From Candidatus Deianiraea vastatrix (GTDB lineage: Bacteria; Pseudomonadota; Alphaproteobacteria; Rickettsiales; Deianiraeaceae), in contig NZ_CP029077.1 of assembly GCF_007993655.1 (NCBI RefSeq), forward strand, positions 174,413-238,412: a stretch of DNA of 64,000 nucleotides, read 5' to 3'. Below, one piece after another: positions 1 through 64,000 of the stretch. Position 1 is the stretch's first letter; each line of letters begins with the position of its first letter. The notes below the pieces were generated by a model. The model searched no databases. It was not told where the DNA came from and worked only from the letters and a program-made list of their open reading frames with translations. A program made the translations under genes and the position numbers.

Positions 1-1695
1 AATCATCATGGCTTGTTTTTTACAGCAATTATTACATTAAGATCTATGAAGAATGGTGTTCAAACACAGCAATGCGTTCGTCTTTGTAATAAGATTGTAG
101 AGCTCATTAAAGACCCTAAATTTATTGCCAATTTGGCATCAAAGTCATTTCTGTATATCGATAGTCTTTTATCTAATATTATAGCAATTACCAATTCTCT
201 AGGTGTTGCAATTAGTACTGAAGATTTACGCCATATAACTGCAATGACATTGATTCCGGCAGTAAAAGCAATTCCTGAAAAACAAAGAGAGACAGAGTAT
301 GACTGCATTAAAAGTTGGAAAGAGAACACTGTTATGCTTGATACTGATCTTATCGGCAAGAAACTTGATTACCTAATGAATGCAGAGCAAAAAACTATAG
401 AGAGGATAGAAAGAGAGCAAGATGGAATATTCTATATGACAAAAGAACACAAGGGTCTTTTTCGTGATTACATTGTTATGGCAATATTAACATTGAAGCG
501 TAGAGCTCTAGAAGGCTGGGACGATGCGAGAATTGCTAAATTTTTAACACGTGAATTGTGTCTTGATGAAGGCGACGCTATAAATCATTATGATGGACAC
601 TTTGTTGATGCAGAGAAGTATTCTGTAGAATTTAATAAAATCTTAGATGCAAACAAAATTAAAGATGAAAGAGTGCAAATTTTACATGAAAGACTGGAAG
701 ATCAAGGTTTTAGCGAGGAACAATTAGAAAGATTTAATAATCAAAAATTAGTTGAATTATCGATTCCAGTAGTTTTTAACCAAGTAAAATATGGATCTAT
801 TGAATACGAAAAATATTTTGATACATCTAGCATAATTGGTTGTATAGCAAAAAAAATAGCGAATGTTAAAGAAGGTAATTTTACACGTTCATTATCTGAC
901 TTAGAAGGTGCATCATATGTTAAGAATCCTAGTATAGGTCTCGCACAGAAAGCATCTGCATCAAAGGAATTTCTTGCATTACAACGACGTGGAATAATTA
1001 AGGCAAACGAAACACTGTTAGGAATGTTAAATAATGATAAAAATTTAATACACTATCTTATTGGGTTTGATTGTGATTCTGATAAAGCGATTAGTTCGCT
1101 TAAAGCACTTGGTGTGGAAAATCCAGGAGAAAGAATAGTGAAACTCTTTAATAATGAAAATAATGATAAAAATTTAATACACTATCTTATTGGGCTTGAT
1201 GGTGATTCTGATAAAGCGATTAGTTCGCTTGAAGCACTTGGTGTGAAAAATCCAGCAGAAAGAATAGTGAAATTCTTTGATGGTAATTTTACGATTAAAG
1301 AGATTGATGAGATGTGCAAGAAAAATCCCCAAGATATGGAAAATTATCTTGAGGCGCGTAAAATGTCAAAGGTTGCTTATACTGCAGCTGCTCAACCAAA
1401 TAATCAAGGAATAAAAGACAAAACCTTGACTGCAATGAGTTTGGTATATGCAAATCAATATCTTGACAATAAAGATGATCAATATCATCAATTGCATCGT
1501 AAAGAGCGTGGCATTATAGACCAAAGTAACAAAAATTCTGCTAAGCTTGAAAAAATAGATCAGATGCAGCAGCAATATCAAGGAACAATGCAGCAACAAT
1601 ATCAAGTTCAGTCTGAGAAGCAAGATTTTCAAACACACGAAGCTTTTTATGAACAAAGACGCGAGCAAGAAGGTAAAGGAGGGCAACAAAAGTGA
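1..1695 (+). CDS. Unknown large protein with internal 43-residue repeat, 5' end cut by window
   Basis: I do not recognise this protein. The frame is open to the left edge, so the true start may lie outside; the first internal ATG is at 46. About 560 residues are visible. They are charged and mostly helical in character, with no clear signal peptide or membrane segment. A 43-residue segment is present twice in tandem (roughly residues 340-425), with motif DKNLIHYLIG near the start of each unit. The C-terminal 60 residues are rich in Gln and charged residues (MQQQYQ repeated) and look like a coiled coil. The gene is followed by a strong terminator, so it ends its own transcript. A large host-directed or cytoskeletal-type protein is possible, but nothing in the sequence proves it. 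Confidence 0.7.
   Translation, partial: NHHGLFFTAIITLRSMKNGVQTQQCVRLCNKIVELIKDPKFIANLASKSFLYIDSLLSNIIAITNSLGVAISTEDLRHITAMTLIPAVKAIPEKQRETEYDCIKSWKENTVMLDTDLIGKKLDYLMNAEQKTIERIEREQDGIFYMTKEHKGLFRDYIVMAILTLKRRALEGWDDARIAKFLTRELCLDEGDAINHYDGHFVDAEKYSVEFNKILDANKIKDERVQILHERLEDQGFSEEQLERFNNQKLVELSIPVVFNQVKYGSIEYEKYFDTSSIIGCIAKKIANVKEGNFTRSLSDLEGASYVKNPSIGLAQKASASKEFLALQRRGIIKANETLLGMLNNDKNLIHYLIGFDCDSDKAISSLKALGVENPGERIVKLFNNENNDKNLIHYLIGLDGDSDKAISSLEALGVKNPAERIVKFFDGNFTIKEIDEMCKKNPQDMENYLEARKMSKVAYTAAAQPNNQGIKDKTLTAMSLVYANQYLDNKDDQYHQLHRKERGIIDQSNKNSAKLEKIDQMQQQYQGTMQQQYQVQSEKQDFQTHEAFYEQRREQEGKGGQQK
1030..1278 (+). repeat. Two-copy in-frame tandem repeat, 129 bp unit
   Basis: Copy 1 starts at 1030 and copy 2 at 1159, giving an exact 129-bp (43-codon) period. 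The copies differ by only a few bases and keep the reading frame, so the duplication is recent or maintained by conversion. It lies inside the unknown protein at 1-1695. Confidence 0.9.
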
Positions 1696-1725
1696 TAAAT
1701 TTATTATTTTTGTTAGAACAAAAGG

Positions 1726-1751
1726 GGCAGCAGTATTTGCTGCCTTTTTTT
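1726..1751 (+). terminator. Rho-independent terminator
   Basis: Seven-base stem GGCAGCA (1726-1732) and TGCTGCC (1738-1744), five-base loop, then a run of seven T. It lies 31 bp after the stop of the upstream gene and before aroC. Confidence 0.9.
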
Positions 1752-1778
1752 GTGTCAAAAATATTAAGAAAATTTCAC

Positions 1779-1807
1779 TTGACAAACATTTTACAGCAAT
1801 TACAGAT
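1779..1807 (+). promoter_or_regulatory. Candidate aroC promoter
   Basis: A perfect -35 box TTGACA is at 1779-1784. The -10 region near 1801-1807 (TACAGAT) is only a partial match. It lies between the terminator and the aroC start, where a promoter is needed. Confidence 0.35.
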
Positions 1808-1827
1808 ACTAAGAATAAAATAAGACT

Positions 1828-2907
1828 ATGTCGAGTATTTTTGGAAATATTTTTCGCGTTTCAACATTTGGTGAGTCGCACGGAGTGGCAGTTGGATGCG
1901 TAATTGACGGTTGCCCTTCTGGAATTGAAATTAGCGAATTTGATATTCAAAAAGATTTAGATTTACGAAGGCCGGGTCAAAGCCATATAACAACAGATAG
2001 GAATGAGGGCGATAAAGTTGAGATTTTATCGGGTATTTTTGAAGGTAAAACTACTGGAACGCCGATTTGTATGATTGTGCGTAATGCAGACCAAAGGTCG
2101 CACGATTACAGTGAAATTAAAGACATTTTTCGCCCATCGCATGCTGATTTTGTATATCAAATGAAGTATGGAATTCGTGATTATCGTGGGGGAGGGCGGT
2201 CTTCTGCCCGTGAAACCCTTGCAAGGGTTGCAGCTGGCGCGGTTGCAAAAAAAATCCTTTCTCAAAAGGGCATTGAGATATTTAGTTTCACACAGCAGGT
2301 CTATAATATTAAAACCGAAATAAATCCATCGGAAGTTAAAAAAGAAGACATTTTTTCAAATATTGTTCGCTGCCCTGATAAAGAAATTTCATTAAAAATG
2401 ATAGATTTAATCGAGCAAATGAAAAGCGAAGGGGACTCGGTTGGCGGCGTTATATGCGGGGTTGTAAAAAACTGTCCAGTTGGACTTGGGCAGCCAGTTG
2501 CTCAAAAACTCTCATCCAGCCTTGCATCTGCCATGATGTCAATTAACGCGGTTAAGGGCTTTGAAATTGGCTCTGGATTTGCATCAAGTCTTATGAAAGG
2601 AAGTGAGCATAATGACGAAATTTGCAATACTGATGGGGAAATATCGACAAAAACAAATCATGCAGGTGGCATTGTTGCGGGAATTTCAAATGGCGAGGAT
2701 ATTATTTTTAAAGTCGCTTTTAAACCAGTTTCCACGATAAAAAAGCCACAAAATTCAATAAATACTGACTTTGAAAATATTAAAATTGATACAATTAAAG
2801 GAAGGCACGACCCATGTGTTCTTCCTCGCGCCGTTCCAATTGTTGACGCAATGTCGGCAATTACAATTTTGGATCATTTAATTATGGAAAATGGATTAAA
2901 ATTTTAA
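1828..2907 (+). CDS. aroC: Chorismate synthase
   Basis: Catalyses the last step of the shikimate pathway, converting 5-enolpyruvylshikimate-3-phosphate to chorismate with reduced FMN in the cytoplasm. The 359-residue length is normal for the family. Visible family motifs are the N-terminal FGESHG (about residues 12-17), the GGGRSSARET block (about 122-131) and GRHDPC near residue 320. The ATG at 1828 begins MSSIFGNIFRVSTFGESHG, the expected N-terminus. It is a single-gene unit after a terminator and before rplS. Presence of aroC implies that the organism makes chorismate, or did recently, which is not universal among highly reduced intracellular bacteria. Confidence 0.97.
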   Translation: MSSIFGNIFRVSTFGESHGVAVGCVIDGCPSGIEISEFDIQKDLDLRRPGQSHITTDRNEGDKVEILSGIFEGKTTGTPICMIVRNADQRSHDYSEIKDIFRPSHADFVYQMKYGIRDYRGGGRSSARETLARVAAGAVAKKILSQKGIEIFSFTQQVYNIKTEINPSEVKKEDIFSNIVRCPDKEISLKMIDLIEQMKSEGDSVGGVICGVVKNCPVGLGQPVAQKLSSSLASAMMSINAVKGFEIGSGFASSLMKGSEHNDEICNTDGEISTKTNHAGGIVAGISNGEDIIFKVAFKPVSTIKKPQNSINTDFENIKIDTIKGRHDPCVLPRAVPIVDAMSAITILDHLIMENGLKF

Positions 2908-2982
2908 TCCACAATATACCCTTTCTTTTTTAATAGAAAAAATCTAAGATTTTCATCATATATATTTATTGCAAAAAAGTGC

Positions 2983-3011
2983 TTGACAATTAAAAATTAC
3001 CTATTTCAATT
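2983..3011 (+). promoter_or_regulatory. Candidate rplS promoter
   Basis: TTGACA at 2983-2988 is followed after 17 bp by the weak -10 candidate TCAATT. The string TTGACAATTAAAAAT, starting at the -35 box, also occurs at the tRNA-Asn promoter (17460), supporting a real promoter despite the poor -10. Confidence 0.45.
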
Positions 3012-3031
3012 GGTAGACTTGTAGTTTTGAT

Positions 3032-3379
3032 ATGAAATCTTTAAAAATGAAAATTGCTGCATTTAATCAGATAGAAAGAGATAGATTGATGTCCGGTAAA
3101 GTAATTGAAGATTTTAGACCTGGTGATGTTATCAGTGTAGAATATAAACAAAATGCAAAGCAAAAGGATAATTTCTTTGTAGGAACTTGTATTGGAGTGA
3201 CCAAGAAAGGTATAATGTCAAAGGTTACAGTATTGAAAATGTCTTCGCACGGAGTTCAAATAGTTCGATCTTTTATTACTTCTCATCCTAGTGTTATTTC
3301 TATAAAATTAAATAGAAAAGCAAAAAAGCACAATAGAGCTAAGCTATACTACCTTAAATCAAAAGCGGATAAAGTTTAG
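3032..3379 (+). CDS. rplS: 50S ribosomal protein L19
   Basis: Large-subunit ribosomal protein at the 30S-50S interface. The 115-residue sequence has the family core FRPGDVISVEYK (about residues 28-39), the segment reading FFVGTCIGVTKKG, and the C-terminal LNRKAKKHNRAKLYYLK block where L19 binds rRNA. The start at 3032 gives the usual short basic N-terminus. In most proteobacteria rplS follows rpsP-rimM-trmD; here it stands alone between aroC and a transporter gene, so the operon has been broken up. It has its own candidate promoter. Confidence 0.96.
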   Translation: MKSLKMKIAAFNQIERDRLMSGKVIEDFRPGDVISVEYKQNAKQKDNFFVGTCIGVTKKGIMSKVTVLKMSSHGVQIVRSFITSHPSVISIKLNRKAKKHNRAKLYYLKSKADKV

Positions 3380-3385
3380 TATTGC

Positions 3386-3430
3386 TTGATTACCAGCATT
3401 TACTGCTGCTCTATTATACACTGTAATCAA
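3386..3430 (+). terminator. Long interrupted hairpin after rplS
   Basis: Outer arms TTGATTAC (3386-3393) and GTAATCAA (3423-3430) are perfectly complementary, with an inner stem CAGCA/TGCTG (3394-3408). There is no T-run, so it is a weak terminator candidate or a 3' stabilising structure. Confidence 0.35.
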
Positions 3431-3450
3431 CTAAATTTGTTATTATCGTA

Positions 3451-4308
3451 ATGAAAAAGTATTTTCCACATATTCTTTACCTTTCGGGGTTATTTTCCAT
3501 TATAGGAACAATGGTAACATTGAAATATGCTGCGATAACAAATGCAATGTCAATATTTGAATCAATATGGATTAAGACAACGATTGCAATGATACTTTTA
3601 ACTCCATTTCAATTAAAAAATTTCAAGCACATTAAGAAAACTGATATAAAATTTATAATTATTACATCATTATGTGGTATTTATGATGCGTATGCTGCAA
3701 ATTTATCTTGGTCGCATTTACCAATTAACAATGCAACACTTTTGATGTATTTGCATCCTTTTATTATGACATTTTTAGCATATTTGATGTTAAAAGAGAA
3801 AATAGCAATAAGCAATATCGTAGCAATGATGATATGTTTTTTTGGAGTGTGTATATCAATAGATTTTACGCGCGATTTAGATCATTTATTTTGGTATTTA
3901 ATACTCTTTAGCAATTTATTTGTTGCAAGTATAGGCTTTATATATCTGAAAAAATTAACATCCTCTTACCCAAGTTCGTTCATAGTCTACCTTAGAATGT
4001 TTGCTATATCTGTAACATCAATTTTTGTCATAAAGGGTAAAATTCCAAATATCAATGAAGGCAATATATGGCTTGTTTTGATATTGGTTTGTGGATATAT
4101 GTACGAAAGAATTGCCATTGCAAAAGCATATTCGTTAATTGAGATTGGAAAATTACAGCCCCTTAGATTTGCAAACATCATTTTTGCATCACTGCTTGGA
4201 TATTTAGTTCTAGGCGAGGTAATTACAAATAGACAAATATTGTCAATATTGATAATATTATTTGCACTATTAGTAGCCAATATATCAAAATTTAAAAAAA
4301 AGATTTAA
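3451..4308 (+). CDS. EamA/DMT-family transporter
   Basis: Inner-membrane protein of 285 residues with about ten hydrophobic segments arranged as two repeated EamA halves (about residues 5-135 and 145-280), the normal size for the drug/metabolite transporter superfamily. Typical elements include the first-half LPINNATLLMYLHPF segment and the end-of-half YLMLKEKI, mirrored by YLVLGEVI in the second half. In obligate intracellular alphaproteobacteria, members of this family import metabolites such as S-adenosylmethionine; the substrate here cannot be read from sequence. It is convergent with the AsmA-like gene, and the two reading frames overlap by 4 bp at their 3' ends. Confidence 0.88.
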   Translation: MKKYFPHILYLSGLFSIIGTMVTLKYAAITNAMSIFESIWIKTTIAMILLTPFQLKNFKHIKKTDIKFIIITSLCGIYDAYAANLSWSHLPINNATLLMYLHPFIMTFLAYLMLKEKIAISNIVAMMICFFGVCISIDFTRDLDHLFWYLILFSNLFVASIGFIYLKKLTSSYPSSFIVYLRMFAISVTSIFVIKGKIPNINEGNIWLVLILVCGYMYERIAIAKAYSLIEIGKLQPLRFANIIFASLLGYLVLGEVITNRQILSILIILFALLVANISKFKKKI

Positions 4309-7199
4309 CCCCTTTTCTTTGTTGCAATATCTTTTACCTCTCCGCTTCCAAGAACTAAAAATATAGCAGCAAATGGATTTACTGTAGCAAGGCTGCCCGC
4401 AAGTATTAGATTACCTCTATTGCCTGAAATTTTTAATGAATTTGAATTTATATCAGAAATTTTGGATTTTAATGAATAATTAATAACGCCGTATCCGCCA
4501 TCTTTACTGCCAAGCGTTAGTATCTTATTTAGCATTGGTATATTTTCTGCAGTGATAATTTTATTTATTCTATAGGCCGTGTCTATAGCCCCTTGCAAGT
4601 CAATAAATTCCTTTGATAAATCATAGTAACCGCGAGACGAAATTCGTGAAACGCTTGATTTTGCATAGAAATTGTCTATATTTAAAATGGCATCATTTTC
4701 TGACCAAAAGAATTTGCCTTGTGTAATTGAGTTTATATATCCCAAAGTCTTTTTATTTATTGAATAATTTGGGGTTATAATTTTAAATATTGAAGATGAA
4801 AAAGATTGATCCATTGGCATTTGAAGATTAATTTTTCCAGTTTTTATTTCAAATGTTGAGATATTTGGGTTTAGTAAAATTTTACCAGTTATATCATTAA
4901 TATAAATTAAATCCTTCTTTTCAGTAAAGGCGTTAATAATGTTTGACATACTGTCGGCTATTAAAGTTACATTATTTCCATTTTGACTTGTGAATATATC
5001 GTCGCATGATTTTTCACCACATGCTAAAATACGTGTCTTAATTTCAGAAATATTATAACTTGACGATGTTTGTATTGCTATATTTGCATTTTTTAAAAGT
5101 ACATTATTGAGCGCAATAGAATCTTTTATTATCAAGTTAAAATCAATATCTGATATTTTTTCGCTAGATTCAACAAATGTTAAATCTGGATAATGTTTTA
5201 TAAAATCTGTTAAATTTAGATTAAATCCATTAAAAAATACTTTAATATCCCTCATGTTGTTTTTTGCATTTATAACAAGATTTAATAACTCCCCACTGTC
5301 AATTTTTACAAATAATTTACTAAACAATGTATCGCCTTGGATATCAAAATTTACAATATCGCTTGGAAAATTAAGTGTTCCTAGCATTGCAATATTGCCG
5401 TTATTTACAGAGAAATTTAAGTCAAAATTTTTGATACGCTCTTTATTTTTAAATAAATTTATCTTTAAATCTGGCAGATTTCGTGCTGATATTGAAAATT
5501 TATCGCCTCCTTTCTTTTTTAAAATTCTAAGATCAATTTTTTCCGCATCACCTCTAAAATATTGGATATTTTCGCTGTTTATTTTGATATTTCCGCTAAA
5601 TTGTGATTGTTTGTAAAAATCAATTGGCGATTTAACGATAAGTGGCATTGAAAACGCTATATTTGAGAACAAAAATTGAGTTTTATCATTATTAACATTT
5701 TTACCAAATATGCTTTTTATTACATCTGGTATAAAGTTATAGAAAGATTCGTCAACTTGGTGTAATTTTGTCGCTGTATCGAGTATTTTTCCATTAATTT
5801 TATCAGATTTTATGTTGATTTTCATTTCATCGGTATAGCCTACCTCAACTGCTGTATTTTTTGCAATCATACCAAGAGCTTCTAGATTATCTGCCTGAAT
5901 CTTGGTTGAATTTTTATCAATTTCAATCTTTATATAATCAGATTTCGCTGTATCCAATATATTTTGTAGCAAAAAATCAACATTTTGTACATCAATATTT
6001 GCAATCCATTTGTCATTTTTTGGAAAATCTATTTTCATATTTCCATTTTTTATGCCAGACTTGTTAAAAATTAAAAAATCTTTAATATTTTTGCCTATAT
6101 CATCTGGCCATAAATACTTAAATATCTCTGAAGAGAAATTTACGAAATTCATTCCTATGTTCCCAAAAATGGTGAAATTTTCATCAATAGTGATATTTGT
6201 ATTTTTTACAGTTTCTGCAACAAAATCATCAATTTTTAGATAAAAATAATGCAAATTTAGTAAATTATCAATAAAAGATCCATTTAGGCTGAATTTATCA
6301 ATATTTTTTGAAATTGCGTCATTATGTATTTTAGATTTATTAATATTTATTGAAAATTTATCAATATTGATGTCTTTTTCTAAGTTAAATTGAGCAAATA
6401 TTGAAAGATTTTCTACCATTGGTGCATTGTTTTTTAAACTAAATAAATGCCTTATCTCTTGATACATACTGTGTAAATTTTTCACTTCAAGGCGTGTATC
6501 GCATTTTTGCAATCTATAGTCATACCCAATTATGCATCGAGATTTATTTGATATTTGGCCGACTTCATTAAATTTGATTGTATAATTAATTTCAAATCCT
6601 CTATGAAAATTTTGCCAAAATGGCTGTATAGTAAAATTTTCTAGTGTAGTTTTCTTTATTTTACTGCAACCGGTTATAAATATCTCAATTTTACTCACCT
6701 GAATGCCTTTTTGAATTAATTTACGGAGAAAAATTGTACTATTTTGAATAATATTATATGTATATTTTTTAACATCAACATTTGATTTATTTTGATTTGA
6801 TGGCACTTTATCTATGTTGAAATTTAATTTACTTAACGGAATTTCAATTTTTGCATATTCAAGTTTGCTAAAATGCACAGGATTTTGTAATTTAAAAATA
6901 GAATATGGGGATATGTAAAACTCTATATTTGGTGCTGAAATCTTTAAATCTTCATTCAACAAAACTGAAAGATTTGCAAGTTTAACATATATTCTGTCAT
7001 TAAAAGTATTAATGTCTTTAATGTTAAAATTAACTTTGTTGCTAAAAAATTTATCTTTAATATTGTTTATAATCTTTATTTTTGAATTTAAATCTAGGCT
7101 TGAAAAATATAAAAATAACGAGGATATTATTAAATATGAAAGTGTGATTAATGGTAGTAGTAATTTTGAAAAAAAAATGATACTTTTATAAAAAATCAT
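4305..7199 (-). CDS. YhdP/AsmA-like envelope protein
   Basis: A 964-residue protein with one N-terminal membrane segment (about residues 9-32) followed by a long beta-rich, Asn/Ile-rich region expected in the periplasm. The C-terminal part (about residues 850-955), with the GYYDLSKEFIDLQG and AGSLATVNPFAAI segments, matches the AsmA-like C-terminal region of YhdP/AsmA-type proteins. These are bridge-like lipid carriers between inner and outer membrane. The length is somewhat below E. coli YhdP. It is divergent from the SPOR-domain gene at 7251, with only 51 bp between the starts. Assignment to the broad AsmA superfamily is fairly safe; the exact subfamily is an inference. Confidence 0.72.
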   Translation of the reverse strand: MIFYKSIIFFSKLLLPLITLSYLIISSLFLYFSSLDLNSKIKIINNIKDKFFSNKVNFNIKDINTFNDRIYVKLANLSVLLNEDLKISAPNIEFYISPYSIFKLQNPVHFSKLEYAKIEIPLSKLNFNIDKVPSNQNKSNVDVKKYTYNIIQNSTIFLRKLIQKGIQVSKIEIFITGCSKIKKTTLENFTIQPFWQNFHRGFEINYTIKFNEVGQISNKSRCIIGYDYRLQKCDTRLEVKNLHSMYQEIRHLFSLKNNAPMVENLSIFAQFNLEKDINIDKFSININKSKIHNDAISKNIDKFSLNGSFIDNLLNLHYFYLKIDDFVAETVKNTNITIDENFTIFGNIGMNFVNFSSEIFKYLWPDDIGKNIKDFLIFNKSGIKNGNMKIDFPKNDKWIANIDVQNVDFLLQNILDTAKSDYIKIEIDKNSTKIQADNLEALGMIAKNTAVEVGYTDEMKINIKSDKINGKILDTATKLHQVDESFYNFIPDVIKSIFGKNVNNDKTQFLFSNIAFSMPLIVKSPIDFYKQSQFSGNIKINSENIQYFRGDAEKIDLRILKKKGGDKFSISARNLPDLKINLFKNKERIKNFDLNFSVNNGNIAMLGTLNFPSDIVNFDIQGDTLFSKLFVKIDSGELLNLVINAKNNMRDIKVFFNGFNLNLTDFIKHYPDLTFVESSEKISDIDFNLIIKDSIALNNVLLKNANIAIQTSSSYNISEIKTRILACGEKSCDDIFTSQNGNNVTLIADSMSNIINAFTEKKDLIYINDITGKILLNPNISTFEIKTGKINLQMPMDQSFSSSIFKIITPNYSINKKTLGYINSITQGKFFWSENDAILNIDNFYAKSSVSRISSRGYYDLSKEFIDLQGAIDTAYRINKIITAENIPMLNKILTLGSKDGGYGVINYSLKSKISDINSNSLKISGNRGNLILAGSLATVNPFAAIFLVLGSGEVKDIATKKRG

Positions 7200-7250
7200 A
7201 TTGCAAATAATCTTTTTAGTATTATAATTCCTTGAATTGTTTTTTTACGA

Positions 7251-7916
7251 GTGTCTGCCAAGATATCAAAAATATCTAATTTTCTAGTACCCGTATCCTT
7301 CGCATTGTCGGTTACCGCAATGAGTTTGGTTATCATAGAATCGCAACATTTTACAGACAGTTCCACACAAAATAACAAAATCTTACATATTTCTAAAACA
7401 GAAAATACAAAAAGCAAGACTATTGATGAAAAATTTGATGATGAAAAAAACAAATATGAATATATAGACAAAAATATTGAAGAAAAAACTGAAAAAAATA
7501 AAGATATAGAAAAAAATGATATTTCCAGCAACTCTGACCTGGAGCCCAAAAAATCTGAAGAAATAAATGATTTAATTAAAGATTTGGAGTCTGTTTATGC
7601 AAAAAAGACGCCAAAATCTGTCAATTTAGATCAAGATTTGTCAAATTCGCCACCAAATGCCAATGATGATAAAAAAATCTACTCTATAAAATTTAATAGC
7701 TTTGTTGATAAAGATGATGCTGTACTTGAGCTAAATAGGTTAAGATTGCAGCATAAAGATCTTGTCTCAAAAATGGAAACATCCGTAAAACCCTATAAAT
7801 CTGGAGATAAAAAATATTTTGGCATTTTTGGAAAGGTGAAAAATGGGGATAAAAAAACATCTCAGGATTTATGCGATAAATTTGAGTCCAGAGGTATTGA
7901 ATGCGTTTTAATGTAG
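7251..7916 (+). CDS. Membrane-anchored SPOR-domain protein
   Basis: The 221-residue protein has a short cytoplasmic N-terminus, a membrane segment at about residues 11-28, a long charged Lys/Glu/Asp linker (about 35-135), and a C-terminal domain of about 75 residues that resembles SPOR (YSIKFNSF at its start and FGIFGKVKNG in the middle). SPOR domains bind denuded peptidoglycan at division sites. The start at 7251 places the membrane segment at the N-terminus as expected. It is followed after 13 bp by an unidentified gene, probably in the same transcript. Confidence 0.72.
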   Translation: MSAKISKISNFLVPVSFALSVTAMSLVIIESQHFTDSSTQNNKILHISKTENTKSKTIDEKFDDEKNKYEYIDKNIEEKTEKNKDIEKNDISSNSDLEPKKSEEINDLIKDLESVYAKKTPKSVNLDQDLSNSPPNANDDKKIYSIKFNSFVDKDDAVLELNRLRLQHKDLVSKMETSVKPYKSGDKKYFGIFGKVKNGDKKTSQDLCDKFESRGIECVLM

Positions 7917-7929
7917 CTCGCCAACAATT

Positions 7930-8493
7930 ATGAATCAAGAAAATAGGTTACAAAATGGCATTGAGCTAATAAAGGCTATTTTCAATCTATCCCTTGCCTG
8001 CATCGAGAATAATGTAATGGTTTTTCCAGATGAAATTAATGAATTATTAAAAAATAGAAATAGCGAATTTTTGGCTAAAAACGAAACATCAATATTTAAT
8101 CACAACTTGTGTATCGGCAACTTTGAAGACTTTAGCGTGAAAAATACAAAAATTACACATGATGAATTATATCAAAAATATCTTACGTATCAGCTTAGTT
8201 CATCTATAACCTTTAAAGAAATTCTAGCAATCTGTTTTCATGTAAATATAGAGGATTTTGAATTCAAGGTTTTTAAGAATAATATTGTTAAAATATATCC
8301 ATCGAAATTATGTAAAGATGAATTTATAATTGACAATTATTTAAAGATTAGTAATGAAATTACCAGTGAAAATAAAAAATATAACTTACTAAAAAAAGAA
8401 GCCAAAAAGAATAAAGAAAGAAAAGTCCTTGAATCGTGCCGTGGAACCGAAATTAAAAAAATCGTGATAAAAAAAGAGAGGTTTACTGTATGA
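7930..8493 (+). CDS. Unknown protein, operon partner of SPOR gene
   Basis: A 187-residue soluble-looking protein that I do not recognise. The first 30 residues form a hydrophobic-charged helix (about 8-27), the middle is mixed alpha/beta, and the last 45 residues are very Lys-rich (KKEAKKNKERK), suggesting contact with nucleic acid or membrane phosphates. It starts 13 bp after the SPOR gene and is probably co-transcribed. Its stop codon lies within the left arm of the 8484-8513 hairpin, so the transcript likely ends there. Codon use is the same as its neighbours. Confidence 0.65.
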   Translation: MNQENRLQNGIELIKAIFNLSLACIENNVMVFPDEINELLKNRNSEFLAKNETSIFNHNLCIGNFEDFSVKNTKITHDELYQKYLTYQLSSSITFKEILAICFHVNIEDFEFKVFKNNIVKIYPSKLCKDEFIIDNYLKISNEITSENKKYNLLKKEAKKNKERKVLESCRGTEIKKIVIKKERFTV

Positions 8494-8513
8494 TATAAAT
8501 ACATCATACAGTA
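8484..8513. terminator. Perfect 11-bp hairpin between convergent genes
   Basis: TACTGTATGAT (8484-8494) and ATCATACAGTA (8503-8513) pair perfectly with an 8-base loop. It sits between the 3' ends of the 7930 gene and fusA and overlaps the former's stop codon. It lacks a long T-run on either strand, so it may be a weak bidirectional terminator. Confidence 0.55.
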
Positions 8514-8553
8514 TAAACTAAATATCTTTCTCTCTAAATTTCTTATTCACCCT

Positions 8554-10656
8554 TTATTCTTCATCATCAGAAGAGTTTTTACCACCATTTGCCTTAATTA
8601 TCTCTTGTGCAACATTTTCTGGAACTGGTTCATATTTATCAAATACCATCGAGTATTGCGCGCGACCTTGAGACATTGAGCGAAGATTGTTAATATATCC
8701 AAACATGTTTGAAAGTGGAACATAAGCTTCTATCACTTTTGCATTACCACGATTATCTACATTTGCAATCTGCCCACGACGAGAGTTGACATCACCTATA
8801 ACGTCACCCATGTAATCTTCAGGAGTTATTATTTCAACCTTCATTATTGGCTCTAAGATTTTTGGTGATAATTTGCTTGCAAGCTTACGAAACGCATTAC
8901 GAGCTGCAATTTCAAAGGCAAGAGCACTTGAGTCAACATCATGGTATTTACCATCTGTTAGCGCAACTGAGAAATCAATTGCTGGGTAACCTGCGTGTAT
9001 ACCTGCTTCTTTTGCAGAAATTAAGCCTTTTTCAACACCTGGAATGTATTCTTTTGGAACGGCACCACCTACAATCTTGCTTTCAAAAACATAACCTGCA
9101 CCTCGTTCAAGTGGAGTAAATTCAAGTGTAATCCCAGCGAACTGCCCAGAACCACCTGACTGCTTTTTGTGCAAGTATTCGATAGTTACAGGTTTTGCAA
9201 GAGTTTCGCGGTAGGCAACTTGTGGCTTACCAACATTTACCTCAACTTTGAACTCTCTCTTCATTCTGTCAACTATGATTTCAAGGTGTAATTCACCCAT
9301 TCCTTTAAGCAGAGTTTGACCAGTTTCTGCATCACTTTGTATTTCAAGAGATGGATCTTCTGAGCCAAGTTTATTTAGCGCAATACCCATTTTTTCTTGG
9401 TCTGCTTGAGTTTTTGGTTCAACTGCAATTTGAATAACCGGTTTTGGGAATTCCATTTTTTCAAGAATTACTTGCTTTTGTGGATCGCAAAGTGTATTAC
9501 CAGTTTTAGTGTCTTTAAGACCAACAAGTGCTACAATGTCACCTGCTGATGCAAATTTAATGTCTTCTCTTTGGTTTGCGTGCATTAAAAGCATACGACC
9601 AATTCTTTCAGATTTACCATTGCTTGAGTTTTTAACAGAAGAACCTGCTTCCAGCTTACCAGAATAAATACGAACGAAGGTAATTGATCCTACAAATGGG
9701 TCGGTTGCAATTTTAAATGCAATACCTGCAAATGGCTCAGAGTCAATTTTTTTACGAGTAATTTTCACTTCACTGTCATCAACATCTGTTCCAACTATTT
9801 CAGGGAAATCAATAGGAGATGGAAGAAGGTTTACAACCGCATCAAGAAGTGGTTGCACCCCTTTGTTTTTAAATGCAGATCCGCAAAGCATTGGAATAAA
9901 TGATGTTGAAACAACGCCTTTTCTAAGGCATGCTATAATTTGCGCTTCAGTGATTTCTTCGCCGCCAAGGTATTTTTCCATTAAAGCTTCGTCTTGTTCA
10001 ACCGCCGCTTCTATCATTGCAGTTCTGTATTCTTGTGCTTTTTCTTTGTATTCAGCTGGAATTTCATCGTAGTAATATTCCGCGCCAAGATTTTCACCTT
10101 TCCAGTAAATTGCTTTCATTTTGATGAGGTCTATCAAGCCTTTGAATTCTTCGCCAAGCCCGATTGGAAGTTGAATTGGAACAGGACGCGCCCCAAGTCT
10201 ATCTTTCATCATTTGAACGCAACGGTAAAAATCGGCACCAGTTCTATCCATTTTATTTGCAAAGCAAATTCTTGGAACATTATATTTATCAGCTTGTCTC
10301 CAAACTGTTTCCGTTTGTGGCTCAACACCTGCAACGCCGTCTAAAACTGCGACAGCACCGTCTAAAACACGAAGTGAACGCTCAACTTCGATTGTAAAGT
10401 CAACGTGCCCTGGGGTATCGATTATATTAATTCTGCAGTCTTGCCAAAAACAAGTAGTTGCCGCTGATGTAATTGTAATTCCACGTTCTTTTTCTTGCTC
10501 CATCCAGTCCATAGTTGCGGCACCTTCGTGAACCTCCCCTATTTTATGAGATTTACCAGTATAAAACAAAATTCTTTCGGTTGTAGTTGTTTTTCCGGCA
10601 TCAATGTGCGCCATAATTCCGATATTTCTATATTTATCAATAGGGTATGTTTTCAT
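8554..10656 (-). CDS. fusA: Translation elongation factor G
   Basis: Cytoplasmic GTPase that translocates tRNA and mRNA on the ribosome. The 700-residue length is standard. The G1 P-loop AHIDAGKTT is at residues 16-24, G3 DTPGH near 88 and G4 NKMDR near 142; domains II-V follow, including GMGELHLEI of domain III and [18 protein letters not shown] of domain V. The start at 10656 gives the typical EF-G N-terminus. It is not in the usual rpsL-rpsG-fusA-tuf order: upstream is the divergent mraZ region and downstream are convergent genes. It is the only clear translation factor in the window. Confidence 0.98.
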
Positions 10657-10950
10657 ATATAAGTTTAAGAAAATTTTTTAATTCTAGAACCAATCGTTGA
10701 TGTAAAAAAATAAAATGCAAGTTTTTTTATTTACTTTTTGATGAATAGTTTTATAAGGTGAATTTTTTATCATGGGATTGTATGGGAAAAATGCAAAAAT
10801 AGCAATTTTTTGCCTTCAAGAAATACAATTTTTTATATAAATGACAATTCTAATGTGAAAAAATGAAAAAAAATTTATCCAAAAAATAGCGATAAATACT
10901 ATTATTTTTAATGCTGTAAAAAAAATATTAGAAAAAAAATAAAAAAAAGC

Positions 10951-10982
10951 TTGACTTTTCCAAATTTACCCATATTATCCCA
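10951..10982 (+). promoter_or_regulatory. mraZ promoter overlapped by three MraZ-box-like repeats
   Basis: The -35 TTGACT (10951-10956) and -10 TATTAT (10973-10978), 16 bp apart, each match consensus at five of six positions. Three direct repeats TTCCA (10958-10962), ACCCA (10968-10972) and TCCCA (10978-10982), spaced exactly 5 bp apart, fill the spacer and -10. On the minus strand they read TGGGA, TGGGT and TGGAA, matching the known MraZ operator (TGGGN repeats with 5-bp spacers). This predicts autorepression by MraZ. The repeats point opposite to the mraZ gene. Confidence 0.75.
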
Positions 10983-11007
10983 AATGTGAACAAATTGTTG
11001 AAACAAT

Positions 11008-11037
11008 ATATCAAGGTAAGAGAGAGAATCTTGATAT
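11008..11037 (+). promoter_or_regulatory. Leader hairpin upstream of mraZ
   Basis: ATATCAAG (11008-11015) pairs perfectly with CTTGATAT (11030-11037) around a 14-base purine-rich loop. It would lie about 20 nt from the predicted mraZ transcript start. Confidence 0.5.
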
Positions 11038-11103
11038 GTTTGTTTTGGCTAGTTATTTTTTAGTACCATTTTAAAGGAGGCCTTTTTAAAGAGGGGTACA
11101 ACT

Positions 11104-11214
11104 ATGAGCAGACTTCGGTTTGCTGATAGCTTTAAAGTGAGGTGTTTTTTTAGGCTTTTGGCTTTTTGTTTATTGACTTGTTATGTCTCTTTTTATATCA
11201 ACATACAAGAATAA
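11104..11214 (+). CDS. Possible 36-residue leader peptide ahead of mraZ
   Basis: ATG at 11104 is preceded by GAGGGG (11091-11096), a Shine-Dalgarno-like sequence at suitable distance. The frame encodes 36 residues: a basic N-terminus (MSRLRFADSFKVRC), then a hydrophobic stretch (FFRLLAFCLLTCYVSFYI). It overlaps the first 32 bp of mraZ in another frame, and mraZ itself has no visible ribosome-binding site. Codons 2-7 form a 7-bp hairpin closed by a TTCG tetraloop (11107-11124). This fits a translationally coupled leader peptide or membrane microprotein, but chance cannot be excluded for a frame this short. Confidence 0.35.
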   Translation: MSRLRFADSFKVRCFFRLLAFCLLTCYVSFYINIQE

Positions 11215-11632
11215 AATCGACAAAAAGCTGAGGGTCTCGGTTCCATCGCAATTTCGCTCTGTTATCTCAAAAAGTTCATTTGCAGGAATCATTGTTTATA
11301 GGTCAATTACCAATAAATGCCTTGAAGGCTGCAGCCTTGAAAGACTTGAAAAAATTACCGAAATGATAGATAGCCTCGATCCATTTTCAAGCGAAAGAGA
11401 CGCATTTTCAACAGCAATTTTGGGCGGAAGTATACAGCTTTCATTCGACACAGAGGGCAGGGTGAATATTCCAGACGACATAATCGCCGAACTCGGACTC
11501 ACCGAAACAGCAGTTTTCGTTGGCAAAGGTCATACTTTTGAAATTTGGTCAAATGAGGAATTTGAAAAACACATCTCAGAATCTCGCAAAATTGCATTCG
11601 AAAATCGTGATAAGATAAAAGTTATTAAATAA
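11183..11632 (+). CDS. mraZ: MraZ transcriptional regulator
   Basis: DNA-binding protein with two SpoVT-AbrB-type half domains: the first near residues 8-50 (KIDKKLRVSVPSQFR) and the second near 80-125 (FDTEGRVNIPDDIIAELGL). Both carry the D-x-K/E-G-R-V-x-I/V-P signature in recognisable form. The length of 149 residues is normal. MraZ forms ring-shaped oligomers and represses its own division/cell-wall cluster. The operon here is unusual: the next gene is tRNA-Leu and then tig, not rsmH-ftsL-ftsI, so this is an orphan mraZ. Its upstream region has matching operator repeats. The start at 11183 has no obvious Shine-Dalgarno sequence. Confidence 0.92.
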   Translation: MSLFISTYKNKIDKKLRVSVPSQFRSVISKSSFAGIIVYRSITNKCLEGCSLERLEKITEMIDSLDPFSSERDAFSTAILGGSIQLSFDTEGRVNIPDDIIAELGLTETAVFVGKGHTFEIWSNEEFEKHISESRKIAFENRDKIKVIK

Positions 11633-11807
11633 ATTTACTATATATAATTATAATTATTATATTTGAACAAAGACATATTATTTTGCATGGTGATTGTATA
11701 TTTTGTTGTAATTGTAGAATTCTTATCTTTGATTTCAATCTAAAATATTTAATAATAAATTTTTTTCTTGATTATTAAAAATAATGTTTTTACACTGGTG
11801 GTTGATT

Positions 11808-11891
11808 GCGGATGTGGTGAAATGGTAGACACACCAGTTTTAGGTACTGGCGGCGCGAGCTGTGGGGGTTCAAGTCCCTCCATCCGTACCA
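11808..11891 (+). tRNA. tRNA-Leu (anticodon UAG)
   Basis: Acceptor GCGGATG (11808-11814) pairs with CATCCGT, with A as discriminator and an encoded CCA end. The anticodon stem CCAGT/ACTGG encloses TTTAGGT, giving anticodon TAG. The long variable arm (GGCGGCGCGAGCTGT region) is typical of class II tRNA-Leu, and the T-arm GGGGGTTCAAGTCCCTC is canonical. Confidence 0.96.
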
Positions 11892-11909
11892 TTATTATTT
11901 GATAAAAAA

Positions 11910-13259
11910 ATGAAAATTAAACTTGTTAAAAATACAGATTGTCTGCGTATATATGAGATAAATTGTGATAATAGTATCGTTGGTACAGAATATGCATCGG
12001 TTTTGGAAGATGCTTCAAAAAGAGTTAATATTGAAGGCTTTAGAAAGGGTGCCGTTCCACTTGACGTTATTGAAACTAGAATGGGGGAAAAAATAATTGA
12101 AATTGTTTCAGATAATCTAGAGCGAAAAATAGTACAAAAAATTATTGAAGATGAAGGCGGCATTTCAAAAATTGCTCATATTGGAAAATCAAAACCACTG
12201 GCAAAGTACACAAAAGATTCAATAAAAATGTCTATTGAGATTGAAATAAATCCAGAAGTTCCTGCGATTAAATATGAGAAAATTAAGCTTGATTTGCCAA
12301 AGCTTGAACTTTCTGATGCAGATCTTGATAAGGAGGTAGAAAAGGTATTGAGTAATTTTGCAACTCCTAAGCGTATAGATGATCCAAATATAGCGATACA
12401 AAATAGACATATTGCGGTAATAAATTTTGTTGGTAGGATAGACGATAAAATAGTTGAATCAGCTTGTGCAAATAATTTTTCTATTGAAATTGGATCTAGA
12501 AATTTAATACCAGGATTTGAAGATCAAATGGTTGGAATGAAAAGTGGCGAATCAAAAACTATTAAAGTAACCTTTCCAAAAGATTATCATGCAAAAGATA
12601 TGGCTGGTAAAGATGCGGAATTTGATATAAATGTTTTGTCAATTAATGAAAAAATATTGCCAGATTTAAATGAGGAATTTCTTGGACAATTTGGCCTTAA
12701 GAGTGTTGAAGAGTTTAGATCTAGAATATCACAAGATATAGATAAAATGTATGAAAATCAGATAAAAAGGTATGCAAAAGTGAAGGTTGAGGAGCATTTA
12801 CGCGATAAATATTCTGACTTTCCAATACCAAAAGTTTTTCTTGAATCTGAAATATCTCGTTTAAAGCCAATTCTTGAAAAAAATAATCAAGAATTGCCAG
12901 AAAAAACTAGAAAAAGTGCTAAAGATATAGAAAAAGAATGTGAAAAAAAAGCAATTGAAAATATCTGCATGAGCTTTATTTACAGATCTATTATAACTTC
13001 GGAAAAAATTGAAATTTCCAAAGAGGATGTAGAGGCTGCAATAATGAATGACGCAATGATGTATGGTAAGGATTATGAAAAAATTATAAAAATGTATAGC
13101 GAAAATCCAAATATGAGAAATTTTGTTGAGTCAAGATTGCAAGAGGATAGGGCGTTTGACTATATGTTTGGTAAAATTTCCATTACGCGCAAGCCACTTA
13201 ATCTAGAAAAAATGAAAATTGAAATTGATAAATTGTTTTCTTCGTTAAAAAAAGAATAG
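11910..13259 (+). CDS. tig: Trigger factor, ribosome-associated chaperone/prolyl isomerase
   Basis: The 449-residue protein meets nascent chains at the ribosome exit tunnel. The N-terminal ribosome-binding domain carries GFRKGAVPLDVIETR (about residues 43-57), matching the GFRxGKxP signature. The FKBP-like PPIase domain (about 155-240) includes IPGFEDQMVGMKSGE and FPKDYHAKDMAGKDAEF. A long helical C-terminal domain follows. ATG at 11910 is chosen because upstream in-frame codons lie in tRNA-Leu. The clpP-clpX genes usually downstream are absent. An all-AT hairpin at 13271-13302 may end the transcript. Confidence 0.95.
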   Translation: MKIKLVKNTDCLRIYEINCDNSIVGTEYASVLEDASKRVNIEGFRKGAVPLDVIETRMGEKIIEIVSDNLERKIVQKIIEDEGGISKIAHIGKSKPLAKYTKDSIKMSIEIEINPEVPAIKYEKIKLDLPKLELSDADLDKEVEKVLSNFATPKRIDDPNIAIQNRHIAVINFVGRIDDKIVESACANNFSIEIGSRNLIPGFEDQMVGMKSGESKTIKVTFPKDYHAKDMAGKDAEFDINVLSINEKILPDLNEEFLGQFGLKSVEEFRSRISQDIDKMYENQIKRYAKVKVEEHLRDKYSDFPIPKVFLESEISRLKPILEKNNQELPEKTRKSAKDIEKECEKKAIENICMSFIYRSIITSEKIEISKEDVEAAIMNDAMMYGKDYEKIIKMYSENPNMRNFVESRLQEDRAFDYMFGKISITRKPLNLEKMKIEIDKLFSSLKKE

Positions 13260-13270
13260 AAATATATTAA

Positions 13271-13302
13271 TTTTAATATTTTTTTTTTATTGAATATTAA
13301 AA
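13271..13302 (+). terminator. AT-only hairpin after tig
   Basis: TTTTAATATT (13271-13280) pairs with AATATTAAAA (13293-13302); the loop contains eight T. A weak terminator candidate, since composition this AT-rich makes such pairings common. Confidence 0.25.
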
Positions 13303-13338
13303 ATAAGATTGTAATATTACGTGTAATCTTGTTGATTA

Positions 13339-14604
13339 ATGTTAAAGGTCAAAAAAATAGCAATTGTAGGCTTGGGATATAGTGGTGCCTTATGTTTTGC
13401 AAATATAGCACGAAAATTTCAATTTACAAGTAATGTTCAAATTGATATTTTTGATAAATCGTATAGCATGGGCAGAGGTCTTGCGTATAAAAAACAAGAT
13501 TTTACCAGACTTTTAAATGTGCCGGCCTTTAGAATGTCCGCTTTTCCCGATAATCAATATCATTTTTTAAATTGGTTGCAAAATAATGGATATAGCTATG
13601 AAGAATGCGATTTTGTTCCTCGTGGCATATATGGTAACTATATTGAAAGTATAGTTATGGAATCTGTGAAATTATGTAAAATTAAAAATATTGGAGTGCA
13701 TTTTATTCCGTGTGAGGTTTTTGATATATCAAAAAATGATGAAAAATTTACTATTTTAGGAAAAAAATACGATCATGTAATATATTGCCCAGGAAATTTT
13801 GCCAAGAAAATTAATGGCATGATAAGCTGTTTTAATGAGGAATCCATTGCAAATATTGCAAATGACAATGTTATAATTTTTGGATCTGGACTTAGCATGA
13901 TAGATACATGTATAACTCTTGCAAATAATCCAAAAGTAAAGAAGATTTTCGCAATATCAAGACATGGAAGGCTGCCGGAAATCCACAAACCGCAATATTT
14001 TAAGACAAAAATACCACCAGTTATAACTGAAAAAGATGTTAAAAATGCAAGATTAAGTAAAATTATGAGAAAATTTCGACAAAAATGTCAAGATTTAGAA
14101 GATTGGAGAATTGGATTTGACTCAATTCGTCCTATAATGCAGGATTTGTGGCTTAGCTTAAATATAAAAGATAGGGGGCGTTTTTTTGCTAAATTGTATT
14201 CGATTTTTTCAGTTTATAGACATCGCATGCCAAATCCTCAGGCAAATATTGTAAATAATTTAATCAAAAATGGCGTATTGCAAATTGTAAAGGGCGATTA
14301 TCGTGAATTTATTAATGCTGAAATTCCAAAAATTAATTGCCTTGGGCTTGAAATGAATGTTGATAAAATCGACGATAAATTGTTACACAACCTTGTCAGC
14401 AAGAAGATTGTTAAAAAAAGCAAGACCAATATAGGAATAATGCAGTCTGAAATTGACAATTTTCACATTATGTCGCCACTTTTAATTGGAGAAATGGGTG
14501 AAATAATAGCTGTTCCAGAGCTTAGACAAATGGCAAACGAAATATCGGATATAATAGCTGCATCTGACAGTATTGATATGAATATCAACAAAAAGGCTCA
14601 ATAA
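13339..14604 (+). CDS. FAD/NAD(P)-binding oxidoreductase-like protein
   Basis: A 421-residue protein with an N-terminal Rossmann motif IAIVGLGYSGALC (about residues 6-18), an acidic residue ending the second strand (IDIFDKS), and the MGRGLAYKKQDFTRLLNVPAFRMS block characteristic of the FAD-NAD(P)-binding family (HydN/NAD_binding_9 type). A second nucleotide-binding segment, IIFGSGLSMIDT, is near residue 180. Substrate is unknown; relatives occur beside siderophore or amino-acid metabolism genes but nothing here points to either. It faces the SPOR lipoprotein gene with only 6 bp between stops. Confidence 0.75.
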   Translation: MLKVKKIAIVGLGYSGALCFANIARKFQFTSNVQIDIFDKSYSMGRGLAYKKQDFTRLLNVPAFRMSAFPDNQYHFLNWLQNNGYSYEECDFVPRGIYGNYIESIVMESVKLCKIKNIGVHFIPCEVFDISKNDEKFTILGKKYDHVIYCPGNFAKKINGMISCFNEESIANIANDNVIIFGSGLSMIDTCITLANNPKVKKIFAISRHGRLPEIHKPQYFKTKIPPVITEKDVKNARLSKIMRKFRQKCQDLEDWRIGFDSIRPIMQDLWLSLNIKDRGRFFAKLYSIFSVYRHRMPNPQANIVNNLIKNGVLQIVKGDYREFINAEIPKINCLGLEMNVDKIDDKLLHNLVSKKIVKKSKTNIGIMQSEIDNFHIMSPLLIGEMGEIIAVPELRQMANEISDIIAASDSIDMNINKKAQ

Positions 14605-14610
14605 ATATAA

Positions 14611-15204
14611 TTATTCAAAAACTCTAACATCGTAATATCCTAGGTTTAGAGCCATATTTGCAACTTGGTATGCCGTTTTTTTATCACTTTGATTTGATTT
14701 AACAATAAAGCTATTATTTTTCTCTTCAATGTTGAAGACAATTGAGCTTTTTTGCATTAATTCATTGGCGACTTTTTCCGCAGCTGTCTTATCTTTAAAT
14801 GTGCCAAGATGGACAAATTTCTTGCCAAGATTTTGACTTTTTGTATTTGTAATATTTTGATTACCTAGGTTGACATTTTGATCATTTTCAGATTTTGTAA
14901 AAACAATAGTTTCATCTGCATTTTTACCGACCAAAAGTTGATCTTGCGCAATTTCAGTAGGCTTGACATTGTTATACATTTGCCTTGCCAAAATGTTTTG
15001 CCTTGGCTGGTCAAGTTCTGGGTATGAAGTATTGTTTGTAAAAGATGTATCGTTTGAAGTTACTGCTATGGCATCGATATTTCCGATAGATGCAAGCAAC
15101 ATTCTATTGCCTTCCGGGATTTTCTTTAATCCAACAAAAGGAATATTTTTACTTGAGCTGCAAGATGCAATAAATAAAGTTAGTAAAATAATAAAATATC
15201 TCAT
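14611..15204 (-). CDS. SPOR-domain lipoprotein
   Basis: The 197-residue protein starts MRYFIILLTLFIASCSSS, a signal peptide with lipobox IASC and Cys at residue 15. A low-complexity Asn/Thr-rich linker follows. The C-terminal 75 residues (about 122-197) form a SPOR-like domain beginning KKFVHLGTFKDKTAAEKVANEL. It is expected in the outer membrane or periplasm, binding peptidoglycan, as in RlpA-type lipoproteins, but no RlpA catalytic domain is present. It is 6 bp downstream of the ZnuB-like gene and probably co-transcribed with it. Confidence 0.78.
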   Translation of the reverse strand: MRYFIILLTLFIASCSSSKNIPFVGLKKIPEGNRMLLASIGNIDAIAVTSNDTSFTNNTSYPELDQPRQNILARQMYNNVKPTEIAQDQLLVGKNADETIVFTKSENDQNVNLGNQNITNTKSQNLGKKFVHLGTFKDKTAAEKVANELMQKSSIVFNIEEKNNSFIVKSNQSDKKTAYQVANMALNLGYYDVRVFE

Positions 15205-15210
15205 AAATAA

Positions 15211-15957
15211 CTATTTAGAAAGAAATAAGCTGAAAAAAAGACAACAACAAACCAAAGCAACAGTTATAAAACTGAAATATATATTAAAATAAATTGCAAG
15301 AAAATAAGATAAAAATAATATAAATAATGATAATATAAAGCTTTTTATAAGCATATCAATTGGATTATTTGATATTTTTCGTGCAATAATTGGAATAAAC
15401 CCAAGTATAAAACTTGAGCCAAGAATGCCAAAAATCTTTGTAAATAAAATTATTCCAGATGATGATAGGTTAAATATTGTTAAGGAATGAAAAATTGGAA
15501 TGTTTCGCCTATATAAAGCGAGATTAATTATAATTAGATTAAAATTTTTAGCAATAAATATAAGTGATAGTGTTGTGATTATAGTTAATATTATTGAGTT
15601 GCTAATTGGGAATAATAAAATATCACCAATTAATAAATGTTGTATTGCGTAAGAATTTCCAAAATAAAATTCGATGCAAAATCCAATAATCATTACAAGA
15701 TTTCCAAAGATGTAAATGTTATCTAGTTTATCAATTTTCGATAAATATTGCCTAATTGTAGAAAATATAAAGCCTGTAATTATTGATAAAAGATTGTAAT
15801 TAATTGAGAAAATTGATGATAAAGATAGATTTAAAGTTGATGAGTGCGAAATTGCATGTATCATGTTGACATTGTTAGACCAGACTAAAAAGCTTCCAAT
15901 AATTGCAATAAAAAATGATGCAGCAAAAATGGCAAATATAACTTCGTAATCGATCAT
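15211..15957 (-). CDS. ZnuB-like ABC-3 family metal permease
   Basis: A 248-residue integral membrane protein with about seven to eight hydrophobic helices. The family features are a GSFLVW segment near residue 22, the IAHSS-like AISHSSTLNLSLS (about 35-47), LLIGDILLFP near 112 and the KIFGILGSSFILGFIPIIARKIS segment (about 170-195), matching the VKIVG-LL-ALLIIPAATAR block of zinc/manganese ABC-3 permeases. The ATPase (ZnuC) and binding protein (ZnuA) are not in the window. Its start overlaps the stop of the antiporter-like gene by 1 bp, implying translational coupling. Confidence 0.68.
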   Translation of the reverse strand: MIDYEVIFAIFAASFFIAIIGSFLVWSNNVNMIHAISHSSTLNLSLSSIFSINYNLLSIITGFIFSTIRQYLSKIDKLDNIYIFGNLVMIIGFCIEFYFGNSYAIQHLLIGDILLFPISNSIILTIITTLSLIFIAKNFNLIIINLALYRRNIPIFHSLTIFNLSSSGIILFTKIFGILGSSFILGFIPIIARKISNNPIDMLIKSFILSLFILFLSYFLAIYFNIYFSFITVALVCCCLFFSLFLSK

Positions 15958-17297
15958 TATATAAATAATACAAAGCCAGTCGATATAAATAAAGCAAGTA
16001 TTGTAATTAAAATAATGTGAAATTCCTCCAATTTTTCTGTTTTATCTAAATTTTGATTTTTAGTTGAAAAAGCAACTGGTAGTTTTAAATAATAATAAGA
16101 GCCTAAAATACTTGACAGCACAATTGCAAAAACAGTTATATACCAATAATTTTGGTAGATTATGACTTCTTTTATGATTTGCAATTTTGCAAAAAAACCA
16201 AGCATTGGTGGAATGCCGATTAAAGATAAAATTGATACTAAGAAGCATAAATATAAAAATTTATTGCCACTAATTATGGATGTTATTGTAAATGAATTTT
16301 GATTTTTATCAGAAAGTAATATAAGACTTATCGATAGTAGTAAATTTGCTACTATATATGAAATTGTAAAGTAAGTTACTATATAAATGGAAATTTTTGA
16401 ACACAGTAAGTATGTTAAAATTATTCCTAAATTTACAGCACCACTATGTGCAATAATTCTTTTCACACAAACCTGTCTAATTGCTCTAAATGAAGTAAAA
16501 ATAATGCCAAAAATACTAAAAAAGAGCAAGATTGTTGATAATTTAAGAGAGATTTTTGTATAAGAGAATATCCAATATAAGCCGAAAATTCCAGCAATTT
16601 TGGGCAAAGTATTTATAACATTTAAGGCTGAAAATCGCAAACTTGAGTAAATATCGCAAAATACAATATGAAACGGAGTAATGCCAATTTTTATAAATAT
16701 TGACATCAAAAGCATTAAAAATCCAATTTCCGAGATTTTTGTATCGGCCATTTTTGGTAACATAATATCGCCAGTTTGCAAATAAAACATTGCTATTGAT
16801 ATTAGCATTATTATTGACCCAAGAGAGCTTGATATAATGTATTTTAAAGCAGTGCAGCTCGTAATTTTTTCGCCAAACATGCCAGCTATAAGTATCACAG
16901 ATGTTATTGAAATAAATTCAAAGATAAGATATAGCATCATTAAATTCACGGTTCCAGAAGCAATTTTAATTGTTCCAAGGGTTAAAAAGCTAATTAATGT
17001 ATATATTTCATATGGTATGTTACGTTGTATTTTTTTGCCTTCAATGTATACAAAAATCATCGAGATAATTCCAACTGCATATATCATGGCCGATATATTG
17101 CTTGTTGCTATATGAAAACTTGCTATTTTTGTATAAAATGTAGTTGGATTATAAAAATTAACAAAAATACCTATTAAAAGTATTAGAGAAGATGTCACAA
17201 AAGACAAATTTTCAACTCTATTTTTTGATATAAATGGATAAACAGCAAGAGTTAAAGCCGAAATAAATAAAAGAATTATGTCAAAAGATATAATCAT
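15957..17297 (-). CDS. Complex I / Mrp antiporter-like membrane subunit (NuoN/NuoM/MnhD family)
   Basis: The 446-residue protein has about 14 hydrophobic helices typical of the proton-conducting family. Visible signatures include the conserved glutamate helix LIFEFISITSVILIAG (about 124-139), the helix with K at ISIFIKIGITPFHIVFCDIYSS (about 200-222), HSGAVNLGIILTY (about 283-295) and GIPPMLGFFAKLQIIKE (about 365-380). These match NuoN/MrpD-like subunits that move protons or sodium. No other complex I genes are adjacent, so it is a stand-alone paralogue. It is the first gene of a three-gene minus-strand operon with ZnuB-like and SPOR lipoprotein genes. Confidence 0.75.
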   Translation of the reverse strand: MIISFDIILLFISALTLAVYPFISKNRVENLSFVTSSLILLIGIFVNFYNPTTFYTKIASFHIATSNISAMIYAVGIISMIFVYIEGKKIQRNIPYEIYTLISFLTLGTIKIASGTVNLMMLYLIFEFISITSVILIAGMFGEKITSCTALKYIISSSLGSIIMLISIAMFYLQTGDIMLPKMADTKISEIGFLMLLMSIFIKIGITPFHIVFCDIYSSLRFSALNVINTLPKIAGIFGLYWIFSYTKISLKLSTILLFFSIFGIIFTSFRAIRQVCVKRIIAHSGAVNLGIILTYLLCSKISIYIVTYFTISYIVANLLLSISLILLSDKNQNSFTITSIISGNKFLYLCFLVSILSLIGIPPMLGFFAKLQIIKEVIIYQNYWYITVFAIVLSSILGSYYYLKLPVAFSTKNQNLDKTEKLEEFHIILITILALFISTGFVLFI

Positions 17298-17459
17298 TTT
17301 GCAAAAAAACTTGAAGTTGTATTTACGAAACTAATAAATAAAAAGCAAGGTATTTTTTAAAATATTAGTTTTATGGTGAGGGTTTATTTTTTTAATTCAA
17401 ATAAAATCAGCTTTGTGAATTAATTGTTCAGATCAAAAAAGTTAAGCTGTAAAAAAAAC

Positions 17460-17487
17460 TTGACAATTAAAAATAATTTTGTAGACA
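17460..17487 (+). promoter_or_regulatory. tRNA-Asn promoter
   Basis: TTGACA (17460-17465), 16-bp spacer, then TAGACA (17482-17487). The -35 plus the next nine bases are identical to the rplS upstream region (2983). The predicted start is a few bases before the tRNA. Confidence 0.6.
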
Positions 17488-17499
17488 CTTGTTTTAAGT

Positions 17500-17574
17500 T
17501 CCTCGGTAGCTCAGCGGTAGAGCAGTTGGCTGTTAACCAATTGGTCGTTGGTTCGATCCCAACCCGGGGAGCCA
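17500..17574 (+). tRNA. tRNA-Asn (anticodon GUU), island integration site
   Basis: Acceptor TCCTCGG (17500-17506) pairs with CCGGGGA; discriminator G and encoded CCA end at 17574. The anticodon loop CTGTTAA gives GTT. D-arm and T-arm (GGTTCGATCCC) are canonical. The 3' part from 17533 is also read on the minus strand as the C-terminus of the recombinase gene of element 1, marking this tRNA as the left junction of the island. Confidence 0.97.
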
Positions 17575-19083
17575 GTCATTACAGCCAGCATTTTCAAGCA
17601 TCATATCAAACGGACAACGCAAGGAATAGCCTAGGGTTTTGCCCTTTAATTCGAGTTTCGAAAATACAAAATTTATAATTTCTCTCTTTTCACAATTTTT
17701 CGAAACTAGGAAAATATCATGCAGTCTTGAAGCCAGCTGAAACGCCGTAATTACTGCATTTTTAAAGTTTTTGTCTGCTGATTTATACATCGCTCTCTCC
17801 TTCTCTAGGTTTGATATGTTTTGCTCTATTTCTGCTTTTTTATTTGCAAAGATGGGCTGCGTTATACTCCCGTTTAAAAGTGCGTCAAGAAGTCTGTTTT
17901 GTTTTTGCTCTTCGGATTTAATTCTGCTTTCAATATCATTTAGCTTGATTTGATAATGCTCTTGTTCAAAGTCGTGCGTCTTTTTTAGGTTTTCGGTGAC
18001 AATTTCAAGCATTTCATTTGGGAATTTTATTTTCGCAAATACATTTGAAACTTCTGCTAAAATATCTTTTTCACGAACATAAACTTTCTTTTTAATGTCC
18101 TCGGGGTTTCTAACTATTAAATAGTTGTTAATATAGCCTCTATCGTCAAGTTTTTCGTCTGTCGTTGCAGTTCTGCCACTTGAAGCACAAGTGATTAGAC
18201 TTCTAAAGACAAAGTCTTTACCTTCTTTTGCAGTTTGTATGGCTTTATCTCTGTTATTTTCTTTACATCTTCCAGAATTTACCCTTTGACATTCGTCAAA
18301 AAGTTCTTTGGTTATAAGTTTATCGTATTTATGTGGATATAATTTATCTCCGTGCGACTTTACAAGCATTTCACCGTAATAAAAAGGGTCTTTAAGCATA
18401 TTCGATATAACATTCTTGGATAATGTTTGCGTGCTTCCTGCATAAAATGTATTTGTTAAATTATATTCCTTTGCGAATTTCTCAAGGTCTCCTAGTGAAT
18501 AGCTACCGAGTGAGTACATTTCAAACATCTTTTTGATTAGTGGTGCACGCACAGGGTCAAGAATTGTATTTTCTACTCCTGTAATGTTATCTTTTATTTT
18601 TAAATAACCAACTGGCAATCTTCTTATATTTTCTCCTTTTTCTAGTTTACTTTGTAAAACTGTTTTTACCCTCTTGCCTAGTTTTTTAATTTCATGCTTG
18701 GATAAAACTTGGTCAAGATGATATTTTATGTCATCAGAGTCTTGGTCGTATATTTCGTTATTTCTAGTAAAATGAACTACGATTTTACCTTCGTCTTTCA
18801 AATCATTAATAATTGCAAAAGCCGAATAATCTCTATGTAGCCTATCCGAGGCTTGGGTTATAATATGTATTTTCTCTTTTTGTTTTTCAATAAAGGTCAT
18901 CATTTCGTAAAATTTTGGTCTATTTGATGTCTTTGAACTTTCAACAACCTCAAATTCTCTAATTATCTCAAAATCGTGCTTTTTACAATATTCTCTATTG
19001 TTTTTTAATTGAGCTTCAATTGAGTGTCCTTCATTAGCTTGCTCTTGGCTTGAAACTCTCGCCCATATAATTGCTTTTTTCAT
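17533..19083 (-). CDS. Large serine recombinase of element 1
   Basis: The 516-residue site-specific recombinase is expected to integrate or excise element 1. Domains in order: resolvase catalytic domain (about 1-150) with ARVSS (nucleophile Ser11) and the SDRLHRD arginine motif; recombinase domain (about 165-270); degenerate zinc-ribbon region (about 290-340); coiled coil (about 370-430); C-terminal tail. The zinc ribbon keeps one Cys where the related recombinases at 30497 and 53616 have CxxC pairs. The last 12 residues (PGLGSNQRPIG) are encoded by the reverse strand of tRNA-Asn, so the original tail was replaced at integration. It starts 15 bp after the Rep-like gene. Confidence 0.93.
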   Translation of the reverse strand: MKKAIIWARVSSQEQANEGHSIEAQLKNNREYCKKHDFEIIREFEVVESSKTSNRPKFYEMMTFIEKQKEKIHIITQASDRLHRDYSAFAIINDLKDEGKIVVHFTRNNEIYDQDSDDIKYHLDQVLSKHEIKKLGKRVKTVLQSKLEKGENIRRLPVGYLKIKDNITGVENTILDPVRAPLIKKMFEMYSLGSYSLGDLEKFAKEYNLTNTFYAGSTQTLSKNVISNMLKDPFYYGEMLVKSHGDKLYPHKYDKLITKELFDECQRVNSGRCKENNRDKAIQTAKEGKDFVFRSLITCASSGRTATTDEKLDDRGYINNYLIVRNPEDIKKKVYVREKDILAEVSNVFAKIKFPNEMLEIVTENLKKTHDFEQEHYQIKLNDIESRIKSEEQKQNRLLDALLNGSITQPIFANKKAEIEQNISNLEKERAMYKSADKNFKNAVITAFQLASRLHDIFLVSKNCEKREIINFVFSKLELKGKTLGYSLRCPFDMMLENAGCNDWLPGLGSNQRPIG

Positions 19084-19098
19084 ATAAATAACAAATAA

Positions 19099-20247
19099 TT
19101 AACACATTTTAAAATCATCCTTAAGTCTTATCGGTTTGAAAGCCTCTATGGCGTTAAGAATTCTTGTAATTTCATGCTGAATGTCATCTGCATTTGTGTA
19201 TTCACATCCTTGCACATCGTTTATACGCTTGATTTCACCCTTGATTCTTGAAAGCTGACTTGAGCTTAACTGAAACCGATTTTTTAGGTAATCATAACCT
19301 TTTTCTTTTGTAATTCTCATAACTGATTCTAATGACATAACTTTATTAAAACTGGCTTTTGGAAACGCAGTTCTAATACGATTTATAATAAAAGAAGTAT
19401 CAGTATTGTCAAGGCGTAAAGTCCTTAAATTATCGTGTATTTTATCAGTAAATCCTTGTAAAATAGCCTTTGCAACGCCAGGTATAAATGCGTCTTGAAT
19501 CGTATCAATTTGAATATCTAAAGTCTTGAGTTTTTTGCGTTTTAATGAAACTTCATAACGAAGTATTTTAAGCCCGCTTTCCGCAACTTTTTTAATCAAA
19601 TTAGCTTGGCATTGATTGTCTTTTACAACTGTTCTACTTTCACTGTAATTGAGTGCCGTTTGAATTTCTGCAATCTTATCGTAAATAACAACATGGTACT
19701 TTTTTGTGAAAAATCTTATTGAATTGCCTTCAGTTTTGTAGTCTCTGTTTGTTTTGCCAATCCTAGAATCATATCCAATCTTGCTTATAAGCGTGATAAT
19801 ATCCCGTGGCTCTGTGTTAATGATTATGTTTTTGCTAAAATCTATCCTTGATAAATAAGCTTGTTTTAATACCTCAATATCCACCGCAACGCCCATATAC
19901 GCAAGCTTTTCTTGAAGTTTTAACATCACGGCGTCAAAGTTGCTATATTTTAATTCCTCAATGTTGTTTTCAAAAAAGATTTTAGACAGCGAACATTCAA
20001 TAATCATACAGCAAAAACTCTCATCATCGCCTTTAATCATTGGGTATGGAGTTCTTTTAAGCGTTATTCGTGGGAAATATCCTTTCTTTTTATCACTGCT
20101 CGTTGGGTTGTTTTTAGTGCTCTTCTCAGAGTTTCCATAAATTTGAAAATTGCACAGCTGTGCAACCAATTTTTCACCGCCAAATCTTACAAAATCTGTA
20201 ATTACAACCTTATAGACTGGAATTATTATCACTATTGTATCTATCAT
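19099..20247 (-). CDS. Phage/plasmid rolling-circle Rep-like protein (element 1)
   Basis: I chose the start MIDTIVIIIP at 20247 because the paralogue at 56077 starts MIDTIILMF; an ATG 9 bp upstream is possible. The 382 residues resemble phage/plasmid replication proteins of the gene II/X (CRI) type: an N-terminal beta-rich part, SRIDFSKNI near residue 150, IRFFTKKYHVVIYDKIAE near 185 and a basic RYEVSLKRKK segment. These proteins nick one strand to start rolling-circle replication. The family call is tentative because catalytic residues were not confirmed. It overlaps the SpoVG-like gene by 38 bp. The palindrome TTGCACAGCTGTGCAA lies inside its 5' part. Confidence 0.55.
   Translation of the reverse strand: MIDTIVIIIPVYKVVITDFVRFGGEKLVAQLCNFQIYGNSEKSTKNNPTSSDKKKGYFPRITLKRTPYPMIKGDDESFCCMIIECSLSKIFFENNIEELKYSNFDAVMLKLQEKLAYMGVAVDIEVLKQAYLSRIDFSKNIIINTEPRDIITLISKIGYDSRIGKTNRDYKTEGNSIRFFTKKYHVVIYDKIAEIQTALNYSESRTVVKDNQCQANLIKKVAESGLKILRYEVSLKRKKLKTLDIQIDTIQDAFIPGVAKAILQGFTDKIHDNLRTLRLDNTDTSFIINRIRTAFPKASFNKVMSLESVMRITKEKGYDYLKNRFQLSSSQLSRIKGEIKRINDVQGCEYTNADDIQHEITRILNAIEAFKPIRLKDDFKMC
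20150..20165. repeat. Palindrome TTGCACAGCTGTGCAA inside rep gene
   Basis: Perfect 16-bp palindrome with centre CAGCTG. The identical 16-mer recurs at 22290 and 30470, and its 12-bp core at 35232. Confidence 0.9.
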
Positions 20248-20539
20248 AACCTTCACAACTTTTATTAATCACACTTTTTAGTTTTGAGAAAATTGCCTCT
20301 TCAATAGCAATGCTTGTTTCCTTGTTTATCGGGTGAAATAAGCTAAAACCGTTCTTTTTTGGGTATAGTAATCGATAGCCTTCTGCATTCAATTTCTTGT
20401 AGATTGCTATTCCAAAGAGGTAAATATTGCCTTCAATTACGATATTTGCAAAGCCTATAAGTCCATTTTGAGGTTTTACAATCTCAATATTTATTTCCGT
20501 TACATAATCATTCATTTGACTCTTCATAAAAAATTTCAT
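20210..20539 (-). CDS. SpoVG-like protein (element 1)
   Basis: A 109-residue protein resembling SpoVG, a small site-specific DNA/RNA-binding protein first known from Bacillus sporulation and common on mobile elements. The core is INIEIVKPQNGLIGFANIVIEG, then YLFGIAIYKK, LLYPKK and FHPINKETSIAIEEAIFSKL, matching SpoVG's strand-turn-strand and HPINxETRxxIExAV ending. Alternative starts at 20527 or 20515 would remove a short lead-in. Its end overlaps the Rep-like gene and its start overlaps the 63-residue gene, so these three are translationally coupled. Two further copies occur at 33209 and 57137. Confidence 0.75.
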   Translation of the reverse strand: MKFFMKSQMNDYVTEINIEIVKPQNGLIGFANIVIEGNIYLFGIAIYKKLNAEGYRLLYPKKNGFSLFHPINKETSIAIEEAIFSKLKSVINKSCEGYDRYNSDNNSSL

Positions 20540-20699
20540 TACTTTTTTGTTTTTGAGTTTCTTGTTCGTTTTGAATGCGTCTTTCGATTTTATCGAGTAA
20601 TTGAAATAAGCCCATTATGTGTCCAGACGCAAGACTAGCCTTCTCTTGCGAGATGCAGTCTCTATCCAAGCTCACAATGTACTCAGTTAATTTACACAT
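20508..20699 (-). CDS. Small helical protein preceding SpoVG (element 1)
   Basis: A 63-residue charged, helical protein of unknown function. It overlaps the start of the SpoVG-like gene by about 30 bp. Equivalent small proteins stand in the same place at 33471 (68 residues) and 57417 (58 residues); all begin with a helix of about 35 residues and end in a polar, Gln/Asn/Lys/Glu-rich tail, although sequence identity is low. It is the first gene of the SpoVG-Rep-recombinase operon. Confidence 0.6.
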   Translation of the reverse strand: MCKLTEYIVSLDRDCISQEKASLASGHIMGLFQLLDKIERRIQNEQETQKQKSNEIFYEESNE

Positions 20700-20761
20700 T
20701 TTACACGAACAATTAATTCGTATAAAATATCATACACATTTTCTCTAATTGGAGCAGCCAA

Positions 20762-20786
20762 GCTAGTAAATTCATTTACTCAGCTA
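20762..20786. other. Hairpin between element-1 backbone genes
   Basis: AGTAAAT and ATTTACT pair around a 2-base turn (20766-20781), extended by AGCT on both sides with one bulge. It sits between the 20844 gene and the 63-residue gene, where transcript termination or processing could occur. Confidence 0.4.
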
Positions 20787-20843
20787 GCAGAGGAACATGA
20801 AAATAATCAGTATTTATGCGGGGTTTTGAGTTTTGTGAGTGCG

Positions 20844-21761
20844 TTATTTTTTTGCTTCTTTATCTATTGCAAGGCACCATTTGTAGATTTGTGATGTTTT
20901 ATCGTCGGAAAAATACTTCTTTGCTTCTTGTGAAACTAAAATCGTTCCATCAAGTGAGTATTCAATAGCAAATTGCCTTATTTTATCGTCGTTTTTTGCG
21001 TATGCGTTATTTAGTAGTTCTGAAATTTTATTCGCTCTTGCGTTAACCGTTATGCCTTTTACTTTTTCTTTATTAAAATAAAGTGGTTTTATAACTTCTA
21101 GCTTGACTATATTTGTTTTTTGATTTCTATTTTTGCCACCTTTGCCTTGAGTATTGCTGATAATTTCACGCCTTACCTTTTCTTTGAGTTGATTTTCTTG
21201 CTCAATACGCTTTTGCTCATTTTTTACTCTTTGTTCTTTTAAATCTTCCTTACGATAAACCTCATATAGCTCATAGTACTTTTTAAAACACTCAATTTGT
21301 GTTCTTATTTTTTGAAATTTAAACTCTTTTAAAAAAAACGAAACGCCTACTTCGTTATTAAATGTATCTTTAATCTTTTGTTGTTTTGATTTATCATTAA
21401 AAATAGAATACAGTTTCAGCAAATCATCATCGCTCATATTATTAATGCAATTCCAAAGGATAGTTTCAAAAACCTTGGCATTGATATGACTTTTTGTGTT
21501 GATTGTGTATTCGTCTTTTGTATTTTCATAATGAACTCCATATCTTGAGTTTGGACTATTCTCAAAACAGGCAAAGAAATTCAAAATAAGCTCAATGTTA
21601 TTATTACTAATGTCTAAATTTTTTATACTAAAACTAAACTGCGGAGCGGTTTTAAGGTCATCAATTGGTGCACTTTGGTGTTTTGAATAGACTAATCTTG
21701 AGTATTCTGTAAGCCTTAAATAAAGCTCATTAAAAACAATTTTTAAAGTTTTAACATTCAT
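20844..21761 (-). CDS. Element backbone protein with shared N-terminal domain (element 1)
   Basis: A 305-residue protein of unknown function. I chose ATG at 21761 because the equivalent gene at 33790 starts at the matching place; the frame stays open to 21824. The N-terminal 80 residues share SKHQ...APQF spacing with the gene at 57705 and a helix pattern with 33790. The middle (about 165-210) is a charged coiled coil rich in Glu, Lys and Gln, and the C-terminus is a compact basic domain. An ATG-TAA minimal frame (21776-21781 on the minus strand) lies 20 nt upstream of the start. It is the first gene downstream of the non-coding repeat region. Confidence 0.65.
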   Translation of the reverse strand: MNVKTLKIVFNELYLRLTEYSRLVYSKHQSAPIDDLKTAPQFSFSIKNLDISNNNIELILNFFACFENSPNSRYGVHYENTKDEYTINTKSHINAKVFETILWNCINNMSDDDLLKLYSIFNDKSKQQKIKDTFNNEVGVSFFLKEFKFQKIRTQIECFKKYYELYEVYRKEDLKEQRVKNEQKRIEQENQLKEKVRREIISNTQGKGGKNRNQKTNIVKLEVIKPLYFNKEKVKGITVNARANKISELLNNAYAKNDDKIRQFAIEYSLDGTILVSQEAKKYFSDDKTSQIYKWCLAIDKEAKK

Positions 21762-22012
21762 TAGATTAATCAAAATTACATCTTTTTTAAGTAAATTCTT
21801 AAACAAAAACTTCTTAAAATGCAAGTTTTGTGAGTAGAAATAAGACCTTAATTTCTATAGCAACACCATATTGAATGGTAGGAGTTGAGGCTTATCAATG
21901 CCTCATAAAGCCAGTATTTATAAGGGTTTTCAGTGATTTTAAAGTGTATATAAAAAGCGAAAGATAAATTGTCAACAAGACAAAATAGGCAAATCTCTAC
22001 TCTCAAATTATG

Positions 22013-22029
22013 GTCACTTTTGGTGTCCA
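22013..22029 (-). ncRNA. Conserved hairpin, copy A (candidate small-RNA element)
   Basis: Arms GGTCAC (22013-22018) and GTGTCC (22024-22029) with loop TTTTG pair at five of six positions. Identical flanks and loop occur at 34761, and again at 34954 with entirely different but complementary arms. It lies about 65 bp downstream of the minus-strand promoter-like unit ending at 22122. Confidence 0.45.
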
Positions 22030-22289
22030 ACTTTCTAAAATTCAAACACTGAAAACACTTATAAACACTAGTGTTTTGAGGTGTTTTTTATATTATACAA
22101 AAAGTGAAAATAAAATTGTCAAGCGTTCAAAATGGAGTTAATTTTATACTGTAGAGAGATAGAAAAACAAAAGACTAAAATAGACAAACTACATCACTAC
22201 ACTCCTCCTCTATATCCTCCTTATCTCTGCTCACAGGCGGCGGATTTTCTAGGTTTTTATTAGATTTTTTAGTTATACTGCATTAAAAC

Positions 22290-22305
22290 TTGCACAGCTG
22301 TGCAA
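22290..22305. repeat. Palindrome TTGCACAGCTGTGCAA in non-coding region
   Basis: Same 16-mer as at 20150 and 30470; the surrounding block is conserved with 35232. Confidence 0.9.
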
Positions 22306-22559
22306 AATAAGCTCTGGCTACAAAGGCAAGATACCTTAAAACTCAAAATCAAAGCCTGTGGATTATTCTTTTATACAAAAACATACAATTTCATAGTCAA
22401 TTAATTTTGACTCCTGTAAGTGCCTGTATTTTTGAAAATTGCTGTTATACAAAAAATTACTTTTTGATTGTCAATTCAAAAACCTTTGTTTTATGTGTTT
22501 TGAATTGGTTTTTTGACTGCAAAATCTTTGTGAAAATTAGAAAAATTGATTATATAAAA

Positions 22560-24344
22560 CTACACTTTTTGATTGTCAAAAAAGAAATCTTTATCTGGCC
22601 ATTCCTTTTTGAATTTTATCTCAAGTAGCTCATTCACTCTTTCTGTAATCAATGTTAATGAATATCCATTTTTTTCAATCTTGGATATAAATTCAGATGT
22701 CTCTTTGAAGTGCGAATTCACCTCTTTATATTTTTCTATTTTTACTTTTAACGGCTTATCTCCAACTTTATAATTCTGTTCGCTTGGAATTAGATTTCCA
22801 ATTGAATTTCTAATTGGATATATTTCCTCAAATTTGTAATTATCTTGTTCGCACCAGTTCAGTTTTTCGTTCTCATTGCTCCATTTTTCTTTCTGCGGGA
22901 AAATATGCTCAATTGTATATCCAGTCTCTTTGTTTATAGTTTTATTCCAAGTATTTGGGTTTCTTTTAATGCTTGTATTTGCGTTATCTATTCTTAAAAA
23001 GAAATAAAATATTTCCTTTGATTGTACAATTCCTTTGTAAAAGTTTTCTGATTTAAAATTATCTTCAACGCTTTTGTTTAATGGAAATGTTTGAAACAAG
23101 TTATCTTTAATACTTTGAAATATAGATTTTTTATTCTTTTTGCAATCTTTTAGTATTTTAATAACATTCACACCCATGCTTTTTAAGGCACCATCACGAG
23201 CTATTAAACTACGGAATATATACGACTCTAAAAATGACAAAGATTTAAGAATATTTTGCTCGCTCTCAGATTTACTTTGTAATAAAATTTCAAATAATAA
23301 CGGATATGTTGTTGTTTGACCAAGAAATGATAAATATTCAATTTTTTCAATTACTTTGGCATTATATCCAGCTACATTTACATCATTTGTTCCATTTGTT
23401 ATCACAGCATACATTCTTGCAAAATTCACAATATCAAAAATTATGTCTTTGACATTATTGTTCGTTATATCTTTATAAAAGTATTTGAAATTATCATATA
23501 TCGCAAGGTCGCTTACTGGCTTTGATATTTCTTCATCTTTGTATCTATTTAATCTATAAACTTTCATTGACGCCAAATTTCCAAGCTCATCAAAGGAAGA
23601 ACAAAATTTATAAGATAAATAGTGTTTGAAAAACTTATCCAATTCCTTGCCGTTATTGTCATTCACACATTTTTCAATTTCATTCCAGTGTGTCAAAACC
23701 TCAGTAACCATATTACCTTTGATTTTAATAAAAATGTAGTTTCTTATTAAATCACTTTCTCTAAGCTCAACACCAGTTGCGTTAAGACTTTCAAAAACTT
23801 TATGCTCGTCTTGATCGTCAAATAGCTCTATTACAACAAATCTCAAACTCTCTAATTTATTAAAAATATCATTTATGTTAGTATCTTTCTCTTTTAATTT
23901 TTCTTTAAAAAAGATATAGTTCTTATAGGCGTTCGTCTGTTTATCATTATCATCCAATTTACTACTTCTAATCAATCTATCTATCACGACTCTATTAACA
24001 TCACCGCCTTGCAACCTTGTAACTTTATTACTTTTATCGTCTGTGAATAAATATTTACTCTCTATCGCTTCCCTTAATATCACATCATTACAAACATCTC
24101 TTATTGCTAAAATTAAAAGCGTTGCTGTTGTTAATCTTTGTTGACCGTCTATTACATTATAACATTGATTTGATTGTAATTTAATAGCTATACTACCAGT
24201 AAAATGTTTAGAATCATTTTGAATATCTGTAAATAAAGTTTTACATTGTTCGTGTTCCCAATTGTAGTGCCTTTGATATAGCGGTATAACAAAACACTTA
24301 AATGAAGTAAATATATCATTAATTGTTTTTTGAGAATTGGTCAT
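22560..24344 (-). CDS. GmrSD-like DUF262/DUF1524 restriction protein
   Basis: The 594-residue protein belongs to the family of type IV, modification-dependent restriction enzymes such as GmrSD. The N-terminal DUF262 (ParB-like) domain shows IPLYQRHYNWE (about 18-28) and DGQQRLTTATLLIL (about 66-79), the DGQQR signature of the nucleotidase/NTP-sensing site. The C-terminal DUF1524 HNH-type nuclease carries EHIFPQKEKW near residue 485 and ending NSIGNLIPSEQNYKVGDK. Family members cut phage DNA carrying modified bases. It follows the HNH gene by 54 bp, in one minus-strand operon with a membrane protein at its head. Confidence 0.88.
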   Translation of the reverse strand: MTNSQKTINDIFTSFKCFVIPLYQRHYNWEHEQCKTLFTDIQNDSKHFTGSIAIKLQSNQCYNVIDGQQRLTTATLLILAIRDVCNDVILREAIESKYLFTDDKSNKVTRLQGGDVNRVVIDRLIRSSKLDDNDKQTNAYKNYIFFKEKLKEKDTNINDIFNKLESLRFVVIELFDDQDEHKVFESLNATGVELRESDLIRNYIFIKIKGNMVTEVLTHWNEIEKCVNDNNGKELDKFFKHYLSYKFCSSFDELGNLASMKVYRLNRYKDEEISKPVSDLAIYDNFKYFYKDITNNNVKDIIFDIVNFARMYAVITNGTNDVNVAGYNAKVIEKIEYLSFLGQTTTYPLLFEILLQSKSESEQNILKSLSFLESYIFRSLIARDGALKSMGVNVIKILKDCKKNKKSIFQSIKDNLFQTFPLNKSVEDNFKSENFYKGIVQSKEIFYFFLRIDNANTSIKRNPNTWNKTINKETGYTIEHIFPQKEKWSNENEKLNWCEQDNYKFEEIYPIRNSIGNLIPSEQNYKVGDKPLKVKIEKYKEVNSHFKETSEFISKIEKNGYSLTLITERVNELLEIKFKKEWPDKDFFFDNQKV

Positions 24345-24398
24345 ATTTTAGTTTCAAACATTTTCAATAATCATAAAATAGATAAAATTAATTTTCAA

Positions 24399-24851
24399 TC
24401 AATAGACAACTTTAATCCCCTCTGGAATTAACCTGCAATTCTTAATAATATCCGCAATATCTTCGCCGTGTTTCGTTCTCAATTCACCCGCTAAGTCTAT
24501 TTTCTCGGATGACAACTTCATAAACCACTCATTTTGAGTTTTGCTATGTTTGTTTATCAATTCTTGCCACTCGTTCCACTTGCCTTTGAGTCTATTATGC
24601 AAGGCAAAATGGCATTGTTTGCATAAAATATAAGGCTTCCAAGGCTGGTAGTAATTTTCATTGTGGTAATTCGTCTCCATTGTAGTGCCACAAATCTCAC
24701 AAGGTTTGCCTACTGGATTTTCAACTAATTTTTGAGCAATTAAGAATTTTACTAACCTCCAACCGTTTATTCGCTCGATGCCTGTAAAACCGTTGTAGTC
24801 TCCAAGCATTTTCCACCTCCAGCTTGGCAATATAACTGTTTTTACTTGCAT
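24399..24851 (-). CDS. HNH-like zinc protein, copy 1
   Basis: A 150-residue protein with CEICG and, about 30 residues on, LCKQCHFALHNR, a two-CxxC zinc site followed by His as in small HNH nucleases. Upstream is an aromatic-rich part (LPSWRWKMLGDYNGFTG). Catalysis is inferred, not shown. It is closely related to the 154-residue protein at 35528 (long identical stretches such as GWRLVKFLIAQKLVENPVGK). It lies in an operon between a membrane protein and a DUF262 nuclease; in element 2 its paralogue follows an exported PLD nuclease. Confidence 0.65.
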   Translation of the reverse strand: MQVKTVILPSWRWKMLGDYNGFTGIERINGWRLVKFLIAQKLVENPVGKPCEICGTTMETNYHNENYYQPWKPYILCKQCHFALHNRLKGKWNEWQELINKHSKTQNEWFMKLSSEKIDLAGELRTKHGEDIADIIKNCRLIPEGIKVVY

Positions 24852-24865
24852 AGTTTTAGAAAATC

Positions 24866-25321
24866 TTATTCTTGCAAAATAAATAACTGCATATATATAA
24901 ATTTAGTTAGAAAATAAATTAGATATACAGATAAGATGCGATATGCGTTTATTAAAATAAAAAATATTAACCTAATAATTGTCGAAAGATTTGACAAACT
25001 TCTTCCGTGGCAGAAAATTTTCTGCATTGTTAATTCTAGTTTTGCAATTTTAATATAAATAAATGTATAGCAAATTCCATAACAAATTGAAAAAATGAAT
25101 AAAAATACCCAATATGCTATAAATTGCGAAATAAATGTTAAAAAAGAATTTGCTATTAATCTATATAGTGTGAAATTTTTAAAAAATACTAAATATATAT
25201 AAAATATAGTATACCAAAAACATATATTTTTAGAAATTTGAGGTGCAAAAAAGTTCCAAGATAATTTTTTGTCATTTAAGATTTCATTTAATTTTTGTTC
25301 GGAATTTATTTTATTTTTCAT
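24866..25321 (-). CDS. Small integral membrane protein divergent from XRE1
   Basis: The 151-residue protein has three or four hydrophobic helices (about residues 28-48, 58-90, 113-148) and no recognised family. A strong promoter, TTGACA (25375-25380 on the minus strand), 19 bp, TATAAT, ends 30 bp before the start. An ATG-TAG minimal frame (25334-25339, minus strand) is 18 nt upstream of the real ATG and only about 4-6 nt from the predicted transcript start. It heads the operon with the HNH and DUF262 genes. Confidence 0.6.
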   Translation of the reverse strand: MKNKINSEQKLNEILNDKKLSWNFFAPQISKNICFWYTIFYIYLVFFKNFTLYRLIANSFLTFISQFIAYWVFLFIFSICYGICYTFIYIKIAKLELTMQKIFCHGRSLSNLSTIIRLIFFILINAYRILSVYLIYFLTKFIYMQLFILQE

Positions 25322-25349
25322 CTTTCAAACAAACTACATCTTTTCATAT

Positions 25350-25380
25350 ATTATATGAAGCATTAGTTCGTATTTGTCAA
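25350..25380 (-). promoter_or_regulatory. Promoter of the 25321 operon
   Basis: Minus-strand TTGACA and TATAAT, both perfect, separated by 19 bp rather than the usual 17. The same spacing recurs in the non-coding regions. Confidence 0.65.
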
Positions 25381-25458
25381 GTTTTATTAATCGTGCCTTC
25401 GTGGTCTTTTAGGAGCAACTCGTATTCAATATTCGTAATATTAATTCGTTATAGAACT

Positions 25459-25800
25459 ATGAATGCGAATACAATTAAGAAAAAACAACTTGGCAACAAG
25501 ATAAAAGAATGGCGTAAACAAAGAAACATTACTCAAGAAGATTTTGCAGGTAAAATTGAAAGGTCAACTGAAGCTGTGTCTATGATTGAGCGAGGAATTA
25601 ACTTTCCAAGCCCAGACACAGTTGCAAAGATGAGTGTGGTTTTAGGTATTCCAATTCATGAGTTTTACAAATACGGAGACGAAGCAAAAGCATCTGCTAA
25701 AACTCAAAAACTAATTGATGAAATCACTGGCAGACTTTATAAAATGGATGAGAAGTATCTCAAAATAATGCTTAAAGTTGCGGATGGCTTGATTGAGTAG
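25459..25800 (+). CDS. XRE-family regulator 1
   Basis: A 113-residue regulator with an N-terminal Cro/CI-type helix-turn-helix (about residues 9-64): IKEWRKQRNITQEDFAGKIERSTEAVSMIERG. The C-terminal 45 residues are a helical dimerisation-like tail. ATG at 25459 is chosen over upstream in-frame codons because it starts just before the domain. It diverges from the 25321 operon, sharing an intergenic region with TTCGTA-type repeats (ATTCGTAATATTAATTCG, about 25435-25450) likely to be its operator. Its 3' end overlaps the convergent 211-residue gene by 29 bp. Confidence 0.88.
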   Translation: MNANTIKKKQLGNKIKEWRKQRNITQEDFAGKIERSTEAVSMIERGINFPSPDTVAKMSVVLGIPIHEFYKYGDEAKASAKTQKLIDEITGRLYKMDEKYLKIMLKVADGLIE

Positions 25801-26407
25801 TATTCATGTCTTGACCCTCAAACCAACCTAAAAAACGAATTGCATTCACGACATTTTTCTTTAAGGTCCAAGTCCATTCTTGCGTTTTGTTCTTGAATTG
25901 TTTGTGAGTATCGTCACACAAAACAAAAGTCCAAACTGGTTTATCATTGATTTTTTGAGTAGGTTCAAATCCTATCTGCTCACCCACCATTTTTGCAAAT
26001 TTACCATAATGCAAGTTGATTATTTCGTATTTTTCAAGCTCAGTATCTTTGGCGAGTTCTGTTGGTGTTGCAATAAATTTGTTTGACTCGTAATGTGCTT
26101 TTAGGATTTGTTTATAAACTGGTGTGATTTTCTCTTCTTGTTCTAAGCTATGTAATACTAAAATATACTCCCAAACTGTTGGTAAAACCTCTTTATCGCC
26201 AGGCTTTCTTGACTTATTTGCTTTTCTTATAATTTCTTGATTTGCACTTTTTAAAAGCTCATCAATAGACGAATTTACATCAATATCAAATAGCTTTGTA
26301 TTACTACTTATCTCGCCTACATAAATACCTTTATCAGCTCCGACGGCTGAAATTATGTATCTAGTTTTATCAAAAACTATGTTTTTATAATCTAAATTTT
26401 GAGACAT
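25772..26407 (-). CDS. Last gene of R-M operon, winged-helix-like protein
   Basis: A 211-residue protein of unknown function. A central segment (about 114-145), ATPTELAKDTELEKYEIINLHYGKFAKMVG, resembles a small DNA-binding motif often seen in HNH and restriction-associated proteins (T-x-x-LA ... NLxYGKLA). It follows the DUF3883 gene by 46 bp. An ATG-TAA minimal frame (26420-26425, minus strand) lies 18 nt upstream, with a promoter-like TTGATA-17-TACAAC before it, so this gene may also be transcribed on its own. A specificity or control role in restriction is plausible. Confidence 0.6.
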   Translation of the reverse strand: MSQNLDYKNIVFDKTRYIISAVGADKGIYVGEISSNTKLFDIDVNSSIDELLKSANQEIIRKANKSRKPGDKEVLPTVWEYILVLHSLEQEEKITPVYKQILKAHYESNKFIATPTELAKDTELEKYEIINLHYGKFAKMVGEQIGFEPTQKINDKPVWTFVLCDDTHKQFKNKTQEWTWTLKKNVVNAIRFLGWFEGQDMNTTQSSHPQL

Positions 26408-26453
26408 TTTTTAACAATATTACATCTTTGGATTTGTTGTAAAACACAAAATG

Positions 26454-27527
26454 TTATTTATCAAGAACTTGGTTAATTAACTTAATAGGTTTTTCATTAA
26501 ACTGAAATAAATTATTATTAGGACTAATGGCAAGCTTCAATTGCTGTAAATCCGTCTGCATCGATTGCACAATATTGTTTCTAAACAAATCTATCTTTGT
26601 TGACATTTGCGACATATAATCTTTAGAGTTATTGCATTCTCTAAATAAAATATTATCAGAGTCATTTAAGTTATATACTCTATATATATCGTAACAATAC
26701 TCTTGATTTTTATTTACAAATTCAATTTCCTGGCTACTGAAAATAATTTTCTGTTCAAAATCATAACTGGTTGACTTAACATCTATATAATGCACTTTAT
26801 CAAATTTATCCTGTAGATGAAAATCGTATGGCATACCACTTTCAATGCTTGCATTACACCATTTATAATGAGAAATCTGCTTACTGTGTAGTAATGTATC
26901 AAGATAGTTGTTTATCAACTCCTCTCCCTTTCTACCAATTTCTTTAAAGATTTTCTGAGCTCTTTCAATATCATATATTTTAAATTTTTGATTAATTGAG
27001 CCTATTTGAGAAGCAGTTTCAATTTCCTTTTGTATATGTATTGAGCTAATATTAACAATATTTTGTAAAAGATTCATAACATTACCCCATTCTCTCAATC
27101 TGCCGCTTTTTTTATCTTTTGGTAAAAATTTATATATCTCCGATTCAGAATCAAATAAGCAAAATACTGGCATATTATTAGAAAGACCAAACCATAACAA
27201 ATACCATTTTGTAACAGGATTAGCTTGACACTTATCGCGAATAACAGATGTCACGGATACAGAATTCCTACCTCCAGTTTTAATTTTCGGGCTTCTAAAT
27301 GTTCCATCTGGATTGGAGATTCTATCAAAATACATATCCAAAATATCAGCATTATTTTGAAATATAAAAATTGCTTGCTTTTCTTCTGTGTTATCTAAAA
27401 AAGTCAAAGTATCATCGTACAATCCAATATGCGTTTGATGACTCGTACCCAACCCCAAGTCTGCATTTGATAATTCCTTGTATGCAACTTTACTTTCGCT
27501 GTGAATTTCAAAAAACTGTATATCCAT
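26454..27527 (-). CDS. DUF3883-type restriction endonuclease
   Basis: The 357-residue protein is most likely the nuclease of the adjoining methyltransferases. The C-terminal half has the DUF3883 pattern: IGRKGEELINNYL (about 191-203), then YDFHLQ and VHYIDVKSTSYDF (about 235-255), forming a PD-(D/E)xK-type site with D...DVK, followed by FSSQEIEFVNKNQEYCYDIYRVYN. The N-terminal half (about 1-185) may bind DNA. It starts 3 bp after the stop of the first methyltransferase, so translation is coupled. Recognition sequence unknown. Confidence 0.75.
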   Translation of the reverse strand: MDIQFFEIHSESKVAYKELSNADLGLGTSHQTHIGLYDDTLTFLDNTEEKQAIFIFQNNADILDMYFDRISNPDGTFRSPKIKTGGRNSVSVTSVIRDKCQANPVTKWYLLWFGLSNNMPVFCLFDSESEIYKFLPKDKKSGRLREWGNVMNLLQNIVNISSIHIQKEIETASQIGSINQKFKIYDIERAQKIFKEIGRKGEELINNYLDTLLHSKQISHYKWCNASIESGMPYDFHLQDKFDKVHYIDVKSTSYDFEQKIIFSSQEIEFVNKNQEYCYDIYRVYNLNDSDNILFRECNNSKDYMSQMSTKIDLFRNNIVQSMQTDLQQLKLAISPNNNLFQFNEKPIKLINQVLDK

Positions 27528-27530
27528 ATA

Positions 27531-28586
27531 TTAATTCATAAATTTACTAACCAAATAATGTAATATTGCATAAACTGTATTTACACTTACTGCATTACCA
27601 GCTTGCCTATACATTTGATGATCGCTAATGCCAGCTTTCTTTGCGTTTAGGAAAAATTTATCATCAAAACCTTGTAAGTTAAAGGCTTCTTTTGGAGTTA
27701 GCTTTCTAATTTTTTTCTTCAATAAATCATCTATTTGTATATTAATTTCTTGAACATTGTTCTGAATAAAATCATCACTATAGTAATTATCTTGACATGC
27801 TCTGTGCATTTTTACCATAGTTGCAGTCAGTGGTCTCGCAATTTTAAGATTAATTTCTGATTTAGATTTAAAATTTTTAGTGCCATTGGACAATATTGTT
27901 GGTTTTATAACGTCTGATAAATAGTACTTATTATCTGTATTCTTTTCTAAAACATCAAAGATATCTTTTTGTTTTAGTAAATTTGAATTTGGAATGTTTT
28001 TATTACTATATTCAATAACAATATTTTCTGTGAATATAAAATCCTTATTTGGCTTGCCTTTAATTGCAAATATGAAAACTCTATTTCTTGTTTGAGCTAA
28101 ATTAAAATTTGCAGTATTGAATATATCGTAAAATACTGTATAATCTTCTAATGATATTAATTCAATAACTTTTTTCAGAGTTTGCTTTTTGTCATGATTT
28201 ACTAAATTTTTAACATTTTCAAGTAAAATCATTTTTGGCTTTTTAATTTTTATAATATCTATAATTTTAAAAAAAACATTACCTCTTGCATCAGTAAAAC
28301 CATTTTGAGCACCCATCATACTGAATGGCTGACATGGAAATCCGCCTGTTAATATATCAAAATCTTCCAAAGAACTTATGTTGTTAGGGTTGCTACAAAA
28401 ATCAACAATATCACCCATTGCAACATCTGCACTGGTATCAAAATTTGCATTGTATGTTGTTGTTGCATATTTATCAATTTCGGAAAATCCAATACATTTA
28501 GAATGCATTTTAAAGTCATTAGCCACTAAATCTAATGCCAAACGGAATCCACCTATACCAGAAAACAATTCTAAATGTTTAATCAT
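27531..28586 (-). CDS. DNA cytosine-C5 methyltransferase A
   Basis: The 351-residue enzyme transfers methyl from S-adenosylmethionine to C5 of cytosine. Motif I LELFSGIGGFRLAL (about 5-18), catalytic motif IV GGFPCQPFS (Cys near 84), motif VI ENVKNLVNHD (about 125-134), motif VIII QTRNRVFIFA, and motifs IX-X with QAGNAVSV near the C-terminus are all present, so it looks active. The target-recognition region is short. It overlaps methyltransferase B by 4 bp. Two C5 enzymes in one system usually serve the two strands of an asymmetric site. Confidence 0.93.
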   Translation of the reverse strand: MIKHLELFSGIGGFRLALDLVANDFKMHSKCIGFSEIDKYATTTYNANFDTSADVAMGDIVDFCSNPNNISSLEDFDILTGGFPCQPFSMMGAQNGFTDARGNVFFKIIDIIKIKKPKMILLENVKNLVNHDKKQTLKKVIELISLEDYTVFYDIFNTANFNLAQTRNRVFIFAIKGKPNKDFIFTENIVIEYSNKNIPNSNLLKQKDIFDVLEKNTDNKYYLSDVIKPTILSNGTKNFKSKSEINLKIARPLTATMVKMHRACQDNYYSDDFIQNNVQEINIQIDDLLKKKIRKLTPKEAFNLQGFDDKFFLNAKKAGISDHQMYRQAGNAVSVNTVYAILHYLVSKFMN

Positions 28587-29716
28587 ACTAAATATTTTAA
28601 AATTATACGACCTATTGCTTCAGATAACTTTACTGGAACCGCATTTCCAATTTGTCTATACCAATTATTTTGAGGCCCACAAAAAGAATAATCATCTGGA
28701 AATGTTTGAATTCTTGCAGCTTCGCGTGGAGATAATCCTCGAGGCTGCTCTGGATGTATATACATATTACAATCATATTGCATATGCGATGTAATCGTTC
28801 TTGATACTTCATTATATTTTAATTTATAGTATTTATCTTTAAATATATGAGCTCTTTCTTTATATGGCATAATATGCTGTATTGAATCATGTGTAGAATT
28901 ACAACCTTGTGGCAGAAGTTTATAAATTTCAATATCTCTATCATTATTAAATCTATTTTTATGATTATGTAGTTTTTGTATTGTTCTATTATTATTAATA
29001 TATCTCACAAATTCTGTTTGTTTATACTCAAATTCAATTTCCGTGAATCCAAACTTTTCATTCTCTATTGAATTATTATTTTTAATTTTCTTTGGATGCA
29101 GTAGTGGTAAATCACTTATTGCATCAAATAATAAAAATTGTTTATGTTTTTGCTGTTTTAATTCAATAAAAATTTTATTAGAATCGATATTAATACAATT
29201 GCCAATAATAAAAAGCCTTTCTCTGTTTTGTGGCACACCAAAGTCTTTAGCATTTAAAATCGCATAACTTATATTGTATCTTTTGTCAAGGTTAACATTA
29301 AAATCATCAAGAATTTCAGATATTTTGTTTTTCATACCCTTTACATTTTCCATTAGAAAAAATTTAGGTTTTGTGTGTTTAATAAAGGTAATATACTCTT
29401 TGTACAATATATTTCTTGGATCATCTATTATTCTTTGTTGGTTGGCAATAGAAAAACCTTGACATGGCGGACCACCAGTAACTAAATCAACTTGTTGAAA
29501 TTGTTTTAAATAAGATATATTTTGATTTAACACTCTAATATCGCCAATAAATAAATTATCTTTACTTAAGTTATTGTGATTTAATAAAATTGTTTGACTA
29601 GCTATTTTATCAATTTCATTGGCAAAAATCATATTAAAGCCAGCCTGTGTCAAACCAAGACTCAATCCTCCTGCACCAGCAAATAAATCAATAAAATTAT
29701 ATTTTTTAATATTCAT
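28583..29716 (-). CDS. DNA cytosine-C5 methyltransferase B
   Basis: The 377-residue C5 cytosine methyltransferase has motif I FIDLFAGAGGLSLGL (about 8-22), motif IV GGPPCQGFS (Cys near 83), ENVKGM (about 123-128), QNRERLFIIG (motif VIII) and QIGNAVPV near residue 360. All catalytic motifs are intact. It differs clearly from methyltransferase A, so the two are not a recent duplication. Its start codon overlaps the mazF stop by 4 bp (ATGA), placing it directly in the toxin-antitoxin transcript. Confidence 0.93.
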   Translation of the reverse strand: MNIKKYNFIDLFAGAGGLSLGLTQAGFNMIFANEIDKIASQTILLNHNNLSKDNLFIGDIRVLNQNISYLKQFQQVDLVTGGPPCQGFSIANQQRIIDDPRNILYKEYITFIKHTKPKFFLMENVKGMKNKISEILDDFNVNLDKRYNISYAILNAKDFGVPQNRERLFIIGNCINIDSNKIFIELKQQKHKQFLLFDAISDLPLLHPKKIKNNNSIENEKFGFTEIEFEYKQTEFVRYINNNRTIQKLHNHKNRFNNDRDIEIYKLLPQGCNSTHDSIQHIMPYKERAHIFKDKYYKLKYNEVSRTITSHMQYDCNMYIHPEQPRGLSPREAARIQTFPDDYSFCGPQNNWYRQIGNAVPVKLSEAIGRIILKYLV

Positions 29717-30045
29717 ACCTTCAGCAACACACTTAATAATTTCAATACTTCAAGCAGCTCTTCTTTTGAGGAAGTGCCTGCAAATTCAGCATTTCTTTCT
29801 TTCCAGTCTAGACTTTTTATTGCATCCGCAAGGGCAACACCTTGGATTTTGTCATTATTTATCTTAACCTCAAACGGATAACCTTTTGCCTTGCTTGTAA
29901 TAGGAACGGCAAGAATAAGCCCATGTTTATTGTATTCTTGTGGTGAAAGAACGAGTGCAGGCCGTCTCTTCATTATCTCTCTTCCTGCTTGTGGATTGAA
30001 ATCAAGCCAGATTAAATCGCCTTTGGATGGAATATACTTTTTCAT
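29713..30045 (-). CDS. mazF: MazF/PemK-family endoribonuclease toxin
   Basis: The 110-residue protein cleaves mRNA at short motifs when freed from its antitoxin. Family features are GDLIWLDFNPQAGREIMKRRPALVLS (about residues 8-33), with the RRPALV strand, then ILAVPITSKAKGYPFEV, the T/S and the C-terminal helix of the PemK fold. It starts 11 bp after mazE and its stop overlaps methyltransferase B, coupling toxin and methylase synthesis. Confidence 0.93.
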   Translation of the reverse strand: MKKYIPSKGDLIWLDFNPQAGREIMKRRPALVLSPQEYNKHGLILAVPITSKAKGYPFEVKINNDKIQGVALADAIKSLDWKERNAEFAGTSSKEELLEVLKLLSVLLKV

Positions 30046-30056
30046 ACCCTCTCAAA

Positions 30057-30344
30057 TCACCAAACCTCATGCCCAACCGCTTCGTCATCTATTGACTCAT
30101 CCTCATCACTTGAATGCTTATTTTTACTTGTGATTTTTGAAAGCAGAGTCATTAGATTCAAGTCTTGCGATAAATCAAAGAATGGATTACTTTCAGACTC
30201 TAGCATAATCTTATTACCATCTAATGAAATTTTGATTTGCGAGCCATCGTGTAATTTGAGTGCGTCGGCGACTTTCTTTGGAATACGAACACCAAGGCTA
30301 TTGCCCCAAGTTTTTACTTCTGTTGTTGAGATTGTTGTTTTCAT
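30057..30344 (-). CDS. mazE: MazE-like AbrB-fold antitoxin
   Basis: The 95-residue antitoxin has an N-terminal AbrB/MazE DNA-binding swapped-hairpin domain (about residues 8-48: VKTWGNSLGVRIPKKVADALKLHDGS) and an acidic C-terminal tail (DEDESIDDEAVGHEVW) of the type that blocks the MazF active site. It is first in a six-gene operon. A TTGACT-type promoter with palindrome AGTATATACT (30385-30394) within it fits autoregulation. An ATG-TGA minimal frame (30359-30364, minus strand) lies 20 nt upstream of the start. Confidence 0.92.
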   Translation of the reverse strand: MKTTISTTEVKTWGNSLGVRIPKKVADALKLHDGSQIKISLDGNKIMLESESNPFFDLSQDLNLMTLLSKITSKNKHSSDEDESIDDEAVGHEVW

Positions 30345-30378
30345 ACACTTTTAATTAATCACATCTTTAATGTAAGTT

Positions 30379-30404
30379 AATACAAGTATATACTAAAAGT
30401 CAAG
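30379..30404 (-). promoter_or_regulatory. mazE promoter/operator candidate
   Basis: Minus-strand TTGACT (30399-30404) and a weak TATTAA about 15 bp downstream enclose the perfect palindrome AGTATATACT (30385-30394), a likely MazE/MazEF operator. Confidence 0.4.
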
Positions 30405-30469
30405 ATATATTTTCTATTTTGAAGTCAGCTTAATCTTGGAACGACGCTTTGCTCTGTTTCAAGATAATT

Positions 30470-30485
30470 TTGCACAGCTGTGCAA
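30470..30485. repeat. Palindrome TTGCACAGCTGTGCAA at left end of element 2
   Basis: Third exact copy of the 16-mer, 11 bp beyond the stop of the element 2 recombinase, close to the presumed junction between elements 1 and 2. Confidence 0.9.
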
Positions 30486-30496
30486 CTTTGCTTTTT

Positions 30497-32104
30497 CTAC
30501 GCCGCTAAACATAGCTTCACTCCTTCCATCATCGGGCGGTTCATTGTAGACAAAATATCGTCTTGTTTGTTTCGAAATATGTTGAAAGAGGGGAGCCAAA
30601 TAGGTCTTTCACCACATTTTAGCACTTCATCAAAGGGTTTAACCACGGTAAATACTAGGGTTTTGCCACTTAGAAAAAAGTTCGAAAATAACAATTTCAA
30701 AATAGCCCTTTTCTTGTCTTGTTTCGAACTTTTAAATACTTCATAGGCACGAGAGGCAATATCTAGTATAGTTGACGCTGTAACTTCAAATTCTGCATCG
30801 TCGCTTTCAAGTAATTCAATTTCTTTTTTGATATTTTCTTTCTTTACCTCTAGTTCTGTTTTTAGTTCGATATAATCATCTTCGGGAATGTCTTTTGTAA
30901 CATATCTTTGATGTCTTAAGTCTTTTAGAGTGTTATCTATTTCTTGATATTGTGCGTGAAACTTAGCTAACTTTACTTTATGTTCTTTTGACTCTTTTTC
31001 AAGATTATCTTTTACAGAGTCTTTAATTGCTTGTAAATATTCCTCTGGAATTTGCATTGCTTTTAAACTGCTTGCTAACTGGTCAAGCAATATATGTTCG
31101 CCTACTTCAACGCAATGTTCGCATTCTCCTTGGCTTTTAGTTGGTTTTAAGTAGACATATTCTCTTTGGCCATATTTCTTTGTCATCTTTGGTCTTGCAT
31201 AAGAACTATAACTACAGCCACAATGCTGGCATTTTACCAATGCTTTGAATATAAAATCTTTGTCGGTTCTTTTGTATTTTGCCTTTTTTCTGCCAAATCT
31301 TACATCTTGACACTGGTCAAACAACTCTTTGGTTATTAATGGCTCGTAGACATGCTTGTAAAGCATTCCTTCCGCCTCCATATATCCATAATAGAATGGA
31401 TTTGTTAAGGTTCTTTCAATCTGGCTTTTAGACATCTTACAATTCTTTTTACTTCTAAGTCCAGCTTCTGTTATTAAGCTTCTTACTTCCGCCATAGAAT
31501 AATCACCAGTTGAATACATTTCAAAAAGTTGCTGTATTAATGGTCCTCTTATTGGGTCAATTTCAACTTCTGCTGGCTTTCTTTTTTCTTTTTTGGCTTG
31601 TATTCGCTTTTTGTTTAGATAACCAACTGGAGAATCTCCGCAAATCGTTCCTTCCTCAAGTTTTTTGTTTCTGCTTCGCTTTACATTATCGGATATTTTA
31701 TTTCTATAATCATTTGCAAGCAAGACATCAAGGTTCTTTCTAAACTTCTGCGAACTGTCCATATTTTTATGCTCAATAAAGCCATTTTGCGTGTAATGAA
31801 TTTCTGCTTTATCAAGTTTGATTAATTTTTGAAGCTCAACATATTGCTCGTCAAAATCACGCTGAAGCCTATCTACGCAATAGCAAATAATGGCAGTTTT
31901 GCTGCTTTGTTTTTTAACAAATTGCACCATTCGTGCAAACTCCGGTCTTCCATTTGCTGTTGAGCTTTCAACTATCTTGAATTGCTCAAGGACATTAAAG
32001 TCCTTTTCAATGGCATATTTAAAACCACTTTGAATTTGTGCATCAAGCGAGTGTCCATCTTCTTGGTCTTTGCTTGAAACTCTTGCGTAAACTACAGCTT
32101 TCAT
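30497..32104 (-). CDS. Large serine recombinase of element 2
   Basis: The 535-residue recombinase has a catalytic domain (about 1-150) with YARVSS (nucleophile Ser10) and the VDRLQRDFDEQ motif, a recombinase domain (about 155-265), a zinc ribbon with CQHCGCSY and, 30 residues on, CEHC (about 280-325), a coiled coil (about 345-430) and a C-terminal tail ending beyond WLPSF. Unlike the element 1 enzyme, the zinc ribbon and a longer tail are intact. It is the left-most gene of element 2, transcribed leftward. There is no Rep gene directly upstream; an unrelated 323-residue protein takes that place. Confidence 0.95.
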   Translation of the reverse strand: MKAVVYARVSSKDQEDGHSLDAQIQSGFKYAIEKDFNVLEQFKIVESSTANGRPEFARMVQFVKKQSSKTAIICYCVDRLQRDFDEQYVELQKLIKLDKAEIHYTQNGFIEHKNMDSSQKFRKNLDVLLANDYRNKISDNVKRSRNKKLEEGTICGDSPVGYLNKKRIQAKKEKRKPAEVEIDPIRGPLIQQLFEMYSTGDYSMAEVRSLITEAGLRSKKNCKMSKSQIERTLTNPFYYGYMEAEGMLYKHVYEPLITKELFDQCQDVRFGRKKAKYKRTDKDFIFKALVKCQHCGCSYSSYARPKMTKKYGQREYVYLKPTKSQGECEHCVEVGEHILLDQLASSLKAMQIPEEYLQAIKDSVKDNLEKESKEHKVKLAKFHAQYQEIDNTLKDLRHQRYVTKDIPEDDYIELKTELEVKKENIKKEIELLESDDAEFEVTASTILDIASRAYEVFKSSKQDKKRAILKLLFSNFFLSGKTLVFTVVKPFDEVLKCGERPIWLPSFNIFRNKQDDILSTMNRPMMEGVKLCLAA

Positions 32105-32196
32105 ACAATAATCAAATAATTAATACTACTTAACATAATATAAACAGGATTTTTTTAAAAAGCACGAGTAATCTAGGCATTTTTGCGGTACAAAAC

Positions 32197-33168
32197 TTAT
32201 AATTCTATTTTACTTAAAATGGGTGATATATAATTTTTCCAACTATATTCTATTTCATATGCTATTGACAATATTGAGATATAAAGTGATTGCATAATTC
32301 TCTCTTCGCCAAAAATTGTAAAAAGTAAATCAATTTTTTGTTGATCAAAGCTTTTAGATATGTCACTTCTATGAACTCCGCCAAATTTATTTCTTAATAC
32401 GAGTATGATGTCTTTTCTCGATAAATGTTCAATAAGACCTATTATATTATTTGTATCGTTTACATATTGAATTGTGTAAAATCCTGAATAATTAAAGATA
32501 GTCTCATTATTTAACCATTCTTGATATTTACTTTTTTTATAAATTGGCTTAAGAATATCTTTCGAATAAAAAGATTGTAAATTAAGAAATTTATCTTTTT
32601 CTAAAAATTGTCGCCTTGAATCTGAATATTTTGCATTATAAATAATTGGACTACCTTTATCACTTGTAATAATTAAAGGCTGCGCAATTCGCAAAGACAC
32701 GACATCGAATTTATTAACTACTCCAACTGTAGGCAATAAAGTGTATTGTTTCTGTCTTTTTTCATATGGCAGTATGCTTATATATTGAGGAATAAATAAA
32801 TTCATTTTTTTATGAATTGCAATCATTTCATCAAGATAATCTGCATATTTGATATGATTCTCATGAACTTTTAAGAAAAAATTGCCTGTGATTTTTTTAT
32901 GCAATACACTTATTTCCTTGCTTTTTACATCGTAACAACATTTATTACTGAGAAATTCCAATTTTATCTTCTGTCCTTGTTTTTTAATAATATTTGGTAT
33001 AGATTCAATATATTCAAATAATATAGTATAAATATCACTTGATAATTCTTTACATAATAACTCAAATTTACTACGTATAAATTGATTATTAATCAATTGT
33101 TCTGCTTCTTTTCTTTTTTCTTCTATTCTTTGTATTTTTTGGATAATATCTATTGTGATAGCTTTCAT
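32197..33168 (-). CDS. Unknown 323-residue protein at Rep position of element 2
   Basis: I do not recognise this protein. It is 323 residues, mixed alpha/beta, basic, with no signal peptide or membrane segment. The central part (about 165-215: FDVVSLRIAQPLIITSDKGSPI) looks like a compact beta domain and the C-terminus is helical. It lies between SpoVG-2 and the recombinase, exactly where elements 1 and 3 have a Rep-like gene, so it may be an alternative replication or recombination factor, or cargo. Gaps on both sides (40 and 92 bp) are larger than within the Rep-containing operons. Confidence 0.6.
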   Translation of the reverse strand: MKAITIDIIQKIQRIEEKRKEAEQLINNQFIRSKFELLCKELSSDIYTILFEYIESIPNIIKKQGQKIKLEFLSNKCCYDVKSKEISVLHKKITGNFFLKVHENHIKYADYLDEMIAIHKKMNLFIPQYISILPYEKRQKQYTLLPTVGVVNKFDVVSLRIAQPLIITSDKGSPIIYNAKYSDSRRQFLEKDKFLNLQSFYSKDILKPIYKKSKYQEWLNNETIFNYSGFYTIQYVNDTNNIIGLIEHLSRKDIILVLRNKFGGVHRSDISKSFDQQKIDLLFTIFGEERIMQSLYISILSIAYEIEYSWKNYISPILSKIEL

Positions 33169-33208
33169 ATATTTCTATATATTTTATATTCACTATAAAA
33201 AAAACATC

Positions 33209-33523
33209 CTAAAATTCAACCAAAATAATTAATTGGTTAAACTTTGTTAAAATCGCTTCTTCTATTGCCAAACCAGTTGATTTATTGATTGGATAAAACA
33301 CATTAAACTTACCTTTTGATGGATAAGTTATACGATAACCGCTCGTGTGTAATTTTTTATGAATTGCTATTCCACCAAGATAAATTGAATCATTAATCAC
33401 AATTGAGGCAAATGCTACAATGCCTTCATTTGGCTTAATTAGTTCAATATTTACTTCAGAAATAGAAATACTATTTTGATTTAGACTTTGTGGATTGTTT
33501 TTCATAGGAACTACATAAATCAT
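33209..33523 (-). CDS. SpoVG-like protein (element 2)
   Basis: The 104-residue paralogue of the SpoVG-like proteins at 20210 and 57137. Core: VNIELIKPNEGIVAFASIVIND, IYLGGIAIHKK, ITYPSK and FYPINKSTGLAIEEAILTKF. A start at 33505 would give a tidier N-terminus. It overlaps the 68-residue gene. The family is known as small nucleic-acid-binding regulators; here it belongs to the element backbone. Confidence 0.73.
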   Translation of the reverse strand: MIYVVPMKNNPQSLNQNSISISEVNIELIKPNEGIVAFASIVINDSIYLGGIAIHKKLHTSGYRITYPSKGKFNVFYPINKSTGLAIEEAILTKFNQLIILVEF

Positions 33524-33677
33524 TACTTTGGTTTTGCTTAAGTTTGCGATGGCTGTTTGATTGTTTTTGTTGTTCTCTGTCTTCTTTGATTAAAAGAGTA
33601 AGTAGGTTTGCTATTTTTGATATAGCTTGCCTATCTAGCTCTTTTTTACCAAGATGTGTTTTAATCAATTCAGACAC
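33471..33677 (-). CDS. Small helical protein preceding SpoVG (element 2)
   Basis: A 68-residue protein, GTG start, with a helical first half (ELIKTHLGKKELDRQAISKIANLLTLLIKED) and a basic Gln/Ser/Lys tail. It is in the same position as the 63- and 58-residue genes of the other elements and overlaps the SpoVG-like start by about 50 bp. Confidence 0.55.
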   Translation of the reverse strand: MSELIKTHLGKKELDRQAISKIANLLTLLIKEDREQQKQSNSHRKLKQNQSNDLCSSYEKQSTKSKSK

Positions 33678-33789
33678 AATTATAACAATAACAATTTTTC
33701 AGTTATTGTTATTAGATATTACTTGATTATACTTGTAAATTCTGGGTTAATTGCTGAAAAAAATAAATCTGACTTTAAAAAATCTGAGA

Positions 33790-34653
33790 TTAATTTTCTC
33801 TTTCTTTAATATACTTTCGTCCAGGCTCTCTTAAATACTCATATTCGGGATTTTTGTCTATGAATTTTTGCAATTCTGTTTCAAATAGGTTTCTTGTAAA
33901 TAATGTTTCACGTTCTTTGCAAATAGGATACAACTCCTCAATTTGAATTTTAGCCTCTTCAAACATCTCCTTCCTACACCCTCCTTTTGAATATTTTTCA
34001 ATGTTGCGATATTTTGGTGTCAATGATTCTATTATTTTGTAACATTCTGTCCGTAACCGCACTTTTAAAGAACCAACGGCAAATTTATCGTTTTTTATTG
34101 TCTTTACGATATCTATAGTGTTTTTTGCATAATATTCTTGATGATTGTTTCCAACCTCCTCAACGACAAAATCTTTATCATCAAAAATAAAGCTAAATTC
34201 CTCTATGAAGTCTTTTTTATCATCTTCGTACTCGGGCTTTAACAAGTTAATCGCATGCATTAACTCATCTTGTTTTTTCGTGTTATGGTAAATTGACTTT
34301 GCGTAATGCAAAAGCATTTGAAAAGTTCTTAATGCTCTTTTATCTTTTATTTGCAAAATATACTCATCTTTAAAATCTTCATATTCAAATATTTTAAATG
34401 GACTTTTTCCCTCAAGATTATGAATATCAAATCCGTAGTTTTCAGAGTTAAAAAATTTTATAACTTTCAGTAAATTAACATCCGTGCAAAAATCATTGTC
34501 TTTGCAAACAATAAATTTATATGTTTTTATATCATCGCAATGCGAGTAATATTGAAGTTCGTCTTCCCTGTAGTTAATGACAACGATTGCATTATTACGA
34601 AGCCTGCTATTAATATATTCAATTACACTCAAAAACTCACTAAATTTAATCAT
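33790..34653 (-). CDS. Element backbone protein with shared N-terminal domain (element 2)
   Basis: A 287-residue protein of unknown function, charged and mostly helical. ATG at 34653 is chosen (a TTG lies 12 bp upstream). The N-terminus MIKFSEFLSVIEYINSRL matches in pattern the N-termini of the 20844 and 57705 proteins, while the rest is unrelated. An ATG-TAA minimal frame (34668-34673, minus strand) sits 20 nt upstream; the preceding 60 bp are nearly identical to those before the element 1 gene. It directly follows the non-coding repeat region. Confidence 0.65.
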   Translation of the reverse strand: MIKFSEFLSVIEYINSRLRNNAIVVINYREDELQYYSHCDDIKTYKFIVCKDNDFCTDVNLLKVIKFFNSENYGFDIHNLEGKSPFKIFEYEDFKDEYILQIKDKRALRTFQMLLHYAKSIYHNTKKQDELMHAINLLKPEYEDDKKDFIEEFSFIFDDKDFVVEEVGNNHQEYYAKNTIDIVKTIKNDKFAVGSLKVRLRTECYKIIESLTPKYRNIEKYSKGGCRKEMFEEAKIQIEELYPICKERETLFTRNLFETELQKFIDKNPEYEYLREPGRKYIKEREN

Positions 34654-34760
34654 TACATTAATCAAAATTACATCTTTATTTAAGTAAATTCTTAAACAAA
34701 AACTTCTTAAAATACAAGTTTTGTGAGTAGAAAGATAGACACAATGCTACCTCAAATTAT

Positions 34761-34777
34761 GGTCACTTTTGGTGTCC
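34761..34777 (-). ncRNA. Conserved hairpin, copy B
   Basis: Same arms and loop as copy A: GGTCAC, TTTTG, GTGTCC, flanked by CAAATTAT and AACTTTCTAAA. Confidence 0.45.
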
Positions 34778-34953
34778 AACTTTCTAAAAATAAAACACTA
34801 AAAACCCTTATAAATACTGGACTTATTGACTGTTTTTTACATTATACAAAAAGTGAAAATAAAATTGTCAATCCTGTAAAATAAGACTTAATTTAGCTTA
34901 ATAAATTCATTGTAAAAAAACCTACAAAATAGACATAACACTCCTCAAATTAT

Positions 34954-34970
34954 CCATCATTTTGTGATGG
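34954..34970 (-). ncRNA. Conserved hairpin, copy C with compensating arms
   Basis: Arms CCATCA (34954-34959) and TGATGG (34965-34970) pair perfectly around the same TTTTG loop and between the same flanks as copies A and B, although the arm sequences differ. This is the pattern expected from selection for the fold. Confidence 0.55.
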
Positions 34971-35231
34971 AACTTTCTAAAACTCAAACGCTGAAAAGCT
35001 AGTATTTATAAGGCTTTTCTGCCTGTTTTTTGTATTATACAAAAAGTGAAAATAAAATTGTCAACGAGGTAAAATCGTAATAATTTTAGATTATAGAAAA
35101 ATAGCAAAACAAAAAACCAAACATATTAACTACCTCACTATACTAAACCTCGATACCCTACTTATCTCTGCTCACGGGCGGCGGATTTTCTAAGTTTTGA
35201 TTAAAATTTGAGTTATACCGCATTAAAACCC

Positions 35232-35243
35232 GCACAGCTGTGC
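35232..35243. repeat. Palindrome core GCACAGCTGTGC (element 2 non-coding region)
   Basis: Twelve-base core shared with the 16-bp palindromes at 20150, 22290 and 30470, within a block conserved with 22290. Confidence 0.85.
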
Positions 35244-35527
35244 AAAATTTATCTGCCAACAAAGGCAAATCACCTTAAAACCAAAAATCAAAGCCTGTAG
35301 ATTGCTCTTTTATACAAAAACATACAATTTCATAGTCAATTAATTTTAACTCCTGTAAGTGCCTGTATTTTTGAAATTTTGTATTATACAAAAATGGAAG
35401 TTTTGATTGTCAATTGTAAAACCTTGATTTTATGTCTTTTGAATGCGTTTTTTAACTTTGAAATTTTGGTGAAATTCAAGAAAATTGATTATATAAAAAT
35501 GGAGTTTTTTCATTGTCAAAAGTTTTG

Positions 35528-35992
35528 CTAATATTTTACAATGATATTTTCTGGAATTAGCTTGCAATTCTTAATAATATCAGCAATATCTTCGCCGTGT
35601 TTTTCTCTTAATTCCTTTGCCATGTCAATTTTCTCGGATGATAATTTCATAAACCACTCATTTTGAATTTTACTGTGTTTGTTTATCAGTTCTTGCCACT
35701 CACTCCATTTACCCTTGAGTCTATTATGCAAAGCAAAATGGCAGGTTTTGCATAAAATGTACGGCTTCCAAGGCTCGTAGTAATTTTCATTGTGGTAATT
35801 TGTTTCGTGAGTTGTTCCGCAGATTTCACAAGGTTTTCCCACTGGATTTTCAACGAGCTTTTGAGCAATTAAGAATTTTACCAATCTCCATCCATTTATG
35901 CGTTCTCGCCCTGTAAAGCCGTTGTAATCGCTTAATTCTTTCCATCTCCAAGCTGGTAGTTTTATGATTTTTGGTTTTGGGAAGAGCTCCAT
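35528..35992 (-). CDS. HNH-like zinc protein, copy 2
   Basis: The 154-residue paralogue of the protein at 24399. I chose the ATG at 35992 (MELFPKPK), 10 bp after the PLD nuclease stop, over in-frame codons inside that gene. Zinc ligands CEICG and LCKTCHFALHNR are conserved, as is the aromatic LPAWRWKELSDYNGFTGRERINGW block. It is the last gene of an operon with two small exported proteins and an exported PLD nuclease. Confidence 0.68.
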   Translation of the reverse strand: MELFPKPKIIKLPAWRWKELSDYNGFTGRERINGWRLVKFLIAQKLVENPVGKPCEICGTTHETNYHNENYYEPWKPYILCKTCHFALHNRLKGKWSEWQELINKHSKIQNEWFMKLSSEKIDMAKELREKHGEDIADIIKNCKLIPENIIVKY

Positions 35993-36002
35993 ATTATCAT
36001 CA

Positions 36003-36539
36003 TTAATCTTGCCTAGGTGTTGTATTTTCTTGTGTGATTTCTTCAGTTTCGCTACCATCATACATCTTCCAAAGCTCTTCAAATCTTTTGCCATACTTTG
36101 CTACAACTTTTTTTCGCTTGTCTAACATACAGTTCTCAGAGTTCATTTTTGTTGCAGCTTCCGTCCAGTTATAACTTCCCGTTATAATCATTTTTTGGTC
36201 AAAAACACCGAATTTATTGTGCTCTATCTTGACTTTTTTCTTAATTCGAACATCAAAACCAGATTCTTGAAGTCTTGGAATGAATGAGAACCTGCCTTTG
36301 CTTTGGGCTTTGTCTGCAACAATTCTTATTTCAACTCCTCGCTCTTTTGCTTGCAATAAACTATCGTAAATCTTTTGATTTGTAAAAGCGTAAATTGCTA
36401 TGTCTATTGTTTCTTTTGAGTTATTTACAAGCTCAACAATATTGTCTTCACAGCAAGTTGAAGGTGAAAAACAGACATTTGTTAGGGCGTGTGCGTTTGT
36501 TGAAAGTAGTATTGTTAGGATTGTGAGGATGGTTTTCAT
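36003..36539 (-). CDS. Exported phospholipase D-type nuclease, copy 1
   Basis: The 178-residue protein has a signal peptide (MKTILTILTILLSTNAHA) and one HKD motif, EHNKFGVFD followed by IITGSYNWT (H-x-K-x4-D and the downstream GSxNWT), as in the periplasmic Nuc endonuclease family, which works as a homodimer with one HKD per chain. It is therefore predicted to degrade DNA outside the cytoplasm. ATG at 36539 lies 1 bp after the stop of the 122-residue gene; an upstream in-frame ATG at 36557 would add six residues. A paralogue is at 59208. Confidence 0.85.
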   Translation of the reverse strand: MKTILTILTILLSTNAHALTNVCFSPSTCCEDNIVELVNNSKETIDIAIYAFTNQKIYDSLLQAKERGVEIRIVADKAQSKGRFSFIPRLQESGFDVRIKKKVKIEHNKFGVFDQKMIITGSYNWTEAATKMNSENCMLDKRKKVVAKYGKRFEELWKMYDGSETEEITQENTTPRQD

Positions 36540-36540
36540 A

Positions 36541-36909
36541 TTAATTATCAAATTCATTAAGTGCTTTTTTGACTGTCCACACTGTTGTAGCTTCTGATTT
36601 ACGAGCTGGCATCCAAACTTTAATTTTTACAACATCGGAAGAGTATGTGTTGGTTATTTCATACTGCAAACAATCACAAGGAACAACATAACAAGATTGA
36701 TTTTCAATCATTGTTTGCATGTCGTTTATATCGTGATTTCTTGCGTATTGAGCAAATCTTGCAAGATTTTCTTTACTCGTGCACACAATGGCATCTTTTT
36801 TAAGCAATCGAGGCTTTGCGGCGTATGATGATATGTTAAAAATTAAAGCAATAAACATTGCAATTATTAATGTTTCTATGTATTTAAAACTACTTTTAAT
36901 TATTTGCAT
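36541..36909 (-). CDS. Small exported or membrane-anchored protein
   Basis: A 122-residue protein of unknown function. A hydrophobic segment at about residues 11-30 ending SYAA resembles a signal peptide, and four Cys residues (VCT, SCYVVPCDC) in the mature part suggest disulphides in the periplasm. It overlaps the 174-residue gene by 10 bp and is followed at once by the PLD nuclease, so the three are co-translated. A role as inhibitor or partner of the nuclease is possible but unproven. Confidence 0.6.
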   Translation of the reverse strand: MQIIKSSFKYIETLIIAMFIALIFNISSYAAKPRLLKKDAIVCTSKENLARFAQYARNHDINDMQTMIENQSCYVVPCDCLQYEITNTYSSDVVKIKVWMPARKSEATTVWTVKKALNEFDN

Positions 36910-37424
36910 ATTTGAACAAATAAATTATATTCCATTTGACGTGTTTGTGGTATAATACCATTCTTTATTGCCGCATCAGTGGAGAGGTAATCTAAAGAGC
37001 CGTATGTCGAGTATAAATAATTTTTTGAGTCAAAGGCTTTAGTGCAATTATTCATAATAAATGTATCATTTTTGTTTGATTTATTCTTGATTTTACTAGA
37101 CCAATCGGAATACTTCTTTGCAATTTGCACGCCACTAAATCCATACTCTTGAAACAATTTATCTGTTCTAAATTTTTCAAAATATTTAAACTCTTTGCAT
37201 ACATCGGATATTAAAGTTGTGCATTTTTGCTCATTTGAGGTACTAGAATTTGATATATTTTTATCTTTCTGTTTGATATTTGGAGTTTTATAAGCATCGC
37301 AATCGGATGGCACTTTCATTCCAAGTTCTGGCATGCTTTCACATTGTTCTTTTGTATAAAAATTATCTGCTAAAGCTAGATTTGTAAAAAATAAAAAACT
37401 TAACAACATCATTACAACTTTCAT
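36900..37424 (-). CDS. Exported protein divergent from XRE2
   Basis: A 174-residue protein with a clear signal peptide (MKVVMMLLSFLFFTNLALA) and six Cys in the mature chain. No family recognised. It heads the operon with the 122-residue protein, PLD nuclease and HNH protein. The promoter TTGACT-16-TATATT on the minus strand contains the perfect operator-like palindrome at 37473, implying control by the divergent XRE2. Confidence 0.62.
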   Translation of the reverse strand: MKVVMMLLSFLFFTNLALADNFYTKEQCESMPELGMKVPSDCDAYKTPNIKQKDKNISNSSTSNEQKCTTLISDVCKEFKYFEKFRTDKLFQEYGFSGVQIAKKYSDWSSKIKNKSNKNDTFIMNNCTKAFDSKNYLYSTYGSLDYLSTDAAIKNGIIPQTRQMEYNLFVQICK

Positions 37425-37472
37425 AACAAAAACAAAATAATTCGTAATATTTACACCCTTACACTGAATATA

Positions 37473-37487
37473 TTACGATAATCGTAA
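37473..37487. promoter_or_regulatory. Operator palindrome between XRE2 and exported-protein operon
   Basis: TTACGATAATCGTAA is a perfect 15-base palindrome lying in the spacer of the minus-strand promoter (TTGACT at 37489-37494, TATATT at 37467-37472). A likely XRE2 binding site that would block the divergent operon. Confidence 0.6.
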
Positions 37488-37572
37488 AAGTCAAGGATAA
37501 TTTACCGTATTCGTGCTGTGGTTAATAGATAAATCTTTAATCAAAATTACTGAAAGTAATTAGTAATTTTAT

Positions 37573-37917
37573 ATGAAAGACATTGAAATTCGTAAAATCC
37601 TTGGTGATAGATTAGCATTTTTCCGTAAGCAAAAAGGTTTTACTCAAGAAAGTTTAGCCGCAAAAATTGAAAAATCTGTTGATACTATTTCTAATATTGA
37701 AAGAGCAAAAAATGCTGTTTCTTTTGAAATTGTCGTTATGATTGCAAGTGTTCTTGAAGTGAGCCTTGATGATTTGATGAGCTTTCCAAACGCTGGCAAC
37801 AGAAAATCAAGTGATTATAAATACATCAAAAGAGTTATCAATGCACTTGATGGCAAGAGTGAGAAAGTTAAATCCGTTGCAGTTAAGGTTCTTGAGGAAG
37901 TGTGCGGAGTGGAGTGA
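37573..37917 (+). CDS. XRE-family regulator 2
   Basis: A 114-residue Cro/CI-like regulator; helix-turn-helix at about residues 12-66 (LAFFRKQKGFTQESLAAKIEKSVDTISNIERAKN) and a helical C-terminal tail (about 80-114). It diverges from the exported-protein operon and ends 1 bp before the convergent stop of the OLD-family gene. It is similar to XRE3, XRE4 and XRE5, with the shared DTISNIER recognition-helix region. Confidence 0.9.
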   Translation: MKDIEIRKILGDRLAFFRKQKGFTQESLAAKIEKSVDTISNIERAKNAVSFEIVVMIASVLEVSLDDLMSFPNAGNRKSSDYKYIKRVINALDGKSEKVKSVAVKVLEEVCGVE

Positions 37918-39597
37918 TTAATTGTTTTCCAATAGCTCAGTACACACCTGACCGCTTTCTTGTTCAAGACTTACAACCTCTTCAGCGATGCTTGTTTCAC
38001 AACACTTGTCTTCGTACAAAATATTATCGGACTTAAGGTTCGGTATGTATTTAGTAACCTCATTATAAATCTCGTTAATTTTGGTTTGTTTTTTCTCGGT
38101 TAATGGACCATCAATCCATGTTTGGACAATCTCTCTCTTCTTATCATTTTCGAGATGATGTGTAAGCTCTCCAGTTAAAAAATGTTCCAAATTTTCTTCA
38201 AATCCATAACCATTGCATTTTTTGAGCTCTGTGTTATTATTATCTCTCTGCTTTTGTTTCGATATAATATCATCGTTTGTATATCCCGCTCCTTTTTTAT
38301 CTGTTGTAGACAAAGTACTATCTTTATCATACAATACATAGCATGCAATATTTAAAGCATGATATAAATTATGAAATCTTATAATGTTGTCCTTGCTGGC
38401 ACAATTAACTATAGAGATATTAAAGTCCTCAATTGTTCTGTTGGGATTTTTGCTTTGAAATATATATCTTAAAAAGATTTCATCCGTATAGCCTTCAACC
38501 AAAAAAACCGTGTCAGCAAAAAAAGCATTATTGAATGATATTTTATCAGTTTCTATCATTTGCTGTCTTGATGTTAATCCATCACTCCTGCTACCTTTTG
38601 TATTTTGTGTTCCGTTATCTCCATCAATATAAAACCTATGAATTTGCTCTGAATTTTCATATGATAAAAACTCCGCTGAATGTGTAATATAAAAGATTTG
38701 AGTTCCACTATCTGAAAGCTTTCTAAATGTATTATATAAACTCTTTTTCGCATGTGGGTGAAGGTATAATTCTGGTTCATCTATGAAAATCGGATTATTA
38801 GATTGTTTGCCATTCTTTCTAAAATCAGTTTCTGATAAAGTTTGTAGGGTGGCTAAAATAAAAGAGTTTTGAATTCCGCTACCTTCGTTTATTAAATTGA
38901 TTTTCTTGCCATTTTTTTCAACATAAAACTCAAGTGTCTTTAAAAAGTGAGTTGTATCGTACATTGTAAATTCGGATTTAATATCTGGACGATTAATTTG
39001 ATTTGAAAGCTTTTCTTGTATAGACTTCATAAATCCCTGAAATTTATCGCTCTTTTCTAATTGAGATTTAGCACTGTTCATGCATTGCTCAAACTCTTTT
39101 TTGATATCATCTGTAAAAAAATCAGAGCTATAAAACTGTCTTCCAAGCAAACTCCAGCTATTTGTTGGCATAATACTTTTTACAGTCCTATCAGAGCCTA
39201 TATAATTTATTCTATGGGGGTCTCTAACATCTTCACCATTGATATTATAACTTTCACTATCTCCCTTCTTCAAGGATGTTTCAAGTTTGCCATTTTGATA
39301 TGAGGCTTTAAATATTAACTTCTTAATGGTGTTGCTGTAGCCTTTTCTATTATAATTGTAATATGGTTCACAAAACTCAATTTCTATAACAATCTCCTCT
39401 TCATTGTTGTTAAAATAATCCTTTTGGAACGTGTTCGCCGTTGGGTATGTCTCACCAAGAACAATATTAATCGCATCAAACACAGCACTCTTACCGGTGC
39501 CGTTTTTCCCAATAAAAGCATTAATTCCTTCATTACATTCTATCTCAATATCCTTAATACTTTTAAAGTTTTGTATTTTAATTTTCTTAATTTTCAT
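37918..39597 (-). CDS. OLD-family ATP-dependent endonuclease
   Basis: The 559-residue protein has an N-terminal ABC-type ATPase with Walker A GKNGTGKS (30-37), signature-like NEGSGIQNSF, Walker B NNPIFIDEPELYLHP and the H-loop FYITHSAEFL, and a C-terminal TOPRIM domain (LVEGYTDEIFLRY, then YDKDST) that cuts DNA. OLD proteins act in anti-phage defence, alone or with partners. It is the last gene of the type IIG-ATPase-phosphatase operon, starting 5 bp after the phosphatase stop. Confidence 0.88.
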   Translation of the reverse strand: MKIKKIKIQNFKSIKDIEIECNEGINAFIGKNGTGKSAVFDAINIVLGETYPTANTFQKDYFNNNEEEIVIEIEFCEPYYNYNRKGYSNTIKKLIFKASYQNGKLETSLKKGDSESYNINGEDVRDPHRINYIGSDRTVKSIMPTNSWSLLGRQFYSSDFFTDDIKKEFEQCMNSAKSQLEKSDKFQGFMKSIQEKLSNQINRPDIKSEFTMYDTTHFLKTLEFYVEKNGKKINLINEGSGIQNSFILATLQTLSETDFRKNGKQSNNPIFIDEPELYLHPHAKKSLYNTFRKLSDSGTQIFYITHSAEFLSYENSEQIHRFYIDGDNGTQNTKGSRSDGLTSRQQMIETDKISFNNAFFADTVFLVEGYTDEIFLRYIFQSKNPNRTIEDFNISIVNCASKDNIIRFHNLYHALNIACYVLYDKDSTLSTTDKKGAGYTNDDIISKQKQRDNNNTELKKCNGYGFEENLEHFLTGELTHHLENDKKREIVQTWIDGPLTEKKQTKINEIYNEVTKYIPNLKSDNILYEDKCCETSIAEEVVSLEQESGQVCTELLENN

Positions 39598-39602
39598 ATT
39601 AT

Positions 39603-40103
39603 TTACAAATTGTAATTCGATTTTACATACTCAATCATTCCATTTTTAGGGATGTAAAATGGATATAATTTTTTAAATTCTAAAATTGCATCATTTAAAC
39701 TTAGATTATTAAAAATATCAGTATATTTGCTTAAATACAGAAAAGCAATTGTAGGTGAACGAGATATTCCTTGATTGCAATGAACTAATATTTTACTAGT
39801 TTTGATATTTTCATTTATAAAATCTATTGCCTTATTCATAATCAAATTAATCTCATCTTTATAAATTTGCGGAATATTTTCATAATTATCTCCATCGATT
39901 AAGTTGAGAGATATCTTATTTCCTCTAATAGCAAAACTTCTTTCTGAATGATTATTTGGTATTGCTTTATTTAACGGATAAATGCCTAAATTTTGATTAT
40001 GAAAATTCTTACAGGCATGAATCACAAACCATTCAGATTGGTTTTTAATGTTGAAATAATCGGCCTCAGTGCCAACAAACAAATTTTTACAAACTTCTAT
40101 CAT
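39603..40103 (-). CDS. Dual-specificity-type phosphatase, copy 1
   Basis: A 166-residue cysteine phosphatase. The P-loop HCNQGISRS contains Cys109 and Arg115 (HCx5R with SRS), and LNLIDGDNY supplies a candidate general-acid Asp around residues 70-72. This is the DUSP fold, rare in bacteria and here embedded in a restriction operon: it overlaps the AAA-TOPRIM gene by 4 bp (ATGA). Its substrate may be a phosphoprotein, an RNA 5' end or a nucleotide signal; sequence does not decide. A close copy is at 63389 beside another type IIG enzyme. Confidence 0.85.
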   Translation of the reverse strand: MIEVCKNLFVGTEADYFNIKNQSEWFVIHACKNFHNQNLGIYPLNKAIPNNHSERSFAIRGNKISLNLIDGDNYENIPQIYKDEINLIMNKAIDFINENIKTSKILVHCNQGISRSPTIAFLYLSKYTDIFNNLSLNDAILEFKKLYPFYIPKNGMIEYVKSNYNL

Positions 40104-41476
40104 AAATATTTTAAAATATTACTTTTTAAATTCTGAACTTTTGAGTTATCTATCAAAACCTCCTCCATGCGATCACCTTCGACATTAGAAACTCGTAAAA
40201 TATATATCAAGTTTCCACAATTTCCACTATTTTTTATCATACTTTGTATAATTTTCTCCACTTTTCTCCCTTTTTTATCATTATCAAGGAGACATAAAAT
40301 ATTTGGCTTTTTATCATGATTGGCGGAATATGGTAATTTAGTAAACATCGCTATGTTATCTGCGGATTTACAGTCTATAATTGCAATCTTTTCACCATCA
40401 GGGAACCATTCACGCAATGTAATTTCATCATCAACACCTTCGCATAAAATAACGAGATTGGGAACATTATAATCTTTTTGAAATATTTTAAATATCCCTT
40501 GTATATCATTAGCTGTGAATAAGCCATCCGCAAGAATATTTATAATATTCTTCTTGTTTTTTTTGATTATTCTACCATCTTGCATCCAAAAAAGTGAATT
40601 TTCTGGTGCAAGATTTGCCAGTATTGGGTTGTGAGTTACAATAATAATTTGCGTACCAACTTTAATATAATATTCATTTAGTGTGTAAAAGAAATGTTTT
40701 ATCAAAGATGGATTTAAAAAAGCGTCTGGCTCGTCCAAAAGTATTACATTTTGTTCATTAGATTTAACTAAGCCAAATTTCCACAATGCTATTCTGTAAG
40801 CAATTTTTTCTCCTGGAGATAGGTTGGAAAATGTATATTTTGAATCATTCTTTACAAATCTAATTAACACATCTTTTATTCCTTTGTTGTTTATTCTCTT
40901 GTATCTTTCAATATCTAACTGAAATCTTATACTTAGATTAAAAGATTGAAAAATATCATTAATTACATTCCATGGTTCTTTTGGTAATTTTTTGAGCCCA
41001 ATATATTTATGATACTCAGGTTTGTTTTCTTCATAAAGTCTTCGTGATTGACATATTTCATATAATGTTTGTGCTTCAATTCTATCACCAATAACGCACG
41101 ATGCGTCATTGTAATTATCAAGGTAGTTTTTGATACCGCTTTCTTTTGTAAAATTGTGCATACTGGATGCGATAGTAAGGTATCTAATATTACACCGATT
41201 TTCCACATCTATATCTTCTTTTAGATTAGTATTGTCAAAGAAATCTGGATTCTGTTCTTCAAAATAATCTACCTGATTATATTTATTATTATTGTGATAT
41301 GCTAAGCTATACTTTTCATAAATAAATCTTAATAACTTACTTTTACCACTACCATTTAAGCCCGTTATAACGGCTAATGTAGGTATATTTTTCCAAATAA
41401 AATTTTTATTCCTAAAGAATTTCCCTATATCATCATCTATATTATTCGGTATACTAATAGTTGTAATTTTGTTCAT
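40100..41476 (-). CDS. AAA ATPase with TOPRIM-like nuclease domain
   Basis: A 458-residue OLD-like protein. Walker A GLNGSGKS at 39-46, signature FSNLSPGEKIAYRIAL near 218, Walker B NVILLDEPDAFLNP near 243, and switch TQIIIVTHNPILANL. The C-terminal part has LVILCEGVDDEITL and LCLLDNDKKGRK, matching TOPRIM E and DxD motifs. It starts 3 bp after the type IIG stop and overlaps the phosphatase gene, so it is part of a tight four-gene defence operon. It probably senses or cuts foreign DNA. Confidence 0.82.
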   Translation of the reverse strand: MNKITTISIPNNIDDDIGKFFRNKNFIWKNIPTLAVITGLNGSGKSKLLRFIYEKYSLAYHNNNKYNQVDYFEEQNPDFFDNTNLKEDIDVENRCNIRYLTIASSMHNFTKESGIKNYLDNYNDASCVIGDRIEAQTLYEICQSRRLYEENKPEYHKYIGLKKLPKEPWNVINDIFQSFNLSIRFQLDIERYKRINNKGIKDVLIRFVKNDSKYTFSNLSPGEKIAYRIALWKFGLVKSNEQNVILLDEPDAFLNPSLIKHFFYTLNEYYIKVGTQIIIVTHNPILANLAPENSLFWMQDGRIIKKNKKNIINILADGLFTANDIQGIFKIFQKDYNVPNLVILCEGVDDEITLREWFPDGEKIAIIDCKSADNIAMFTKLPYSANHDKKPNILCLLDNDKKGRKVEKIIQSMIKNSGNCGNLIYILRVSNVEGDRMEEVLIDNSKVQNLKSNILKYL

Positions 41477-41479
41477 ATC

Positions 41480-44400
41480 CTACACAACTAAATTCTCCAC
41501 AATTTTTACTTCCTCCTCGCTCAATCCATACAAAGTATAAACCATTTTATCAATTTCGGCGTCGGTTCTGGTGATTTTAGATTGCAACTCCACGCACGCC
41601 TTTTTCTCGCGATCGAACAGGGGTTTGAAATCAAATTCATCGGTGGACGAAAGCGAAACTTTTTGCTTAGCTAACTCTTTTATGAAGTCTGCAAATTCAA
41701 GAGTGTGCCAGTTTTCCAAGTTGCGGGTGATTTTAAACTCCTTATCAACAGGCAGTTTTGCTTTGAATTTTCCAACAAAATAATCAACAAAGGCTTTTGT
41801 TTTGTCGTTTAGTTGTGCGGTGAGAGTGAGCATGGTTTGGGCCTTTTCAACGAAGGGGTGTTGGTCGGTAAGTGGGATATTTGGAATAGGTAAATTCCTA
41901 ATATCATTTATTAAAATCTTTGGGAATAAACCTTTTTTAGCTTTTGGTGATGTTACATTGTGATAAAATCCAATTAGCTTTGAATTTATTATCCCTAAAA
42001 TGAAAGCTAGCGACAACTCATTTTTGTCTTTTGCAATAACATTTATTACAGATGGATTATTATAACATTCTTCTTCAGTATATGTTGCAATAAGCTTTTG
42101 ACTCACAATTTCTCTTATCAACACTCTTGGATTGATAAAGTATTTTTGTTCTCTAGGATTTGCAAGATGTTTGCCATACTTCACATATTGACCAGTCTCT
42201 AAATTCAAATAATAAGGCTTCACATCCTCTCCTTTTATTTCAATCTTGTATGCTTCATCAAGTTTTGTAGTTGAGTGATAAATCCTATTTTTAATAGTCT
42301 CTTCAGATTGCCCTCTGTATTTATCGTAAGGTATATAACCTTGAGATACATCAAAAAAATCAGACAGCTTTGAATGAATTTTAATTTTATCTATTATTCG
42401 TTTCGCATCTTCATTAACAGATATAAAGCTGAGCAAGTTTTCATGATTATCAAGCAAATCTTGTTTTGTGATTGTTTTAACTATATCAAATTTATTTGTA
42501 TATTCAGTTACAGTGCATTTATAATCTTTAATTCCTTTTTGAAACCCGCAAATACACGTTCTAACATTAGCTTCATCAAATGTTTTATCATCACTTAAGT
42601 TTGCAATACAAATTAAAGAATGGTTATCAATTATCTGCTTTCTATAGTTTGCTCCGTATAAAGTGGATAAAAATGTATTAGGGAATATATAAAACAACTT
42701 TCCACCATTCTTTAACAAATACATTCCTTTTGAAATAAAGTATATATAAATTTCATAATCTGGAACTGAGCTATCAAAGTTTGATAAATATTCCTTTTGC
42801 TTTTCATCAAAATCAACCCCATAAGGCGGATTGCCCACAACAACATCAAAACCACCATTTTCAGACACAGCTGAAAACTCATTTTGCCAATTAAAAGCCA
42901 AACTTACACGCTCACCTTCGTTGTTTATGTAAAAGCCTGTTTCAACGCTAGCATCATCAATTAATGAGTTTCCACATTTTATATTTGCATCAAGCGTGGT
43001 GAGTTCTTCGCTTCTGTTTGCGGTTTTAAGCCACAACGAAAGCTTTGTGATTTGCACGCTTTCGGGGTTTAGGTCAACTCCGTATATATTGTTTTTAAGG
43101 ATGTGTTTGTAAATTTGTGAGTACGAAAACAGCCCAGCTTGTTCGTCATCGCCTAGTTTTCTCAGGGTTTCAGAGAGCGTTAGCCATTCTTTCTCAAGAA
43201 AGTTGAATACTGCAACCAAAAACGCCCCTGAGCCACAAGCGGGGTCAAGAACTTTGATGCTTTGTAGGGTTTTAGCGTAGGAGTTCCAAAAATCGATATG
43301 AATTTGAGCTTTTTTACTTGGTTTTTTGGATTTTTTAACTAGGTCATCTTCTGTTAGCTCTGGAAGTTTATCAATTTCAAGTTCGGTTTTACGGTCGTTT
43401 AGCCAACCTCCGACAGCCTCTTCAACAATGTATCTTGTGATGTATTCAGGCGTGTAAAAAACTCCGTCTTTCTTGCGTTTTCCTTGTTTTTTGTCGTGAG
43501 TTTCGCCAGAAATATCGGCTTTAATTTCCTCTAAATCCGTGATTGATTGCTCAAAAATATGTCCTAAAATGTTGACAGTTAGCTCACTTCCAAAGTCCCA
43601 ATCGGAGATTTTTATGATTTCTTTTAAAATGTCATCCTGCAAAACAAGTTCGTCAAGCTCAATATCCCTTGCAAACAATCCGCCGTTGAATTTGTTGATG
43701 TTTTTCTCACGTCCGCCTTTGTCTATTGCATTAAAAAGCCCTTTAATTTGCTGCCAAATTGTGATTTCAACAAACGCTTCTTGCGTGGTTTTTAGAAGTT
43801 TTGTGAATATTTTATCGGGCAGTAAGTTCAAATCCTCGCAAAAGCAAACAAAAATTACTCTATCCAAGAGTTTTTGCGTTTTTGAAAGCAAATTTGTTGG
43901 TTCTTTTGTTGGATTTTGCTCACGCAGATGGTTAAATAATTTCTTGCGAAGGTCTTTATAATCATTATAAAATCGCTTTTCAATTGATTCTTCCTCTTTT
44001 GTGTTATCTTCAAGGAGTTTATGCGTTGGCGAAGTGGATTTTTCGGTTGTGAAAAGGTTATTTTTTGAAAGTAATAAGAAAAACTCCCTTTGTTTAGCCT
44101 CACTTCTTGCCAATTCTTCAATTTTAAATTCGTGATACTTGCCTTGATAATTGCTTTTATAAAGGCGGATTTCTTTGAAATTTGAAACAATTACAAACTC
44201 AGTCCCTTGGTACTTTGAAACATAGCCAAATGCTTGTTCAACTGGAGTTCTGTTATCTTTTTGACGATTTTGCTTAGCGTCAAGACTTGTTTTTTGATCT
44301 TTTAACTCAATAACAACCCTGCAATTTTTGTTTTCGTGCGTGAAAAACCCCAAAATTCCATCAGGTTTTTGCCCGTCCAGTTCTGTTTTTTCTTCTTTTT

Positions 44401-44632
44401 CCAGGTTGGTCTCTGTCTCGCCTCTTTTGTAAGCATAGCCTAAAATATCTCCAAATATATCATTTAGAAAATCGGTTTGTAGCTGTTCTTCGTTTTTTGT
44501 AGTGGTTTGAAGCAAGTTGTTCCACCTCTCAAAAATTTCTCTTGCATTTTTGATTTTATCGCTGTCTATATTCCTGTACTCAGGAAGTTTCCTTTTTAGG
44601 AACGATGGATTGAACAAGGAATTAGTAGACAT
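41480..44632 (-). CDS. Type IIG (Eco57I-like) restriction-modification enzyme
   Basis: The 1050-residue fused nuclease-methyltransferase-specificity protein. The N-terminal nuclease (about 60-185) shows PDGILG...VVIELKDQ, a PD-(D/E)xK site. The gamma-type N6-adenine methyltransferase has motif I LDPACGSGAFLVA (about 465-477) and motif IV VVGNPPYG (about 600). The C-terminal third is the target-recognition region, ending with a coiled coil. It starts 24 nt after an ATG-TAA minimal frame (44651-44656, minus strand) with candidate promoter TTGCTT-17-TATAGA. First gene of the operon with ATPase, phosphatase and OLD nuclease. Confidence 0.93.
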   Translation of the reverse strand: MSTNSLFNPSFLKRKLPEYRNIDSDKIKNAREIFERWNNLLQTTTKNEEQLQTDFLNDIFGDILGYAYKRGETETNLEKEEKTELDGQKPDGILGFFTHENKNCRVVIELKDQKTSLDAKQNRQKDNRTPVEQAFGYVSKYQGTEFVIVSNFKEIRLYKSNYQGKYHEFKIEELARSEAKQREFFLLLSKNNLFTTEKSTSPTHKLLEDNTKEEESIEKRFYNDYKDLRKKLFNHLREQNPTKEPTNLLSKTQKLLDRVIFVCFCEDLNLLPDKIFTKLLKTTQEAFVEITIWQQIKGLFNAIDKGGREKNINKFNGGLFARDIELDELVLQDDILKEIIKISDWDFGSELTVNILGHIFEQSITDLEEIKADISGETHDKKQGKRKKDGVFYTPEYITRYIVEEAVGGWLNDRKTELEIDKLPELTEDDLVKKSKKPSKKAQIHIDFWNSYAKTLQSIKVLDPACGSGAFLVAVFNFLEKEWLTLSETLRKLGDDEQAGLFSYSQIYKHILKNNIYGVDLNPESVQITKLSLWLKTANRSEELTTLDANIKCGNSLIDDASVETGFYINNEGERVSLAFNWQNEFSAVSENGGFDVVVGNPPYGVDFDEKQKEYLSNFDSSVPDYEIYIYFISKGMYLLKNGGKLFYIFPNTFLSTLYGANYRKQIIDNHSLICIANLSDDKTFDEANVRTCICGFQKGIKDYKCTVTEYTNKFDIVKTITKQDLLDNHENLLSFISVNEDAKRIIDKIKIHSKLSDFFDVSQGYIPYDKYRGQSEETIKNRIYHSTTKLDEAYKIEIKGEDVKPYYLNLETGQYVKYGKHLANPREQKYFINPRVLIREIVSQKLIATYTEEECYNNPSVINVIAKDKNELSLAFILGIINSKLIGFYHNVTSPKAKKGLFPKILINDIRNLPIPNIPLTDQHPFVEKAQTMLTLTAQLNDKTKAFVDYFVGKFKAKLPVDKEFKITRNLENWHTLEFADFIKELAKQKVSLSSTDEFDFKPLFDREKKACVELQSKITRTDAEIDKMVYTLYGLSEEEVKIVENLVV

Positions 44633-44714
44633 TTTTTTAATACAAAATCATTACATCTTTTTTCTTTAATCTATAAACTAGCAAATCACAAAAAGCAAGT
44701 AAAAGGGTTTTACG

Positions 44715-44736
44715 ATTTTGAACACGTGTTCAAAAT
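44715..44736. repeat. Perfect 22-bp palindrome centred on ACACGTGT
   Basis: Core TTTTGAACACGTGTTCAAAA flanked by A and T. The same 20-mer is at 53595 and a variant is at 50347. It lies 21 bp after the C39-like gene stop and upstream of the type IIG promoter. Confidence 0.9.
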
Positions 44737-44756
44737 ATATATCAAGCTACACTTTT

Positions 44757-45458
44757 TTACTCCACAACTTCAATCGCTTTTGTTATAAACTCAAATATCT
44801 TATATTCGCTAACTGGGAAAATTCCCTCCTCAGGGTCGTAAATATACTTACCATCGGAAACTATAAAATGCCCAGAACGTATACCACGATTTTTCACTAA
44901 CAGTATTGCGGATGAAGTTGGTTTTGATAAGCAAAAGTCTGTAATTTTCATTTCTCCCATCTTAAATTGAACAATGTTTGCCGTTTTTATACCGTATTTC
45001 TTTAGATACCTTCTTATTTCCTCAGAAGGAATATAACCTTCCGAATGTTCACCTCTACCAGTTCTCTCATAAGACTTCTTGGTTTCTTCAAATATTTCAT
45101 TGTAAGTCTTTCCAGTTAGTATCGCAATGCAGGTCATACCGCAGGTGTATCCGTGAACTTGAAAAACGAGCTTATACCTTGCGTCGTGGTATTTTGTATT
45201 GTGTTCCATCGCAATGGCATCCAATTCCTTTTCGGCTTTTTGTGCTTCAAGCTCTTTTTTAGCGTCCTGTTTGTTTATGTATGCAATTATAAACGGCAGT
45301 AAAATGGGTAGTAAAATCCATAAAGCCAAGAAAATTGGCGTAAGTAGTGGTACTATAAAATAAACACCCACGCACACACTAAGTGCAACAATATTACTTG
45401 ATGTTTTTCTGCCAGTTATTACTTCATATAGCTTTCTAATTTGCGGGAGGATGGACAT
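44757..45458 (-). CDS. Membrane-anchored C39-like peptidase
   Basis: The 233-residue protein has two hydrophobic helices near the N-terminus (about 22-60), a short coiled coil (about 65-85) and a papain-like C39 domain: GYTCGMTCIAIL (catalytic Cys near 106), GHFIVSDG (catalytic His near 199) and the YDPEEG Asp. C39 peptidases normally cut double-glycine leaders of bacteriocins inside ABC transporters; this one has no ABC domain. No substrate peptide or transporter is evident nearby. It is divergent from XRE3. Confidence 0.75.
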   Translation of the reverse strand: MSILPQIRKLYEVITGRKTSSNIVALSVCVGVYFIVPLLTPIFLALWILLPILLPFIIAYINKQDAKKELEAQKAEKELDAIAMEHNTKYHDARYKLVFQVHGYTCGMTCIAILTGKTYNEIFEETKKSYERTGRGEHSEGYIPSEEIRRYLKKYGIKTANIVQFKMGEMKITDFCLSKPTSSAILLVKNRGIRSGHFIVSDGKYIYDPEEGIFPVSEYKIFEFITKAIEVVE

Positions 45459-45491
45459 ATTTTAATAAAATTCATACCAATATTTAGACTA

Positions 45492-45507
45492 AATACTTTT
45501 TAGTATT
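45492..45507. promoter_or_regulatory. Inverted repeat between C39-like gene and XRE3
   Basis: AATACT, loop TTTT, AGTATT: a perfect 6-bp inverted repeat 34 bp upstream of the C39-like gene, a candidate XRE3 operator. Confidence 0.35.
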
Positions 45508-45649
45508 CATACACAATACTTTTACATATCACTTACTTATAGTCAGTTAAATTTAAAAAAGCAAGATAATAATACTTACCGCCACTCTGTAGCTTATTTG
45601 GAACATAATTAATATACTGATTTATATTCGGTATTTATTAGTTAGAAAT

Positions 45650-46009
45650 ATGCCTGGAGCAAATCAAAAATATGCCGAGGTCTGGAAAGAACTTGGAACA
45701 AAAGTACAATTTTTACGCAAAACAGCTGGTCTTAGTCAAGCAAAACTAGCGGAAAAAATTGAAAAAACAGAGGACACAATTTCAAATATTGAGCGTGGTA
45801 TCGGTTGCACCAAACTTGAAACCTTAATCGATATTTGCGATGTGCTTGGTACAAATATTATCGATTTATTCTCACTAAAAAACGTTGACTATACTTCTAA
45901 AAAGAAATCTGAGCTTGTCAGGCAAATCATTGATATTATTTCATCCTACAAAGAAAAAGACATTGAAAATATTCTTACTATTTTGGAGAAAATAGGTGAG
46001 ATTGAATAA
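45650..46009 (+). CDS. XRE-family regulator 3
   Basis: A 119-residue regulator with helix-turn-helix at about residues 15-70 (VQFLRKTAGLSQAKLAEKIEKTEDTISNIERG) and a helical C-terminus. It diverges from the C39-like peptidase gene with 191 bp between them. Downstream is a 318-bp gap holding a 73-bp tandem duplication, then the lipoprotein gene on the other strand. Confidence 0.9.
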   Translation: MPGANQKYAEVWKELGTKVQFLRKTAGLSQAKLAEKIEKTEDTISNIERGIGCTKLETLIDICDVLGTNIIDLFSLKNVDYTSKKKSELVRQIIDIISSYKEKDIENILTILEKIGEIE

Positions 46010-46187
46010 TGCGTAGTATTCAATTTTGAAAAATGTAAATTTTCGTTTGTCAATTATTTGCTCCCAGTTCTTGACATAGCATTTTTACAATTCTTATACC
46101 CTTTCTATGATTTTGGTTTATGAAATATATAAAATTTGTTTGTTTATAGCGATTATAGACATCTACGCCATAATTTTACACTTACCC

Positions 46188-46333
46188 TTTGAATGGTCTT
46201 GACGAATGAAATTTATATTTACTATATATTGCCATTAATCAGATATAGAAAGAGTTACTCTTTGAATGGTCTTGACGAATGAAATTTATATTTACTATAT
46301 ATTGCCATTAATCAGATATAGAAAGAGTTACTC
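46188..46333. repeat. Perfect 73-bp tandem duplication
   Basis: Copy 1 is 46188-46260 and copy 2 is 46261-46333, with no visible difference. Each copy holds TTGACG followed after 17 bp by CTATAT, a plus-strand promoter-like pair. The right copy contains the stop codon of the lipoprotein gene. The rest of the gap 46010-46187 shows nothing recognisable. Confidence 0.95.
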
Positions 46334-46924
46334 ACTATAAAAATCTACGAAGCCACTATCTTCATGGTATGGACTTGTTTTCTTTATTAATTTTATATCG
46401 CAATTTCTTAAAAGTCGTGGAACGTCCTTAAGGCTAAAATATGATACTGCTCGAGTATCTATGTCGGTCATTAAATAACTCATTGCAACATCCTCATCAA
46501 TCTTACTCAAATCTATTGCCGATATTATTTCAATACTATCTCCAAGCGCAATATCTCTTAGTCTTTTATATTCCCCATCATAATTTATTTTGAAATTAGC
46601 GGCTAATTTTTCCTTATTGAGTGAATTGCTATTTTTCTGCATCAAAACAGCAAATTCATAGTCAATGGCAGCGCTTTTTGTTGTACAGTAAGACACTAGG
46701 GTCTTTATCTTTTCCATGCTTAAATTGCATTTACCCTTTGCATAATCTACTTCATCTACCATTGTCTTTGGATTTTTAACGCTTTTTGCAAAAATACATT
46801 CTGCCACAAACATACCATCTTCTTTAAGACCTATTTTTTGAAAATATTCCTTATTCGTCATACATCCTGCGAGTAATAGAGCTGAGCAAAAACTTAATGC
46901 TGAAATTTTTTTAACATTCTTCAT
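46328..46924 (-). CDS. Lipoprotein divergent from XRE4
   Basis: A 198-residue protein from ATG 46924 (MKNVKKISALSF), with lipobox LLAGC placing the lipidated Cys near residue 20. The mature part is helical with scattered Cys and is of unknown family. An upstream promoter TTGCAT-17-TATAAT on the minus strand is good. An inverted repeat at 46996-47018 may be the XRE4 operator. Its stop lies inside the 73-bp tandem duplication. Confidence 0.68.
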   Translation of the reverse strand: MKNVKKISALSFCSALLLAGCMTNKEYFQKIGLKEDGMFVAECIFAKSVKNPKTMVDEVDYAKGKCNLSMEKIKTLVSYCTTKSAAIDYEFAVLMQKNSNSLNKEKLAANFKINYDGEYKRLRDIALGDSIEIISAIDLSKIDEDVAMSYLMTDIDTRAVSYFSLKDVPRLLRNCDIKLIKKTSPYHEDSGFVDFYSE

Positions 46925-46995
46925 GAAAACCAAAACAATTTATAATGACATAACTTTAACGGATTATAAACATGATTTTTTTAAAATGCAAGAAT

Positions 46996-47018
46996 AAAGT
47001 ATGCTTAAACCATACTTT
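46996..47018. promoter_or_regulatory. Inverted repeat upstream of lipoprotein gene
   Basis: AAAGTATG (46996-47003) and CATACTTT (47011-47018) with a 7-base spacer, just upstream of the -35 of the lipoprotein promoter and 107 bp before XRE4. Operator candidate. Confidence 0.45.
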
Positions 47019-47124
47019 TATAAAAGATATTAGAATAATAGCAGGTTTGTCTTCGTGGTAAATCCAGTTTTATCGTATATTATTCCATTAATTCGTATTC
47101 TGAATTAGTTAGATTATACATTAT

Positions 47125-47472
47125 ATGGAAAATAAAATAGATTATAAGGAAACATTACGCTTGCTTGGTTTGCGAGTGCAACTTTTTAGAAAACAAAAGC
47201 ACATTACTCAAGAAGAGCTTGCGTTTAGAATTAACAAGTCGAAAGATACCGTTTCAAATATTGAGCGTGGTTTGGCTTTTGCACGCATTGAAACGCTTAT
47301 TGATATTTGTAATGAACTTTCGGTTGAGCTAAGGGATTTATTTGATTGCCCGATTTCAAACGATATTACTACCAAAAAAGCACGGATGATTAAGGAAGTT
47401 TCTCAAATCTTTGCGAGTGAAACCGAAGAGAAAATTGAAAAATATTTAGAGATGATTAAGTTAATGGGTTGA
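47125..47472 (+). CDS. XRE-family regulator 4
   Basis: A 115-residue regulator; helix-turn-helix at about residues 15-70 (VQLFRKQKHITQEELAFRINKSKDTVSNIERG), followed by a helical tail. It diverges from the lipoprotein gene and ends 17 bp before the convergent stop of the 47490 gene. Its upstream region shares a TTCGTGG element and TTCGTAT with the XRE1 upstream region. Confidence 0.9.
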   Translation: MENKIDYKETLRLLGLRVQLFRKQKHITQEELAFRINKSKDTVSNIERGLAFARIETLIDICNELSVELRDLFDCPISNDITTKKARMIKEVSQIFASETEEKIEKYLEMIKLMG

Positions 47473-47489
47473 GGGTATACATACGGCGT

Positions 47490-48233
47490 TTACTCAATCA
47501 CAAAATCATCCGCAATTTCACCAACATGGCTTTTTCCTGTAGTTACTTCTTCTATTCTTGCATCATCGCCAGAAATTATAGCTTCCAGTACTGCTTTTAT
47601 TTCATTTGCATCATCTAGTGGTTTATAACCTTCATAGTCAGGTTCGTATTTTTTAGCATCACCGATTGCCAATTTCATCAAATTCCATTTAGCCGCGTCA
47701 TGGTATTGTGCTTCTTGTCTTAGCGACTGCCTCATTTTCATTCGTTGAAGTTCCAGTGCGTCTGCTTTTGCAACTTGGTCATGTTCTTTTAGAGCTAATG
47801 CACGCATCTGGTCTTTAAATATTAGGCTTTCACCCAGTTGCTGATTAAAGCTAACTCGCGAAACTTGTTTACAGATGTGCGATGCTAATTGCTTTCTAAG
47901 TCTCCAAACATGCACAAGTGAAATGTTAAACGCTGAGGCTATTACATTGTTTGGAAATCTTTTTAATACAAATGAATTTAATATGCGCATTCTGAACTCT
48001 TCTGCCACTCTGTTGCCGTATTTCATTTTTATGAATTTATACTTACCTGCAATACCTTGAATGGCTTCAAGATTTGTTAAATCCATTCTTTCTATGTCAG
48101 AAAGCTCACCCTCTAAGTCATCCTCGGTAGCTTCGCTTAATACTAGTTTTGACTGTTTTAAATTACTTTCAGAAAGTCCTTTTCTTGGTCTGCCGATTGG
48201 TCTTTTTTGTCCGTGAGTGCTTCTTGTCGCCAT
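47490..48233 (-). CDS. Putative DNA-binding protein with AT-hook
   Basis: The 247-residue protein begins with KRPIGRPRKG (about residues 11-20), an AT-hook-like GRP motif. The middle (about 80-125) has FPNNVIASAFNISLVHVWRLRKQLA, a helix-turn-helix. The C-terminal half is helical and acidic. It could be a regulator or a terminase-small-subunit-like protein; I cannot decide. An ATG-TAA minimal frame (48246-48251, minus strand) lies 18 nt upstream of the start, within a TTACATAATATGTAA palindrome. It is convergent with XRE4. Confidence 0.6.
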   Translation of the reverse strand: MATRSTHGQKRPIGRPRKGLSESNLKQSKLVLSEATEDDLEGELSDIERMDLTNLEAIQGIAGKYKFIKMKYGNRVAEEFRMRILNSFVLKRFPNNVIASAFNISLVHVWRLRKQLASHICKQVSRVSFNQQLGESLIFKDQMRALALKEHDQVAKADALELQRMKMRQSLRQEAQYHDAAKWNLMKLAIGDAKKYEPDYEGYKPLDDANEIKAVLEAIISGDDARIEEVTTGKSHVGEIADDFVIE

Positions 48234-48441
48234 ATTGCAAAAGTATTACATATTATGTAATAAATATGTAAGAAAATATACTAAAAAGCAAGGAAAATAC
48301 TGGGTTTATTGAGATTTAATTTTTTTAAAAAATTGTTTGGTTGTTGTCAAAATTAGTAGCCTTGACATTGAATTTTGATATTTCGCAAATTTTATTTTGG
48401 TTTTAAATGGTTGTGGTTTGGTTGTTTGAAATTAAATTACT

Positions 48442-50196
48442 TCAAACTTCACCCGATACAATAACCTTGCCAGTCACTTTTGCAATCAGTGTTATCAACT
48501 CTTTTTTTCTATTTTTATAAAATGTTTGAAAGTCATCGTTACGTAAAGCAACGCTATCAATCAAATGAGATACCAAGGCATCATCAATTCTGGCATTATC
48601 TTCTTGTAACTTTGGCAAATATAAGCTAGGAGCATCCCCTCCTATCGCTCTGTTGATGTCAGCAGATATTATTGCCTTATTTACAATAGAGTGAGTTTGA
48701 AATGGGTCAATCTTATTCTTTTCACACCAGTCTTGCGGAAAAATATGGTGATGGTCAAGAGGGTTATCAAAGTGAATACTCGTATCAAGTCTTTTACAAC
48801 TCTTAAAATCAAGACAATCTTTATTTTGCAGAATTAAAGCCAACACACCTTTATAAACCGCACTTCTTTTTGTGCTAACTTCATCAATTCTGTCTTCTCT
48901 AAAACTGCTACGCTCTATTGTGGTAGGTTGGTTGCCATTTTTATTAATCCAGCTTACAACCTCTTTAACATCTTTGGCTGCCTTAGTCTCCGTTGCAGAA
49001 CCGTACATCTCGCCAAATACACCACACCAATACCACTGTCTAATTTTTTGCCTAATGTTGTCTGATTTATATTCCTTATGCAAAATAGCAAGAATTGCAG
49101 CAAGAGGTACTAATTGATTATGATACGGAATATCTTTGCAGTGTAGAATTTTTTCACTATGCAAAAATTCCGCTACTAACTTTAACCCATCATAAGCCTG
49201 TTCTTTATATTTGCTGTACTCAGATAGTGATAATTTTAATACCGCTTCTTTTGTACATAATGGATGTTCATTATTGCTAAACGTTGATAGTAGGGTTACA
49301 ATTTGCAAAAACTGCGTTTTCTCAAGCAAATTTAACAGAGGAAGTTTACGAAGTTTTGTTGTAATGTGTCCGAACTTATGCTTATCGGACGGATGAAACC
49401 AGTCATCCCTTAATTGATAATCGCTGGCAGCATATTTTGCGGTTAATAACTCAAAAACATCCAAAGCAACACCTCCAGTATTTACTTTTTCAAAAATCAA
49501 ACAAATTGCATTAAGCGGTGTATCTTTGCTGAGTTCTATAGTTGGTACTTCATACTTTGTGATTTTGTCTATGAAGTTTGTCCTAAAATATTCAAAAAAT
49601 TTAAACCTCTCTGCGAAGCAATCATTGCCACGACTTTGCACGAAGCCACTTTGCCAATCACTGTAGTCAAAAATTTTGTTCAACGGAAAGCATTCCCTTT
49701 CATACTCTTTTTGTGCAGTTGATAAATCAATACCGCTAATCTCAAGACTATTGTTTTCTTTTTGTATTCTATTTGCCGGGATGCTAAAAATAGCATCTTC
49801 AAGATTGCCATCGGCAAATTCCTTCAAGTTGATGTAGTAGAATAATTTTTCTTTTCTATCCTCAACTTGTATCGCTTGTTTTGCCATTAACGAACCGTAG
49901 AGGGAAGTAATTCTTTGCTGACCATCCAAAAGGAGCATTTGCGCAGAGTTATTATGATTATTGATGACATTCTCTATAGTTCTTGTTTTAAACTTAACGT
50001 CATTTGTAGAATTCGCATCGTATGCAAGACACATGATTGAACCAATAGGAAAACCCTTTGCTACACTAACAATCAAGCTTTTTATTCTATCATCATCCCA
50101 AACCCATCCACGCTGAAAATCAGGTAACTGAATAAGCTTTTCATCTACTTTTTTAAGAAAATCAGCAAGCTGTTGTTTGTTTGGCGTAAAGCTCAT
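48442..50196 (-). CDS. GmrSD-like DUF262/HNH restriction protein, second type
   Basis: A 584-residue DUF262 protein, unlike the one at 22560 in most of its length. N-terminal motifs: LPDFQRGWVWDDDRIKSLI (about 18-36) and LLDGQQRITSLYGSL (about 93-107). The C-terminal nuclease site is DHHHIFPQDW near residue 490, followed by NKAIISADINRAIG. Family members are modification-dependent or nucleotide-gated nucleases acting against phage DNA. It is a single-gene unit between the AT-hook gene and the palindrome at 50347. Confidence 0.87.
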   Translation of the reverse strand: MSFTPNKQQLADFLKKVDEKLIQLPDFQRGWVWDDDRIKSLIVSVAKGFPIGSIMCLAYDANSTNDVKFKTRTIENVINNHNNSAQMLLLDGQQRITSLYGSLMAKQAIQVEDRKEKLFYYINLKEFADGNLEDAIFSIPANRIQKENNSLEISGIDLSTAQKEYERECFPLNKIFDYSDWQSGFVQSRGNDCFAERFKFFEYFRTNFIDKITKYEVPTIELSKDTPLNAICLIFEKVNTGGVALDVFELLTAKYAASDYQLRDDWFHPSDKHKFGHITTKLRKLPLLNLLEKTQFLQIVTLLSTFSNNEHPLCTKEAVLKLSLSEYSKYKEQAYDGLKLVAEFLHSEKILHCKDIPYHNQLVPLAAILAILHKEYKSDNIRQKIRQWYWCGVFGEMYGSATETKAAKDVKEVVSWINKNGNQPTTIERSSFREDRIDEVSTKRSAVYKGVLALILQNKDCLDFKSCKRLDTSIHFDNPLDHHHIFPQDWCEKNKIDPFQTHSIVNKAIISADINRAIGGDAPSLYLPKLQEDNARIDDALVSHLIDSVALRNDDFQTFYKNRKKELITLIAKVTGKVIVSGEV

Positions 50197-50346
50197 AAGT
50201 AATTAGTGACCATATTTTTTATATAAAAATATAAAGTACAATCTTATAAAAAGCAAGTGGAAAGTATGGAGAAACGAGGTATTTATTAAATTGCAGGCTA
50301 TCCCGCACCCAATTTTTTATCTTGCACAACCAACTACTCTTTTTAT

Positions 50347-50364
50347 TTTGCACACGTGTTCAAA
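50347..50364. repeat. Variant palindrome, hybrid of the two dispersed palindrome types
   Basis: TTTGCACACGTGTTCAAA: its right half equals that of the ACACGTGT type, while the left half begins GCACA as in the CAGCTG type. One base pair of the palindrome is broken (50351/50360). It lies 8 bp after the stop of the 50372 gene. Confidence 0.75.
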
Positions 50365-50371
50365 TTTTCTT

Positions 50372-51868
50372 TCAAGCATTAATAACACTCAGCATTTTTT
50401 GTGAAAATGCAGCATATCTTGGATGCAACGGATAAGATATAAAACCTGTAGTGTTCTTTTTTCTTAAGCTTCTTTTTCCTATAATTATATTAGCATCTAT
50501 CATTTTGTTTATTATCATATTTTTAATTGATAAGCCGTCTTTTGCTTCAGTAAGGCGGTTTTGCGTGAGTAGCATTTGTACTATTTCATTTACCTTTGGT
50601 TTATCGTTTGGAAACAGCTTTGAAAGTTCCATAATAAGCTCTGTTAGTAACTCAAAAGCCGTTAGATTGTTGTTAATCGTGTTAATGTTTACATAATCGG
50701 ACATTTTCCTCAAAATAACATTAATTCTACTTACTGCTTCGTTTATAACCCTTTCCATAAACTGCGGAAGCTGGTTAAAGGTATTCAACCCCTCTGCGCC
50801 GCAAAACTGCTTCACGTTTCTACTAAATGCTTCTTCAAATCTTATTCTATTCATTGTTTTTGCATATATTTTTAAAACTTTTGTTTGCCCGGAACCACTT
50901 ATATTCACTTGAATACATCTTGATTTACCTCCAGATGCGCCGCAGTGGTACGAAATCGGTAGCTCTGCTTGACTGGAGTTAAAAAGCACATCCGTAAGCG
51001 ACATATCTCTAAAAATATTTCTATTTTCTCTCTCACGTTCTCCTTCAAGGGCATGGTCAACAAATGTCATGTCGTCAACCAATGCGTTTATAACAGGTGT
51101 TAGATAATAAACATTATATACGGCGTGGTTTTGTGTCGTTTTGTATTCAAAATATGTTTCAATCGAACTGATTGATATTTCTGTTTGACCGTTCAGCCTA
51201 AGATAAAACGGATGACCTGCAATTATATGCTCTCTACAGTCATCATACTGCTGGCAGTAATGGTGTTGAATTTTGTTATCAAGCCATTCTATCGCTTTTG
51301 CTATTATAATTGATGTATACTGCGGAAAATGACCTCTTGTAGCATTATATAGCTCTTCATTTAGAAAATTGTCTTTGTCATCTAAAGTTTCTTGTCGCTC
51401 ATGTTGGTAAGTAAATAAATCGTTACCTACCTCCATTGAAGCAAGAGTATTGGCTGTCAATTCATGGGGTCTATTTTTGAAATGGACTGCAAGAAATCTT
51501 GTTTGGTTAATAACCATGTCAACGGTACAAGTTAAGCCGTTTCCCTGTTTGTCCTTCATAAACTCTAACCTAGTTCCGCTTAACATGTTATGTATATTCC
51601 CATCTGCTGGATTAACCTCTGCGTCAATTCTTTTTCCTCGTGACTTAACTCTATAAAACATCTTCATATTGTTTCCACAGGAAACTATTTTAAGAATATA
51701 CTCTATTTGCGAGAATAAACTTGAAATGTATCTTAATTGAAATCTGACATGCACTCTATCAAATGAAGCATCTGCATTAGTTACTGTAAGATTATTTACA
51801 TTATATAACTTTGGATATTCTGCTATAGTATTATTATCACTATTTACTTCACTCGTTACATTACTCAT
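50372..51868 (-). CDS. Unknown 498-residue protein
   Basis: I do not recognise this protein. It has no signal peptide or membrane helix. The middle (about 325-350: GQTKVLKIYAKTMNRIRFEEAF) recalls the K-Y-K...RFE segment of rolling-circle initiators, and a C-terminal winged-helix-like part (about 430-498) follows. An ATG-TAA minimal frame (51878-51883, minus strand) lies 15 nt upstream and a second at 51898-51903. It stands alone, 91 bp after the DUF488 stop. It may be the initiator of a third, eroded element, but this is a guess. Confidence 0.5.
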   Translation of the reverse strand: MSNVTSEVNSDNNTIAEYPKLYNVNNLTVTNADASFDRVHVRFQLRYISSLFSQIEYILKIVSCGNNMKMFYRVKSRGKRIDAEVNPADGNIHNMLSGTRLEFMKDKQGNGLTCTVDMVINQTRFLAVHFKNRPHELTANTLASMEVGNDLFTYQHERQETLDDKDNFLNEELYNATRGHFPQYTSIIIAKAIEWLDNKIQHHYCQQYDDCREHIIAGHPFYLRLNGQTEISISSIETYFEYKTTQNHAVYNVYYLTPVINALVDDMTFVDHALEGERERENRNIFRDMSLTDVLFNSSQAELPISYHCGASGGKSRCIQVNISGSGQTKVLKIYAKTMNRIRFEEAFSRNVKQFCGAEGLNTFNQLPQFMERVINEAVSRINVILRKMSDYVNINTINNNLTAFELLTELIMELSKLFPNDKPKVNEIVQMLLTQNRLTEAKDGLSIKNMIINKMIDANIIIGKRSLRKKNTTGFISYPLHPRYAAFSQKMLSVINA

Positions 51869-51959
51869 ACACTAAGTTTACATTTTTACTCTATTTTTTA
51901 CATCATTTTACACACTATAGAAGAGGATTAAAAGAATTTACAAGGTTTTTGATGATTTG

Positions 51960-52766
51960 CTATAAATTAACAACCTCAACCTCGCTCAAGCTCTCCGCCA
52001 AAACATGCCTATGGCAGCATTTATAATCCGCTTCAAAACAGGTTATAGCAATAAGTTTATCTTGTTCTAAAATTTGCAAAAGTCTTTCAATGTTCCTCTG
52101 TTTTGATGGAAGGTTGTTTTTGTAATCTTCGAATAGTTTATTCTCAATATTCTTCACGCCATTTCCAAACAAATCATAGCCGTTTGACGAAGAATTTTTT
52201 GCCGTTTTCAATTCTTGCCTTTTTTCACTTTCAATGCCAAGTTCGGGAATGTGAATGTATTTTATATCTGATTTTTCCAAACAATATTGAAATTCCTTTT
52301 TGCTAAAACCAAACTTGTTTGAATATGCGTTTTTACGAACATCAACAAGAGTTTTTATGTGGTTTGCAAGCAGTTTGTTAATATATGTGTCAATCGAAAT
52401 TCCTTCGTACCCTATTGTAAATAGGGTATTTTTCTCTCGCTGTGGTTGAAATTCCAGTTTTGGCAATACAAATTCCTCGCCTTTTGCAATTTTATTTTTT
52501 AACCCCTGGACCGCCAATTTATCTTTCATCTCTAAATCAAAAGCATAGCGTTTTTTGCTTAAATAGTCTTTGGCAATAAAGGTTTTTATGTCATTTTCAA
52601 GCTCGCAAGAAAAACAATTAACAAAGTCATAATTTATTCCAGTTTGTACTTTATACCACTGCACATATTTTTGAATTTCTTCAAGCGGAATATTTAACTC
52701 TTGTGAAAGTGACAACACTATTTTATATTTGGACTGCATGGCTTTGGCACAAATTAATTTCTGCAA
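51960..52766 (-). CDS. DUF488-domain protein with extra N-terminal domain
   Basis: The 268-residue protein has a C-terminal DUF488 domain (about 118-265): LFTIGYEGISIDTYINKL, VDVRKNAYSNKFGFSKKEF and the Cys-rich ending CFEADYKCCHRHVLAE. The first 110 residues are an unidentified helical extension. A start at 52739 is also possible. It overlaps the upstream 266-residue gene by 44 bp. DUF488 proteins are of unknown biochemical function but are frequent in defence islands. Confidence 0.78.
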   Translation of the reverse strand: MQKLICAKAMQSKYKIVLSLSQELNIPLEEIQKYVQWYKVQTGINYDFVNCFSCELENDIKTFIAKDYLSKKRYAFDLEMKDKLAVQGLKNKIAKGEEFVLPKLEFQPQREKNTLFTIGYEGISIDTYINKLLANHIKTLVDVRKNAYSNKFGFSKKEFQYCLEKSDIKYIHIPELGIESEKRQELKTAKNSSSNGYDLFGNGVKNIENKLFEDYKNNLPSKQRNIERLLQILEQDKLIAITCFEADYKCCHRHVLAESLSEVEVVNL

Positions 52767-53523
52767 TATTTTTACAATGATTATTTTTTATTTTCAAGTC
52801 ATCGCCATAAGGTGGATAAAAAATGCCGATAATCATAAATGGATTTGGGCTTTTACGAATATGCCATTCTCTGCTTGTGCCAAGGAATAAATAAACATCT
52901 CGCTTTTGCATTGCTGTAAAATATTTGTGTCTCAAAATATCTTTGATAAGCTTATAATTATTGCCATAGTGTGTCAAAAGCTTTCTTGTTAATTCGCCAA
53001 TTTCCCAGTCAATAATTTGAAGTCTGCTTATATTTCCTGCATCATCCTCAAACTTATAATAAAATTTGAAAGGAAGTCTATATGTTTCGCATTCAAATTC
53101 TTTGTTTTGCGCGGTTTCAATATGAAAGCTAATTATCTTTGCAGGCTTGAATATGGCAAGTGATGTTTGCTTCTCGGATTTTCTACAATCATATATCAAC
53201 TGAGTTTTACTTGTATAGATATCGTGAAGTAGTAGCTTTTTTCTCAAATACCAGTCTTTTCGTGTATCAATAATTTCAAGTGGATTGATTTCTCCAATGA
53301 TTTTGCAACTCTCTAACCTTGGGTCAGCATTATCCTTCTCAATTTCAACTTCAATCCACTGATACTTTTTATAGCGATGTTCTTTTGTTAAATTCCTAAA
53401 TGGAACTGGATAAAGTCTATGCCATTTGCCTGTCTCATCAATTCCTGCGGTGCAAACCAACTCTCCATATTTTATTGATGGGCAAGGATATGTCTTTGCC
53501 ACTATTAAAATTCGTTTTTTCAT
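52723..53523 (-). CDS. Partner protein of DUF488 gene, unknown
   Basis: A 266-residue protein starting MKKRILIVAKTYPCPSIKYGELVCTAG (ATG 53523; the frame is open further up, but upstream residues run into the recombinase region). Mixed alpha/beta, with a run of aromatic residues (WHRLYPVPF, YQWIEVEI) and two Cys near the C-terminus (NHCKNIAEINLC). It is translationally coupled to the DUF488 gene. I recall no named family and infer only that the two act together. Confidence 0.65.
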   Translation of the reverse strand: MKKRILIVAKTYPCPSIKYGELVCTAGIDETGKWHRLYPVPFRNLTKEHRYKKYQWIEVEIEKDNADPRLESCKIIGEINPLEIIDTRKDWYLRKKLLLHDIYTSKTQLIYDCRKSEKQTSLAIFKPAKIISFHIETAQNKEFECETYRLPFKFYYKFEDDAGNISRLQIIDWEIGELTRKLLTHYGNNYKLIKDILRHKYFTAMQKRDVYLFLGTSREWHIRKSPNPFMIIGIFYPPYGDDLKIKNNHCKNIAEINLCQSHAVQI

Positions 53524-53594
53524 ATATAGGTAATAATTCTTTACTATTCTATAATATATTATTTTCATTTGAGGAAGCACATTTGAAAAAATAA

Positions 53595-53614
53595 TTTTGA
53601 ACACGTGTTCAAAA
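53595..53614. repeat. Perfect palindrome TTTTGAACACGTGTTCAAAA at left end of element 3
   Basis: Same 20-mer as the core at 44715. It lies 1 bp beyond the stop of the element 3 recombinase. On the minus strand it is followed by a U-rich tract (TTATTTTTT), so it could also terminate the recombinase transcript. Confidence 0.9.
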
Positions 53615-53615
53615 A

Positions 53616-55232
53616 TTACGTAGCTGCACATAGCCTATCAATATCAAAATTCATTGTCTTAACTCTACGGGCAAAATTCACCACTCCAGCATAGGATTTA
53701 GTTCGCAGCTTGCTTCCAAAGTGGAGCCAGACTAAGTTTTCCTTATTTTCCAGCACCTCATTGAATGGTTTTCGTAAGGAATAATGTAGGTTTTCGCCTG
53801 ATAAAGATAAGTTCGGAAATAATAAATCTAAAATCTTTCTTTTTCTTCCAATTTCCGAACTCTTGAATAAATCACTTGCTCTAGAACTTATATCTAGTAT
53901 AGTATTAAAGGTGATTTCAAAGATTTTGTCCGATTGATTTAGTTGACTTAGCTTCAATTCAATTTGATGTTTTTCTTCATGTAATTCTTTCTTTGTTTGT
54001 TCAATTTCTTCATATTCATCTGACCTAATAGTCATAGGAATTTGTTTATGTCTTAAAGCTTTTAAACTTTCATCTATTTGAAGCTGCCTTGATGTTAACT
54101 TTTTTAAAGAATCTACATTATCCTTATAATGACTATCAACAAGCTTTTGAAGATTTCTTTTTATCTCAGCAAGCATATCTTTGTCAATAGTCATTTTAGA
54201 TAAAACTTCCATGACTTGAGACTCTACTATTTCTTGCCTTACTTCATGACAATAAGTGCATTCTTTGTTTTTGGTTCTCAAATATCTATATACTCTGCCA
54301 CTTTTCTTGATTTTTGTTTCTCCGCTATACGAAGCACCACAGTGATGACATTTTAATCTTCCATGACAAAAAGTATAAAGTTCTTTTACATTTGATTTTG
54401 GCTTCTTTCTCTTTTTTCCAAAGCGAATCTCCTGACATCTTTCAAAAAGCTCTTCTGTTATAAGCTTTGGATAATTGTGCGGTGTTTTTGTGTCGTATTT
54501 TTTGCTATACAAATAACCACAGTAAAAAGGATTTGATAAATATTGTTCAATGCTACTCATGGAAGGTTTACATCCCTTTTTGCTTGTTAATCCATTTTTA
54601 ATTGCATTTATCCTTGCAATTTCTATTGACATACCATTGCTATAATCAATAAAAAGTTGCTTCATTAAAGGTCCTCTTATTGGGTCGATGTAAACCTCTA
54701 CAGGCTCTCGTTTCTCCTTTTTCTTTTCATGTTTACGCTGTTTGTTGATATACCCAAGAGGAGAATCTCCGCAGAGAACCCCTTCTTTTCTTTTATCATT
54801 AAATACAAATTTAACCCTCTTACCTAAAACTTTCGTTTCCCTTCTTGCCATTAAAGCATTAATCATATACAAGAAATCATCTGAATCTTCGTTTAGAATC
54901 GTGTTTTCTCTTATAGAGTGTATTTCTAGTTTTCCACTCATAACGAGACTTTCGAGTTCTGCAAGAGACTTTAAATCCCTTGGCAATCTATCGACAGCAT
55001 AACATACTAAAGCTACTTGTTTTTGCTTAGATTTTTCAATAAAATTCAGCATTTTTTCAAACTCAGGTCGCTTAGCTTTACTGGCACTTTCCATTATTTG
55101 AATTGGTTCGCAAAGTAATTCAAAACCTTTTTTCTCACAATACTCTTTTGTTGCATTTAATTGAGCTTTTAAAGAATGACCTTCTTCTCCTTGCTCCTTA
55201 GTCGATACTCGACAAAATATTACGGCTTTCAT
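53616..55232 (-). CDS. Large serine recombinase of element 3
   Basis: The 538-residue recombinase has CRVST (nucleophile Ser10), VDRLPRD, a recombinase domain (about 155-265), zinc ribbon CHHCGASY...CTYC (about 290-325), coiled coil (about 350-430) and an intact tail beyond the VWLHF segment. It is closest to the element 2 enzyme by motif and length. A truncated recombinase lies 46 bp upstream in the same direction. Its 3' end is the presumed left border of element 3. Confidence 0.95.
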   Translation of the reverse strand: MKAVIFCRVSTKEQGEEGHSLKAQLNATKEYCEKKGFELLCEPIQIMESASKAKRPEFEKMLNFIEKSKQKQVALVCYAVDRLPRDLKSLAELESLVMSGKLEIHSIRENTILNEDSDDFLYMINALMARRETKVLGKRVKFVFNDKRKEGVLCGDSPLGYINKQRKHEKKKEKREPVEVYIDPIRGPLMKQLFIDYSNGMSIEIARINAIKNGLTSKKGCKPSMSSIEQYLSNPFYCGYLYSKKYDTKTPHNYPKLITEELFERCQEIRFGKKRKKPKSNVKELYTFCHGRLKCHHCGASYSGETKIKKSGRVYRYLRTKNKECTYCHEVRQEIVESQVMEVLSKMTIDKDMLAEIKRNLQKLVDSHYKDNVDSLKKLTSRQLQIDESLKALRHKQIPMTIRSDEYEEIEQTKKELHEEKHQIELKLSQLNQSDKIFEITFNTILDISSRASDLFKSSEIGRKRKILDLLFPNLSLSGENLHYSLRKPFNEVLENKENLVWLHFGSKLRTKSYAGVVNFARRVKTMNFDIDRLCAAT

Positions 55233-55278
55233 ATATAAAACAAATAATTTACTAAATAATAATTATACTAATATAAAA

Positions 55279-56061
55279 TTAAATTTTCTTAATCAACCTT
55301 TCTTTTGATTGAAGAATTTTCTGACATTTATTAAAAATTTCTTCTGGAATTAATTTCTCATATTTATGTGGATAAAATTTATCATGTTTTTTGATATACA
55401 TTTTTCCGCAATAAAAAGGATTTTTAAGAATATTTAAAATTACTCTTCTTGATAAAGTAAATTTTTTGGATATGTCATTTAATTTTTCACCAGTTAAAAA
55501 TGAAACAAGAATTTCTAAAACAATACTAGCTTGAATTTCATCAAGCACAATATCTTTCTTGCCATTTTCAAGAGTAATGTTTTTATAACCAAACGGAGCT
55601 TTTCCAATCCATTCGCCATTTTGAAGTTTGGATTGGAAGACTATTTTGACTTTTTTTGATAAATTTTCTGAATATCTCAAAGACATCAAGGCGTTAAGTT
55701 GATATAAAAAGTTATCATTTTTGATACAAATCAGCTCAAGTTTATTACTTTTTATCAATTCATTTATATAAGAAATTTCTTTAAAATTTCTATGCATTCT
55801 ATCAATCGAATCACACACTAAAATCATCTTAGTTTTTTGCTTCTTGATAAAATCAATCATTCTAAAGAACTCTTTCTGACCCATTGTTTTTGAGCTTTCT
55901 ACAACAGAAAACTCCTTTACAATTTCAAGGTTTTTCTGCCTACAATATTCTTGTAAACGAGAAACTTGGGTGTTTAATGAATATCCTTCATTTCTTTGAG
56001 TTGAAGAAGACACTCTTGCAAAAATTATAGCTTTTTGCGGGCATTTTTTTGAACTAGTCAT
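55279..56061 (-). pseudogene. Truncated serine recombinase
   Basis: 260 residues only: the catalytic domain (FARVSSS, nucleophile Ser18; CDSIDRMHRN) and the recombinase domain ending EEIFNKCQKIL. Zinc ribbon, coiled coil and C-terminal tail (about 250 residues) are missing compared with the other three. It starts 15 bp after the Rep-like gene, exactly the spacing of the element 1 recombinase, so it was the original partner of Rep-2. It is probably a remnant, though a catalytic fragment could still be made. Confidence 0.75.
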
Positions 56062-56076
56062 ATAAAAAAAATAAAA

Positions 56077-57165
56077 TTAACAAAACATATCACTAAGCCT
56101 TAGTCTTTCAAAGCGATCAACTGACCGAGTGATATTCTGGAAAACCGAGTACATTGGACTTTCGGTTAAAATTTCGTAAAGCAGGTTTATATCTCTAACC
56201 TTTTTATATAGAGATGGACATTCCGTTTTAAGCTTTCGCATTCCGTGAGTATTTGCGTATTTTATCGAATAAACCAATTCAAAAGCATCCCTTGTTGAAA
56301 AACCTTGATTAATGAGATTATTTTTAATATTTTCCTCGTCATTTTTGCCAAAAATTGGAACTAGACAGGTGTTGTTTATAATCTGCCAATAATGACCGCA
56401 AACTCGCCTTGCAATTTCTTTTCTAAATAGATTTCTGAATGTAAATTCGGATATGTTAATGTTTAGCTTTGGAAAAATCTCTTTAAGTTTATCCATTTCA
56501 TTGAATCTGAACTCCATTCTGAAAAGTTGTTTGTCTTTCAAGTGATTAAAAAGTTCTGTTTGTGATTGGTTTTCTTTCTTCTCCTCGCCTCTTAATGAGA
56601 AATGTTCCTTTATTTTGTCATAAAAACAACATTCGTATCTTTTTGAATAAAATCTTATCAATTGACCATCGTTTTTAAATCTTTCCCTTGACGATTCAAG
56701 TTTTTTATAAATATCTGCTTTATGAATTATATTAATGACATCTAGGCAATTCCCGTAATTTGTAATATCAATATTCTTGCTATAATGAATTTTTGAAGTT
56801 TTTGCATTTATTAAGTTCTTTCTTTCAATATTAACAGACATTTCAAAAAGCCTTTGCGAAAGAATATCAACTAAAGACTCAAAATCTTCATCATCAAGCT
56901 CATCAATGTTGTTTGAAAGCAAAAGCTTTGGAGCTGAAAATTCAACGAATAAACAAATTCCATAGCCATAATCAAACTTTATTTTAAGCAATGTTAATTT
57001 CGGTTTATAAATTCCATTTTTCTTGTCTTCTTCTGTTGCATTTTTATAACATCTTTCATTTTCATTTCTGCCGTTGAAAATTCTATGTGCAGAAGGGGTA
57101 AAAGCGTTATAATCCAAAATTCTGAAATTGGAATTTTCAAACATTAATATTATTGTATCTATCAT
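56077..57165 (-). CDS. Phage/plasmid rolling-circle Rep-like protein (element 3)
   Basis: A 362-residue paralogue, clearly diverged, of the protein at 19099. Shared features are the MIDTI start, LSNNIDEL/FFENNIEEL segment, SKIHYSKNIDI (SRIDFSKNI in element 1) and IRFYSKRYECCFYDKIKE (IRFFTKKYHVVIYDKIAE), then a basic FRMEFRFNEM segment. The conserved order and spacing with SpoVG (29-bp overlap) and recombinase (15-bp gap) support the same role. Rep assignment is tentative as above. Confidence 0.55.
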   Translation of the reverse strand: MIDTIILMFENSNFRILDYNAFTPSAHRIFNGRNENERCYKNATEEDKKNGIYKPKLTLLKIKFDYGYGICLFVEFSAPKLLLSNNIDELDDEDFESLVDILSQRLFEMSVNIERKNLINAKTSKIHYSKNIDITNYGNCLDVINIIHKADIYKKLESSRERFKNDGQLIRFYSKRYECCFYDKIKEHFSLRGEEKKENQSQTELFNHLKDKQLFRMEFRFNEMDKLKEIFPKLNINISEFTFRNLFRKEIARRVCGHYWQIINNTCLVPIFGKNDEENIKNNLINQGFSTRDAFELVYSIKYANTHGMRKLKTECPSLYKKVRDINLLYEILTESPMYSVFQNITRSVDRFERLRLSDMFC

Positions 57166-57442
57166 AAACTTTACTCATTACAGTTTTAACCACTTGAAAA
57201 ATTGCCTCTTCGATTTGCTTTGAGACTTCTTTTGTTATTGGATGAAAGAGATTAAATCCATCTTTCTTTGTTGGATATGTTAAGCGAAAATCATTCGTTC
57301 CAAACTTTCTATAAACTCCAATTCCTGAAAGATATATGCTTTCGTTTATCACCAAACTCGCAAATCCAATTAAACCCTCTTGAGGTTTTATAAGGTTAAT
57401 TTTAACCTCGCTAATACTAATTTTCTCCATTTTCATAATCAT
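57137..57442 (-). CDS. SpoVG-like protein (element 3)
   Basis: The 101-residue third paralogue: VKINLIKPQEGLIGFASLVINE, IYLSGIGVYRK, RLTYPTK and FHPITKEVSKQIEEAIFQVV. It overlaps the 58-residue gene upstream by 26 bp and the Rep-like gene downstream. The shared PQEGLIGFAS/PQNGLIGFAN block makes it closer to the element 1 copy than to element 2. Confidence 0.75.
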   Translation of the reverse strand: MIMKMEKISISEVKINLIKPQEGLIGFASLVINESIYLSGIGVYRKFGTNDFRLTYPTKKDGFNLFHPITKEVSKQIEEAIFQVVKTVMSKVYDRYNNINV

Positions 57443-57593
57443 AATCTTTTATCACTTCATTGTTTTTGAGAAAAATCTTGCCATTCATGTCGGTTTGAAA
57501 AAGTTCAAAAAGAAGCTCTGCGATTTTAGACGCAGCTTCCCCTTTGCTCATTTGCTCATTTTGATTCGCAATGTTAGAGTCAAAGGACGACAT
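57417..57593 (-). CDS. Small helical protein preceding SpoVG (element 3)
   Basis: A 58-residue frame from ATG 57593 (MSSFDSNIANQNEQMSKGEAASKIAELLFELFQ) to TAG 57417, overlapping the SpoVG-like start. Same position, size and helical character as the small genes at 20508 and 33471; annotation pipelines with a 60-residue cut-off would miss it. Confidence 0.6.
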   Translation of the reverse strand: MSSFDSNIANQNEQMSKGEAASKIAELLFELFQTDMNGKIFLKNNEVIKDYDYENGEN

Positions 57594-57704
57594 ATAACCA
57601 CAAGAATTTAATCTGTAGTTATAATGAGTGATATAATTCTATTGAACCATATGAGATAACGGATTTATAACGAGTGATAAAACGATTTATTTTCGTTTTA
57701 TTTA

Positions 57705-58493
57705 TTAATATTTGTTAATTTGTCCTCTTGGACCTCTATATTTTGGTCTTCCTTGTTTATTCATGTTTTTTTCTTTTCTAACTTCTTTGCCTATTTTTTG
57801 TATTATAGTTTTAGAAAGTGTTGGATAATTTGGTTTTAACTTGTTATAAATCTCAATTTCAAGCTCTTCTTTATTGTTGTAATCAACTGGATGCTCTGTG
57901 TAATGTGATTCATATTCATTTCTTATAGCTACTTTTGATGGTATCTTTGAATGATTTTTTGGTTCAGTAGTAATTGATATTAATTCCTTATTTACAGGAC
58001 TTTTTGCATTATAAATTGCATTACTAACATTCGTAATCATACCAAACTCTCTATTCTCTCTTAACAATTCATTTAAAATTACAGGTTTTTCTATATCTTC
58101 AATAAGCAATTTATACATTTCATTTTGATTATTTAAAATCTTACTCAATTCAATCTTTTTATCTTTACTTTCATTAAAAAGCCTTAGATTATCATTTATC
58201 GTCTGCAAAAGATAACAATTTCTTTGTGTTTTTGCTTGAATTGTAAGCTCCTTGCCAATTTTAATAAAGTACATTCCAGCTTCTTTTAAATTTGTATTAT
58301 CTCTGCATGAAAGAATATTTAAAACATATTCAACTTCATCCTCTTTACATTCAATATCATCAATAAAAGCTAAAAACTGCGGAGCTTCTTTTATCCATCC
58401 GCCTTGATGTTTGGAACTTACATAAATAGAATGATTTTGCAGTCTGTTTGTTAGATAGTTAATTATAACAAGGAATTTCTCAAAACTTAAGAT
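57705..58493 (-). CDS. Element backbone protein with shared N-terminal domain (element 3), start codon unclear
   Basis: From ATG 58274 the protein has 189 residues, but the frame is open to 58508 and this extension encodes a domain shared with the 20844 protein (SKHQGGWIKEAPQFLAFI versus SKHQ...APQFSFSI) and with 33790. The homologous start falls on ATC at 58493, not ATG/GTG/TTG; a strong Shine-Dalgarno (GGAGG) instead precedes an ATG followed at once by TAG (58501-58506, minus strand). The protein may use a non-standard start, be frameshifted, or be made only from 58274. The C-terminus is basic (KQGRPKYRGPRG), suggesting nucleic-acid binding. Confidence 0.5.
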   Translation of the reverse strand: MLSFEKFLVIINYLTNRLQNHSIYVSSKHQGGWIKEAPQFLAFIDDIECKEDEVEYVLNILSCRDNTNLKEAGMYFIKIGKELTIQAKTQRNCYLLQTINDNLRLFNESKDKKIELSKILNNQNEMYKLLIEDIEKPVILNELLRENREFGMITNVSNAIYNAKSPVNKELISITTEPKNHSKIPSKVAIRNEYESHYTEHPVDYNNKEELEIEIYNKLKPNYPTLSKTIIQKIGKEVRKEKNMNKQGRPKYRGPRGQINKY

Positions 58494-59207
58494 ATTTTTA
58501 CTACATCTTTATCCTCCTTATAAAGGATATATTATAAAATTCATTCAAATTTTTTCGTCAAGTAAAATTTTGAAAAATATTCATAACTTTTGAAAAACTT
58601 TTCACTTTAACTTATTGATATATGAAGATATAAAAACATCAATGTTTGATTTGTTATTTCTTGTTTTAGATTGGGTTTTTATGTCTACAATAATCTATAT
58701 GATAACCCTTTAAATTTTTAAATTTTTTTGTTAAGTAAATTTAATAAAAACTGTCATTTTATGCAATAAAATTGAAGTTGGATATTATAACCATTTGAAA
58801 ATGATTGTTAAGCAGGAATATTGACGATAAAAAATAAATGGTTATAATCATTTTGCCATTTTATTAAATATAATAGAGATTTGTTTTTATATTTCTTAAG
58901 TTTTTGGCTATATAAACTTATTTTAAAATAATACAATATTTAAAATAATCGCCACAAATAGCAGTTATTATGATATTAATTTAATATTTTTTGTAAAGTT
59001 AGATTTTTTATATTATGCCTTCAGACTTCTTTAATTCTACTTCTTCTTTTAACCAATAAATCTAGTATTCATAAGGGTTTTGGAGTCTTTTATATCAATT
59101 ATGATATTTCTTTTTCTGTGCTAATTTCATGACTACAATAAATTTAAAGGTTTATCATAATTTTTTCCATTTTAGGCTTTTATTTGATATGTTTTTATAG
59201 AAATGAT
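58494..59207. other. Non-coding region of element 3
   Basis: 714 bp without a credible gene, over 75% A+T. It contains a good minus-strand promoter (TTGACG, 19 bp, TATAAT, about 58523-58553), a 13-bp inverted repeat (58784-58796 and 58836-58848), a 19-bp inverted repeat (58699-58717 and 59140-59158, one mismatch) and one copy of the 20-bp near-palindrome (59062-59081, CTAGTATTCATAAGGGTTTT). It occupies the place of the non-coding regions of elements 1 and 2 but shares only the 20-bp motif with them. Confidence 0.55.
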
Positions 59208-59771
59208 TTATTTTTTGTTGTTTTTTAAGGTGCAACTGTTTCTCTCTTCTTTATCAAGCTTCATATTGTCAAAATAACACTCTGAAATGTCTTTCTCGTT
59301 AATCTTCCAAAGCTTTTTAAATCTTTTCTTTAATGTGTTTACATCTTTTTCACTATCAAATATATTACAATCTTCAGCATTCTTATTTGCTGCGGAATAA
59401 GTCCAATTAAAACTTCCTTCAATTGCCTTTTGATTATCAAATATAGCAAACTTGTGATGCATTATTCTGTCTTTTGAATGAATTTTAATATCAAATCCTG
59501 CATCGTGAAGAAGTTTAACCTTAGATGACTTCCCGAATGCTTGAATGCTATCGGTTAGAATTCTTATTTTAACATTCCTGTCTTTTGCTTTTATTAATTG
59601 GTTAATGATGTTAAGGTTGTTGATTGAGTAAACTGCTATGTCTATTGAGTTTTGAGAGTTATTAATAAGTTTTATTACTTCTTTTTCGCATTTGTTGGTA
59701 AAGGTTATTTGGGCATGGGAGTTGATTGGGTTGAGGAGCAGAAATAGTGTTATTACATAATTTTTGAACAT
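59208..59771 (-). CDS. Exported phospholipase D-type nuclease, copy 2
   Basis: The 187-residue protein has a signal peptide (MFKNYVITLFLLLNPINSHA) and one HKD motif, MHHKFAIFD then EGSFNWTYSAANKN. It is a paralogue of 36003 with the same layout and is expected in the periplasm or medium as a DNase of the Nuc family. It overlaps the upstream membrane-protein gene by 19 bp and is the last gene of that two-gene operon. Confidence 0.85.
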   Translation of the reverse strand: MFKNYVITLFLLLNPINSHAQITFTNKCEKEVIKLINNSQNSIDIAVYSINNLNIINQLIKAKDRNVKIRILTDSIQAFGKSSKVKLLHDAGFDIKIHSKDRIMHHKFAIFDNQKAIEGSFNWTYSAANKNAEDCNIFDSEKDVNTLKKRFKKLWKINEKDISECYFDNMKLDKEERNSCTLKNNKK

Positions 59772-60427
59772 AATGAATATAGCATATAGTTTTTTTCTTT
59801 TTCACAATCTTTTTTTATTATTTTTTTAAATTCCATCGATAAATTATCAATTGTTGCATGTTTCCATATATCCGGATAATTATTGCAATTATACTTTTCA
59901 ATATCAGTAGTCCACCAAGTTGCTTCAAAGGCTACAACATTCTTTACAGGCTCGTTATTTCCGTAAGAATCGCTTACAACAAATGCACCGTCTTGAAAAA
60001 CTCCTTTTATATTCACTTTAAATACTCCTGTTTCAGATATAGCATATTTTAAAGCATCGCAAATTTCACCGTTAATTTGTAAGTTAAAAGCAGGCATTTT
60101 GTCTTTAATATAATATTTACTAATTTCATACTTTAAGTCTACAATATTTGATTTGCTATTAATATTTTTTACAAAACTCGGTTCTGATATTTTTTTCATT
60201 TTTTCATCAACTTTAAATGTATCTGATATAAAAATATAACCAATTAAAACAATAGCAATGGCTATTTTTGTTTTTACTATATCTCTATATCCGCCATTCT
60301 TTTTAATTTGTTTCTTTTCTTCTTCGGTTAATTCACTTTCAAGCTTTCCTCTTCGCAATGAAATCAAAAGGATTGTTAAAATAACTAATGATAAACCATA
60401 TCTTAAAATGCTCATTAAAATTTCCAT
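59753..60427 (-). CDS. Membrane protein divergent from XRE5
   Basis: 224 residues from ATG 60427 (MEILMSILRYGLSLVILTILL). Two membrane helices (about 5-22 and 55-75) flank a charged cytoplasmic loop; a C-terminal extracytoplasmic domain of about 145 residues contains Cys residues. Unknown family. An ATG-TGA minimal frame (60441-60446, minus strand) lies 19 nt upstream, with promoter TTGATT-17-TATAAA about 70 nt upstream. It is co-translated with the exported nuclease. Confidence 0.6.
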   Translation of the reverse strand: MEILMSILRYGLSLVILTILLISLRRGKLESELTEEEKKQIKKNGGYRDIVKTKIAIAIVLIGYIFISDTFKVDEKMKKISEPSFVKNINSKSNIVDLKYEISKYYIKDKMPAFNLQINGEICDALKYAISETGVFKVNIKGVFQDGAFVVSDSYGNNEPVKNVVAFEATWWTTDIEKYNCNNYPDIWKHATIDNLSMEFKKIIKKDCEKEKNYMLYSLCSKIM

Positions 60428-60610
60428 ATTTATAAAATCATCACATTTTTTATACCAAATCAAAATAGGTTAATATAATACTATCAACTCATTTTCCTAA
60501 TTTATAATTAGAGTAAAAATAAAAATCAAGTGAATTTCCTAATTTGTCGTGGGTGGTTTAATGTGTTTTTCATCATTTAATCGTATTACTATTTAGTTTT
60601 CATTAAATTT

Positions 60611-60976
60611 ATGGCTAGAAAAACAGATAAACACAAAGAAATTTTTAAAGAAATTGGAAGAAGAATTGCTTTCTTTAGGAATCAAAAAAGTTTGACTCAA
60701 GCAGAGCTTTCTTTTAAGATTGATAAAGTTGAGGATACTATTTCAAACATCGAGAGAGGTTTTGCTGGCACTACTATGGAAACTCTTATTGATATTGCTG
60801 AAGCTCTTGAAATCAATTTAGCTGATTTACTAGACTTTCCAAGCAAAAATTCTATTTCAAAGGAGAAATCTAAACTTATAAAACAAATCAATTTAATTCT
60901 ACTTTCTGGTGATGAAAAGAAAGTTAAGAGTTATTTGAGGATATTGGAGGAAGTGGAAGGGATTCAAGAAAAATAA
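60611..60976 (+). CDS. XRE-family regulator 5
   Basis: A 121-residue regulator with helix-turn-helix at about residues 16-70 (IAFFRNQKSLTQAELSFKIDKVEDTISNIERG) and a helical tail. It diverges from the membrane protein/nuclease operon, and its last 13 bp overlap the convergent 3' end of the RloC-like gene. Confidence 0.9.
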   Translation: MARKTDKHKEIFKEIGRRIAFFRNQKSLTQAELSFKIDKVEDTISNIERGFAGTTMETLIDIAEALEINLADLLDFPSKNSISKEKSKLIKQINLILLSGDEKKVKSYLRILEEVEGIQEK

Positions 60977-63387
60977 GCATTGTAATGCTCTTCGTCAATA
61001 TGTTTAATTACAGCAAGTATTTTTTTTGCTATATTTCTTTTTTCTTCGTTTGATAAGGCAAAAAAATTGTTATTTTTTTCTTTTACTGCGTGTGAATAGT
61101 AATTTGTATATGTTTTGATAGATAAGGCATAAGTTTTTATTTGATTATCTATTATTTCAAAATCATCAAGATAATCTTTTTTTATTTTAAACTTTGTAAA
61201 ATTTTCACACAATCTCCGTAAAACATTTATTATTGAAAAAAAGTAATAATCATCTTTATCTTTCAAATCATTGTCTGTCATTTCAGCTAATTCTTTGGCA
61301 TATCTACATAGAAAACTATATTCATCGGTAAAAATATGACGTCTGTAATCACTTTTATACGGTTTTTCGGTTAATTTATTTTGTATTGTAAAAAAATTTA
61401 TATCTTGCTTTTTATTTATATCATTATCTTTACTCAGTAAATAGTTTGCTAGTAAATATGACAAATGATAACTGTGTGTCAAAATATAACACTGTGCTAT
61501 TTGTGTATTTTTAAAAATATTTTCAATAATACTTTCGTTAATATTATGAAATATATTCTGATCCAAACTGCAAATCGGATCATCTATCACGGCAATAATA
61601 TCTTTTTCTTTGCTTTCCTGAATTCTAGTGAGGTAAAAAGCAAAACAAATAGCAGTTTTCTCTCCTTCGCTAAACTTTTTTAGTCTCCTGTTTCTCTCTT
61701 CATTGTCAGTTGAATGTCTTTTTACTTTATAACATTGCAATTGATTGTCAGGATTTAGATATTCGTCAATATGAAATCCTCTATTTCCTATGATTAACTC
61801 TAAGTTTTTATTAATTTGAGCAATATCGGGCTTTTCTTGATTGAATTTTTTAATAATTTCATTTTTCTTTGCTAAAATGGTTTTTTCAATTTCTGCGAAT
61901 CTATTGTCCTCTTTCTTTGCAATAGATTTGATTTCATTGCTATATATTGTGATATTATCTAAATAATCTGTAATCTCATTATCATTATATTTTAGAATTT
62001 TATTTCCAATTGTTGAGTTATATGTATTAACAATACTTTGTATGTTATCTTTAATTGATTTAATATTGCTCAAATATTTATCATCATTAATAAATTTATA
62101 AACATCATTTTTAATTAACTTCTCTCTTGCTTCATCTGGTCTTGCATTTTTTTTCTCTTCATTATCTTCTTTGACAAGATTGCTAATATTTTGATGAATT
62201 ACCCTAATATTCTCATGTTTTGCCAATAAATCACCGCAATAAGAGCAGTCTTTTTCAGGGTTTTTGCCTTTTTCTGCTAAAAAATTATTTGTATAATTTA
62301 CCAATTCTGAAAAAAATTCTAATAATTGTGTTTTTAATTTTTCTTGTTCTTTTTTAAATCCTTCCTTTTTGTTATCGTTTAAATTATTTGGAATTGCCGC
62401 AAGCTCTATTTCTCCGCTTTCATTAAGGGATAACAAACGATTTAATTTAATTAAATATTGTTGCTTCAGATTATAAATTTTAGATATTTTTTCATTTATT
62501 ATTTTTATTAGCGTTTGATATTCACTTTTTGCAATCGATTCAATTTTTTTTAAAATATTGTCATTAATTTCTTGCTCACAAAACTTACATATTGTTTTAT
62601 CTTTCTCGTTTCCGTCGTAAAAATTTGTAAAACCTTCTGTTATCCATTTTGATAAAACTTGTTCAATATCTTTAGATTTTGAAATTGGATTTTTTAAAAG
62701 TGTATTTGTTGCTTCTATGGATTGTCTAAATTCCTCTTGTTTAATTAGATTGTCCACAAGCTCTTGTTCTGGTGGTTTTGGTTTTAAAGCTGATTGATAT
62801 TTTTCCTCCTCCTAGTGCGACAAAAGTTGATAGTTCTTTAAATCTTTGATTTTATTTTCTATATCACGTATTGTAAAGTTAAAAAATTTCCCACCAATAT
62901 TGTATTGACCTTTAATTTCTGAGGCTTTTTTTGTTAATTTGTCATCAAATTTTGTTTTAACAACATCTTTAATCTTTGTCTCTAAATCTTTAATATTGTT
63001 ATCACATTTTGTTTTTGAATCTCTTATTGCTTTAGCTATATTATCTCGCTTTCTTATCTTGTTTTTAATTTCTTCCGAATCAAAAGAAAAAACATCTTTA
63101 AATTTCTCATGTTTTTCTAAAAGAACTTTCTCTATATAATCACTATTATAAACAAAAATTTTATTTTTATAGTTATCAAATACATTGGAATTGTTTATAC
63201 TACAGTCTGTGTATTTTTCGGATGATAGATTTTTTCCTTCATTAAGACATTCAAAAAATCTTGAAAATGTGGTCTTGCCTGAGCCATTGTAACCATATAT
63301 TAAGTTAAATTTTTTGAAATTATTATCTACGTTAAGCAAAGCTATATTATCGTCTGTATGTTTTTTAACTTTTATATGAGTAATCAT
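60964..63387 (-). pseudogene. RloC/PrrC-like AAA ATPase interrupted by one in-frame TAG
   Basis: Two open stretches, 62812-63387 (191 residues) and 60964-62757 (597 residues), lie in the same frame and are separated only by TAG at 62812-62814; with that codon read through, the protein has about 807 residues. The N-terminal part has Walker A GYNGSGKT (32-39). The second has two CxxC pairs in a coiled coil (CKFC, CSYC; zinc-hook-like), signature FSEGEKTAICFAFYL, Walker B IIAVIDDPICSLD and a C-terminal NYYSHA segment, as in the AAA_13 family that includes the anticodon nucleases PrrC and RloC. It follows the phosphatase gene by 1 bp. Nonsense mutation or recoding are both possible. Confidence 0.8.
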
Positions 63388-63388
63388 A

Positions 63389-63886
63389 TTAATTCAATAA
63401 TTGACTTTCTACATACTCAATCATCCCATTTTTAGGGTTATAAAATGGATATAATTTTTTAAATTCTAAAATTGCATCCTTTAAAGGTAGATTATCCAAA
63501 GCATTAGTATATTTTTTTAAATACAGCAAAGCAATTGTAGGCGAACGAGATACCCCCTGATTGCAGTGAACTAAGATTTTATTAGTTTTTATATTTTCAT
63601 TTATAAAATCTATTGCTTTGTTCATAATCAAATTAATCTCATCTCTATAAATTTGTTGCAGACCTTTATAATCGTCTCCATCAATTAAATTAAGAGATAA
63701 TTTATTGTTTCTGATAGCAAAATTCCTTTCAGGATTGCTCGGTGGTATTCTTTGCATTCCTTTAACTCCAAGTATTTGATTGTGAAAATTTTTACATGCG
63801 TGGATAACACTCCAGTTGTCCTGATTTTGAATATTAAAATAATCATTTTCAGAGCCAACAAACAAATTTTTATAAACTTCTATCAT
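63389..63886 (-). CDS. Dual-specificity-type phosphatase, copy 2
   Basis: A 165-residue close copy of the protein at 39603, with P-loop HCNQGVSRS (Cys108, Arg114), the same HACKNFHNQ and LNLIDGDDY segments and the same C-terminal FKKLYPFYNPKNGMIEYV. It starts 7 bp after the stop of a type IIG gene and is followed after 1 bp by the RloC-like ATPase. Conservation of this gene while its ATPase neighbour differs suggests that it is a functional part of the restriction operon. Confidence 0.85.
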   Translation of the reverse strand: MIEVYKNLFVGSENDYFNIQNQDNWSVIHACKNFHNQILGVKGMQRIPPSNPERNFAIRNNKLSLNLIDGDDYKGLQQIYRDEINLIMNKAIDFINENIKTNKILVHCNQGVSRSPTIALLYLKKYTNALDNLPLKDAILEFKKLYPFYNPKNGMIEYVESQLLN

Positions 63887-63893
63887 AAAACTA

Positions 63894-64000
63894 TCAAACT
63901 AAACCTTCTACAACACTAATCTCCTCCTCACTCAAACCATAAAGAGCATACACCATTTTATCAATTTCGGCATCGGTTTTGGAGATTTGAGACTGCAACT
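63894..64000 (-). CDS. C-terminus of a second type IIG restriction enzyme, cut by window
   Basis: The visible 34 residues (QSQISKTDAEIDKMVYALYGLSEEEISVVEGLV, with a few more upstream) match the last residues of the type IIG enzyme at 41480 (QSKITRTDAEIDKMVYTLYGLSEEEVKIVENLV). The rest of the gene lies to the right. It would be the first gene of the phosphatase-ATPase operon. Confidence 0.85.
   Translation of the reverse strand, partial: LQSQISKTDAEIDKMVYALYGLSEEEISVVEGLV

Follow-up and report, generated by a model that had tools for sequence, protein, structure and literature searches.

Serine integrase genes that run into tRNA genes: a proposed attachment site within the integrase gene in a tandem array of Candidatus Deianiraea vastatrix

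In the genome of Candidatus Deianiraea vastatrix, the gene of a serine recombinase ends inside a tRNA-Asn gene located on the opposite strand. Does this overlap mark the crossover site of an integrative element, and would integration then exchange the C-terminus of the recombinase itself? We considered these questions in a window of 64,000 nucleotides (genome positions 174413-238412 of a 1.2-Mb contig), which contains three of the five elements of a tandem array. The features at the tRNA-Asn gene are the following (window coordinates here and below, unless genome positions are given):

17500-17574, + strand: tRNA-Asn(GUU), the target gene, intact
17551-17555, + strand: T-loop GTTCG in tRNA-Asn, proposed zinc-ribbon motif of the B half-site, 21 nt before CCA
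17572-17574, no strand: CCA, proposed crossover region and attL of element E1 (antisense TGG)
17575-17620, - strand: proposed P' half-site of E1, within the integrase (int) coding sequence
17533-19083, - strand: E1 large serine integrase (PF00239 + PF07508)

The original prediction that the E1 recombinase ends in residues encoded by the reverse strand of tRNA-Asn held. The integrase ORF (516 aa, with DWLPGLGSNQRPIG as the C-terminal residues before the stop) overlaps the tRNA 3' end by 42 nt in the antisense direction. Its codons at 17533-17571 are antisense tRNA-Asn and code for LPGLGSNQRPIG followed by the stop, while the Trp codon TGG (17572-17574) lies opposite the tRNA CCA. This Trp is invariant among the integrases. 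The antisense stubs that follow are not conserved; for example, one stub reads WLPGLGSNQRPIG, compared to WLPE in a 94% identical integrase.

The integrases of E1, E2 and E3 have the Resolvase N-terminal and Recombinase domains (PF00239 + PF07508), and Ser10 is invariant in the aligned integrases. A zinc ribbon (PF13408) is present in E3, and most of the ribbon cysteines have been lost from E1. Paired long helices at 351-396 and 404-458, a coiled-coil feature, were seen in an AlphaFold model made from a shallow alignment (pTM 0.34). The folded part of this model stops at the Trp, where the tail region described below begins, and from there on (residues 501-538) pLDDT is mostly below 50. The integrase profile matches the structure of the A118 integrase (PDB 4KIS) over the C-terminal DNA-binding region. 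The catalytic domains, the zinc ribbon or coiled coil and the 5-bp motif shift described below place the proteins among the large serine integrases.

A gene at 19099-20256 lies directly upstream of the E1 integrase, and a related gene (genome 257930-259384) is found one gene away from the integrase of the fifth element. Both are without a Pfam match and are candidates for an integrase partner or a directionality factor.

With three of the integrases as queries, we collected relatives from the order, the class, named genomes and phage contigs, and inspected 80 homologues. An antisense tRNA end was found in 62 of the 80; the first antisense triplet was TGG in all 62, giving an in-frame Trp in 54, with the reservation that these counts include related copies and that the rows are not all independent. 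The targeted tRNAs are of 13 isotypes (Asn, Ser, Gln, Arg, Glu, Pro, Gly, Leu, Asp, Ala, Thr, Met and Phe), and the counted set includes Legionella moravica and a plasmid of L. adelaidensis. The same overlap in so many relatives, with TGG first in each, is the reason why we do not attribute it to chance; among the inspected homologues, the tRNA overlap is the rule of this integrase group. The arrangement had been expected to be unusual. This stood in part only: the overlap is no oddity of the tRNA-Asn locus, and there are precedents in the Dehalococcoides tmRNA islands and in streptococcal rumA ICEs.

Several observations were made on individual relatives. In one genome (G229, C1:473000-503000), integrases that are 98.6% identical (L260/L261) are situated about 27 kb apart and face outward, one running into tRNA-Ser(gga) and the other into tRNA-Asp(gtc); G170 has a comparable pair (L258/L259). 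Either the use of two tRNAs by one integrase or an inversion could have produced such outward-facing pairs. In the L. adelaidensis plasmid (L075, 4931-7497), a tyrosine integrase gene is positioned directly upstream of the serine integrase that overlaps a tRNA. One relative of the same family comes from a MAG that is Rickettsia typhi by its label alone.

The position of the crossover could be narrowed by comparing occupied sites. E1 is present in two genera (G000 and G008), with integrases that are 94% identical. At the right end of E1, the two copies have 3 differences in 75 bases up to the CCA and are followed, after the CCA, by different second integrases. The tRNA-Ser(gga) locus of one genus provides a second comparison: G124 has no integrase there, G129 has a 27-bp int remnant, G110, G145 and G180 have an integrase of type A, and G170 and G229 one of type B. 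All these sites are alike through the CCA and part immediately after it. We conclude from both sets of breakpoints that the crossover takes place in or at the edge of the CCA, which would narrow the core to this triplet, with CC or CA as the candidate dinucleotide. For tRNA-Arg in genus g60 no empty site was found.

The shared core is only about 7 bp long (GGAGCCA). The recombinase is of the serine type and no long tDNA repeat is present; the elements are thus distinct from the tRNA-targeting islands of tyrosine integrases. Of the region 17533-17620, which had been proposed to hold the core, the CCA is what we retain; the part at 17575-17620 is ordinary int coding sequence and would be the P' arm. 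The sequences on either side of tRNA-Asn show so little synteny within the order that the attB flank could not be defined at this locus. Neither an excision junction outside 17533-17620 nor an empty-site strain with the same sequence next to tRNA-Asn, the two findings that had been named as speaking against the prediction, was encountered among the integrated, integrase-free and phage-form sequences compared.

The array itself consists of five same-strand integrases in tandem and one fragment, with the integrases at 191.9, 205.0, 228.1, 242.5 and 255.6 kb of the genome; E1 to E4 measure 13.0, 23.1, 14.4 and 13.1 kb. GGAGCCA occurs at the same codons in all five integrases, including the fourth and fifth, which are outside the window, and its antisense TGG CTC codes for W-L. 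The features of the second and third integrases and of the junctions are listed here.

17575-30598, no strand: element E1, 13,024 bp, integrase at left end; GmrSD and two C5 methyltransferases
30497-30595, - strand: native C-terminal tail from the E1 right end, LPSFNIFRNKQDDILSTMNRPMMEGVKLCLAA and stop, now fused to the E2 integrase
30497-32104, - strand: E2 large serine integrase, tail E1-derived (PF00239 + PF07508)
30570-30574, + strand: putative P half-site motif at the E1 right end, zinc-ribbon-like TTTCG, with TTCG 25 nt before CCA
30596-30598, no strand: CCA core at the E1/E2 junction, within GGGGAGCCA at 30590-30598
30599-53729, no strand: element E2, 23,131 bp; cargo OLD/GajA-like, Type IIG RM and GmrSD
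53616-53726, - strand: native tail from the E2 right end, ending in RTKSYAGVVNFARRVKTMNFDIDRLCAAT and stop, fused to the E3 integrase
53616-55232, - strand: E3 large serine integrase (PF00239 + PF07508 + zinc ribbon PF13408)
53701-53705, + strand: putative P half-site motif GTTCG at the E2 right end, 26 nt before CCA
53727-53729, no strand: CCA core at the E2/E3 junction, within TGGAGCCA at 53722-53729

The three cores named by the original prediction were found where it had placed them, with GGGGAGCCA at 17566-17574 (E1) and 30590-30598 (E2) and TGGAGCCA at 53722-53729 (E3). Element E3 extends past the end of the window. Searches of the 257-300 kb interval of the genome for GGAGCCA and for the motif with a tail ORF gave no convincing site at which the array could end on the right, within 50 kb of the fifth element.

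The cargo of the elements is mainly restriction and other defence genes. Genes of this type are located at 22560-24344, 27531-29716, 37918-39597, 41480-44632, 48442-50196 and 60964-62757 of the window and at genome 247911-251600; they comprise two GmrSD-like genes, two C5 methyltransferases, an OLD/GajA-like ATPase, a Type IIG RM, an AAA_13 protein and a Type I HsdM/S. A PemIK-like pair at the right end of E1 was called by eye from the translation. A truncated second serine recombinase (55279-56061; 42% identical to the E1 integrase) lies directly upstream of the E3 integrase, and a 73-bp unit at 46182-46327 is duplicated head to tail with 99% identity. Two families of palindromes recur inside the elements, TTGCACAGCTGTGCAA and TTTTGAACACGTGTTCAAAA, with members at 20143-20165, 22283-22305, 30463-30485 and 35223-35245, and at 44715-44735, 50345-50365 and 53594-53614. 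Two of them (30463 and 53594) are situated directly after the stop codons of integrase tails. The palindromes have the appearance of operator sites for HTH regulators encoded by the elements.

Besides the breakpoints, the two kinds of half-site carry a motif at two different distances from the core. At native element ends, which represent the P side and were seen at tandem junctions and in phage contigs, a GTTCG or GTTCT motif starts 26 nt before the CCA. This was the case for the right ends of E2 and E3, for G009, G335, the L133 group and L209, and, as GTTTG, for L147; the TTCG of the motif is kept in position at the E1 right end, and the E4 motif is degenerate (GTTAG). The T-loop GTTCRA of the tRNAs starts 21 nt before the CCA. 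Other pairs of phage and prophage gave 23 versus 18 nt (L213/L212) and 24 versus 19 nt (L214/L217); all of these distances were counted by eye on printed sequences. As a background, four of the five motif letters at that spacing were present in 2% of the CCA sites of the island. For the Listeria (LI) integrase, it is established that the zinc-ribbon motif of attB lies closer to the core than that of attP, by 5 bp (PMC3783163). As far as the aligned half-sites indicate, the 5-bp shift is the one by which attP and attB of large serine integrases are known to differ, and the T-loop GTTCRA appears to act in attB as the stand-in for the GTTCG motif of attP. Nearly all tRNAs have this T-loop and the CCA, which would account for the many isotypes in use.

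The opposite arm was less regular. A mirrored GAAC-like P' motif at +26 was seen, weakly, in 18 of 53 relatives. The inverted-repeat symmetry of the reconstructed attP had its best centres at +6.5 and +0.5, at about 2 sd. This arm is also under coding constraint, which partly confounds its weak symmetry, and both CC and CA are therefore kept as candidates for the core dinucleotide.

The overlap could in principle be a coincidence, or the array could be the product of another integrase or of homologous recombination at the tRNA. The excision circle was reconstructed from sequence alone and the right-most end of the array was not found, which leaves some room for such an origin. Still, 62 of 80 relatives have the overlap in the same register; this, the breakpoints at the CCA and the 5-bp motif shift speak against such an origin, and we give it almost no credence.

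If the crossover is at the CCA inside int, the integrase should have a different end in the excised form. In integrases located away from tRNAs, the frame usually runs about 30 codons past W-L into the right end of the neighbouring element. When the ends of each element were joined on paper, the int frame was open through the core for E1-E4; the tail at 30497-30595 would complete the E1 integrase in an E1 circle. The tails are 28-37 codons long, far above chance, as only 4% of the TGG starts in the island are followed by such frames. The int frame crosses the core into a conserved tail; therefore attP would split int, and integration would swap the tail for a tRNA stub. The swap was confirmed in sister integrases of phage form and integrated form, which differ past the core (L133/L206, L213/L212, L214/L217 and L147/L145). 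The original suggestion that the core lies within the int 3' end and that the C-terminus is exchanged on integration is thus supported by the CCA breakpoints, by the conserved native tails away from tRNAs, by these pairs and by the motif shift.

We observed that changes in the tail were mostly synonymous, with pooled pS of 0.33, pN of 0.11 and pN/pS of 0.32 (Fisher p 1e-6). The FRT/LEP residues of the tail were at first sight a case of protein conservation and were rejected as such, being the GTTCG DNA motif read in antisense. Selection on the tail was therefore tested only beyond the motif in the G000/G008 and G009 pairs, while the viral pairs include the motif. The ratio indicates that the native tail is under purifying selection.

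Tails ended in Ala in 14 of 16 groups (LAA, FAA, LVA, CA, SA and others), compared to 5-13% of background ORFs from the same DNA; the 16 groups include G063, which is probably not a native tail. Its 14-residue end (..FFAA), which has the motif at -21, looks like what is left of a decayed tRNA and was rejected as a tail. The E3 tail ends in CAAT, not in Ala. The C-terminus of the tail resembles a ssrA-type ClpXP tag, and a degron role is suggested by that resemblance. The host genome encodes clpX as well as a two-piece tmRNA of the alphaproteobacterial type.

Could the conserved tail be a by-product of constraint on the attP DNA, that is, on the P half-site and a nearby promoter or operator, with residues that have no role of their own? 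The antisense reading of FRT/LEP fits this, and so do the palindromic operators after the tail stops at 30463 and 53594. On the other side are conservation that continues past the half-site with pN/pS well below 1, tail lengths far above the 4% expectation, and Ala ends in unrelated groups; we find this explanation improbable. A simpler one still is trivial read-through, in which the integrase is complete at W-L and the downstream tRNA or tail is translated without consequence. The variable antisense stubs and the end of the folded model at the Trp would agree with it, but the purifying selection and the Ala ends of the tails would not, and we hold it to be quite improbable.

We propose instead, as a very probable mechanism, that attP lies inside int with crossover at the CCA and attB in the tRNA, and that integration replaces the tail by an antisense-tRNA stub. 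Sequence-level support comes from the architecture, the CCA junction, the 5-bp shift and the tail conservation. The attP would straddle the 3' part of each element's own large serine integrase gene, with the P' half-site in the int coding sequence and the P half-site at the far end of the element; in the circle, the P end would encode the last ~30 residues of the integrase. Crossover would take place at the 3' end of the target tRNA, in its CCA, whose antisense TGG is the codon of the invariant Trp. The attB half-site would be the acceptor and T-arm of the tRNA, with the T-loop GTTCRA 5 bp nearer the core than GTTCG is in attP; as the T-loop would replace the attP motif, many different tRNAs could serve. 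Recombination at the CCA would leave the tRNA whole, bring int next to the tRNA and move the tail coding sequence to the other end of the element. A newcomer at the tRNA would supply a new full tail to the element behind it.

What the tail does is a separate matter. That it is an ssrA-like Ala degron, making the circle-encoded integrase short-lived and the integrated form stable, has in our estimate close to an even chance, by analogy with known tags. Stable integrase could then accumulate while the element is integrated and carry out excision as soon as a directionality factor is present. After excision the degron-tailed integrase would be short-lived and re-insertion would therefore be disfavoured.

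The tail could act on activity rather than on stability: the tailed circle form would be competent and the stub form weak or dead, which would keep the element integrated, as in phage Mx8. PMC4701971 gives the Mx8 precedent, the authors of the dsiB work surmised that it might be the circle form which functions (PMC3146451), and the tail is conserved while the stubs of close relatives vary. The tails are of low confidence in the AlphaFold model, and what different groups share in them is limited to the stretch read from the DNA motif and to the final Ala. A degron would fit these properties more readily than a catalytic module would; we regard an effect on activity as rather unlikely. The fuller proposal, in which the group targets tRNAs generically through T-loop motif and CCA core and has an attP-in-int proteolytic latch whose tag is cut off by integration, is one that we advance tentatively, as somewhat short of an even bet.

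The group would be a diverse set of serine integrases at tRNA genes, contrary to the view of Islander 2014, where serine integrases were not known to target tRNA genes (PMC4383910). A rule of T-loop, CCA and 5-bp shift predicts attB and attP for each enzyme and could give genome-insertion tools aimed at tRNA genes, which are found in every cell. The tail swap would be a sequence-level case of a C-terminus that reports the integration state, and the degron idea is directly testable. The scheme would account for the stacking of defence islands in a small genome without damage to the tRNA; repeated insertion at attL is so far outside it.

Within a partial coverage of the literature, we found no publication on a tRNA-wide group, on the T-loop/CCA rule or on an Ala-tagged serine integrase tail removed by integration. 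The any-tRNA rule and the degron-like tail look new; att-spanning serine integrases are already known. A rare earlier case of tRNA targeting is Paracoccus phage vB_PamS_Pami6, with a serine recombinase predicted at tRNA-Met; it is a single case, and the accessible part of that paper describes neither overlap nor C-terminal swap (PMC6536676). The A118 and Listeria (LI) integrases are similar in the C-terminal profile match (PDB 4KIS) and in the motif being 5 bp nearer the core in attB (PMC3783163); in the present elements, it appears to be the tRNA T-loop that serves as the motif in attB.

The closest architecture is that of the ssrA islands of Dehalococcoides, in which the serine integrase DsiB is at the left end and its 3' end always overlaps attL (PMC3146451). 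There, too, the gene runs antisense into the 3' end of a structured RNA gene, islands occur in tandem, and the authors noted that the circle may restore a functional 3' end. The target is tmRNA (ssrA), compared to tRNA-Asn here, so that the array is not an ssrA island; the authors saw a divergent C-terminus, while a conserved tail, motif shift and degron are not described (PMC3146451), and we liken the systems by architecture, not by homology. In streptococcal rumA ICEs, according to the accessible portion of PMC4701971, rumA and the single serine integrase exchange 3' parts, the att site is inside the integrase gene, and integration alters the length and the C-terminus of the protein. The target there is a protein gene, no antisense tRNA stub is formed, and that portion notes no degron.

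In phage Mx8, as cited in parts of PMC4701971 and PMC4383910, attP is inside int and integration turns a 112-residue C-terminus into 13 residues, with lowered activity; the Mx8 enzyme is a tyrosine recombinase, of other chemistry. In the integration-dependent immunity of mycobacteriophages, attP is inside a gene, attB is at a tRNA, an ssrA-like -AA tag of the viral form is removed, and tandem insertions have been reported (PMC9262239, PMC9934374). The gene split in those phages is the repressor, the integrase being tagged but unsplit (PMC9262239, PMC9934374); here the split gene is int, that of the serine integrase.
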